From Rhea pennata (taxonomy: Eukaryota; Chordata; Aves; Rheiformes; Rheidae), in NCBI RefSeq assembly GCF_028389875.1, contig NW_026907680.1:2604001-2668000 (forward strand): DNA of 64,000 bases, written 5' to 3'. The notes under the pieces were generated by a model. That model had not been told where the DNA came from and ran no database searches. It saw only the letters and a list, made by a program, of their open reading frames with translations. Made by a program: the position numbers and the translations under genes. Numbering within the stretch: the stretch's first letter is position 1; each line of letters starts with the position of its first letter. Positions 1-64,000 of this stretch are shown piece by piece.

Positions 1-159
1 GGGAAGGAGCAACCAGCCTGGGGAGGCAGCAGGGGTGTTGGCAAGCTCAGTGCCGGAGGGGAGAGCAGCAGGTGTTGTGCAGCTGCCTCTAGGAGGGCTC
101 CACGCTGTCTCCCATTGCTTCTTCATCAATGTCCTGATGAAGCAGGGACTTGGTGCGTA

Positions 160-600
160 ACCAGGGAGGGGTGCTGATACCTGGTTGTGCTGGAAAGGAG
201 CTTTTCAGAGAAGGACCTGGGGGTTGTGGTGGGCACCAAGCTGACCATGAACCAGCAATGTGCTCTGGTGGCAAAGAGCAGCCATGGTATCCTGGGCTGC
301 ATCAGGAAGAGCATTGCCAGCAGGTGGAGGGAGGTGATCCTTCCCCTCTGCTCAGCACTGGTGAGGCCGCACCTGGAGAGCTTGGTCCACCAGCACAAGA
401 GAAACATGGACCTACTGGAGTGAGTCCAACCACAAAGAAGACTAAGGGCCTGGAGCATCTCCTGTATGAGGAGAGACAGAGATAGCTGGGCCTGTTCAGT
501 GTGTAAGGGGAGAAGGCTCAGGGCAATCTGAATGTACAGAAGTACCTGATGGGGACATGGCATAAAGAAGACAGAGACAGATTCTTCTGTGACAGCCAGT
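160..600 (+). mobile_element. CR1 LINE fragment (end of ORF2 plus 3' UTR)
   Basis: The + strand carries the degraded C-terminal part of a CR1 reverse-transcriptase ORF: an open frame at 187-423 with the DLGV, QQCALVAK and ILGCIRK blocks typical of CR1. It is followed by the CR1 3' region, recognisable by the TGGAGCATCTC-like block and a GGCCTGTTCAG segment. It lies inside inverted repeat 1, so the other arm has the same insertion. The terminal octamer repeats are not visible, so it is truncated or diverged at the 3' side. Confidence 0.85.
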
Positions 601-979
601 GGCAGGATGGGAGGCAACAGGCACATGTAGAAATACAAGAAATTCCATTGAAATATAAGAAAAGACTTTCTACTGCAAGAGCGATGGAAGACTGGACCAA
701 GTTGCTCAGCAGGACTGTGAGTCTCCATCCTTGCTGCTGCTCAAAACCCAACTGGACACAGTCTCAGTCAGCATGCTCCAGGTATACCTCCAGGTATAAA
801 AGAAAAGAGGGTGGAGGCAGATGTTCTCTTCCAGAGGTGCTTTCCAACTTCAGCAATGCGTTGATTCAGTGATTTGGTGATGCTGCCATTTGTGAAGTCA
901 CTTGTGAGCTGCCTAGAGGAACTTTGCTTCTCCATGGAAGAACTCCTCTGTATCACAGAGCAGTCAGTGCCTCGGCAAA

Positions 980-1233
980 TTACTTCTCAAGGGCTTCAAC
1001 GACAGGTGGGGGCTTTTTCTTCAGGGCCTCGTACAGGCGATCCTTGCACCAGGGAGTCCAGCTCAGCAACAGCCTGAACAGCTCACGCATCATGGTGTGG
1101 GATGTTTTCTCCGCCAGAATTCTTTGGTATTGCTCAAAGTCCAGAACGTCCCCGAGCAGGAGGTCCAGGACACCTTTCACTTCAACAACACGTTCAATCA
1201 GCTCCACTCGGTGCCTATCGACAAAGTGTTCCC
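980..1233 (-). CDS. Terminal exon encoding a CARD domain (ASC/NLRP1/CARD8-type)
   Basis: On the minus strand a splice acceptor (pyrimidine tract then CAG) precedes an open exon of about 84 codons ending in TAA at 980-982. It reads as a death-fold CARD: a HFVDRHR start, LLGDVLDFEQYQ in the middle helices, AEKT before MRELF, then WCKDRLYEAL. This order and spacing match the last-exon CARD of ASC (PYCARD) and the C-terminal CARD of NLRP1/CARD8, which recruit inflammatory caspases. No PYD, FIIND or NACHT exon was recognised nearby; a GC-rich island about 1.4 kb upstream (2,540-2,700) could be the promoter. I infer a small CARD adaptor or the tail of a larger gene. The frame is fully open, unlike the other arm. 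Domain type is confident; gene identity is not. Confidence 0.8.
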
Positions 1234-2254
1234 CTGGGGAGGCCAGAAGCAAAGGGTTAGTCATCTGTGGACACACTGGTGCTCTTTCAGCTGCTTCACA
1301 GGTCATGGAGCAGCAGCCACTTCACAGCGGGGTTTGCCTGAGCTAGCACGACCCAAGGAGGAAATGAACGGCACCACGGAGCACCCAGTCCTCTCTGCTA
1401 TTAGTGGGTGAAAGTGGCACTGTCTAGCCGAAAGCCGAAAGCATTCTAGTGTGAATGTCTAATTCAAACTGGGGCTGTGCCGGGGCCAATGCTGTGTTTT
1501 AGAGTGGATTTTTGAGCCGCAGCCCCTGGTTTTGAGGCGTTTCACCCCCAAAAGTCTCATCTGTCACTGCAACATTTGAGCAGATTCTTTGGGGATTTGT
1601 TCTCTGCCCCTAAAGCCTGTGGGACAGCAAAACAGAAAAGAAATGAGAGGGGAAGCAATGGGAGGGAGCTCCAATCTTGCACAGTCGACGGGGCGCTGCA
1701 GAAGGGAGGGACAGAGCAGACACCTTTCCAAAGGAGGCTCCTTCCCTTAGGAGACCAGGACTCCCAGGCCACCTCCCAGCCTTGCTGGTGACCCTCTCTC
1801 ACGGCTGCTCCCATCCCCAGCGAGCCAGTGCCATCAAGTGACAGCACAGCTAACTGCAGCCCTATCAGAGACCACCACTGCGCGGTGTGAACTGGCCATG
1901 GGAAATGCTGGAGCTACGGATGATGTTCCATGAGCACCTCTGACAGGGAGGAGACATCCCATCACCTGGTTCAACCCATATGTCTTGCTGGGAACTCACT
2001 GCATTGGAGTTTTAAGCTAATTTCAGACAGTGTCATGGCAAAAACAGTCAATCGAGCTCATCACCCTTGGTTTGTTCTGCAGCAACCACACACATGCCAA
2101 CATGGCTGCCCCAATAACACGCCAATGACACACACACGCCAACGACACGGCTGCCCCTTTCACAGGCAAAGACATGGACACGGCAGCCCCACGCACACGG
2201 CAGCCCCACGCGCACCCATGTGCAGGGCAATTGGGACGAGTGGGACAACATCCC

Positions 2255-2530
2255 CCCTGCCCCCCTTACACCCCGGGTGCCCAGGTGTCCAGGCACCCCT
2301 CAGCCCCCCACCCTGGGGGGCATCCAAGACCCCCCTGGGCCCCACCACCCCAGGGACCCAGCATCCAGACACCCCACTGCCTCCCCCCACACCAGGCGTC
2401 CAGGCCTCCCGACACCCCTCTGCCCCCCCCACACGAGGGGTCCAGGCGTCCAGGCCCCTCCTTCCACGTGCCCAGGAGATCCCCATCCCTTCCCACACCA
2501 GGGGCCCAGGCGTCCGAGCACCCCCCCTTC
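2255..2530 (+). repeat. C-rich minisatellite, left arm
   Basis: Imperfect tandem units of roughly 50-60 bases, each containing a CCAGGCGTCC-like core next to CCC runs. It sits beside the GC-rich island of the arm and is mirrored at 8,190-8,520. The open frames across it in all six frames come from composition and are not genes. Confidence 0.75.
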
Positions 2531-2539
2531 CCCCCGCCC

Positions 2540-2700
2540 CCCGTTACCCGAGCGCCGGCTCGGACGCCTGGGCCCCTCGCCGCGCCCCCTTCCCTCCCCC
2601 AGGCCCAGCGATGCCGCTGCCGCCCCGCGCCGGGAACTGCAATCCCAGCAGGCAGCGCGGCCGCCGAGCCCCGCCCCCTCCCTGGCGCCTCCTCGAGCCC
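2540..2700 (-). promoter_or_regulatory. CpG island, candidate promoter of the CARD gene (left arm)
   Basis: A short stretch dense in CpG and GC boxes (GGCGGGG/CCCCGCCC) at the inner end of the left arm. It lies upstream of the minus-strand CARD exon. No TATA box is evident. The promoter role is inferred from composition and position only. Confidence 0.4.
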
Positions 2701-2729
2701 TGACAGAGGGGACGAGAGAGACACGGAGC

Positions 2730-3186
2730 TGCTGGAGAGAGGGCGGCGTGGGGCTGCGAAGGTGGTCGGGGGCTGGAGCAGCTGCCCTCCGAGGAACGGC
2801 TGCGAGAGCTGGGGCTGTTTAGCCTGCGGAGGAGAAGCCTGAGGGGGATCTTATCAGTGTGTCTAAGTACCTGAAGGGAGGGTGTCAAGGGGACGGGGCC
2901 AAACTCTTTTCAGTAGTGCCGTGCGACAGGACTAGAGGCAGCGGGCACAAACTGAACCAGCGGACGCTCCGCCTGAATATGAGGAGGAATTTCCTCACAG
3001 TGACAGTGACCGAGCACTGGGAGAGGTTACCCAGAGAGGTGGAGGAGTCTCCTTCCCTGGAGAGATTCAAGGCCTCTCTGGATGCAGTCCTGTCTACGAT
3101 GGTCTAGGTGACCCTGCCTGAGCAGGGAGGTTGCACTAGATGATCTCCACAGGTCCCTTCCAACCTTCCTGATTCTGTGATTCTGC
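2730..3186 (+). mobile_element. CR1 LINE 3' end
   Basis: Typical CR1 3' UTR: the CTGAAGGGAGGGTGTC, GAGCACTGGGAGAGG and CCTTCCCTGGAGAG blocks, then a TAGATGATCTCC-like tail, ending in ATTCTGTGATTCTG. It is 5'-truncated, as is usual for CR1. It starts within about 40 bases of the inner end of the inverted-repeat arm, and the opposite arm has no counterpart, so it inserted at or near the boundary independently. Confidence 0.92.
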
Positions 3187-3189
3187 TGA

Positions 3190-3525
3190 GCCTGCTCGCC
3201 TCAAGGCCAGCTCTGGGCTCTGCTGCTCTCCTTCCTACCTGCCCTCGGTCTCTGCAACTCCACTAGTTCCCAGGTGCTACAGCCCAGGTGGCCATGGACT
3301 CCTCAGCTCTACTCTTCAGGCCTCTCCAAAGTTCCTATGCTGCAAACAGATGATCTCACTGCACACCCAGCCAAGAGCCACCCGACTTGGGGCAGTTTGT
3401 TTAATTCAGCATCAGAGAACTTCCTGTGTGCTCGCATGGCTCACAAGCAGTGCTGCTGCTGCCGTTGCCGCCGTTGTCAGGCAGTTGCGCCGTTGCCGGT
3501 CAGCGCCACTGCTGGAGAGGGCCAC
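3190..3525 (-). pseudogene. Remnant of a CCDC81-like 3' end (fourth copy, degraded)
   Basis: Minus-strand sequence matching the last part of the CCDC81-like terminal exon and its downstream flank. The stop codon (complement of 3,411-3,413) is preceded by the conserved CEP..EH..GSS end and by a short run of AGC codons. Upstream of that the repeat decays, with in-frame stops. The downstream flank 3,190-3,410 matches 55,998-56,611 with about 400 bases missing. It faces the + strand copy that starts near 4,273, so two copies lie in opposite orientations. Confidence 0.65.
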
Positions 3526-4272
3526 TCTCCAGGCTCACAGCACTTGCTGCCCATTAAAGCTCCAGCGAGCAGAAGAGGTTTGGGTGCAGGTAGGTGGGTA
3601 CCATGTCATGGTGAGCTAGTGGTAAATAGGTACCTTGCAAAGTCTTCCCCAAGACCTGGTCCCCTCCCACCTCTGCAACACTGAATATGGTGCAGTTCAA
3701 GTGTTGAAGACAGAATTAAGAAACTATGACAGAGGGAGAAAGCAGCCAGACATGTGCCCTGGCAACAGAGTGAGAACCTAACACCTTTCCTCTCTGCTTT
3801 GATCCTGCCTTAACACAACAGCGGTGTGGCTGTATTCCAGCTTAGGCTGTCCCTTGTAGGATGACCTCGTAAGGCCACCGGACCAAGGAAGACAGGCAGC
3901 AAACCATTGCCCATCCTGGAACAGAGTACCTGGGGCCACAGAGCAGTGGCTAATGTAGCTGGCAGCACAGTGCGTAATGCTGTGCCTTGGAGCCTGTCCT
4001 GCCAGATGACCCTGCTGCTCGCCTTCCTGCATGGAGAGAAATTTTCACTGTGGTTGTTTCCAGAGCTCTCCTTCGGGCATGATCTGCAGCCCTGGGTGTT
4101 TTGTTAGGGGGTGATCCCTGTTCCTGTGGATGTGACCCCAGTCAGTGGGACCCACGTGCTTCTGCTACAGAACTGCCTTCTGTGGCAGAAGCAGGTGCCC
4201 AACTTGTCAGGCTGAAATGGGGACCCTACTGCCCCTGTGCTCATGCCACCTCCCCGTGGTGTGTATTTGCAG
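3526..4272. other. Junction region without a recognised gene
   Basis: Between the minus-strand remnant and the first recognisable exon of the + strand copy. From about 3,880 the sequence is intronic and parallels 22,500-22,890. Around 3,560-3,780 I see no match within the window and no convincing exon. Confidence 0.5.
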
Positions 4273-5411
4273 TCCATTCCTAGGCACCCCAGAGTGCTCT
4301 GCCCAGAAGGCAGTGCCAGGCGGGAGGAAGCCATCTTCAGAAGGTGGAGCACCTACTGAGTGGCTTGGGAATGAAGTGGACGAGAATGCCAGAGCAGTAA
4401 GTGTCACTGTTGGAGGCCCTTCTTCCGCCGGTGTGCATCCTGCAAAAGCCTTGTGCTATGGGCGCTGGCTCACAAGAGCCCTTCCCATGGGTTCACTGAG
4501 CCCTGCCCGACATCGCCCAGTCCTGCCTTCAAAGGCATCGGTGGTGAATGTAGTTTTGGAATGCACACGCTGTTGCACCTTGCTCTCTGTAAACACACCA
4601 GCAGAGCCTCTGGGGCCCTCCTGCTGGTGGCACTGGAAGTGCTGGGCCTTTCTGTGATAGAAAGTGAAGAGTTTCTGCTCAGCTCTGTCATAATTCAGAT
4701 GCCTGGTTCAAAGAGAATGGGATGTTCAGCCTTGCTGGGCTTCCCTTCAGGGTAAAAGGGTGCTGACAGGAAGGCTCCCGGGAAGGCTCAGAGCAGAGGC
4801 TGGGGAAGAACCTTCCCTTCTGCAAAGTGGAGCTGCCATAGCCCCCCCCTACCCCCTCCTGTCCTCCCTAGCAGGACTGCCCTGCACATTGCCCTAGAGT
4901 TTAGTGAGCTGCCTTCCCCTGTGCTTGCCTCCCTTGACTCCATGCTCTTCTGGATCAGCCTTTTGGCTCTTCCCTTGACAAAAGCCTGCCAGAACATTTA
5001 GCTCTTTGCCCATATTCCCCTGCAGCTGCTCTTGTGTGGAATGGAGGGGCTGCTGTGAGCAAAAGCAATGGGTGTTTCTACAGTTCTGAGAGGCAGCTTC
5101 TTCTCCGGAGCATGGAAACATGGGCTGCCCTTGCCAGGAGCAAGAGCCTTTACTTGGCAGCATCTCACCTCTCTTTCTCACCTTTGCAGATGAAAATACG
5201 CAGGGATTCAATCCCGACAGCCACTAAAGCAGCTTCGATTGTGTCCCTTGAACCTCTTCCAAGTATTTTTCCAACGTGAGTACTTTGCCTTGCTTCTTTC
5301 CCCCTGCCTAAGAAAGGCAGCAGCCTCTCCGCACAGGTTTGTTAGGGCTGCAGTGCCAGGGCTGGGGGAGGCTGCTCTGAAAGTGCTTTGGGAACAAGTC
5401 TTCCCAGCGGC

Positions 5412-6148
5412 TGGGTCCCTCTTCTAGTTAGATTCCCGGGGGCCATATGCCCAGGTTGGCAAGCCGGCACAAACTCACTGACACACACACACACACACAC
5501 ACAAACACTCTTTAGGAGCAAGCAGTTTATTAGTAGATACTTACGAACAGACCGACCCAATGGTAATCTCGAGGACCACCTCAATGCTTGTCCCAATCAT
5601 CTGCATGATGAGAGAGCGAGAATCGGCAGGTACAATCTTTTCGGATGTCCCCGAGGAGGCAACGTGGTCCTCTGTTGTGTAGCAGCCTCTCTCTCCTTCA
5701 GAAAAACTCCGGTATTTATGATTACTTGTGGTAGGCGGGAGTCCCGGCACCTGGGGCCAGCAAGTGCAGGGAGTCTAGCCCAACTCCACCCCGGTTGCAT
5801 AACCAGGCTATGATACTGCGCACGCATGCAGACTTATTTCGGGGGCCACATTTGGCTTTGGGGGTCGCTATTTCACTACTCTTCAGCTTCTGACCTTCAT
5901 GTTGACTGCTTCTCATGGTGATTCTGTAGCTGGAAGCCACCGAAGCTACATGTAACCAACCACTGTTCTTTCTCACAGATTCCCAAGACCTTGTCAGTTA
6001 CTTATTTGTATCCCGCTTAACACAGCGGTATTGTTCAGGCACTGAAAAGTTACAACACTAGACTATTCCCACCAAGTATCAGGTAGTACAGATACAAAAA
6101 GTTACAACACGGACCATTCCCATCAAGTGTCAGGTAGCAGGGATACAG
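5412..6148 (-). mobile_element. LTR retroelement fragment (LTR plus primer-site-like sequence)
   Basis: An insertion of about 735 bases splits intron sequence that is continuous in the paralogous introns (compare 22,370-22,400 and 23,965-23,990). On the minus strand it reads like an LTR: two tandem units of about 51 bases at 6,040-6,140 (U3-like), an AATAAA signal near 5,528, a GT microsatellite (U5-like), then a CCGGGAATC-containing stretch at about 5,428-5,454 that loosely resembles a tRNA-Gly primer site. No coding remnants and no clear target duplication were seen. The class was not determined. Confidence 0.55.
5481..5503 (+). repeat. (AC)n microsatellite
   Basis: About eleven AC dinucleotides inside the LTR-like insertion. 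Confidence 0.95.
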
Positions 6149-7959
6149 TCGCAGTGACCTGCATGCATGCTCTGCCTACATCTGGGCTCTGAGGGTGGGG
6201 AGAGGGTTCTGCAGAACTCTGTGCTGTCGTCCACCTGCTAAGGGCTTTGTGTGTAAATGCTTGATGCCTTTCTCCTTCTTTGACACTGGGTGCCCAGCAA
6301 CAACCTATTGCCCACCCCTGAACACAGAGTCTTTGGGGCCACAGAGCAGTCTTGTGTAGTTGGCAGGACAGCAGGTAATGGTGTGTTTCAGAGCCTGTCC
6401 TGGCAGATGACCCTGCTGCTCTCCTCACTGCCTGGAGAGAGTCTCCCTTGGGCTCCTGGAGCTCTCCTTCAGGCATGACGTGCAGCCCCAGGTGTTTTGA
6501 TGGGAGGTGATGCTCTGATGTGGCCCCAGTCAGTGGAAGCTCTGTGCTTCTGCTGCAGAATTGCCTTCTGCTGCAGGAGCAGGTGTGAAGCTGGTGAGGG
6601 CCAGGTGGGGACCCTACTCTCCCTGTGCTCATATCACCTCTCCGCGGTGTGTATTTGCAGGCCAGTGCCAGTCACCTCAGAGTGCTCTGCACAGAGTGCA
6701 GCAGCGGGCAGGAAGAAGGAACGGAGAGAAGCCCGAGCACTAGTGCATGTCCTCTGAGCGAGGACCGTCAGAGGTCTGGAGTGGTAAGTGCTCCTCATTG
6801 AGGCCCTTCATGTGCCAGCCTGCTCTCTGCCCAGGCCTTGTGCTATGGGCGCTGGCTGTACAAGAGCCCTGCTGGGCCCTGGAAGGCTTTGCGCAGGGCT
6901 TTGTTTTCAGAGATGCCAGCTGTGCTCTACTTCTGCAATGTATCTGCCTCTCCAGCGCTGTCTGTGAGCAACCCAACAAAGCCTCTGGGGCTCTCTGCTT
7001 GGTGGCTGTGGAACTGCAGGGCGTTTCCACGCTAGAAGATGGAGAGTTTCTCTTCAGCTGTGTGATGAGTAAGATCTTTGGTGTGAACAAGCAAGGGATG
7101 TTCAGCCTTGCTGGGCTTCCCTTCAGGGAAGAAGGGTGCTGACAGGAAGGCTCACAGGAAGAGTCAGGGAACAGGCCTTTCCCTTGCGGGAAAAGAGACC
7201 GGCTCTGGCCCCCACTGCACACCCCTGTCCTCCCTAGCAGGACGGCCTTGGCCTTTCTGCCGCAGGAGGGCACAGCCTGTTCCTTTCTGCCTCCTTCTCC
7301 AGGGGGAAGAAGAGCCATGGGCGGAGACAGGGACAAGCAGGAGAAAGAGCAGCAGCAGTGGCAGTGTCAGCGGCAGACCCGGTGGCAACAGAAGACAGAG
7401 CAGCAGTGGCAGGGGCAGTGGCAGCATCAGTGGCAGCCACAGTGCCGGCAGCAGCCCCACTGGCAGTCGCAGTGGGAGCCCCAGTGGCAGACACAGCGGC
7501 AGCCCCACCGGGAGCCCCAGTGGCACTGGGAAACCCACTGTCAGACAGAGCGACAGCCCCAGTGTCAGCAGCAGCCTCACTGGCAGTGGCAGTGGAAGCT
7601 CCAGCTGCAGGCACAGCGGCAGCTCCAGTGCCAGTGTCAGACAGAGCGGCAGCGGCAGTGGAAGCTCCAGTGGCGGGGACAGCAGCAGATCCACTGGCGG
7701 TGGCAGCAGCAGTGGAAGCCCCGGTGGCGGGCACAGCGGCAGCCCCAGGGGCAGGCGCAGTCGAAGACCACATGTCAGACAGAGGGGAAGCGGCAGTGGG
7801 AGCCCCGGGGGCAGCGGCGGTGGCCACAGCAGCAGCCACAACGGCGGCAGCAGCGGCAGCAGCAGCAGCAGCAGCAGCTCTGCTTGTGAGCCGCGCGAGC
7901 ACCCAGGAAGTTCTGGTGTGCTGAATTAAACCAGCTGCCCCAGGCCGGGTGGCTCTTGG

Positions 7960-8240
7960 CGGGGTGTGCGGCGCGCTCGCCCGCCTGCAGCGCGGCAGCT
8001 CTGGGGAGGCCTGAGGAGCGGAGCGGAGCAGCCGGGGCTCGGGGCCAGGAAGGCTCCTCCTCACAGCGGCTGCTCCCGCGAGGCGCCAGGGAGGGGGCGG
8101 GGCTCGGCGGCCGCGCTGCCTGCTGGGATTGCAGTTCCCGGCGCGGGGCGGCAGCGGCATCGCTGGGCCTGGGGGAGGGAAGGGGGCGCGGCGAGGGGCC
8201 CAGGCGTCCGAGCCGGCGCTCAGGTAACGGGGGTGGGGGG
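7960..8240 (+). promoter_or_regulatory. CpG island, candidate promoter of the CARD gene (right arm)
   Basis: CpG-dense sequence with GC boxes about 1.3 kb upstream of the frameshifted CARD exon. From 8,083 it is the counterpart of 2,540-2,700. It abuts the 3' end of the left CCDC81-like copy (stop at 7,929), so the two units are only about 150 bases apart. Confidence 0.4.
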
Positions 8241-8520
8241 AGGGTGCTCGGACGCCTGGGCCCCTGACGTGGGAAGGGATGGGGACTTCCTGGGCACGTG
8301 GAAGGAGGGGCCCGGATGCCTGGGCCCCTGGGGTAGGGGGAGGCAATGGGGTGTCCGGATGCCTGGGCCCTGGAGTCAGGGCGGGGAGAGGGATGCCCGT
8401 ACGCCTGGGCCGCTCGCGTAGTGGGCAGAAGAGAGGTGCCTGGACACCTGGGCCCCTCGGGTAGAGGCGGGCAGGAGAGTGCCCAGATGCCTGGACCCCT
8501 GGGGTGGGGGGGAGCAGGGG
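8190..8520 (-). repeat. G-rich minisatellite, right arm
   Basis: Mirror copy of the 2,255-2,530 minisatellite. Units carry a GGATGCCTGGGCCCCTGG-like core separated by G-rich spacers, about 55-60 bases apart. Unit content differs between the two arms, as expected for a minisatellite that kept changing after the duplication. Confidence 0.75.
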
Positions 8521-9493
8521 GGATGTTGCCCCAGTGGTCCCCATTGCGCTGCATATGTGTGTGCGTGGGGCTGCCGTGTGTGTGTCTTTGCCTGTGAAAG
8601 GCCCAGCTGTGTCGTTGGCATGTGCATGTCAGCGTGTTTGTGGGGCAGCCATGTTGACGTGTGCATGGTTGCTGCAGAACAAACCAAGGGTGATGAGCTC
8701 GATTGAACGTATTTGCCATGACACTGTCTGAAATTAGCTTAAAACTCCAATGCAGTGAGTTCCCAGCAAGACATACAGGTTGAACCAGGTGATGGGATGT
8801 CTCCTCCCTGTCAGAGGTGCTCATCGTACATCATCCATAGCTCCAGCATTTCCCATGGCCAGTTCACACTGCGCAGCTGTAGTGGTCTCCGATAGGGCTG
8901 TAATTAGCTGTGCTGTCACTTGATGGCACTGGCTCGCTGGGGATGGGAGCAGCCATGAGAAAGGGTCACCAGCAAGGCTGGGAGGTGGCCTGGGAGTCCT
9001 GGTCCCCTAAGGGAAGGAGCCTCCTTTGGAAAGGTGTCTGCTCTGTCCTTCCCTTCTGCAGCGCCCCATTGACCATGCAAGATTGGAGCTCCCTCCCATT
9101 GCTTCCCCTCTCATTTCTTTTCTGTTTTGCTGTCCCACAGGCTTTAGGGGCAGAGAACAAATCCCCAAAGAATCTGTTCAAATGTTGGCAGTGACAGATG
9201 AGACTTTTGGGGGCAAAATGCCTCAAAACCAGGGGCAGGGGCTCAAACACCCACTCTAAAACACAGCATTGGCCCCGGCACAGCCCCAGTTTGAATTAGA
9301 CATTCACACGAGCCATCACCCACTAACAACAGAGAGGACTGGGTGCTCCGTGGTGCCGTTCATTTCCTCCTTGGGTCGTGCTAGCTCAGGCAAACCCCTC
9401 TCTGAAGTGGCTGCTGCTCCATGACCTGTGAAGCAGCTGAAGGAGCACCAGTGTGTCCACAGATGACTAACCCTTTGCTTCTGGCCTCCCCAG

Positions 9494-9746
9494 GGGAACA
9501 CTTTGTTGATAGGCACCGAGTGGAGCTGACTGAACACGTTGTAGAAGTGAAAGGTGTCCTGGACCTCCTGCTCGGGGACATTCTGGACTTTGAGCAATAC
9601 CAAAGAATTCTGGCGGAGAAACCATCCCACACCATGATGCGTGAGCTGTTCAGGCTGATGCCGAGCTGGACTTCTGGTGCAAGGATCGCCTGTACGAGGC
9701 CCTGAAGAAAAAGCCCCCACGCCTCGCTGAAGTCCTTGAGAAGTAA
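9494..9746 (+). pseudogene. CARD exon, arm copy with one-base frameshift
   Basis: Inverted copy of the CARD exon at 980-1,233, with the same CAG acceptor at 9,491-9,493 and the same TAA at 9,744-9,746. A single base is missing near 9,672, between the SW and CKD codons of the domain. The open frame therefore leaves the CARD sequence and stops after about ten unrelated residues, and the last two helices are lost. All other coding differences are substitutions. Either this copy is inactive, or the missing base is an assembly error in a repeat. Confidence 0.78.
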
Positions 9747-10139
9747 TTTGCCGAGGCACTGACTGCTCTGTGATACAGAGGAGTTCTTCCATGGAGAAGC
9801 AAAGTTCCTCTAGGCAGCTCACAAGTGACTTCACAAATGGCAGCATCACCAAATCACTGAATCAACGCATTGCTGAAGTTGGAAAGCACCCCTGGAAGAG
9901 AACATCTGCCTCCACCCTCTTTTCTTTTATACCTGGAGGTATACCTGGAGCATGCTGACTGAGACCGTGTCCAGTTGGGTTTTGAGCAGCAACAAGGATG
10001 GAGACTCATAGTCCTGCTGAGCAACTTGGTCCAGTCTTCCATCGCTCTTGCAGCAGAAAATCTTTTCTTACATTTCAATGGAATTTCTTGTATTTCTACA
10101 TGTGCCTGTTGCCTCCCATCCTGCCACTGGCTGTCACAG

Positions 10140-10575
10140 AAGAATCTGTCTCTGTCTTCTTTATGCCATGTCCCCATCAGGTACTTCTGTACATTCAGAT
10201 TGCCCTGAGCCTTCTCCCCTTACACACTGAACAGGCCCAGCTATCTCTGTCTCTCCTCATACAGGAGATGCTCCAGGCCCTTAGTCTTCTTTGTGGTTGG
10301 ACTCACTCCAGTAGGTCCATGTTTCTCTTGTGCTGGTGGACCAAGCTCTCCAGGTGCGGCCTCACCAGTGCTGAGCAGAGGGGAAGGATCACCTGCCTCC
10401 ACCTGCTGGCAATGCTCTTCCTGATGCAGCCCAGGATACCATGGCTGCTCTTTGCCACCAGAGCACATTGCTGGTTCATGGTCAGCTTGGTGCCCACCAC
10501 AGCCCCCAGGTCCTTCTCTGAAAAGCTCCTTTCCAGCACAGCCAGGTATCAGCACCCCTCCCTGGTTACACACCA
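10140..10575 (-). mobile_element. CR1 LINE fragment, arm copy
   Basis: Reverse-complement copy of the CR1 fragment at 160-600, with the same truncated ORF2 end on the minus strand (open frame about 10,303-10,539). It was inherited through duplication of the arm rather than by independent insertion, because it has the same breakpoints and flanks. Confidence 0.85.
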
Positions 10576-11479
10576 AGTCCCTGCTTCATCAGGACATTGT
10601 TGAAGAAGCAATGGGAGACAGCGTGGAGCCCTCCTGGAGGCAGCTGCACAACACCTGCTGCTCTCCTCTCCTGCACTGAGCTTGCCAACACCCCTGCTGC
10701 CTCCCCAGGCTGGTTGCTCCCTCCCAGGCACTAACAGCAGCTTTGTGGCCACTGGTGGCCTCTCAGGTCTTGAGGCCCAAGTGAGCTCACTAGCAGAAGC
10801 AGCAGCAAGGTTCCTCCTCCTGGCTTCCAGGTGGGTGGGGCTGGAATCACCTCCCTGTCAGCACTGACACCATTTTCCTGCTGCGACGCTCCCGGGTGCA
10901 AGGCACAAGTGCCCTCACACTCAGCATCAAAGCCTTGTGCCTGCCAGTGGGCATTCTGGGCTGCACTACAGGGTTTTCCACTGCAGGAGGACTGAAGTAG
11001 TGGACACAGAACAGATCCAGGAGCAATGTGCTCAGTGCTAAGAGAACGCTGAAAATGCTACATGTCTGTAGCAGGAAGAGAATGGAAGGGAGCAGAGGGA
11101 CTGCTGTGGCTAAAAGGCAGCACCTGACTTGAGCAAGACCACACATGTGCTTCCATACAAAATACTTAGGCAGCTCCATTAAGCTGCAGAAGAAAGGTTA
11201 GCCAGTTGGTTACTCGCACGAGAAGGGACATGGACTTTACGGTGCCAGACATGCTCCGTATCCCTGCAGGCTTGTTAGAGGGAAGTGCAGTGTGCCTGGC
11301 AACTTTTGAAACCCCTTGGAGTTTAGGTTCAGCCTGCAGCAAGGATTTCTCACAGCCAGACCACTTAGTGGGAAACCATTACCGTGCTGTGTAAAGCAAA
11401 TATTTTTCACCAGCATTGCATTGTATTTTGTGCCGGTCACATCCTTTCTGCTCAGAATATCACGATTCCTCTGTATTGC

Positions 11480-13137
11480 CCTGGAAAGTGGCATTTGCTG
11501 CAGATCCTTCAGTAGATGCATGGAAGCCAACACATGTACTTCCAACTTCACTTGCACCTGGGAGAGGGGGAAAAAAAATCCGGTGTTAGTATTTCAGCAC
11601 ACGTAGCCCAAAGCGTTTGTGGAAATAAATAGTACATGGGACTGGAGAGTGCAAAAATGTAGAGAGATGTAAAGCCCTCAGAGGAACTCAAAATGAAAGG
11701 GGCCCACACAGAGGAAGACATTTGATTTTTTGTGTTTGATTATCACTCAACGGGCTCTTGAAAGAGAGTGAAGGAAATTCCACTGGATATCCCCATCAAA
11801 GGGATGGGGCCGAACTCTTTTCACTAGTGCCACGCAACAGGACAAGAGGCAACGGGCACAAACTGAACCAGCGGAAGCTCCGCCTCAATATGAGGAGGAA
11901 TTTCTTTCCTGTAAGAGTGACCGAGCACTGGGAGAGGTTTCCCAGAGACATTGTGGAGTCTCCTCCTCTGGAGAGATTCAAACCCTGCCCGGATGCAACC
12001 CTGTCTAACATGGTCGAGGTGACCCTGCTTGAGCAGGGAGGTTGGACTAGATGATCTCCTGAGGTCCCTTCCAACCTTACCCATTCTGTGATTCTGTGAT
12101 ATGCCCCACACGTTTTCAGAAAACCCACCGACCATATCTACTTACACCACTGCCCAACCTGGACTCCTGCAGGTTGGACTCCTGTCTCCAAGCGTCCCAT
12201 CTTCCTTCACAGCTCAGAAAGGCAGTTTTATGGAGGACAAATCTTTTAGCCGCTTTCTGCTGAGCCTTCTCGATGGAGATGTATATGCATACACAAACAC
12301 ACACACGGGTACCACTTGCCCTGTCGAAACTTCCTTTTTTTCCAGGGAAACTCCTCTACAGGACTATGTAAACCAACCAAGAAGACCCTCAGTGTCTTCC
12401 TGCATCGAGCACAATCAGATAAAGTCTCAGAAGCCAATAAATGACATTGCTCCCAGTCAGCACGGGATGACATTCAAAAATGCTAGTGTTAGGCAATAGG
12501 TTTGTGGACACGCCAGCAAATGTTGAAAGCTGTAGAGAAACAAATCACAGTGCTGGGTGAGGAAAAGATCCTGGAGCAAAAAGGACCTCTCTGAGAGCTC
12601 TGTGCTTTGAAATAGGTCCTGTCACAAAGCAGGGACTCCAGAGGAACCAGTTTGCCCTCCTCCTCCGCCCATACCTTTCCTTTGTCAGAGCCTGGGAAGC
12701 ACACTGCATACACGAGTGGAAGGCCCACATCTCCAATGGATCTGAGGAGCTTTCCTTCTCTGACAATCCCTATGCAGACTCTTCCTGGGCCCTTCTGCGA
12801 ATGGAGCCATTAGGAGCCACAGTCAACTCAGTGTGGCCGGGGACACTGGTGGGGAATTCTTGTTTTCTTCTTGAAATTGTATGAGTAAAGAGAAAAGCAA
12901 GAACTCAGCCCGTCCAGGAGAGCTCCTGCTGAAGGTGGCAGCCCAGCATGCCAAGAGGCCCACTTGTGTTCTGAGGCCGTACTTGAAGACCAGGCTGAGA
13001 AAATTGTGGGCTTTACCTGAGGACTTTGGCTCCCCAGTATGGCTTAAGGCCTTTGTGATGAGGAGTTCCCGCACCCTTTTCCGATCCAAATCATGCTCCC
13101 ATACGGGCAGCTGACTCTCTGCTGTGACAAACGTGGT
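11480..13137 (-). CDS. Exons of an unidentified gene (left arm copy)
   Basis: Three minus-strand exons have good acceptors and compatible phases: 12,983-13,137 (155 nt, phase 0 to 2), 12,675-12,759 (85 nt, 2 to 0) and 11,480-11,557 (78 nt, 0 to 0). Joined they stay open for 106 codons. Recognisable stretches are ESQLPVWEHDLDRKR, ITKALSHTGEP and LVYAVCFPG. I do not recognise the family. The same three exons with identical lengths occur at 30,840-32,494, and the first two also at 62,413-62,875, so the frame has survived several duplications. In this copy the last exon has a GC rather than GT donor. A further 110-codon open frame at 10,847-11,179 with a hydrophobic stretch may belong to the same gene. 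Confidence 0.5.
11755..12101 (+). mobile_element. CR1 LINE 3' end
   Basis: CR1 3' UTR blocks (GGATGGGGCCGAACTC, CTCAATATGAGGAGGAA, GAGCACTGGGAGAGG) ending in ACCCATTCTGTGATTCTGTGAT. It lies in an intron of the unidentified gene and is shared with the other arm at 31,876-32,215, so it predates the arm duplication. Confidence 0.92.
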
Positions 13138-13745
13138 CTGGAGGAAAAAGCCAGCCCAAGATGTCTTTCTGCCTTGCTTGCTTCTGGTAGGGATCAATCT
13201 TTTCAAACAAACCAAAACCAGAACCTCTCATTCCTCTCCATGTTATAGGCTCCCCAAATAAGAGCTACAGAAGGACCAAAGCACAGGGAATGGCTGGGCA
13301 ATAAAGTGCCAGAGGGTATTTGCTGCAGGAGGAGTGAGGCCTGTTGGGGTGAGAATGACCACATCTGAACTTTGCATGCACCGGGGCAGGCTGTGAGCTA
13401 ACAGCTCTTGGTCAGGAAGGAGAGGCAAGAGAGAGGTCGCTGAAAGCCGCATCTCCTTGCCGTGCAGAAGTGAGAAGAAGCCCAGCAGAAGTGCTTTGAA
13501 GAGGAAGAGAGAAGCCAAGCAAGGAGCCGCATGTGGCCCTGCCACAGGTTGACGGTGTGCTTTCAGCCCAAGGTGGGGGTGTGCTTCTGGAAGGACCAAG
13601 CGGGCAAAGGCTTTGTGGCTCCTGCCTCTGGCTGAGGAAGCTCCCAGGCCCCAGGCTGCTGGAAGAAGACCCTGTTGGGGCAATCAGTGCATTCTTTGCT
13701 GTTCTGCACCTACTTGCTGCTGTTCCAGCCTGTGCTAGAAAGACT

Positions 13746-15859
13746 GTGCTGAAGCACCAGCAGCTCTCGCAACACTGGCCTCAAGCACTTAGTGAGCTGC
13801 AGTCTGCAAGCAGAACCTCCGTGTACTTGCTGCTGCTCCAGCCTTTGCAAGAGAGGCCTAGGCTGGAGTAACATCTCGTTGGAATCGGACTCTCTCCTAA
13901 GCCAGAGGTCTGTCTGCAGAGAAGGCAGTGCCTGGCCTGGCCCTGGGGCCTGTGGGGCAGAGGCTCTGCGGGCTGGCAGAGGCCATGTGGGGTTTTCTGG
14001 GAGGAAAACATCTGCACTGGAGGAGAAGAGAGCTAAATTCCCTAATTCTCCCTCCCACCGCACTTCTGTTCTGCCTTCCTCCCCTTCTCGCACCATGGCT
14101 CCACCGCCTGCTGCTTTTCCTGCCAGCACCAAATGCCTTCTCCCATGTCTATTGCCTGCCTTAGCCAACACACACCAGCCCACTTCTGGGGCACTTGGCT
14201 GTGCCCCAGAGAGCCCTCCCGGCAGCAGGGCACTGCTTCGGGGCACCCACCTCTTGGCAGGTGCCAAGGAGCAGCTGCCACAAAGGCTCCTGGGGCCAGC
14301 AGAGCTGCTGCTGCTGCTGCTGCTGTGCGTGGGCAGAGCAGGGGCAAAAGCACTTTCTGAGCTTCCCCACAGACCTGCTGACCCCTCAGCAGCCTCCCCA
14401 GTCTCCAGCTCTTCTCCAGCCTTGGCACCTCCTTTTCCCTTCCCCCAAAACAACAGCGTGGAACAGAAAGCCAACACTCAGGAAACCTCCTTCCCTGTGG
14501 AGTGGTCCCTGCCTTGACTTTCCTCCGGGCAAGCTCCTGGGGCTGAGCAGCAGCTCTGAGCAGCCTTGCCCCACACAGCCTCTGATCTGGGACAGCAAGA
14601 TCCTGCCCTTTTGTGGGCTGCTACTTCCCACCATGGCTTCTCCACGCAGCGCTGCAGGCAGTTGCCCAGGCGGGCTGAGTGCTGACCAAGGCAGGTGGCA
14701 GAGGCATGGCCCTGGGCACCCTGACCTCCCAGGACACTGCTCTCAGCCACAGCCCTCGGCACACCTGGCTGCACGCACGCCCTGCTCGCACAGCCCTACA
14801 CCCTCCCCGGCAGAAGGAAGCCGTGCCGCCCTGTCCCTCGGACACTGTGGCAGCAAGTCCCTGCCCTAAAGCACCAGCTGCTCCACCGAGAGAGCTCTCT
14901 GGAAAGATGGCCTCAACCATCACCTGCGCGAGGTCTCCAGGACCCCGCGAGCAGCTCAGCAGCACTGCCCTGCAGCCAGAGACTTCCCACTGGAAGGGCT
15001 CTGCCCATTTCTGCCAGAAGGAGCTCTCAGCTGCTGCCTCCCTCCTGAGCGTCCGGAGCTTCCCTCCGTTTTGTCTCAGCTCAGCTCAGCACGGGCAGGC
15101 AGTGCCCTCAGCACTGCGGCTCCTGGCAGAGGAGCTGCTCCTGCACCCAGCAGGGAAGTCATTTCCCCAGGCTTCGGGGAGTGAGTGAGCTGAGTCAGCC
15201 TGGGCCCCTCATTTCTTTGGGGAGAAGCCCTCCAGGTGGTGGGGCAGACACCTCCATCCCATGCACGCCACCAACCCCCAGGACGGTTGTGGGATTCATC
15301 CTGCTTAAGCTGCCGTGTGCCCAAAAGAGGTGCACAGAAGTGTGCGAGCTCCTTGTCCCCCCTCCCATTTCCAGTCCAAGGTGGTGGAAGGTGGGAGTCA
15401 GCTGCTGCCGTGGAAACACTGGGTGACACCAGAGGTGCCAGAGGTGATCCAGGGCATGCGCAAGAGCCTGCGAGCTCTCCCTGGGCAATGTGGAGAGACA
15501 CAGACCCGTGTGTGGCATCATCTGGGGGCTCTGGGGGACATTCCCAGAGGCAGGATGCACCAGCTGCCCACGCCTGGCAGGAAGAAACTTCTCCTTCGGC
15601 ACTGAGCCAGGGCTTTGCTGCCTGCCAAGGCCTTGCTGGAGGTTTCCCTGCCATCGGTCCGTTCTCAGCACTTCCTTGCACTGGGGGCAGCAGGAGCCGC
15701 AGCCTGTGCTGTGTCGCCATGGGTGGAGGCTGGTGCAGTGCCCCACTGCCCCCCTCCCCTCGCAGCCAGGTTTCCAGCATGGGGCCATGGCCTGGCTGAG
15801 TGCAGCCGCAGCACCCAGCCCAGCCGGTCCCCCGGTGGGGTTATCCCTGCCCCAGGACC
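13746..15859. other. Intergenic stretch with a segment re-used at 61.5-62.3 kb
   Basis: No gene is recognised here. The segment 13,990-14,830 recurs in inverted orientation at 61,478-62,308 and contains a short (CTG)n run near 14,309-14,326. Open frames of 100-250 codons on both strands overlap one another and show no splice logic or family resemblance, so I treat them as compositional. 15,190-15,860 also shows nothing supportable. Confidence 0.5.
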
Positions 15860-16216
15860 TCCCCAGTGCGGGGGTCACGGCAGCCCCACAAGTGCCCCGT
15901 GCAGCCCCTCCCCACTGCAGGGCCAGCCCTGGCCAGGGGCTGCGGGGGTCCCGGTCCCCTCTGTGACATGGGCTGGCGTCACAGGGGACATCCCTGCCGG
16001 GTCACAGCCACCGCTGCCCTCTCCCGCCCGCCCACGCACCCTCCCCACTCGTCCCGCACAGCCCGCCGCAGCGCAGGCGCTGGGGCTGCTCTGGGCACCG
16101 CTGTGCTGCCAGGAGCCGACGAGCCCCAGCGGGAGCTGGCGACGGGAGCCCGGGGCAGCGCGGGGCTGCGCTGAAGGGCGCAGCAGGAGCAGCCAAGCGG
16201 CCAGGAGGCCTTTGCC
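15860..16216 (+). promoter_or_regulatory. GC-rich 5' flank of the CCDC81-like gene
   Basis: CpG-enriched sequence with several GC-box-like stretches just upstream of the first ATG. The ATG at 16,217 sits in a good Kozak context (GCC before, G after). No TATA box is seen. The promoter role is inferred from position. Confidence 0.4.
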
Positions 16217-19200
16217 ATGGCCCTCCCCCTGCGCGGCCAAGCCAGAGCGCCCGGCACGGACATGGAGCTCCGGGACGCTGGCCGCGCCACGCAGCGTGAG
16301 CAGCGGGTGCCCGTCATCCCCCCGCGGGGTAAGGCCTTCGCGACCTCCTTGCCCAGGATTGCTGTCGAGAGGCTGAGCGCCAAGATGGGCTGTAGATGCC
16401 CGGGGGCTTTGGGGAGCCTGGGCAGTCTGGGGGTGCCCCAAGGGTCCTCTGCTGATGGTGCCTTGTGGTGCAGGGGGCATGATGTGTCTTTGCCTTGCTT
16501 TGCAGTGGCCGTGCCCATCTGGGAGGGTGTCTCCAACTACATCCAGGAGAAGCTGGTGCTGAACAAGGTGGATGTGCCATCCTCTCCCTCCCCTCCCATA
16601 CCCATGCTGGCAGCAGCACTGACCCCTCGGGGCCATGGGCCGCAATAGTCCTGCCCCTCCTCTCCAAGCAGAAGCAACCTCCCTGCAGAAGCATGCTGCA
16701 AATGACAGCTGTTCCCCAGACCGACTTCTCCCAAAAGGGAGGTGCCCAATGTGCAGTGCAGCTGTGGTTGCTGGAAGGGTGGGAGGCTTTCTGGGCCCTC
16801 TCTGGAGATCCTGGCAGAGTGCAAGGCCAGAAAGGGAGCCGTTCTGGGAAAGCCTTTTCTTCGTGTGCTGGAGGGGCGGCAACGTTGCCTTTGGAGGCTG
16901 AGGAGGAGGGGGAGGAAACTATGGGGAATGGCCTTCTCAGGGAGTTCTCCAGGGCTTCCGCCAAGCTTTCCACAAGGCTCTGTCTTGCCCCTTTGCATGC
17001 CAGCCATGGGCAGGGCACCTAGCACTGTGGCCATGCTTGGAGAACAACTCTCTCTTTGTCTCCCATGCTTCTAAGGCTTCTCTCTACTTCTCTGGCTGCA
17101 GGATGTGAGAATTATTCCCCTTGGCACCTTCAGTGTTGCTACAAAACAAGTCGTTGCTGGCAAGAACGGTCCTCTGACTGTTCAGAGACCTGCATTTCGC
17201 CTCTCAAGCAACCTTGTGGATCTTCACGGCCTCAGCCACGAGGAGGCCTCTGTTGCTGGTAAGAAGGCAGACTAAAACCTCGGCTTCCCCTGGGGACATC
17301 GCGGGGCTGTGGCTCTCTGCTGTTTCCCAGGGGCTGTTAGAAATTGAGACTTGCTGCCCCGGGTGCTGAGCAGAGCTTCAGGGTGTTTTGATTATCACAA
17401 CATTATAATGCAGAATCCAACGAGAGTCTCTCGGTGTGTCTCTCTCTTGCACTGGCTCGAACGCGTGGCTCCATAGTGGGGCTTTTGTGGCTGCTGCTTC
17501 CAGTGCCGTGTAGTTGCCACTGTTGTTCCCTGTTGATGCCACAGCAGCCGTCTGCTCAAAAGGACAAGTCCTTCCTATTGCTTCCTAACACCGATGGATT
17601 AAGAGGCAGCGTGGAAGGCTGTTGTGCAGCCCATGTGTTTTCCTCCTCCTTTGGAGCCAGCGTGACATGGCACAGCTAAGGCTCGTCAAAGCATGGCCTG
17701 AGTGCCGGCACCATTCCTCTGTGCACTGCCTTCTGCTGGCAGCTGGCCCCCTTGCTGCTCTGCTTGGCCTGCCCTCCTGCCTCCCGCTCCCAGGAGGTGG
17801 CCAGGGCTTGCTCTTGGTGTCTGTGCAGGGAAGGAAGCCCTGCGGTAAACTTGGCCCAGGAGGCTGCAGAGTGCTTTGAATTTGGGTCAGGGAGGGCTGA
17901 CAGGAGCCTCCTGTGGGGGCTTTTGTGGGGGTTAAAGCAGAGAGCTCTGCAGCTCTGTGCTGCCGCAAGACCTTCAGGCGCCCAGCACTGTGTGGGAGCC
18001 TGCTGAAGGGCTCCGTCCGTGACTGGGCTGCTCTTTGCTTGTTGCCTAGGGCGCAGGAAAGCTGAGACCCTCAAGTACCCTCACGTAGCCGTGGCCATCT
18101 CTGTGCCTTGGAAAACAGTGGCGGCCTGCGTGGAGGAGACCGTGTACCTTCTGTCTTGCTGCCTGGCCAATGGGAAGAACGTGGCCCTTCTTTTCAAGGG
18201 CATTGGCGTGCTTCTCATTGAAGGCAAAGAGGTGACAATGTGGTTTTACAGAGGCTTTCTGCGCAGGCTGAATGCCTCCCCACAGCTGCTCAAAGCTCTT
18301 CTGGATGTAAGTCTGCCTTTTTCCACAGCTCTCCTTCTCACCCCTTTGCAAGCCTGGCCAAGTCCAAAGCAACCGCTTTCCCCCCACTGCCGGGTCCTGG
18401 GAGTTCTTTCCTGCTAGGCTTCCTCCAGAAGTCTTCCAGAAAGTCAGCCTTTCCTTGGGGTCTTTGTGTTAGGATCCCATTTGTCTCCAGGCCTCCTCTG
18501 GCCATGTTTGGGATTGTGGGGCAGTGCGTCCAACAGCTGCTCCTCAAGTTGCAGAAGACTCTCGGGGTGTGTCACAGACAAAGTCATTGCAAGCCAGGGC
18601 CTTTGCCCAGGTCTCCAGTGCAGCCGTGTCATTCAGCCTGGGCTTTCTGGTGCAGAAGGCCTCTGTTTGCCTCCCTTGACTTCTCCACTACGCAACAACT
18701 GCTCTCCTGCATCAGCCTCTTGGCTCTTGCCCTTGACAGAAGCCTGCTAGTGTTTCTGGCCATCTGCCTGTATTATTCCGCACCTGCTGGTCTGTAGAAT
18801 GGAGGTGGGGGTGGCTGTGAGCAAGAGCGAGGGGTGTTTCCCTCTTTCTGAGTGGCAGCTTCTTCTCTGATTAGTGGAAACATGGTCTGCCCTTGTGCAC
18901 AGCAAGGTCCTTTTCTTCGTAGCATCTCACCCATGTCTCTGCCCTTTGCAGATGCCAGAGATGAGGCATTCAGTTCTCGCAAGCACCCAAACAGCGGCTT
19001 CCCTGATCCATTCTGGCTCTCTCATTGTCTTTCCAACGTGAGTACTTTGGTTTGCTCCTTTCCACCTGAGTTCCTGGCTCACCCAAAGAGCAGCTCCTCA
19101 CTGCAGGTTTGGTCGAGGTGTGTTGCCAGAGCTAGTGAAGGCTGCTCAGGATGTGCTTGCAGAGCAAGTCTTCCGAGGAGTTGGATCCCTGTGTGCTGCA

Positions 19201-22200
19201 GCCATGCCCTGGCTTTGTTTGGGCTCTGTGTGGGGGTTCTGCTGAGCTCTGTGCTGGCTCCCACCTTGTGAAGGCCTTTGTTCCACTAGTGGCCCAGGAA
19301 TGGAGGCTGTTCTTTGCAGATGCTCTGCCCTGAGCTTGGGAGGGATTGCAAGGGCTGTGGAGGTCTAGATTAGAATTTCCTAAGAGGGTGGAAAGCTGGA
19401 GGAAAGGGGCCTTGTCTGATGTGCCTGCACAGGAGCCTGCTCAGGAGCTGTCAGACAGGCTGCAGTGTTGACCTGGAGGGTTTGCTTTGGAAAGCTGAGA
19501 AGGAGCTCTCTCCCCAGGGGTAGAGGGAAGGCCTGGAGCAGTGTGAGGAGGAAGCTGGTGGCCCTGCAGGCAGGCATGCTGGGTCCCTGCACTTCCTGAG
19601 GGAGTCCTGCAGGAGATGAGACCTGTCCTGCATATTCCCCTTTGGGAAAGGCTGCTCTTCCTAGCAGCTGGGCCATGTGTCTGTGCGCCCAGAATTCACA
19701 GAAGCAGCAAAGGACATGCGGGGCCCTTCCTTGCGAGTGGTGTCTTTTTCTGGTTTACAGGTATGTGCTTGAGAGTGCCCCTCGAAGACCATCTGTGGGA
19801 GCTGTGAAGCCCACGTGGGAAGAGGAGAAGGGACTAGATGTTGCCAGCAGCAAGGAAGGTAATGGAGTGGCTGATGCCTGGCTGGGCTTTGCACCTTCTC
19901 TTTTGTTGGTCCTTGGCAGGGCATTGGAGCCAAGGCTGCAGCACCGTGGCTCGCCTAGCATGAGGCACTAGAGGCAAGGCAGCTCAGCCCTGATGGGGAG
20001 TCGACAATCTGCTCACTTGTGCCAAGACTTCCTTCCACCTTCAAAGCAATTCGTTCTGCCCTTGCCTTCTGTGTTTCTCCTACACATTCCCAAAGCACAG
20101 CCTTTGGCTTGACTGTGTGTTTTCTTCCCTTCTGATTGCAGAGCATGTATCTGGCCAGTGCCTCCTCCAGCGAGAGAGGCAGCCTGAATCCAAAGTGGTG
20201 GCTACCAATGTGGAGGAAGGCACGGTGGAGGAAGAGCCTCAAGGCAGGTGAGACACTTGGGAATTTCCGGGAATGGCGGAGGGTGACCCTGTAGCCCTGT
20301 GTGTCTTGGAGGGTGATGTTTCCCTTGGACACAAGGTCCTGAGGAGCTCTGAATGCCTTTTAAGCTCTGCCACGAGGACTAGGCCTCCGTTGCTGGTTGG
20401 GCAAACAAGAGCAAGTGCCTGGCAGAGCCTGCTCTTGGCTTTCTGCCCCCGCTGCCTCTGCTTCCAGCTTCCAGACCTTTGGGCAACTCAATGTAATTGG
20501 TCCTTCGGGAAGAGGAGGGCCTTTTCCCCTAGCCCGTAGATGAAAGTAAGGAGAATGCTGCTCATCTGTGGAGAGCAGGGCTGGGTGTCTCAGGGCAATT
20601 TTGGAGGCTGAGGAAGAGTCTGCATGCCCTTGTCAGGCCTTGTGAGGAGCTAAGTGGAAAAGCTCAACTGGTGTGAGGTGCAAGAGGGGTGTGCAGGGAA
20701 TGCTGCTGGAGGGGAGGATGCCTTGGGTGAATATCTCCCCAAAGCTGTGGTGTTTCCCCTTGGGCAATGCCCTTCCTTTGACTGCCAGCAGCAAGGAGGA
20801 AGGAGGGTCATTTCCAGGCAGCAGTCAGGGGTGGCGAGCAGCAGGCTTGAGAGGGTGTGGCCATGGCTCAGGCAACCCTTAGAGGCAAGGACGAGTTGTT
20901 CGGGCACTTTGAAGAGGATGGGAAGGAGGGACATGAGTGCCTGAAGACGGAAGGACTGCAAGGGACAGAGCAGTTATTCCCGGTTCCCTTTCTGAAGCTT
21001 CCAAGAAAGCTTGTCCTTGGGGGCCACACCGCAGTGGCTACTGGAGTGCTCAGGACAGTGGGTAATGGTGTGTGCTGGAGCCTGTCCTTGGAGCTGACCC
21101 TGCTGCTCTCCTTGGTGCCTGGAGAAAAAGTCCTACTGTGGGCACCCAGAGCTTTCCCTCGGGCACGCTGTGCAGCCCTGGGTGTTTGGGTGGTGGAGAG
21201 TCTCTGTGTCACACTTCCCCACGGTGTGTATTTGCAGCATGCTGCCAGCAATTCAGCCTAGCTCTGCAAAGGAGGATTTAGTGGGCTGGAGGAAGCAGCT
21301 GCCAGAGGCCAGAGCGGGAGCTGGCGGGCCTGAGATTGGCTATCAGAATTCAAGAGAGGTAGGTGCTCCTGATGGAGGTCCTTCAATTGGCAGCTTGCTT
21401 TCTGCCAAAGCATCGTGGTGTGGGTGCTGGCTGGACAAGAGCCCTTCCCATGGGTTCCGCTGGGCCCTGCCTGACTGTCCCCGGGGTTTGCTGTCAAAGG
21501 CGCTGCTTGTGCTCTACTTCTGCAATGCATCTCTCATGATTCCTTGACTCTCCATTAACGTCTCCCAGCAGAGCCTCTGGGGCCCTCGCTCTAGTGGCCG
21601 TGGAACTGCTGGGCCTTTCTGCTATAGCAGATGGAGAGATTCTGTTCAGCGGTGTGATTATTCAGATGCTTGGTTCAAACAGGAAAGGGATGTTCAGCCT
21701 TGCTGGGCTTCCCTTCAGGGTAAAAGAGCACTGACAGGGAAGGCTCAGAGCAGAGGCTGAGAAAGAACCTTCCCTTCTGGGAAAACAGAGCTGCCGTAAC
21801 CCCCACTGCCCTCTCTCATCCTCCCTAGCAGGACTGCCCTGCACATTGCCCTAGAGTTTAGTGAGCTGCCTTCCCCTGCACTTGCCTGCCTTGACTTCCC
21901 AATGCTCTGCTGGATTAGCCTCTTTGTGCTTGCCCTGGACATAATCCTGCCAGAGCTTTTAGACTTTTGCCTATATTCTCCTACAGCTGCTCTTGTGTAG
22001 AATGGAGGGGCTGCTGTGAGCCACAATGATGGGTATTTCAGAGTTTCTGAGAGGCAGCTTCTTCTTTTCTGAGTAGTGGAAACTTTGGCTGCCTTTGTCA
22101 GCAGCAAGATTCTTTCCTTGGCAGCATCTCACCGGTGTTTCTCACCTTTGCAGATGCTGGAGATGAGGGACTCAGTCCTCGAAGCCAGCCAGAGGAGTGA

Positions 22201-25200
22201 GACTGAGGCCCCTTGTGCTCTTCCAAGTATTTTTCCAACGTGAGTACTTTGCCTTGCTTCTTTTCCCCTGACTGACGAAGGCAGCAGCCTCTCAGCACAG
22301 GTTTGATAGGGCTGCAGTGCCAGGGCTGGGGGAGGCTGTTCTGAAAGTGCTTTGGGAGCAAGACGTCCCAGCGGCTGCATCCCAGTGGCCTGCACGCATG
22401 CTCTGCCTTCATACAGGGTCTGTTGGAGGCCCTAAGCCAAGATTTATGCTGTCTCCCACCACGCAAGAGCTTTATTCTGGACTGCCTTGATGCCTTTCTC
22501 TGTCACTGGGTGCCCAGCAGCAATCCATTGCCCATCCCGGAACACAGAGTCCTTGGGGCCACGGGGCAGTGACTAATGTAGTCGGCAGCACAGCGCGTAA
22601 TGCTGTGCCTGGGAGCCTGTCCTGGCAGATGACCCTGCTGCTCGCCTCCCTGCATGGAGAGAAAATTTCACTGTGGTTGTGTCCAGAGCTCTCCTTCAGG
22701 CATGACGTGCAGCCCTGGGTGTTTTGTTAGGGGGTGATCCCCGTTCCTGTGGATGTGACCCCAGTCAGTGGGACCCACGTGCTTCTGCTACAGAACTGCC
22801 TTCTGCGGTAGAAGCAGGTGCCCAACTTGTCCGGCTGAAATGGAGACCCTACTCCCCCTGTGCTCATGCCACCTCCCCGCGGTGTGTATTTGCAGTCCAC
22901 CCCTAGGCACCCCAGAGTGCTCTGCCCAGAAGGCATTGCCAGGCGGGAGGAAGCCATCATCAGAAGGTGGAGCACCTACTGAGTGGCCTGGGAATGAAGT
23001 GGACGAGAATGCCAGAGCGGTAAGTGTCACTGCTGGGGGCCCTTCTTTTCCAGCTTGCTTCCTGCAAACTCCTTGTGCTATGGGCGCTGGCTTGCAAGAG
23101 CCCTTCCCATGGGTTCACTGAGCCCTGCCCAACATCGCCCAGTCCTGCCTTCAAAGGCGCCGGTGGTGAATGTAGTTGTGGAATGCACACGCTGTTGCAC
23201 CTTGCTCTCTGTGAACACACTAGCAGAGCCTCTGGGGCCCTCCTGCTGGTGGCACTGGAAGTGCTGGGCCTTTCTGTGATAGAAAGTGAAGAGCTTCTGC
23301 TCAGCTCTGTGATAATTCAGATGCTTCTTTCAAGCAGGAAAGGGATGTTCAACCTTTCTGGGCTTCCCTTCAGGGAAAAAGGGTGCTGACAGGAAGGCTT
23401 CCGGGAAGGCTCAGAGCAGAGGCTGGGGGAGAACCTTCCCTTCTGGAGAAGCTTCTGAGCTGGCTTCCCCTGCGCTTGCCTCCCTTGATGTCTCCGTTCT
23501 GTCCTGGATCAGCCTTTTGGCTCTTCCCTGGACAAAAGCCTGCCAGATCATTTAGCTCTTTGCCCATATTCCCCTGCAGCTGCTCTTTTGTGGAATGGAG
23601 GGGCTGCTGTGAGCAAGAGCAAAGGGTCAACGGCTGTTTCTGCAATTCTGAGAGGCAGCTTCTTCTCTGAAGCATGGAAACATGGGCTGCCCTTGCCAGC
23701 AGCAAGAGCCTTTCCTTGGAAGCATCTCACCTCTCTTTCTCACCTTTGCAGATGAAAATACACAGGGATTCAATCCTGACAGCCACTAAAGCAGCTCCGA
23801 TTGTGTCCACTGCACCTCTTCCAAACATGTTCCTAAGGTGAGTACTTTCCCTTCCTTCTTTCCCCTCTCCCTGACAAAGGCAGCAGCCTCTCCGCACAGG
23901 TTTGTTAGGGCTGCATTGCCAGGGCTGGGGCAGGCTGCTCTGAAAGTGCTTTGGGAGCAAAAATTCCAAGCGGCTGGGTCCCAGTGACCTGCATGCATGC
24001 TCTGCTTACATCTGGGCTCTGTGGGTGGGGAGAGGGTTCTGCAGAGCTCTGTGCTGCCTCCCACTATGCAGGAGCTTAATGCTTGACTGTCTTGATGCCT
24101 TTGTCCTTCTTCAACACTGGGTGCCCAGCAACAACCTATTGCCCATCCCTGAACACAGAGTGTTCAGGTCTTATGTAGCTGACAGGACAGCAGGTAATGC
24201 TGTGCCTTGGAGCCTGTCCTGGCAGATGACCCTGCTGCTCTCCTCACTGCCTGGAGAGAGTCTCCCTTAGGCTCCTGGAGCTCTCCTTCAGGCATGACGT
24301 GCAGCCCCAGGTGTTTTGGTGGGAGGTGGTGCTCTGATGTGGCCGCAGTCAGTGGGAGCCCTGTGCTTCTGCTGCAGAATTGCCTTCTGCTGCAGGAGCA
24401 GGTGTGAAGCTGGTGAGGGCCAGGTGGGGACCCTACTCTCCCTGTGCTCATATCACCTCTCCGCGGTGTGTATTTGCAGGCCAGTGCCAGTCACCTTAGA
24501 GTGCTTTGCACAGAGTGCAGCAGCAGCGGGCAGGAAGAAGGAACGGAGAGAAGCCCAAGCACTAGCTGCATGTCCTCTGAGCGAGGGCCGTCAGAGGTCT
24601 GGCGTGGTAAGTGCTCCTCATTGAGTCAGGCCCTTCATGTGCCAGCCTGCTTTTTGCCCAGGCCTTGTGCTATGGGCGCTGGCTGTACAAGAGCCCTTCC
24701 CATGGGCTCTGCTGAACCTTGCAAGACTTGGCCCGGGGCTTGCCTTCACAGGCACCGCTTGTGCTCCAGGTTTGCAATATAGCTCTTGCTGCTGCGCCCT
24801 CCTTGAACACACCAGCAGAGGCACCGGGGTCCCGTTTTTGATTGCCTCTGAACTGCAGAGCCTTTCTGCGATAGAAAATTCAGTTTCTGCTCAGTTGAGT
24901 GATTATTGAGATGCTGGGTGCAAATGAGAACGGGATGTTCAGTGTGACTGGTCTTTCCTTCAGGGCAGTAGGGTGTTTGCAGGAAGGCGCATGGGAAGGG
25001 TCAGAGCAGAGCCTGAGAAATAATTTTCCCTTCTGCGAAAAGAGACCTGCTGTAACCCCCACTGCCCCCTCCTGTCCTCCCTAGCAGGACTGCCCTGCAC
25101 ATTGCCCTTAATCTTAGTCAGCGGCCCTCCCCTGCGCTGCCCTCCCTCAGTCTCTCCCTTAGGCAAGAACTGCTTTCCTGGATCAGCCTCTTGGCTCTTG

Positions 25201-28200
25201 CCCTTGACAAAAGCCTGCCAGAGCTTTTCCCCATTTGCCTGTATGTCCAGGGAGCAGCTATTGTGTAGAATGGAGGGGTTGCAGTGAGCAAGAGAGAAGG
25301 TTGTTTCTGCTGTTCTGAGAAGCAGCTTCTTCTCTGAACAGTGCAAACATTGGCTGCCCTTGTGAGCAGCAAGATCCTCTTCTTGGCAGCATCTCACCTG
25401 TGTTTCTCCCCTGTGCAGATGCTGGAGATGAGAGACTCGATCCTTGCAGCCACCAAAGCCCTCGATGTCCAGGCCCGTACTCCCCGCCACCATATGTTTC
25501 CAACGTGAGTATATTTGTTGGCTCCCTAGCCTCCAGTTTAGCAAGGGAGCATCTTCTCAGCACGGGTTTGTTAGGGCTGCAGTGCCAGGGCTGGTGGAGG
25601 CACTCTGAAAGTGCTTTGGGAGCAAGACTTCCCAGCGACAGCGTCCCTGTGACCTACGGGCATGCTCTGCCTTCATGTGGGCTTTGTGGGGGGCTTTGGC
25701 CAACTCTGTGCTGGTTCCCACCACACAAGGGCTTTATTCTGGGCTGCCTTCATGCCTTTCTCCTTCTCTGTTGCTGGGTGCCCAGCAGCAATCCATTGCC
25801 CATCCCTGAACACCGAGTCCTTGGGGCCACGGAGCAGTGGCTAATGCAGTTGGCAGGACGCAGGTAATGGTGTGAGTTGGAGGCTGTCCTTGTAGGGGAC
25901 CCTGCTGCTCTCCTTGCTGCCTGGAGAGAAAGTCTTGCTGTGGGCACCCGGAGCTCTCCAGCGGGCACGTTGTGCAGCTGTGGGTGTTTTGGCGGGAGGT
26001 GATTTCCGTGTCTGTGGATGTGATCCCCATCAGTGGAACCCCCGTGCTGCTGCTGCAGAACTGCCTTCTGCTGCAGAGGCAGGTGCCCCCCCTTGGGAGC
26101 GCTGCGTGGAGTCCAAACTCCCCAGCTTCCCCGGGCTCATGCCACCTCCCTGGTGCCTATTCGCAGGATGTTTTCCACCACCCCAGAGTGTTTTGCCAAA
26201 CGGCCGGCACCAGGCGCCTGGGAACAACCGCCACGTGCTAGAGTGCGAGCTGTGTGGGCTGTGAATGAAAGCGCTCCGAAGGCAAGACAGGTAGGTGCTC
26301 CTCCCTGAGCTCCTTTGTCTGCAGAAGCATTCTTCTCTGGGACAAGAGCCCTTCCCATGGGCTCTGCTGAGCCCTGGCTGACTTGGCCCAGGGCTTGCCT
26401 TCAAAGGCACTGCTTGGGCTCTAGTTTTGCAATATAGCTCTTGCTGCTGCTCCCTCCTTGAACACTCCAGCAGAGCCCCTGGGGCCCTCTCTTTTTTTCT
26501 GGCCATGGTAGTGCTGGGGTTTTCAGTGAGAGACCATGGAGAGTTTCTGCTCAGCTGTGTGATTATTGAGATGCTTGGTGTGGATGAGAAGGGGATGTTC
26601 AGCGTGGCTGGTCTTCCCTTCAGGGCAATAGGGTGCTGGCAGGAAGGCTCAGGAGAAAGGTCACAAAGCCTGGGACATGTTGCAGTGCCCCTTGCTCTTC
26701 TGCCGCTGGGGCTGCGGAGCCCCTGCCTGCAGCAGCCATTGTCTGGTGGGGTGCCCCAGGCCAGGTCAGAGCCAGGGGCCTGATGATTGCCAAGGTCCTG
26801 CAGTCCCCGGATGCTGGTGAGAAGCATGTGGAGAGCAGCGGAGTGGACTTGGAAGTGGGGCACATTGCACAGTGTGGAGTTGTCTTGCAGGTGCAGGAGG
26901 GTGCTGAGAATCTGGTTGAAGAAAAGCCCAGTATTCAGAAGATTGTCCGATACCAGCTGGGAGAAGACAAGCAAGTGACCCTGAAGGTCTACTTCTCCTG
27001 CCTAGAGGAAGAGGAGGAAGGGCTGGACAGTCAAGAGGGGCCTTGCAAGACAGGGCAGGTATGTGGCAGCTCCAGGAGAAGCCTGGCAGAACTGAGGGGC
27101 AGTGAGGTAGCAAGGGGTGCCACTTGTAATCCCGGAGCCACTGTGCTGCCTAGAGCGTGCTGTGACTTTTCCTGACATGAGATTTACGTGGCTTAAAGCT
27201 TGTCACTAAGTCCCTCCCTGCAGCCCCCAGCAAATGCCCAGCACTGCTGTGGAGCTGAAGGGCTGTGGCTGCAAATGGGAGCGGGGTTGAGGGAGTAGAG
27301 GAGGAGATAAGCAGAAGGGCTCTGAGGCCGAGTGAGAGAGACAAGGTGTCAGTGCGGCTGCAGCCCCATTGCCCCATGAGCAAGCCACAGGGCTGGCCTG
27401 GGCTCAGCCTTGCCTTCCAGCCAAGGGGCAGCTGTTGAGTGCTGAGAATGGCCTCCAACAGTGGCACCTGCAAGATCTGAGCAGCTGAGCGCAAAGGGAT
27501 GCTTCCAGCGTTGGTGTGCCCCTTTGCAAAGCTCTCCCTGACTGCTGAAGCCAAGACGACACAGGTACCCGCCAGTCCTGGCACCAGCAGCCTCAGCCAC
27601 AGGCTGATGAGCTGTGTCCAAACAAGCTCCCATGTCTCATGACGGTGAGGCTGGCAACACCCTCAGAAGCTCCCGCAAACATCCCCGGCCCTCACGAGTC
27701 TGCAGTCTTACTGGGCTTTCTGGCAGGGCAGAACACAGCCTGTTCTTTCTGCCTCCTTGTGCAGGGGGAAGAAGAGCCGTGTGCGGAGACACAGGCAGGC
27801 AGAAAAAAGAGCAGCAGCAGTGGCAAAGAGCCCAGCAGAGCCAGTTTTAGCAGAAGACGCAGCAGCAGTGGCAGGGGCAGTATCAGCGGCAGTGTCAGCG
27901 GGAGACCCAGAGGCAGCGGCAGTGGAAGCCCCACTGCAAAAGAGAACGGCAGCCCCAGTGTCAGTAGCAGGCAGCGTGGCAGTGGCAGTGGGAGCCCCGG
28001 TGGCAGACAGAGCGGCAGCCCCAGTGTCAGCGGCAGGGGCAGTGGAAGCCCCAGTGTCAGACCAAGTGGCAGCCCCAGTGCCAGTGCAGGACAGAGTGGC
28101 AGTGGCACTGGAAGCCCCACTGTCAGAGACAGCGGCAGCCCCAGTGTCAATGGCAGTGGCACTGGAAGCCCCACTGTCAGACCAAGTGGCAGCGGCAGTG

Positions 28201-28619
28201 GCAGTGCCGGACACAGCGGCAGCGGAACTGGAAGCCCCAGTGGCAGACGCAGCAGCAGATCCACTGGCGGTGGCAGCGTCACTGGGAGCCCCAGTGGCGG
28301 GCACAGCGGCAGCCCAAGTGCCAGCGGCAAACACAGCGGCAGTGACAGTGGGAGCTGCAATGTTGGACACAGCGAGAAACCCGCTCGTAGCAGCAGTGGC
28401 AGTGGAAGCTCCAATGCTGGACACAATGGCAGCCCCACTGGCAGTGGCAGTGGCACACGAAGACCCAGTGTCAGACAGAGCATCAACGGCAGTGGGAGCC
28501 CCAGGGGCAGCGGCAGTGGCCACAGCAGCAGCCACAACGGCGGCAGCGGTGGCAGCAGCAGCAGCAGCACTGCTTGTGAGCCACGCGAGCACCCAGGAAG
28601 TTCTCTGCAGCTGAATTAA
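16217..28619 (+). CDS. CCDC81-like HU-domain protein with tandem exon modules and a Ser/Gly-repeat tail
   Basis: Sixteen coding exons join in one frame (about 913 codons): 16,217-16,328; 16,506-16,567; 17,102-17,258; 18,050-18,306; 18,952-19,037; 19,761-19,858; 20,142-20,247; 21,238-21,358; 22,154-22,239; 22,896-23,019; 23,752-23,837; 24,480-24,606; 25,419-25,504; 26,167-26,290; 26,804-27,058; 27,765-28,619. All phases agree. Exons 2-3 give a first HU fold (IWEGVSNYIQEKL, then PLGTF, VQRPAF and DLHGL). Exon 4 gives a second (VAACVEETVYLL, FKGIGVLLIEGKEV, FYRGFL). Both align with human CCDC81, a centrosomal HU-fold protein, and exon 5 matches its next segment. The coiled-coil half of human CCDC81 is not seen. 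Instead there are three in-frame A-C exon pairs, an acidic exon and a Ser/Gly tail. The second in-frame ATG (16,262) could also start. The acceptor of exon 15 is weak. Family assignment is confident; the exact 3' exon chain is inferred. Confidence 0.82.
22154..26290 (+). repeat. Three tandem copies of a two-exon module within the CCDC81-like gene
   Basis: Each module has an A exon (86 nt, phase 0 to 2, starting ATG..G and usually ending FPT) and a C exon (124 or 127 nt, phase 2 to 0, with an ECxA motif). Copies are 22,154-23,019, 23,752-24,606 and 25,419-26,290. The ancestral pair is probably exon 5 with exon 8 (18,952 and 21,238), which have two further exons between them. Introns are also alike: GGATGACCCTGCTGCTC-type and CAGCATCTCAC-type stretches recur in each. 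Because the module is phase-symmetric, any number of copies keeps the frame. The right-hand gene copy has one A-C pair, and the left copy shows at least C-A-C. Confidence 0.85.
27810..28570 (+). repeat. 18-base / 6-residue coding repeat (Ser/Gly-rich tail)
   Basis: Within the terminal exon the sequence is built from imperfect 18-base units coding for variants of GSGSPS, with occasional Arg, Thr, Val or His. The unit length is a multiple of three and lacks TAA/TAG/TGA in nearly all frames, so long open frames appear in all three + frames and on the minus strand. Only the Ser/Gly frame agrees with the phase of the preceding exon. The homologous exon has about 208 codons at 7,303-7,929 and only 38 at 56,612-56,728. 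Confidence 0.9.
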
Positions 28620-28620
28620 A
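28615..28620 (+). terminator. ATTAAA polyadenylation signal overlapping the stop codon
   Basis: The stop TAA (28,617-28,619) is embedded in ATTAAA, the commonest variant poly(A) hexamer, followed about 35 bases later by a GT-rich stretch. The same arrangement is kept at 7,925-7,930 and, on the minus strand, at 56,611-56,616. If it is used, the mRNA has almost no 3' UTR. Function is inferred. Confidence 0.45.
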
Positions 28621-29670
28621 CCAACTGCCCCAAGTCGGGTGCCTCTTGGCTGGGTGTGCGGTGAGCTCGTCCATTTGCAGTGTGGGAGCTTTGGGGAGGC
28701 CTGAAGAGGAGAGCTGAGGAGTCAGGGCTCAGGGGCTGCTGCCAGGGCAGCTCTCCGCCGCGGTCGTGCTGTGGCTCTTTGGCTGCAGCTGCAGCTGCGG
28801 TGGCTGTGGCCTAGGGGTGTGCTGCGTCTTATTGGTGCCGGGGAGAGGCATGGAGAGGGCCCTGCCATGGCCAACGCATGTCCTGGGGCCAGGGGGCCTG
28901 TGGGGAGAGGAGGAAAAAGCTGCTGTACGCCTCTGAGGGGAGGAAGTGCTTGAGCCTGGGCCCCCCTTGCTGGGGACCAGTGCTGGCTGCGTGGTGGGAG
29001 GGAACTGCCAGCTCTTGTGTGTGTCTTGGGTGCCCTTGAGTGCTGGGCTTTTGCGGGTGTGATGGGAAGAAAGCGGGTGCCCAGGGCCAGAAGGGGAAGT
29101 GGCCACCCCGGAGGCTTCGTGCCAGCAGAGTCCATGGCCACCTGGGCTGTAGCACCCCGGAACTAGTGGAGTTGCAGAGCCTGAGGGCAGGTAGGAAGGA
29201 GGGCAGCAGAGCCCAGAGGCTGGCCTTGAGGCAAGCAGGCTTCCCCTTCTGCAGAGACCTGCTAGGGGGACGCCAGGGTAGGCAGCTCAGAAGGGCAAAG
29301 GAGCTCAGGAAAGCTGGCAGGCCTTTAAGCTGCTGAAGGAGAGCCTCCTCCAAGTGCCACTCTGCTCCACCTTGACACTCCAGCAAGCCCAAGTCAGGGC
29401 AAAGCCTACGGCCCCTCACTAGCAATGGCGATTCTGGAGGACCAGGCTTCATCGTTCCATCTGGTACGTGCTCATCTGCAAATGCAGGAGCTTTGCTTGA
29501 GCGCCTGCTCAGGGAGACTTCCATCAGCACTTCATGAGCATCGACTCCCCTTCTCTCTGCAGACTGACAAGCCTCGGTAAGGATCTGCACCTCAGACCAG
29601 CTTCTAGCTTCTTTGTCCTCCACGCATTTTCCATTACCCCCACAGCAGGAGCTGCGAGAGAAAGCGCCCA
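28621..29670. other. Conserved 3' flank of the CCDC81-like gene
   Basis: This flank is duplicated, inverted, at 55,568-56,611 and partly at 3,190-3,410. A minus-strand open frame of about 300 codons (28,829-29,740) begins inside a CR1 tail and has an open counterpart of 313 codons at 55,485-56,426. There is no domain, splice site or codon bias that I can argue from, so I do not call it a gene. Confidence 0.6.
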
Positions 29671-29815
29671 TCACAGAATCATCGAAGGGTGGAGGTTGGA
29701 AGGGGCCTCTGGAGATCATCTCGTCCACCCCCCTGCTCAAGCAGGGTCACCTACAGCACACTGCACAGGATCACACCAGGCAGCCTCTGAATGTCTCCAG
29801 AGAAGGAAACACGGA
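29671..29815 (-). mobile_element. CR1 LINE 3' end fragment
   Basis: Minus-strand CR1 tail: it begins with the inverted CACAGAATCAT terminus followed by the GGTTGGAAGGGGCC and CTGCTCAAGCAGGGTCACC blocks, then fades near 29,815. It marks the outer edge of the segment that recurs at 55,471-56,611. Confidence 0.9.
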
Positions 29816-30839
29816 GGTTCTGCTTGCAGACTGCGGCTCACGAAGTACTTGAGGCCAGGGTTCCGAGAGCTGCAGCCCGCAGTGGGAGAAGAGGCCTTTG
29901 CTGTCTTTGGGCTCATTCCTCAGCTCTGTGCTTGCGTCCTATTTTCTGCCAGATTTTTCTGCTCTTGCACCTCTCATCCTTGAGGGGACGACAAATGGAA
30001 CAAGCCTGCCCTTCAAAGGTAGAACTCTGAGAGACAAAAAGAGGTTGCTCTTGCAAACTAAGCAGCAAGCGGAGGGAGCCAGAGCTCCAGTGCTGGGAAA
30101 CACGAGGCATTAGACTGATCTCATCCGAAGCTGGCGTCCTTTGATGGCTTTGCCATGGATGCCGAGGGAGTGAAGAGGCTTAGGCCAACAGCTTAGCAGA
30201 GCAGGAGCAGAGAGCACTGGCTCCAATCACATGGTGTTTCAGCACAGGCTGCCTCAGCAGCAAGTAGGCACAGAACAGCAAAGAATGCAATGATTGCCCC
30301 AACAGGGTCTTCTTCCAGCAGCCTGGGGCCTGGGAGCTTCGTCAGCCAGAGGCAGGAGCCACAAAGCCTTTGCCTGCTTGGTCCTTCCAGAAGCGCACCC
30401 CCACCTTGGGCTGAAAGCACACCGTCAACCTGTGGCAGGGCCACATGCGGCTCCTTGCTTGGCTTCTCTCTTCCTCTTCAAAGCACTTTTGCTGGCCTTC
30501 TTCTCACCTCTGCAGGGCAAGGAGATTCGGCTTTCAGCGACCTCTCTCTTGCCTCTCCTTCCTGACCAAGAGCTGTTAGCTCACAGCCTGCCCCGGTCTA
30601 TGCAAAGTTCAGATGTGGTCATTTACTCCCCAAGAGGCCTTACTCCTCCTGCAGCAAATACCCTCTGGCACTTTATTGCCCAGCCATTCCCTGTGCATTG
30701 ATCCTTCTGTAGCTCTTATTTGGGGAGCCTATAACATGGAGAGGAATGAGTGGTTCTGGTTTCGGTTTGTTTGAAAAGATTGATCCCTACCAGAAGCAAG
30801 CAAGGCAGAAAGACATCTTGGGCTGGCTTTTTTCTCCAG
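29816..30839. other. Stretch without a recognised gene
   Basis: 29,816-30,214 links the CR1 tail to the inverted-repeat arm. Part of it (29,800-29,850) resembles 13,780-13,830 in inverted orientation. 30,215-30,839 is arm sequence upstream of the unidentified gene's first visible exon. The overlapping open frames here show no support. Confidence 0.5.
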
Positions 30840-32494
30840 ACCTTGTTTGTCACAGCAGAGAGTCAGCTGCCCGTATGTGAGCATGATTTGGATTGGAAAA
30901 GGGTGCGGGAACTCCTCATCACAAAGGCCTTAAGCCATACTGGGGAGCCAAAGTCCTCAGAGAAAGCCCACAATTTTCTCAGCCTGGTCTTCAAGTATGG
31001 CCTCAGAAGGCAAGTGGGCCTCTTGGCATGCTGGGCTGCCACCTTCAGCAGGAGCTCTCCTGGAGGGGCTGAGTTCTTGCTTTTCTCTTTACTCATACAA
31101 TTTCAAGAAGAAAACAAGAACTCCCCGGCAGTGTCCCCGGCCACACTGAGACAACTGTGACTCCTAAGGGCACCATTTGCACAAGCACATGGGAAGAGTC
31201 AGCTTGCCTGCTGTCAGAGAAGGAAAGCTCCTCAGATCCATTGGAGATGTGGGCCTTCCACTTGTGTATGCAGTGTGCTTCCCAGGCTCCGACAAAGGAA
31301 AGGTATGGGGGGAGGAGGAGGGGAAACTGGTTCCTCTGGAGTCCCTGCTTTGTGACAGGACCTATTTCAAAGCACGGAGCTCATCAGAGAGGTCCTTTTT
31401 GCTCCAGGATCTTTTCCTCACCCAGCACTGTGATTTGTTTCTCTACAGCTTTTAACACTTGCTGGCGTGTCCACAAACCTATTGCCTAACACTAGCATTT
31501 TTGAATGTCATCCCATGCTGACTGGCAGCAATGTCATTTATTGGCTCCTGAGACTTTATCTGATTGTGATCGATGCAGGAAGACAGTGAGGGTCTTCTTG
31601 GTTGGTTTACATAGTCCTGTAGAGGAGCTTCCCTGGAAAAAAGGATGTTTTGACAGGGCAAGTGGTACCTGTGTCTGTGTTTGTGTATGCATATACATCT
31701 CCATCGAGAAGGCTCAGCAGAAAGCGGCTAAAAGATTTGTCCTCCATAAAACTGCCTTTCTGAGCTGTGAAGGAAGATGGGATGCTTGGAGACAGAGAGA
31801 CCTGCAGGGGTCCAAGTTGGCCAGTGGTGTAAGTAGATATGGTCGGTGGGTTTTCTGAAAAAGTTTGGTGCATATCACAGAATTACAGAGTGGGTAAGGT
31901 TGGAAGGGACCTCAGGGGATCATCTAGTCCAACCTCCCTGCTCAGGCAGGGTCACCTAGACCATGTTAGACAGGGTTGCATCCGGGCAGGGTTTGAATCT
32001 CCCCAGAAAAGGAGACTCCACAATGTCTCTGGGAAACCTCTCCCAGTGCTCGGTCACTCTCACAGGAAAGAAATTCCTCCTCATATTGAGGCGGAGCTTC
32101 TGCTGGTTCAGTTTGTGCCCGTTGCCTCTTGTCCTGTTGCGTGGCACTAGTGAAAAGAGTTCGGCCCCATCCCTTTGATGGGGATATCCAGTGGAATTTC
32201 CTTCACTCTCTTTCAAGAGCCCGTTGAGTGATAATCAAACACAAAAAATCAAATGTCTTCCTCTGTGTGGGCCCCTTTCATTTTGATTTCCTCTGAGGGC
32301 TTTACATCTCTCTACATTTTTGCACTGTCCAATCCCATGTACTATTTATTTCCACAAACACTTTGGGCTATGTGTTCTGGAATACTAACACTGGATTTTT
32401 TTTCCCCCTCTCCCAGGTGCAGGTGAAGCTGGAAGTACATGTGTTGGCCTCCACACATCTACTGAAGGATCTTCAGCAAATGCCACTTTCCAGG
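30840..32494 (+). CDS. Exons of an unidentified gene (right arm copy)
   Basis: Exons 30,840-30,994, 31,218-31,302 and 32,417-32,494 have AG acceptors and GT donors. Intron phases fit (0/2, 2/0, 0/0), giving 106 open codons. The mirror copy in the other arm has the same exon lengths and differs by scattered substitutions. A 111-codon open frame at 32,792-33,127, preceded by a CTGCAG acceptor and containing a hydrophobic run of about 35 residues, is a possible next exon. There is no recognisable domain, start codon or stop, so this is an internal part of a larger gene or a decayed copy. The CR1 at 31,876-32,215 lies in the intron. Confidence 0.5.
31876..32215 (-). mobile_element. CR1 LINE 3' end, arm copy
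   Basis: Reverse-complement partner of 11,755-12,101 with the same end points. It starts at a CACAGAATTACAG-like inverted CR1 terminus. Confidence 0.92.
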
Positions 32495-33289
32495 GTAATA
32501 CAGAGGCATTGTGATATTCTGAGCAGAAAGGATGTGACTGGAACAAAACACTATGCAAAGCTGGTGAAAAATATTTGCTTTACCCAGCACGGTAATGGTT
32601 TCCCACTAAATGGTCTGGCTGTGAGAAATCCTTGCCGCAGGCTGAACCTAAACTCCAAGGGGTTTCAAAAACTGCCAGGCACACTGCACTTCCCTCTAAC
32701 AAGCCTGCAGGGATATGGAGCTTGTCTGGCACCGTAAAGTCCATGTCCCTTCTTGTGCGAGTAACCAACTGGCTAACCTTTCTTCTGCAGCTTGGTGGAG
32801 CTGCCTAAGTATTTTGTATGGAAGCACATGTGTGGTCTTGCTCCAGTCAGGCGCTGCCTTTTAGCCACAGCAGTCCCTCTGCTCCCTTCCATTCTCTTCC
32901 TGCTACAGACATGTAGCGTTTTCAGCGTTCTCTTAGCACTGAGCACATTGCTCTTGGATCTGTTATGTGTCCCCTACTTCAGTCCTCCTGCAGTGGAAAA
33001 CCCTGTAGTGCAGCCCAGCATGGCCACTGGCAGGCACAAGGCTTTGATGCTGAGTGTGAGGGCACTTGTGCCTTGCACCCGGGAGCCTCGCAGCAGGAAA
33101 ATGGTGTCAGTGCTGACAGGGAGGTGATTCCAGCCCCACCCACCTGGAAGCCAGGAGGAGGAACCTTGCTGCTGCTTCTGCTAGTGAGCTCACTTGGGCC
33201 TCAAGACCTGAGAGGCCACCAGTGGCCACAAGGCTGCTGTTAGTGCCTAGGAGGGCACAACCAGCCCGAGGAAGCAGCAGGGGTGTTGG

Positions 33290-33842
33290 TGTTAGAGAAA
33301 TACTGTGGGAAAAACCTTGCAAATAGTTAACAAGACTCAAGGACACGGGGGAGAGAAAAACAGTACTGCAAAGGATAACCAGCTCCGGCTAAATGACCTT
33401 CATGAAACCACAGCGCTGTAAAGATTGCGAGGAGTAGGTAAGACAAAAAGATCAGAATAACCCAGAAGTGACCTTAGGTTCATTAAGGCTTATTAACATA
33501 TTGAACTTCACACCCCTAAATGAATAATGAGATGGAAATGACATGATAATGATGTTACCGCCTCTTCTTCGCTTCCTATGCTAATTAACAAGAATGTGAA
33601 AGCGCAAGCGCAGAGCGATTACCTGAGGTAATGAAACTGTAACCAACAGGAAAACTTGCATGAAGTACTCTTTGAAAAGCGTGTATAAACAAAGAACGAG
33701 AAGGGGAGAAAGTGTGCTAGCTTTGTGGATTTACCAGCTAGCCCCCATCTCTGCGCAGAAATGAAATCAACAAACACCTCGACCCTGTGTGTCTATTGGT
33801 TGCTTGCACACCGGGTAACAGCACCCAGATTTTGGGACAACA
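33290..33842 (+). repeat. 5' LTR
   Basis: Starts TGTTAGAG and ends GGGACAACA. It matches 39,404-39,958 throughout. A TATAAA lies at 33,684-33,689, which is altered in the 3' LTR. The primer-binding site follows three bases later. Confidence 0.93.
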
Positions 33843-33845
33843 GTT

Positions 33846-33863
33846 TGGCGACCCAGGTGGGAC
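33846..33863 (+). promoter_or_regulatory. Primer-binding site
   Basis: An 18-base stretch starting TGGCGACCC just after the 5' LTR, in the expected place for the tRNA primer. The match is closest to arginine tRNA 3' ends but imperfect, so the primer type is tentative. Confidence 0.6.
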
Positions 33864-34232
33864 TTGCCAGAAGGCCTTGCCCGGATCATCTTGCAATTCC
33901 CGACAGCGGACTGGATCGGATCAAGCTCCAGGATGCACTGACCTGTTGATGGGAGAGTCCTCCGACCTCCCTCCGTAGTCGGGGCGACAAGAGCCGCAAA
34001 GGTGCAACGCTGACCAGAGGTATTTGTGCCAGGGTGAAAGGGGGGTGAATCTTTGGATTGGTGAGTATAAACTTTACCTACTTCCACGGAAGATTATGTT
34101 GGATTATGTCACACATAGACACTCGGCAAAGGTTGCCTTAAATTGGCCAGAGGGGTCAGAGCTGAGTGCGCACAAAGGTACGGGAAAAAAGGTATTTCTA
34201 GGTAATAAGGTTGGTATTTCTAGGTAATTAAC

Positions 34233-35730
34233 ATGGGATCAAGCCAATCCATGATTCCTCCCTGTAGCCCTTTGGGTTGTATTTTGAAACACTGGAATAT
34301 TTTTGGAGGAGATAGGATGACAAAAAAAAAAAGAATGAAAAGATGTTGTAATCAATGGTGGCCAATATATAAGCTGGAATGTGATGAGAAATGGCCAAAA
34401 AATGAACTATAACACTATATTACAGTTACTGCTGTTTTGTTGCTGGAAGGGGAAGTGGGATGAAATACCCTATGTGGAGGCTTTTGTGTCACTATATAGG
34501 GAAGCAGAAATGCAGAGGGATTGTGAACTTATAAGTAAGGAGGAATCTGTAATGGTTGCAGTAGGAAAGAAGGAAGAGAGCGGGTATTGTGCTAACAGAC
34601 AAATTCTGAATGGAGAGGAGCAGGAGGATGTACAACTACTGACAGTGCCCCCCTCTTGTGGAAACGATTCCACCGCAGTTGAAGCATCGGCCCCCCCGCT
34701 AGAAAGCCAAGAGTCCAGCCCTATTTCTGGCCGAACTAGGAGACGGAAACAACCTGTTCTACAGGCTCCTTTGAGACAAGCGGTGGGACCAGAAGGGCTG
34801 CCAGTATTTGTACATGTTCCTTTTACCTTGGATTTACTAAACTGGAAGCAGTCTATTGGATCATATAGGGAAAATCCTGAGAAGCTGCATCAGCTTTTGG
34901 AGACTATTATGATAACTCATAATCCGAACTGGGGAGATGTGCAGGCGCTGTTGAATGCTTTCCTGACGGGAGAAGAAAGGAGGCTGGTAATTGCTAAGGC
35001 AAAAGAAGAGGGTGAGAGAAGGGACAGAAAGGGGGATCCTGAGGTCTATTTACGCACCAGAAAGGATCCAGAGTGGGATCCAAATAGGAGCAAGGGTAGG
35101 GAGCTATTGAGGCAGTATCAACAGCTAATCTTATACGGGTTTCGGTACAGAGTTCCGAAACCAAAGAACGCATCAAAACTGTATGAAGTAAAGCAAGGGC
35201 CTGAAGAAAATCCCTCTGCCTTTTATGAAAGATTATGCGAAAGAGCCAGAAAATGGACAGACCTGGATCCAAATGAGGAAGCGAATCAAAGGCTGTTTAA
35301 TATGCTCTTTATTGGCCAGTCAGCTCAGGATATTAGAAAGAAGCTGCAGAAGGTAGATGGAGCTGGGGGAATGTCTATTCCACAGCTGATAGAAATAGCG
35401 TATAAGGTATATAATAATCGAGATGAAAAGAGAACAAGAGAAACACAAAATCGAATGAAACTGCAGGCTTCTCTCCTGGCAGCTGTCCAGAGGAATGAAT
35501 CCCAAGGCAGGGGCAGGGGAAGCAGGAGAGGTAACAGAGGAGGAAGAGGTGGAAGGGGAGGGAGGCCAGGAGGAGGCCTCCCTAGACCCGCTTTGGGTCC
35601 AAATCAATGTGCAATTTGTAAGCAGGAAGGGCACTGGAAAGATGAATGTCCAAAGCAAAGAAGGATAACAAAGCTACAGAGCCCAGCAAACACCGACCTA
35701 ATTATGTTAGAGGAGTCAGATATGGAATGA
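34233..35730 (+). pseudogene. Endogenous retroviral gag (frameshifted matrix, intact capsid-nucleocapsid frame)
   Basis: The likely original ATG (34,233, glycine at position 2 as in myristoylated matrix proteins) opens a short frame that stops near 34,410. The rest of gag is in another frame, open from 34,381 to the TGA at 35,728-35,730 (449 codons). The change between frames falls at about 34,400-34,420. The open part includes a gammaretroviral capsid (NWKQS, HNPNWGDVQALL and ENPSAFYERL blocks). It ends with a basic Arg/Gly-rich stretch and a single CX2CX4HX4C zinc knuckle at about 35,608-35,649. Gag forms the virion core. The capsid-nucleocapsid frame is unusually well preserved compared with pol. 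Confidence 0.9.
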
Positions 35731-36100
35731 AGGGGACCAGGGGAGAAAATCAGAATTTCCTCAGCTGATCCCCTGGTTCCAGTAAAGCTGGGGAATGAAA
35801 CTATAGATTTTTTTATTAGATAGTGGAGCCACTCATTCAGTGATAACTAGTTGTAAAGGACCCTTAAGTAAGGGTCCACCATTGTTGGGGCTACGGGAAG
35901 GAAAGCTTTGAGGCCATTTTTTGCAACCAATGGAGTGCACGATTGGAGGTACTAAATTGACTCATGAATTTCTCTCTATGCCAGAGTGTCCCCTCCCTTT
36001 ATTAGGATGGGATTTACTATGCAAACTGAATGCGCAGGTGACCTTTTCTGAGAGTTCCGTGCAGCTCCACAGCCCTCCAGAATCGGCATGGAGAGCACAG
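35731..36100 (+). pseudogene. Endogenous retroviral protease (frameshift and stop)
   Basis: After the gag stop the same frame continues for about 25 codons, as expected for gammaretroviral stop readthrough. The frame then changes at a run of seven T (35,808-35,814). The aspartic-protease active site DSGAT lies at 35,819-35,833 in the new frame and is followed by a TGA near 35,909. The C-terminal part resumes from about 35,921. A functional protease cannot be made. Confidence 0.85.
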
Positions 36101-37377
36101 ATCTGCCTTTTGATGGGATCGGCTCCAGACGATAACAGTGCAAGTATCCCTTCAAGTGTATTGGATGCGGTGATTCCCTTGGTTTGGGCCTCAACAAAGC
36201 CAGGCAAAGCAAAAAACGCGACTCTGGTCAAAATAGAGCTGCAACCAGGAGCGAAGCCAGTTAGGGTGCATCAGTACCCTGTTAAGCTAGAAGCACGTAG
36301 AGGATTGGAACCCCTAATTAATGCCTTCTTGCAATATGGCTTGCTTAGAGAGTGTCAGTCTGAATTCAATACACCAATCCTGCCGGTAAGGAAACCGCAC
36401 TCCCAAGAATATCAACTGGTCCAGGACCTGAGGGCAGTGAACCAAATAACAAAAGATATCCATCCAAGTGTGCCAAACCTATATACTCTTTTAGCCTCAG
36501 TGCCTGAGACTAACAATTGTTTTACAGTGCTAGATTTAAAGATGCTTTTTTCTGTATTCCTATAGAGGAACAAAGCCAGACAATTTTCGCCTTTGAATGG
36601 GAAAGTCCCACTACAAGGAAGAAGGAGCAGTTATGCTGGACGGTTCTTCCTCAAGGATTCAAGGACAGCCCTATCCTGTTTGGTGAGATCTTGGCCAAAG
36701 AACTAGCCCAATGGCAGGAAGGTAACAAAAATGTCACTCTTTTACAGTATGTGGATGATATTTTGAGTGGAGTGGATTCAGAGCAAATATGTTTAGAGGC
36801 GACAGTGAGTCTGTTCAATTGTTTGGGACTTGCCGGGTATCGTGTTTCAAAGAAAAAGGCTCAGATTGCGAAGAAGGAAGTCCAATATCTTGGATTTAAA
36901 ATATCAAAAGGAGAACGTGCACTAGGAGCGGAAAAAAAAGAGGCTATATGCCGAATTGCAGGACCCCGCACAAAAAGACAGCTGAGAAGATTCTTGGGAA
37001 TGGCAGAATTTTGCCGTATATGGATCTCTAATTTTGTGCTGATAACTAAACCTTTATATGCAGCCCTAAAGGGTCCGGGAGAATGGTTAGAGCGGACCCC
37101 AGAATGCCGTGCTAGTTTCGATGAAATAAAAAAGAAATTGACGGAAGCTCCAGCACTGGGACTCCCAGATATGGCTAAACCCTTTCAATTGTATGTGCAT
37201 GAGCGGCAGCAGGTGGCCTCGGGAGTAATGACCCAAATGCTTGGGAGCCGGAAAAGACCGGTGGCATATCTTTCTAAACAATTAGACAAAGTAAGTAAAG
37301 GATGGCCGGCCTGCCTCCGGGCTATAGCAGCCACCGTCTTTATTAATACAAGAGGCCCGCACATTGACTCTGGGTAG
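36101..37377 (+). pseudogene. Endogenous retroviral reverse transcriptase (frameshifted, connection domain deleted)
   Basis: The RT N-terminal part is open to 36,565. One base is missing near 36,540 in the region of the first catalytic aspartate, shifting the frame. The continuation (36,517-37,377) holds LPQGFKDSP and the catalytic YVDD motif at about 36,749-36,760. After the ACLRAIAATV block near 37,320-37,340 the sequence jumps within a few codons to RNase H. The connection region is therefore largely deleted, by something like 300-400 bases compared with related elements. Confidence 0.87.
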
Positions 37378-37850
37378 CAGCTTTGTACAGAATGGAGAGA
37401 GAAAGGCTGGATATGCAGTAGTGACTCAATGGAAAGAAGTAGAAGCTAAACCATTGCCACAAAACACCTCAGCACAAGAGGCTGAAATCATTGCCCTTAT
37501 ACGAGCCCTTGAAATCGGAAAGAGCCAAAGAGTAAATATAGATACTGACTCAAAGTATGCTTTTGGGGTAGTTCACACTCATGGAGCGATTTGGAAAGAA
37601 CGAGGGCTCTTAAATTCTCAAGGAAGTAATATCAAGTATGGACAAGAGATATTAAGATTGTTCAAAGCAACAGTGGAACCCAAAGAAGTAGCTATAATGC
37701 ATTGCAAAGCCCACCAGAAGGGAAATAGTGAAGTGGCACAAGGAAACAGGAGAGCAGATATGGCAGCCAAAAAGGCAGCACTAGCAGGACAGGTGATTGG
37801 GGCTTTATTACCCAGTAGAAAAATGCAAATGAGACCTCCTGAATATTCAG
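37364..37850 (+). pseudogene. Endogenous retroviral RNase H domain (first catalytic Asp lost)
   Basis: Open frame with the RNase H landmarks GSSFV, AQEAEIIAL, DTDSKYAFGVVHTHGA and NRRADMAAK. The motif that is normally TDGSS reads TLGSS, so the first metal-binding aspartate is replaced by leucine. The Glu of AQEAEI and the Asp of DSKYA remain. Confidence 0.85.
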
Positions 37851-38959
37851 ACAATCAATTGGCAGAAAGGCTAAAATGTACAAAAAATGCTGAAGGGTGG
37901 TGGGTCACTCCAAATGGACAAGCTTTAACTACAGCCAAAATGATGGAAGTGCTCCTCAAGAGACTGCATGAAGAAACTCACATGGGAGCAGATGCTATGA
38001 TAAGCAGCGTAAAAAAGATATGCCGTGGGATCAAAGATGCTATCAAATGCTGACCTTATTGTAAGGAGATGCCCCACCTGTTGTGCAACTAACCCCAAAA
38101 TTCAGAAGAAACCACCTATGGGAGAACTAAGAAGAGGGTTAACCCCAGGGGAACACTGGCAGATCGATTTCTCTGAATTGCCTAAATGCGGTTGGTTTAA
38201 ATATTTATTTGTTTTGGTAGATACATTTTCTGGTTGGCCAGAAGCCTTCCCATGCTCCACCAATAGTGCAAAAGAGGTAATTAAAATTTTACTAAAAGAG
38301 AATTCCTCGATTTGGGATTCCTGAAGGCATATCCTGAAATAATGGACTTCATTTTATTTCAGAGGTGGTTCAAGGAACATCCAGATTTTTACAGATGAAA
38401 TGGGAATTACACACTCCATGCAGACCCCAGTCTAGCGGTAAGGTAGAAAGAATGAACCAAACACTTAAAAGACGTATTTCAAAACTGTGTCAGGAAACCC
38501 ATCTTAAATGGGTAGATGTATTACCAATGGCCTTGATGAGAATAAGAATAACCCCAAGAATAAAAAAGGGAGTAAGCCCTTTTGAAACACTTTACGGGAA
38601 ACCTTACCCAATTAATGAAATAGGGGGATGAAGTGATCAAAGGCATGTAAGAGGGGAAGAAATGTTGAGGGAGTATTTATTGTCTTTGTCTCGGGTACTA
38701 ACATCTTTACATAGGTACTTTAATCAACGTACCCCCCCTTCCATTGGATTCCCCTGTGCATGACTTCAAGCCTGGGCATCTAGTTTATATTCGGACATGG
38801 AAAGAAGAACCACTAAGAGAAAAGTGGAAAGGACCTTACCTGGTGCTTCTGACAACTGGTACTGCAGTAAAGGTGGAGGGAATAAGTTCCTGGACCCACT
38901 ATTCCCGAATAAAGAAGGCACCTTTGAATGACTCGTGGACTGCCACACCCACAAGATAG
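37851..38959 (+). pseudogene. Endogenous retroviral integrase (multiply frameshifted)
   Basis: The HHCC zinc-binding N-terminus is visible (LHEETHMG near 37,965-37,990, CPTC near 38,070), broken by a stop at 38,051-38,053. The catalytic core has Asp in WQIDFSELP and in VDTFSGWPEAFP, and Glu in GKVERMN (about 38,444), but these lie in segments separated by a frameshift and stop at about 38,320-38,365. Another break occurs near 38,630. The C-terminal segment (38,744-38,959) retains GHLVYIR and [10 protein letters not shown] of the GPY/F domain. Confidence 0.87.
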
Positions 38960-39403
38960 GTCCCAAGATAATACAGAAGTTACAAAAGTGATGAATTGCA
39001 CTTGGAAAATTGAACTCTTTTACATGGAAATAGAGTGCTCTTAAGTGTTATTAGGTGTTATTTTGCATTCTGATAGTATTGTTAATTATAGATAGAGCTG
39101 ATTTACAAGAATATTGATTTGTTTAATTTAATTTGTTTGCTATAGAGTTAAGATGGAAAATGAGGACATTGTTAACTTTGTTATGCACGCTCATTGGTAC
39201 AACTAACCTGATTTTGTAGCTTATACGGACCTTCAGAAAAAGTGACTCAGATTACCGCTTGCTTCCCTGTTCCCCAAATCTCCCGGATTACCCATGCCAT
39301 GGGAAATACTTAGAATTAATTTAACATCCATGTAAGAATAATTGAAGTTGTTTAAATGAGACTTGCTAGATAAGTGATATTAACAAGTCTCGAAGGGGGG
39401 AAT
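38960..39403 (+). other. Pol-LTR interval without env; polypurine tract at 39,392-39,402
   Basis: Only about 440 AT-rich bases separate the integrase end from the 3' LTR, with no open frame or env motif, so env has been lost. The final GAAGGGGGGAA is the plus-strand priming polypurine tract. Confidence 0.85.
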
Positions 39404-39958
39404 TGTTAGAGAAATACTGTGAGAAAAAAAACTTGCAAATAGTTAACACGACTCAAGGACAAGGGAGAGAGAAAAACAGTACTGCAAAGGATAACCAGCT
39501 CCGGCTAAATAACCTTGATGAAACCACAGCGCTGTGAAGATTGTGAGGGGAAGGTAAGACAAAAACAGCAGAATAACCCAGAAGTGACCTTAGGTTCATT
39601 AAGGCTTATTAACATATTAAACTTCACACTCCTAAATGAATAATGAGATGGAAATGACATGATAATGATGTTACCGCCTCTTCTTCGCTTCCTGTGCTAA
39701 TTAACAAGAATGTGAAAGCGCAAGCGCAGAGCGATTACCTGAGGTAATGAAACTGTAACCAATAGAAAGATTTGTATAAAATACTCCCTGGAAAGCGTGT
39801 GTAAATCAAGAATGAGAGGGGGAGGAGGTGTGTTAGCTTTGTGGATCTACCACCTAGCCCCCATCTCTACACAGAAATGAAATGAACAAATATCTCGACC
39901 CTGTGTGTCTATTGGTTGCTTGCACACCGGGTAACAGAACCCAGATTTTGGGACAACA
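39404..39958 (+). repeat. 3' LTR
   Basis: Same ends as the 5' LTR (TGTTAGAG to GGGACAACA). It is preceded by a polypurine tract. Divergence from the 5' LTR is concentrated in the second half. The sequence after 39,958 is unrelated to that before 33,290. Confidence 0.93.
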
Positions 39959-41329
39959 GTATCGCAGTTTTACCCCTCTGTTTAAAAAAATAAACCACAT
40001 CAACTTCTAACCCCCTTTTTGATTTGCCTGAATTTGCAATGGATCCCCCCCTTAAAAAGTGGGGCCCGCTCTTTGAAACAAAGGCAAGTGTTTTCCCCCA
40101 AAAGCCAATTCCGCAGAAGGGGAACGGCGGCACGTGCAGGCGTGGTGAGACGCTCGCGCAGGCGTCGTTCCGCAGCGGGGACGTTCCACTGCTGCCCGAG
40201 CTTTGAGACCGTCACTGCAACGGGAACCGCAGCTTGGCCGGCGGCCCCAGAGCTTGACTCGTTCCCGAGAAGCCGGAGGCTCTGGCCAGGCGGCGGCCAC
40301 TCGCCCCCAAGAAGTTCCTGGCGAGGCAGCAGGAACTTCGGGGTGTTCCCCGAAGTTCCTGGGATGAGCCCACGCAGGTGTATCCACTCTGGTTTCATGT
40401 GGGGATGCTGAAGCCACATGCCAGTCTGCAAGGCCCTAAAAGTAAGGAGCTGCTAGCAGAAAAGCTAACATGAGAAATAAAAGAATTTTTAAAAAATTAA
40501 AAAGCAAAGGCAGGGTAATGTTCTAGTCGTACTCGATCACCCACAACATCTTCTGTCTCGTAAGATGGTCACATTTGAATGGTATGCTTATTTTGTTTTG
40601 GTTTAAATCTATCTTATAAACACCTACTGAAACCAGCAAGTCAAAAAGTTTTCTCTTTCCCTTATATCTGCAGTGGAAACACCTGAAGCATCCAGAGAGG
40701 TCACAAAATCCAATTATTCCAATGAGCAGGGATAAAAGACAACGTCCTTTCAGATCGCATGTAATTAAATTAACCAAAAATCGGTGTAAGCGCTAACTTG
40801 GCGCCTGTTATGCCCGTCTGGAATCTCTTGGATCTTGTGAATCCGGCAGTTGGCCGCGTTGCAGTAACTGTCTTTTCAAGGGACTGCTCGCCAGCGAGCG
40901 GCTGGGTACAACTGCGGGAGACACGTCCCAGCTGCGCTGCTGCATTCCACCCTCAAACGCGGCAAGCGCGGGTTCATTGCTGAGCCCTGCGGGCAGTTAA
41001 GCTCTTTAGAGTGCTTGAAGAGTAAATGCAACAGAAATAGCAAGGGGGGTTTAAATACGATTTGTTAAGGTGAGGAGCCAAATAGAAAAGACCTGCCTGG
41101 AGTTCCTGTTTAGATACATTTCATCAGTAAAAAACAATACAACGTTTTACAGAGTATCCTCCCCAAAACTGTACAGAAATTACAAACATTTCCCCTCTGT
41201 CCATAAAGCAGAGTTTAAATTATCCCATTTCATAGTCCATATTCAAGGCAACAAGTGAAACAATGCTGCTCAGTTCGTCTTGTAGGAGAAGCAGGATCGT
41301 TCTTCTGAGCTGCAGTCCTGCTGGAGATG
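39959..41329. other. Flank between provirus and TMEM209, including 3' UTR territory
   Basis: 40,060-40,440 is locally GC- and CpG-rich and contains a strong hairpin. 40,440-41,000 shows nothing recognised. About 41,000-41,329 is probably TMEM209 3' UTR, but no clear minus-strand AATAAA was found to fix its end. Confidence 0.5.
40330..40361. repeat. Perfect 14-bp inverted repeat (hairpin) with 4-base loop
   Basis: 40,330-40,343 is the exact reverse complement of 40,348-40,361, with TGTT as loop. The stem is GC-rich at the loop side and contains a TTCCCCGAA (TTCN3GAA) motif on the loop-proximal side. It lies in a CpG-rich patch next to the provirus. Function is unknown. Confidence 0.8.
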
Positions 41330-53153
<11,824 letters not shown>

Positions 53154-53639
53154 TTAGATTCTCACTCTGTACAAGACCTTTAAAAAAGTAAAAAAGCAAA
53201 AAGAAATTACATAAAAGGACTTCACATTGAGGTACCAAATCGTGTGTAGTGTTAAGAATGAGCTTCAGTGGTTTAAAAACAAAAAACAAAAAACAAAAAC
53301 AAAAAACCCAAAACAATATTCCTCTTATAAACTGCATAAGCACTGTCACCTCTTCACAGTGAAACAGTTTCCATTTTCTCCACTGAGGTACAGAGGACAG
53401 AAAAGAGAGCCAGATTCCAACAGCGTTTTTGAGAAATAGCATTTTTCGGAATGCTGAGGCAACACTGCCTTCTCCAAGCAAGGAAAACAGACCAAGAAAA
53501 CATCTTGCACAACCTGGCAGTTTTCCTACTGAAAACACCCACCTATCTCCTTCTGTCAGCTCAGGACAGCTCTGTACCCTCCCCACACCCTCCCCCCTTT
53601 ACACCACAAAATGCCCTATGTAACAGAAATAACGCTTCC

Positions 53640-53990
53640 TACATATTCTACTCCTCTCATCACTCTAGCACACACCATGCCACACACACACACACACGCG
53701 CGGGCGCGCTTGTCACCCGCCGGCAGCCCGCCGCACTCCCAGGCCTCGCTGCCAGGCCCTGAGTCGGCAGCGACACCGCCGCTCCGCTCCGCTCCGCCCC
53801 CGAGGGCGCCGCGGCCCAGGCCCAGGCCCAGGCCCAGGCCCAGGCCCCGCCCACCGCCCCCACCGCAGCCGCCTCCAACGATTGGTTGCGCGGACGTGAC
53901 GTCACCGGAATCAGTTCTGCGGGGGGGGGGGGGCGGGGCGGGGGGGAACGCCGTTGCCGGGGAGATGCCGTTAACGGCGGGGGGGGAGGG
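53640..53990 (-). promoter_or_regulatory. CpG-island promoter of TMEM209, proximal copy
   Basis: CpG-dense region about 0.6 kb upstream of the TMEM209 start codon. On the minus strand it has a CCAAT box (complement of 53,881-53,885) and, nearby, a palindromic CRE (TGACGTCA at 53,897-53,904) followed by CCGGAA. GC boxes surround a run of six CCCAGG-type units at 53,815-53,848 and a G-run at 53,921-53,946 able to form a quadruplex. It is duplicated at 54,355-54,700. Confidence 0.7.
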
Positions 53991-54354
53991 GGGCGGGGGA
54001 GACGACTCCGCTTTTGAAAAACAACGTTCGCCCGTGCACAGCCCGGCCGCTTTCCTACTGAAAACCCCCGCCCGTGTCCGTCTCCAGACCCTCCGCACAC
54101 CCTCCCGCCTTTATGCCACAAAATGCCGCACACAACAGCAGTAACACTGGCCACTTTCCCTGCTCCTCCCATCAGCGCAGGAAACTGCCACGCCTCCCCC
54201 GGCCACAGGCTTCAAAACCTCTCAGCTACTTCGTCGCTGAACACAAACATACAAGAGTTACCTCAGAGAACACGCGGTTTAACTGAAATGACAGGATTTC
54301 ACACACACAGCCCTCTCCCACCTCCACCACCCTAGACCCTTCCCCACACCCCCC

Positions 54355-54700
54355 CCACTCTGGCACACACCACGACACGCACGGACACTTGTCACCTGCC
54401 AGCGGCCCGCCGCGCTCCCAGGCCTCGCTGACAGGCGCTGAGCGCGCACGCCCCGGCTCCCCCGCAGCCAAACCCCGCCGACCACAAGCAGACTCGGCCC
54501 CGCAACGAGCAGGCGCCCCGGGAGGGCGGCGACACCGCCGCTCCGCTCCGCTCCGCCCCCGAGGGCGCCCAGGCCCCGCCCCAGGCCCAGGCTCCGCCCG
54601 CCGCCCCCACCGCAGCCGCTCTCACCGCAGCCGCCTCCAACAATTGGTCGCGCGGACCTGTGACGTCACCGGAGGCAGTTCCGCGGGGGGCGGGGACGCC
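54355..54700 (-). promoter_or_regulatory. CpG-island promoter, distal duplicate
   Basis: Second copy of the proximal promoter: the same block order (ACACACC...CACTTGTCACC, TCCCAGGCCTCGCTG, CCGCTCCGCTCCGC, ATTGG at 54,643-54,647, TGACGTCA at 54,661-54,668). Upstream parts also match (54,010-54,180 with 53,480-53,650), so the duplicated unit is about 0.7 kb. Both copies keep the CRE and CCAAT elements. Confidence 0.7.
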
Positions 54701-54966
54701 GTTGCTGGGGGGACGCCGTTGCCAGGGGGACGCCGTTGCCAGGGGAACACCGATCCCAGCCGGATGCCGTTGCCAGGGAGACGCCGTTGCCAGGGGAACG
54801 CCGATCCCAGCTGGATGCCGTTGCCAGGGGGACGCCGTTGCCAGGGGAACGCCGATCCCAGCTGGATGCCGTTGCCGGGGGGACGCCGTTGCCAGGGGGA
54901 CGCGGATCCCAGCTGGATGCCGTTGCCAGGGGGACGCCGTTGCCAGGGGGACGCCGTTGCCAGGGT
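54700..54966. repeat. Minisatellite of X-box-like units
   Basis: About twelve GACGCCGTTGCCAGGGG-type units of 17-18 bases, partly organised in a higher-order repeat of about 54 bases with a CCGATCCCAGCTGGAT-type third unit. The core GTTGCCAGGGGAAC resembles the RFX X-box (GTTGCCATGGCAAC). It lies directly upstream of the duplicated promoter. The repeat is clear; the regulatory reading is inference. Confidence 0.85.
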
Positions 54967-55470
54967 GACGCGCAGCCGCCCCGGACGCCCCGGCCGATGG
55001 CGCCTGCCCGACCCGGCCGCAAGCGGCGCCAGGCGCCATGGCGGCCCCAGCGCGGCGGCCGCGACGCCCCCCGCACCCTGCTGCCCGCCTTGGCCGCCAC
55101 CGGCCGTGCCCACACCCGGCCGTACTCTTCCCCTGCTCGGCTCCCACTACGGCCGCGTGCGGGCACACCCCCCGGCTGCCCCACGCCAGAGCCTGGCCAA
55201 ACGTGTTGCTCCTGCCTGCAAACCTCACCACGAGGAGCAGGGAGGAATAAAAGCACCGCTGGCCGCTGAAAGGGAGCACAACGAGTTACAGCAGACCGCT
55301 CTGTGAGCGCGGGCCAGCGGACAACCTCAGCTGCTCCAAAACCCTTCCTGCCTTTGCCTCAGATCCCAAGCACCAACCTGAAAGTAAGAAAGCCTAAAAA
55401 AGGAGATTAACTACAAGCCTAGACCGCACAGTTATCGATAAACACAGTGTCTAACGCTTGGCCACTCTGT
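54967..55470. other. GC-rich then ordinary sequence without a recognised gene
   Basis: 54,967-55,200 is GC-rich and could hold a divergent + strand first exon, but I cannot support a gene. 55,300-55,470 shows nothing. Array-related sequence begins at about 55,471. Confidence 0.5.
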
Positions 55471-55568
55471 GCAGTGTGCTGTAGGTGACCCTGCTTGAGC
55501 AGGGGGGGTTGGACGAGATGATCTCCAGAGGCCCCTTCCAACCTCCACCCTTCGATGATTCTGTGATG
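55471..55568 (+). mobile_element. CR1 LINE 3' end fragment
   Basis: CR1 tail (GTAGGTGACCCTGCTTGAGC, GATGATCTCCAGAGG, GATGATTCTGTGATG). It is the inverted counterpart of the CR1 edge at 29,671-29,770. Confidence 0.9.
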
Positions 55569-56611
55569 GGCGCTTTCTCTCGCAGCTCGTGCTGTGGGGG
55601 GAATGGAAAATGCGTGGAGGACAAAGAGGCTAGAAGCTGGTCTGAGGTGCGGATCCTTACCGAGGCTTGTCAGTCTGCAGAGAGAAGGGGACTCAATCCT
55701 CATGTAGTGCTGATGAAAGTCTCCCTGAGCAGGCGCTCAAGCAAAGCTCCTGCATTTGCAGATGCGCGCGCACCAGATGGAACGATGAAGCCTGGTCCTC
55801 CAGAATCGCCATTGCTAGTGAGGGGCCGCAGGCTTTGCCCTGACTTGGGCTTGCTGGAGTGTCAAGGTGGAGCAGAGTGGCACTTGGAGGAGGCTCTCCT
55901 TCAGCAGCTTAAAGGCCTGCCAGCTTTCCTGAGCTCCTTTGCCCTTCTGAGCTGCCTCCCCTGGCGTCCCCCTAGCAGGTCTCTGCAGAAGGGGAAGCCT
56001 GCTCGCCTCAAGGCCAGCCTCTGGGCTCTGCTGCTCTCCTTCCTACCTGCCCTCAGGCTCTGCAACTCCACTAGTTCCCAGGTGCTACAGCCCAGGTGGC
56101 CATGGACGCTGCTGGCACCAAGCCTCCGGGGTGGCCGCTTCCCCTTCTGGCCCTGGGCACCCGCCTTCTTCCCCTCACACCTGCAAAAGCCCAGCACTCA
56201 AGGGCACCCAAGACACACACAAGAGCTGGCAGTTCCCTCCCACCACGCAGCCAGCACTGGGCCCCAGCAAGGGGGGCCCAGGCTCAAGCACTTCCTCCCC
56301 TCAGAGGCGTACAGCAGCTTTTTCCTCCTCTCCCCACAGGCCCCCTGGCCCCAGGACATGCGTTGGCCATGGCAGGGCCCTCTCCACGCCTCTCTCCAGC
56401 ACCAACAAGACGCAGCACACCCCTAGGCCACAGCCACCACAGCTGCAGCCAAAGAGCTACAGCATGACCGCGGCAGAGAGCTGCCCTGGCAGCAGCCCCT
56501 GAGCCCTGACTCCTCAGCTCTGCTCTTCAGGCCTCTCCAAAGTTCCCACGCTGCAAACGCACGAGCTCACTGCACACCCAGCCAAGAGCCACCCGACTTG
56601 GGGCAGTTGGT
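55569..56611. other. Inverted copy of the CCDC81-like 3' flank
   Basis: Reverse complement of 28,621-29,670 at high identity, including a + strand open frame of 313 codons that starts in the CR1 tail. No gene is supported. Confidence 0.8.
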
Positions 56612-59600
56612 TTAATTCAGCTTCAGAGAACTTCCTGGGTGCTCGCGTGGCTCACAAGTAGTGCTGGTGCTGCTGCTGCTGCTCCTGCTGCTACTTGGCT
56701 GTGTCTCTGCACACAGCTCTTCTAACCCCTGGGAAGAAGGTAGAAATGAACAGGCTGTGTTCTGCCCCACTAGAAAGGCTGAGAAAGTCTGCAGAGTAGT
56801 GCAGGCTAGTGTTCGCTGATGGTTTTGCTATATTGACTGTCATGGGACTTGAGACCTTGTTTGGACACTGCTAATCTGTTGTGAACCAAGACTGGGGGGG
56901 TACCTGTGTCCAGTATTCAGCAGTCAAGGAGAGCTTTGCAAAGGGGCACACCAACACTGGAAGCATCCCCTTGCGCTCAGCTACTCAGATTTTGCAGGTG
57001 CCACTGTTGGAGGCCATTCTCAGCACTCAACAGCTGCCCCCTTGGCTGGAAGGCAAGGCTGAGCCCAGGCCAGCCCTGTGGCTTGCTCATGGGGCAATGG
57101 GGTTGCACCTTGTCTCTCTCGCTCGGCCTCAGAGCCCTCCTGCTTCTCTCCTCCCCTACTCCCTCAACCCCGCTCCCATTTGCAGAAACAGCCCTTCAGC
57201 TCCACAGCAGTGCTGGGCTTTTGCTGGGGGCTGCGGAGAGGGACTTAGTGACAGGCTTTAAGCCACATCAAGCCCATGTCAGGAAAAGTCACAGCACGCT
57301 CTAGGCAGCACAGTGGCTCCGGGATTACAAGTGGCACCCCTTGCTGCCTCACTGCCCCTCAGTTCTGCCAGGCTTCTCCTGGAGCTGCCACATACCTGCC
57401 CTGTCTTGCAAGGCCCCTCTTGACTGTCCAGTCCTTCCTCCTCTTCCTCTAGGCAGGAGAAGTAGACCTTCAGGGTCACTTGCTTGTCTTCTCCCAGCTG
57501 GTATTGGATGATCTTTTGAATACTGGGCTTTTCTTCAGCCAGATTCTCAGCACCCTCCTGCACCTGCAAGACAACTCCACACTGTGCAATGTGCCCCACT
57601 TCCAAGTCCACTCCGCTGCTCTCCACATGTTCCTCATCAGCATCTGGAGACTGCAGGACCTCGGCAATCACCAGGCCCCTGGCTCTGGCTTGGCCTGGGC
57701 CCCCCGCCGGACAACGGCTGCTGCAGGCAGGGACTCTGCAGCCCCAGCTGCAGAAGAGCAAGGGGCTCCACAACATTCCCCAGCTACATCACAGCCTGAG
57801 CAGGGTTCCCTGCCTTTCCCATGGGATCAGTCTCCGATGTCTCCTGCTGCCAAATAAATTGTGGAGGGCATTGTCACTTCCAGGAGCAGCAAGTGCGGGC
57901 TTCAACATGGTGGTTTTCTTGAAGGGAAGGTTACTTACACTCTCCTTTGAACCTTGTTTTGAACCTTCCTGTCAGCATCCTTTTGCCCCAAAGGAAAGCT
58001 GAACAAGGCTGAATATCCCTTTCTTGTTTGCACCAAGCATCTCAATAATCACGCAGCTAAGCAGAAACTGCCCATCTTCTATCACAGAAAGAACCAGAAA
58101 TTCCACTGCCACCAGAAAGAGGACCCCAGTGGCTCTACAGGCGTGTTCATGGAGAGTGCAGCACTGAGAGATGCATTGTAAAACTAGAGCACCGCCTTTG
58201 AACTCAAAGCCCTGGACAAAGTCAGCCAGGGCTCAAAGAAGGGCACTGGAAGGGCTCTTGTACAACCAGCAACCACAGGACAATGCATTTGCAGAATGCA
58301 GGCTAGCACAAGAAGGACCCCAGTCAGGAACACTTACCACTCCTGTGTTCTGATGGCCTACATTCACAGGCTGTGTAGCACGTACCCTAGCTTCTGGACG
58401 TGGTTTCTTTCCACCTGCTGCTGCATTCTGTGCAGAGCACTGTGAGGAGACTGGGAATGGACTGCAAATATACACACGGGGAGGTGGTATGAGCACAGGG
58501 GGAGTAGGATCTCCACTCCCCCCTCACAAGCTGGGCACCTGCTTCTGCAGCAGAAGGCAGTGCTGCAGCAGAAGCACAGGGGTTCCACTGACTGCAGGTA
58601 CATCAACAGCTGTGAAGACTACCCCCAAATAAAACACTCAGGGCTGCACATCATGCCCGAAAGAGAGCTCTAAGCTCGCCCACAGCATGACTTTCTCTCC
58701 ATGCAGTGAGGATAGAAGCAGGGTCAGCTACAGGACAGGCTCCAACTCATACCACTACCCCTGTCCTGCCACATGCATTAGCCACTGCTCCATGGCCCCA
58801 AAGACTCTGTGTTCAGGGATGGGCAATGGATGGTTGCTGGGCTCCCAGTGTCAAAGAAGGAGAAAGGCATCAAGGCAGTCAAGCACAAAGCCTTTGGCAG
58901 CTGGGAGCCAGCACAGAGCTCTGAAGAACCCTTCCCCACAGACAGAGCCCATATGAAGGCGGAGCATGCGTGCAGGTCACTGGGACTCAGCCGCTGGGAA
59001 GCCTTGCTCCCAAAGCACTTTCAGAGCAGCCTGCCCCAGCCCTGGCAATGCAGCCCTAACCAACCTGTGCTGGGTGGCTGCTCCCTTCATCAGGCAGGGG
59101 GAAAGAAGCAAGGCAAAGTACTCACGTTGGAAAAATACTTGGAAGAGGAGTAGAGGACAAAAAAGGAGCCGCTCTAGTGGCTGTGAACATTGAGTCCCTC
59201 ATCACCTTCATCTGCAAAGGTGAGAAAGAGAGGTGAGATGCTGCCAAGGAAAGGATCTTGCTGCTCACAAGGGCAGCCCATGTTTCCATGCTTCAGAGAA
59301 GAAGCTGCCTCTCAGAATTGCAGAAACAACCCTTGCTCTTGCTCTGCAGCCCCTCCATTCTACACAACAACAGCTGTGGGGGAATAGGGGAGAATGGCTA
59401 AAAGCTCTGGCAGGCTTTTGTCGAGGGCAAGAGCCGAGAGTCTGAGTTAAGAGAGCAGTTCCTGCCTATAGAGAATTCAAGGGAGGGAAGCCCAGGGGAA
59501 GGCAGCTCACTAAACTCTAGGGAAATGTGTCGGTCAGCCTGCTAGGGAGGATGAGAGAGAGCAGTGGGGGCTGCAATACATCTGTTTTACCAGGAGGAAA

Positions 59601-60121
59601 CGTTTTTCTCAGTCCCTGCGCTCATCCTTTCCCTAAACCTTCCTGTCAGCACCCTTTTGCTCTGAAAGGCAGTTGAGCAAGGCTGAACATCCCTTTCTTG
59701 TTCAGACCAAGCATCTGAATAATCACACAGCTGAGCAAAAACTCTCCATCTCGTATTACAGAAAGGCTCAGTGCTTCCATGGCCACCAGAAAGAGCAGTG
59801 TGTTCATGGAGAGTGCAGGAGTTACAGATATATTGTAAAACTAGTGCACAAGTGGCATTTCTGAAAGCAAAGCCCCAGGGAAAGTCCGACAAGGCTAAGC
59901 AGAACCCATGGGAAGGGCCCTTCTACAGCCAGTGCCCAGAGCACAATGCTTTGGCAGAAAGCAAGCTGGCAAAAGAAGGACCTCCATCAGGAGCACCTAC
60001 CTCTGTTGACTTCTGATGGCCATGTACAGGCCACGCAGCTGCTGCTCGAGCTTCTGGCATTTGCGTCCTCCTGCCCAGTAATTCCTTCTTCGCAGAATGT
60101 GAGTGAATTCCTGGAAGCATG
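56612..60121 (-). pseudogene. CCDC81-like gene copy, 5'-truncated, all remaining exons open (right copy)
   Basis: Minus-strand exons are 60,121-60,001 (121 nt), 59,211-59,126 (A, 86), 58,461-58,338 (C, 124), 57,650-57,396 (255, acidic) and 56,728-56,612 (117, terminal). Lengths and phases match exons 8, A, C, 15 and 16 of the intact gene, and every one is open. There is one A-C pair instead of three. The terminal exon has lost the whole Ser/Gly repeat: after GLEELCAETQ it has about a dozen mostly Ser codons and then the conserved EPREHPGSSLKLN end. Similarity to the intact copy extends upstream only to about 61,477 (counterpart near 20,345), so the exons for the HU domains and exons 5-7 are absent. 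Truncation makes it formally a pseudogene, but the C-terminal frame appears to have been maintained. Confidence 0.75.
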
Positions 60122-61477
60122 CTGCAAATACACACCACGGGGATGTGTGCCACAGGACACTCAGGACTGCACAACATGCCCAAAAGAAAACTCGAGGAGC
60201 CCACAGTTGAGACTTTTTCTCCAGGCACCAAGGAGAGCAGCAGCGTCAGCTCCAAGGACAGGCTCCAGGACACACCATTACCCACTGTCCTGAGCACTCC
60301 AGTAGCCACTGCTGTGTAGCCCCCAAGGACAAGCTTTCTTGGAAGCTTCAGAAATGGAACCGGGAATAACTGCTCCGTCCCTTGCAGTCCTTCTCTCTTC
60401 AGGCACTTATGTCCCTCCTTCCCATCCTCTTCAAAGAGCCCAAACAACCTGTCCTTGCCTCTAAGGGCTGCCTGAGCCAAGGGCACATCCTCTCGAGCCT
60501 GCTGCTCGCCACCCCTGACTGCTGCCTGGAAATGACCTTCCTTCCTCCTTGCTGCTGGCAGTCAAAGGAAGGGCATTGCCCAAGGGGAAACACCACAGCT
60601 TTGGGGAGATATTCACCCAAGGCATCCTCCCCTCCAGCAGCATTCCTTGCAGCCCTCTCTTCCACCTCACTCCTCTCTACTAGGCTGCTCACCACAGCTC
60701 TACATGCCTGGAGACATTGTTGGCAAAGGATTCTGTGGCAGCAGGCACAGAGGCTCTCTCTCACCTGAAACAGGGCCCTTCTGCCTCTTCCAGGCCCTGC
60801 ATGTATGTGCACACACATAGACTCCCCTTTGCATTCACATCCACCAACTCTGCACAAGTGTGTGTCATGCTTCAGTGACACACAGAGATGCCAGCCAGTG
60901 GGGTGTAGTCACACTCTGTTGGTGCCAGCCACCAGAGGGGACTTCAAAGGAAGAAAAGGGCTCCTAGCTCCCAAAATTCATCCACAACTCTGCAAACAGC
61001 CTCTGCTCCTTGGCCTTGCTGCCAGCAGGGCTCCGATTTCACTTTGACATACAAAGCTCGATCCTGTCCTGGCCACAAAAGACATCCTCCGCCTTTCCTC
61101 CTGCCTAACTGCATACTCACAGGTCTGAGCAAACAACGCACACCCTGTGGCAAAGCTCACACCAACACCTCCCTCTTCACAAGGCTTGACAAGAGCATGC
61201 AGACTTTTCCTCAGCCTCCAAAATTGCCCTGAGACACCCAGCACTGCTCTCCGCAAATGAGCAGCATCCACATTTATTTCACCTACGCGCTAGGAGAAAA
61301 GGCCCTCCTCTTCCAAAAGGACCACTTACATTGACTTTCCCAAAGGTCTGGAAGCTGAAAGCAGAAGCAGCAGCGGAAAGAAGCCAAGAGCAGGCTCTGA
61401 CAGGCACTTGCTCCGGGCTGCCCAGCCAGCAAGAGAGGCCTAGTCCTCATGGCAGAGTTTAAAAGGCATTCAGGCGG
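60122..61477 (-). other. Intronic sequence of the truncated CCDC81-like copy
   Basis: Reverse-complement match to about 20,345-21,237, with an unmatched insertion around 60,660-60,950. No exon is recognised. The breakpoint with the next segment is near 61,477. Confidence 0.6.
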
Positions 61478-62308
61478 CACGGCTCCCTTCTGCCGGGGAG
61501 GGCGGCAGGGCTGTGTGAGCAGGGTGTGCGTGCAGCCAGGTGTGCCCAGGGCTGTGCCTGAGAGCAGTGTTCTGGGAGGTCAGGGTGCCCAGGGCCATGC
61601 CTCTGCCACCTGCCTTGGTCAGCACTCAGCCTGCCTGGGCAACTGCCTGCAGGGCTGCGGGGAGAAGCCGTGGGGGGAAGGAGCAGCCCACAAAAGGGCA
61701 GGATCACAGTGCCCCAGAGCGGGGGCTGCGTGGGGCAAGGCTGCTCAAAGCTGCTGCTCAGCCCCAGGAGCTTGCCCAGAGGAAAGTCAAGGCAGGGACG
61801 ACTCCACAGGGAAAGATGTTTCCCCAGTGTTGGCTTTCTGTTCCATGCTGTTTTTTGGGGGGAAGGGAAAAGGAGGTGCCAAGGCTGGAGAAGAGCTGGA
61901 GACTGGGGAGGCTGCTGAGGGGTCAGCAGGTCTGTGAGGAAGCTCAGAAAGTGCTTTTGCCCCTGCTCTGCCCATGCACAGCAGCAGCAGCAGCAGCTCT
62001 GCTGGCCCCAGGAGCCTTTGTGGAGCTGCTCCTTGGCACCTGCCAAGAGGTGCGTGCCCCGAAGCAGTGCCCTGCTGCTGGGAGGGATCTCTGGGGCACA
62101 GACAAGTGCCCCAGAAGTGGGCTGGGGTCTGTTGGCTAAGGCAGGCAATGGACGCAGGAGAGGGCATTTGGTGCTGACAGGAAAAGCTGCAGGCGGTGGA
62201 GCCATGGTGCGAGAAGGGGAGGAAGGTAGAGCAGAAGTGCGGTGGGAGGGAGAGTTAGGGAATTTAGCTCTCTTCCCCTCCAGTGCAGACGTTTTCTTCC
62301 CAGAAAAC
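61478..62308 (-). repeat. Inverted copy of 13,990-14,830
   Basis: High-identity reverse-complement match, including the short (CAG)n run near 61,981-61,999. It is followed at 62,309 by sequence in the orientation of 30,738-31,304, so this side of the array is a mosaic of segments. Confidence 0.85.
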
Positions 62309-62412
62309 ATGGAGAGGAATGAGTGGTTCTGGTTTTGGTTTGTTTGGAAAGGTTGATCCCTACCAGAAGCAAGCAAGGGAGAAAGACATCTTGGGCTGGC
62401 GTTTTCCTCCAG

Positions 62413-62875
62413 ACCACGATTGTCGCAGCAGAGAGTCAGCTGCCTGTATGGGAGCATGATTTGGATCGGAAAAGAGCACGGGATCTCCTCATCACAAAGG
62501 CCTTAAGCCATACTGGGGAGCCAAAGCCCTCAGGGAAAGCCCACAATTTTCTCAGCCCGGTCTTCAAGTATGGCCTCAGAAGGCAAGTGGGCCTCTTGGC
62601 ATGCTGGGCTGCCACCTTCAGCAGGAGCGCTCCTAAAGGGGTTGAATTCTTGCTTTTCTCTTTACTCATACAGTTTCAAGAAGAAAACAAGAACTCCCCG
62701 GCCTTGTCCCCTGCCACACTGAGATAACTGTGGCTCCTACGGGCTCCATTTGCACAACCACCCTGGAAGAGTCTGCATAGGTATTGTCAGAGAAGGAAAG
62801 CTCCTCAGATCCACTGGAGATGTGGGCCTTCCACTTGTGTATGCAGTGTGCTTCCCAGGCTCCGACAAAGGAAAG
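62413..62875 (+). pseudogene. Exons of the unidentified gene, third copy, broken after exon 2
   Basis: Matches 30,840-31,302: exon 1 at 62,413-62,567 (155 nt) and exon 2 at 62,791-62,875 (85 nt), both open and phase-compatible. Similarity stops exactly at the last base of exon 2, where the GT donor of the other copies is replaced by GCAGAC and unrelated sequence. The third exon is absent, so this is a truncated copy. Confidence 0.6.
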
Positions 62876-63189
62876 GCAGACTTTATGCACCCTGAGAGCT
62901 CCTGGAGAGACAACACAGCAGGGCCAGCAAGCAGACGGGCTCTGCTGGACCTCCTACTTAAAAAGAAGGGAAGGCTGCATGCGGATATCAAGACTGGCAG
63001 CAACCTTGGCTGCAGTGGCCGTGAGAGTGTGGAGCTGAGGATCCTGAGAGGATGGAAGAGCACAAAATGTGGGATGCCAACACTAGACTGCAGCAGAGCA
63101 GACTTTGGCCTCTACAGGCAGCTGTCTAGGAGAACCCCATGCCAGAGGCTCCCAGAAGTAAGAGGGAAATCAAAGAAAGCTTCTTTGGA
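62876..63189. other. Stretch with no match or gene seen
   Basis: Begins exactly where similarity to exon 2 of the unidentified gene stops and ends at the next CR1. It contains no convincing exon. Confidence 0.5.
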
Positions 63190-63728
63190 GTCCCGGAGTT
63201 CCTCCTCCAGGCTGTGTCCAATTCTGGGCTCCACAACACAAGAGAGACGTGGAGCTACCAGGTGGAGTCCTGCCCCAGAAGGGCTACTAAGATCAGGAAG
63301 GGAGTGGAGCATCTCTCGCACAGGGAACGGTGGAGAGAGCTGGGCCTGTTCAGCCTGGGGCAGAGAAGGCTGAGGGGGGGAATCTCAGCAATGTGTATAA
63401 GTATCTGCAGGGTGGGTGTCGAGAGGATGGGGCCAGACTCTGTTCAGTGGAGCCCAGCGATAGGATGAGAGGCAACAGGCCAGAGTGAAACCCAGGAAGG
63501 TCCATCTGAAGACAAAGGAATAAGCCTTTTCCCTGGGAGGAGTGACAGAGCACTGGAACAGGTTGCCCAGAGAGGCTGTGGAGTCTCCATGCCCGGAGAC
63601 AGTCAGAAGCCGTCTGGACAGGGTCCTAGGCAAGCTGCCCTAGGTGACCCTGCGTGAGCAGGGCAGGTGCACTAGAGGCTCTCCAGGTCCCTTCCAACCT
63701 CAAAGAGCTCTGTGATTCTGTGGTTCTG
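63190..63728 (+). mobile_element. CR1 LINE 3' end
   Basis: Long CR1 3' fragment: ATTCTGGGCTCCACAAC, GGAGCATCTCTC, GGATGGGGCCAGACTC, GAGCACTGGAACAGGTTGCC and a tail of CTGTGATTCTGTGGTTCTG. It is the most complete CR1 3' end in the window. Confidence 0.93.
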
Positions 63729-64000
63729 AGAGCTGAGGCCAGGTCCTGCACAGGGCCGTGCAGGGAGAGCTCCTGTCATGCCAGGGCTGGCTGAGTCTTG
63801 CCATGGCCCTGGCATCACTGCAGCTTCTGCTCACATGCTGCGTGGGATGGAAAGCAGAGAGAGCCTTTGTGGAGGCTCTGTGCAGGTGTTTGGGCTGCTT
63901 GATGGCCTGGTCAGGTTGCTGTGTCCACCTGTAGATGAGGTTGAGGTGAGACTTCAGCCCAGGCTCAGCCCAGGTGGAGCAGGGCTGCAGCCTGGGTCAT
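63729..64000. other. Window end without a recognised feature
   Basis: GC-moderate sequence with no recognised gene, repeat or match elsewhere in the window. Confidence 0.5.

What the first reader, a model, noticed from the sequence alone, without database searches (positions are those of the whole stretch)
16217..28619. Bird CCDC81-like gene that kept the HU pair but rebuilt its C-terminal half
The first four exons align with the tandem HU domains of CCDC81 and the next exon with its following segment. The human coiled-coil half is not found. In its place are A-C exon pairs, an acidic exon and a Ser/Gly repeat tail, all phase-compatible and open over about 913 codons. HU-fold proteins are uncommon in vertebrates, and from memory this clade is expanded in birds; a version with a modular, length-variable tail looks under-described.
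Basis: partly seen in the sequence, partly recalled or inferred. Interest (0 to 1): 0.75.

Follow-up and report, generated by a model that had tools for sequence, protein, structure and literature searches.

The report
Bird HU-domain genes with exon cassettes
In a flightless bird, probably the lesser rhea, a two-domain protein head related to a cilium protein has been copied at least two hundred times, and the copy studied here carries a variable-length tail built from repeated exon pairs whose job is unknown.

Summary
The predicted gene holds up, and it is one member of a very large array. Its head passes both Pfam CCDC81 HU models; the coiled-coil half of CCDC81 is not found in the window. 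The repeated C exons are copies of the exon after HU2 (C0), which aligns with CCDC81, and a kiwi protein has the same HU2-C0-X1-X2-A order. C-A pairs (86 + 121/124/127 nt, always a multiple of three) lie in 1.6 kb units; three other genes carry 3, 2 and 1 units. The 1-unit gene joins an A1-type to a C2-type exon, as loss of a unit by exchange inside introns would leave. Between units exons differ about twice as much as introns; between copies the HU exons show dN/dS 0.24-0.52. The genome (probably Rhea pennata) holds at least 214 stop-free HU2 stretches, 207 of them on four contigs. Expression and function are untested. The bird expansion of this clade is published (recalled); the cassette tail and these arrays look new.

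The parts
16217..16391 (+). Exon E1, start codon and first part of HU1
   Evidence: weak donor GTAGAT
16506..16567 (+). Exon E2, HU1
   Evidence: donor GTGGAT here, GTGGGT or GTGAGT in the four other copies read
17102..17258 (+). Exon E3, HU1
18050..18306 (+). Exon E4, HU2 domain
18952..19037 (+). Exon C0, CCDC81-like segment after HU2; founder type of the C exons
19761..19858 (+). Exon X1
20142..20247 (+). Exon X2
21238..21358 (+). Cassette exon A1 (121 nt)
22154..22239 (+). Cassette exon C1 (86 nt)
22896..23019 (+). Cassette exon A2 (124 nt)
23752..23837 (+). Cassette exon C2 (86 nt)
24480..24606 (+). Cassette exon A3 (127 nt)
25419..25504 (+). Cassette exon C3 (86 nt)
26167..26290 (+). Cassette exon A4 (124 nt)
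26891..27058 (+). Acidic exon (56 codons)
27765..28619 (+). Last exon, Ser/Gly repeat tail and stop codon; its openness is not evidence of coding
4273..7929 (+). Partial copy 1 without HU exons: A2-type exon (4273-4396), C exon (5190-5275), frameshifted A3-type exon (6661-6783), tail (7303-7929)
57396..60121 (-). Partial copy 3 without HU exons: A1-type exon (60001-60121), C exon (59126-59211), A exon (58338-58461), acidic exon (57396-57563), all open

Best explanation
A protein-coding member of the bird-expanded CCDC81-like family. Its head of two HU domains is probably a protein-binding module, as in the ciliary inner-junction protein CCDC81. Its long tail, probably disordered, includes cassette exon pairs (C then A). 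SHOWN: the open exon structure; the HU head; constraint on HU exons between subfamilies; kept frame and splice sites of the cassettes in four genes; different unit numbers; the arrays. INFERRED: units change in number by unequal exchange inside the similar introns, harmless to the frame because each C+A pair is a multiple of three. Exon types stay distinct, probably because selection favours different cassettes while exchange keeps introns alike. The head anchors the protein to one kind of partner and the variable tail meets a changing one. The likeliest setting is genetic conflict, either in the male germ line (relatives of the head sit in sperm and ciliary microtubules) or in recognition of non-self.
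For: Open, spliced model. Both HU Pfam models above cut-off. HU2 model's top PDB match is CCDC81 of sperm doublets. Ostrich and kiwi relatives, kiwi with the same exon order. Exons more divergent than introns between units, also outside CpG-like sites and for transversions, repeated in a second, closely related gene. 15 of 15 cassette exons found in three other genes are open with the same splice sites. A1-C2 recombinant unit. HU dN/dS 0.24-0.52 in ten pairs of five copies. At least 214 HU2 stretches without stops.
Against: No transcript or protein evidence. The scored HU2 places are the best 150 of 449 and 64 of 555 candidates, so decayed copies may be missing from the count and the lack of stops is partly selected. 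Codon positions 1, 2 and 3 of the cassettes differ equally between units (0.457, 0.445, 0.474) and 25 of 66 same-amino-acid fourfold sites differ; pooled dN/dS is 0.68-0.69, so amino-acid selection is not shown directly. Between gene copies cassettes are only weakly constrained (0.63; exon against flank p 0.08). A1-c3A1 differs more in the exon (0.256) than in the flank (0.153). Both other gene-like copies in the window lack HU exons and one is frameshifted. Longest identical intron runs do not exceed shuffles (p 0.065 to 0.37), though clustering of identity does. The germ-line or conflict role rests on analogy.
Confidence: 0.65

Rival explanations
1. A passively amplified segmental duplication. 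The genes are dead or dying and look open because the copies are young.
For: C143 copies are 98.0-100% identical over 3.26 kb (30 loci, 27 distinct). Partial copies without HU exons, one frameshifted. Cassette dN/dS 0.63 and exon against flank not significant. No expression data.
Against: HU dN/dS 0.24-0.52 reaches across C143, C141 and C140 subfamilies with dS up to about 0.7. Frame kept in cassettes that differ by about 45%. Related predicted proteins in ostrich and kiwi.
Confidence: 0.15
2. Direct positive selection on amino acids drove the cassettes apart soon after duplication; introns evolved neutrally and were not homogenised.
For: Exon divergence 0.45/0.43 against intron 0.22, none of 1122 and 1180 intron windows as high. 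Some pairs exceed 1 (C1-c3C 2.59, C2-c1C 1.59).
Against: Third positions differ as much as first and second; most pairwise dN/dS values are below 1.
Confidence: 0.25
3. The C-A units are alternative cassettes, only some of which enter any one transcript, so one gene makes many tails.
For: Every pair is a multiple of three with phases 0-2-0, so any unit can be skipped in frame.
Against: Nothing tests it here. The same phases are needed for a simple tandem array.
Confidence: 0.25

Closest known systems
CCDC81 (PF14908 + PF18289 head, coiled-coil half)
   Same: HU pair; C0 aligns with the segment after HU2, X1 and X2 more weakly
   Different: The coiled-coil half of seven reptile CCDC81 records has no match in the window better than E 0.7. 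The best match to Anolis CCDC81 in the genome is elsewhere, C1:208.39 Mb, 56% over HU2
Bird CCDC81-like predictions (Struthio P0024, Apteryx P0036, Coturnix P0029)
   Same: HU head (HU2 only in the kiwi record) and C0; kiwi also X1, X2 and an A exon
   Different: The kiwi record has one A exon and no repeated C; the records are 223-452 aa and may be partial. Coturnix is no closer on HU2 (36%) than CCDC81 proteins are
Microtubule inner proteins: CCDC81 of sea urchin sperm doublets (8snb), Tetrahymena IJ34/CCDC81b
   Same: HU2 fold: probability 1.00, rmsd 0.9 over 49 columns, 39% identity, Foldseek E 0.024
   Different: Cellular location of the bird gene is unknown; cassette tails were not looked for in these proteins
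CCDC81 clade expansion in birds, Burroughs et al. 2017 (title seen in reference lists; text not held, content recalled)
   Same: A lineage-specific bird expansion, suggested to act in conflicts
   Different: I could not check whether it describes cassette tails or arrays

Membership tests
CCDC81 HU clade | HU-CCDC81_euk_1 domain (PF14908) | tested here: met
   32.3 bits, cut-off 26.1, profile positions 27-88 of 89
CCDC81 HU clade | HU-CCDC81_euk_2 domain (PF18289) next to it | tested here: met
   67.8 bits, cut-off 26.1
CCDC81 HU clade | HU fold of domain 2 | tested here: met
   pLDDT 79.7; top match CCDC81, then IHF/HU and other CCDC81 chains among the first six, but no match at E 0.001 or better
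Orthologue of CCDC81 | Coiled-coil C-terminal half | tested here: not met
   Not found in the window; better match to CCDC81 elsewhere in the genome
Bird CCDC81-like family | Closer to bird paralogues than to CCDC81 | tested here: met
   HU2 exon: Struthio 54%, Apteryx 58%, the 15 other non-bird rows 29-36%; Coturnix only 36%, so met for palaeognaths alone
Bird CCDC81-like family | Multi-copy expansion | tested here: met
   At least 214 HU2 stretches
DNA-binding HU/IHF proteins | DNA binding | not testable with these tools
   Only weak fold matches to IHF and HU
Ciliary microtubule inner proteins | Location at the doublet inner junction | not testable with these tools
   Family relation only
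Ampliconic germ-line gene families | Many near-identical copies in arrays, some inverted | tested here: met
   59 HU2 places on C143 on both strands, median spacing 67.8 kb; 30 loci 98.0-100% identical
Ampliconic germ-line gene families | Germ-line expression | not testable with these tools
   No transcript data

The most novel reading that the evidence does not exclude
A vertebrate repertoire family: hundreds of HU-headed adaptors fill much of several bird contigs and differ by exon cassettes swapped through exchange inside their introns, so that a constant head displays a changing tail, either as a recognition system against invaders or as the product of a drive-and-suppression contest in the germ line.
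Probability: 0.2. Interest if true: 0.88.

Novelty: new variant of a known kind. Interest (0 to 1): 0.62.

Why it matters
It is a concrete case in which a constrained domain head and a cassette-built tail evolve by different rules within one gene. One bird genome holds at least 214 stop-free HU2 stretches, 207 of them on four contigs. If the copies are expressed, the suggestion that bird CCDC81-like proteins act in biological conflict (recalled from Burroughs et al. 2017) becomes directly testable. The arrays could also explain why database proteins of this family are so often short or chimeric (inference).

Tried and rejected
Stop-free tail as evidence of coding: rejected. CpG decay as the cause of exon divergence: rejected, since sites outside CpG-like contexts and transversions show it too. 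Simple dead array: unlikely given HU dN/dS. Direct positive selection as sole cause: not supported by codon positions. HU exons in the two other window copies: none found. PF14908 against the own genome: 0 matches at E 0.001, probably because HU1 is split over exons. Protein search limited to residues 38-220: none of 858 candidates. The 8snb hit at 3e-75 comes from a profile with four reptile CCDC81 rows, so it does not by itself place the window protein. Paper searches that listed no account of bird CCDC81 arrays; the 2017 paper is not held. Left undone because the genome machine stayed busy: counts of C140-type HU2 and of A3 cassettes. Dropped before counts: c1A3 from dN/dS; three C exons of C141_836 and C143_3630 from the between-copy count, as their partner in the window was uncertain; the first 110 alignment columns from the window test.

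Full report
1. Check of the observation. The spliced model runs from the ATG at 16217 to the stop at 28619 in 16 exons, with AG and GT at all 15 introns, fitting phases and 905 codons. Residues 137-208 match HU-CCDC81_euk_2 (67.8 bits, cut-off 26.1) and residues 63-124 match HU-CCDC81_euk_1 (32.3 bits, cut-off 26.1). The weakest join is E1-E2: donor GTAGAT, and 7 residues that reptile CCDC81 lacks. The Ser/Gly exon has few stops in several frames on both strands, so its openness proves nothing.

2. Where the window lies. It is C143:2604001-2668000 of a 1.27 Gb genome in 180 contigs. The end of that protein joins the end of E3 to X2, which supports those splice sites, although the protein looks chimeric.

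3. Relatives. The third protein search listed 29 hits; the most similar to the window protein were Struthio CCDC81-like (58% over 76% of the query) and Apteryx CCDC81-like (64% over 42%). The kiwi protein runs HU2-C0-X1-X2-A in the same order. Reptile CCDC81 aligns through HU1, HU2 and C0, more weakly X1 and X2; by tblastn only the HU exons give significant hits and the coiled-coil half gives none. The HU2 exon folds at pLDDT 79.7. Its best Foldseek match is CCDC81 of sea urchin sperm doublets (probability 1.00, rmsd 0.9 over 49 columns, E 0.024), followed by IHF and further CCDC81 and HU chains; none of 254 matches reaches E 0.001. Papers, passages only: CCDC81b is an axonemal inner-junction protein in Tetrahymena (PMC11961760); IJ34, a CCDC81 homologue, stabilises CFAP52 (PMC10105768); a chicken CCDC81-like LOC was among the top genes raised in broiler embryos (PMC10863267); a goose CCDC81-like LOC in a hypothalamus table has P 0.088 (PMC11450866).

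4. The cassettes. The tail carries A1-C1-A2-C2-A3-C3-A4 in 1.6 kb units. All six C exons in the window, C0 and the partial copies included, are 86 nt and open; seven of eight A exons are 121, 124 or 127 nt and open; the eighth, in partial copy 1, is frameshifted. Three further genes were read. C143_2329 has three units, C141_836 two and C143_3630 one; the 15 A and C exons found there are all open with the same splice sites (they were sought by tblastn at E 1e-5, so an eroded exon could be missed). The single unit of C143_3630 has an A1-type A exon (9 of 121 differences, against 57 to A2) and a C2-type C exon (11 of 86, against 33 to C1), with introns equally near both units (0.144, 0.142). Loss of one unit by exchange inside introns would leave this. 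The acidic exon was not found in the stretches read from C141_836 or C143_3630, so module content varies too.

5. Exons and introns follow different rules. Between the three units of the window gene the A block differs at 0.451 and the C block at 0.430; intron windows of the same length average 0.225 and 0.223, and none of 1122 and none of 1180 overlapping windows reaches the exon value (first 110 columns left out). In finer 40-column windows some intron stretches reach 0.49 and the unalignable start up to 0.54. Non-CpG sites and transversions agree, and C143_2329, a close relative of the window gene, repeats the pattern. In C141_836 the A exons differ (0.446) but the two C exons are alike (0.105). 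Codon positions differ equally, and pooled dN/dS is 0.68-0.69, so the pattern is better read as intron exchange with distinct cassettes retained than as plain amino-acid selection. Between gene copies cassettes are weakly constrained: dN/dS 0.63 over 14 comparisons, exon 73/1537 against flank 411/6941, p 0.08. In five in-window comparisons exons differ at 60/622 and flanks at 422/2923, p 0.001, with A1-c3A1 against the trend.

6. The family in the genome. An HU2 search scored 150 of 449 candidates: 59 places on C143, 20 on C141 and, by subtraction, 71 on C140, none with a stop, two of them clearly partial. An Anolis CCDC81 search scored 64 of 555 candidates, all on other contigs, 57 on C23, none with a stop; the best, C1:208.39 Mb at 56%, is probably canonical CCDC81. 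That makes at least 214, though scored places are the best candidates and decayed copies may be missed. HU exons E2-E4 give dN/dS 0.24 (window-C141), 0.44 and 0.50 (window-C140 types) and 0.31 (between C140 types); ten pairs of five copies span 0.24-0.52. The acidic exon has 147 matches among 150 scored, none with a stop: 85 on C143, 34 on C140, 28 on C10 and none on C141. The C10 set lies in tandem at mostly about 3.57 kb; the 4.5 kb read holds an A exon and the acidic exon, and no HU exon was found.

7. Reading and verdict. The HU head is kept and the tail is rebuilt by cassette. The likeliest role is a scaffold whose HU pair binds a conserved partner, perhaps at sperm or ciliary microtubules, while the tail meets a changing one, as in genetic conflict. 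The structure is well supported; the role is inference. The bird expansion of the clade is, as I recall, already published (Burroughs et al. 2017, text not held), so this is a new variant of a known kind.

Noticed in passing
window 10685-13744 and 30234-33289: Inverted repeat arms of about 3.06 kb, 95% identical, on either side of the gene; another inverted pair is 1-2691 / 8080-10725.
   Followed up: no
window 33290-39960: Provirus-like element: end repeats of about 555 bases, 92% identical, and a long gag-like ORF at 34339-35730 (the name is my reading of the ORF). It begins where one inverted repeat arm ends. Described only.
   Followed up: no
C10:25155307-25256313 and L040: 28 matches to the acidic exon at mostly about 3.57 kb spacing; the unit read also holds an A exon and an Arg-rich piece like the end of the kiwi protein.
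   Followed up: partly
C23:227818-1007487: 57 HU2 exons, many about 13.6 kb apart, 43-45% identical to Anolis CCDC81: another array of the family.
   Followed up: no
C143:3532720-3648568: Sub-array of the same genes with a shorter period of about 19.5 kb.
   Followed up: partly
window 54692-54971: Minisatellite with a 51-base unit, 5 copies, 94% matches.
   Followed up: no
database protein P0008 (Rhea pennata LOC134154651): Predicted protein with Pfam PF01699 and PF03733 and CCDC81-like exons at its end; probably a chimeric gene model.
   Followed up: no
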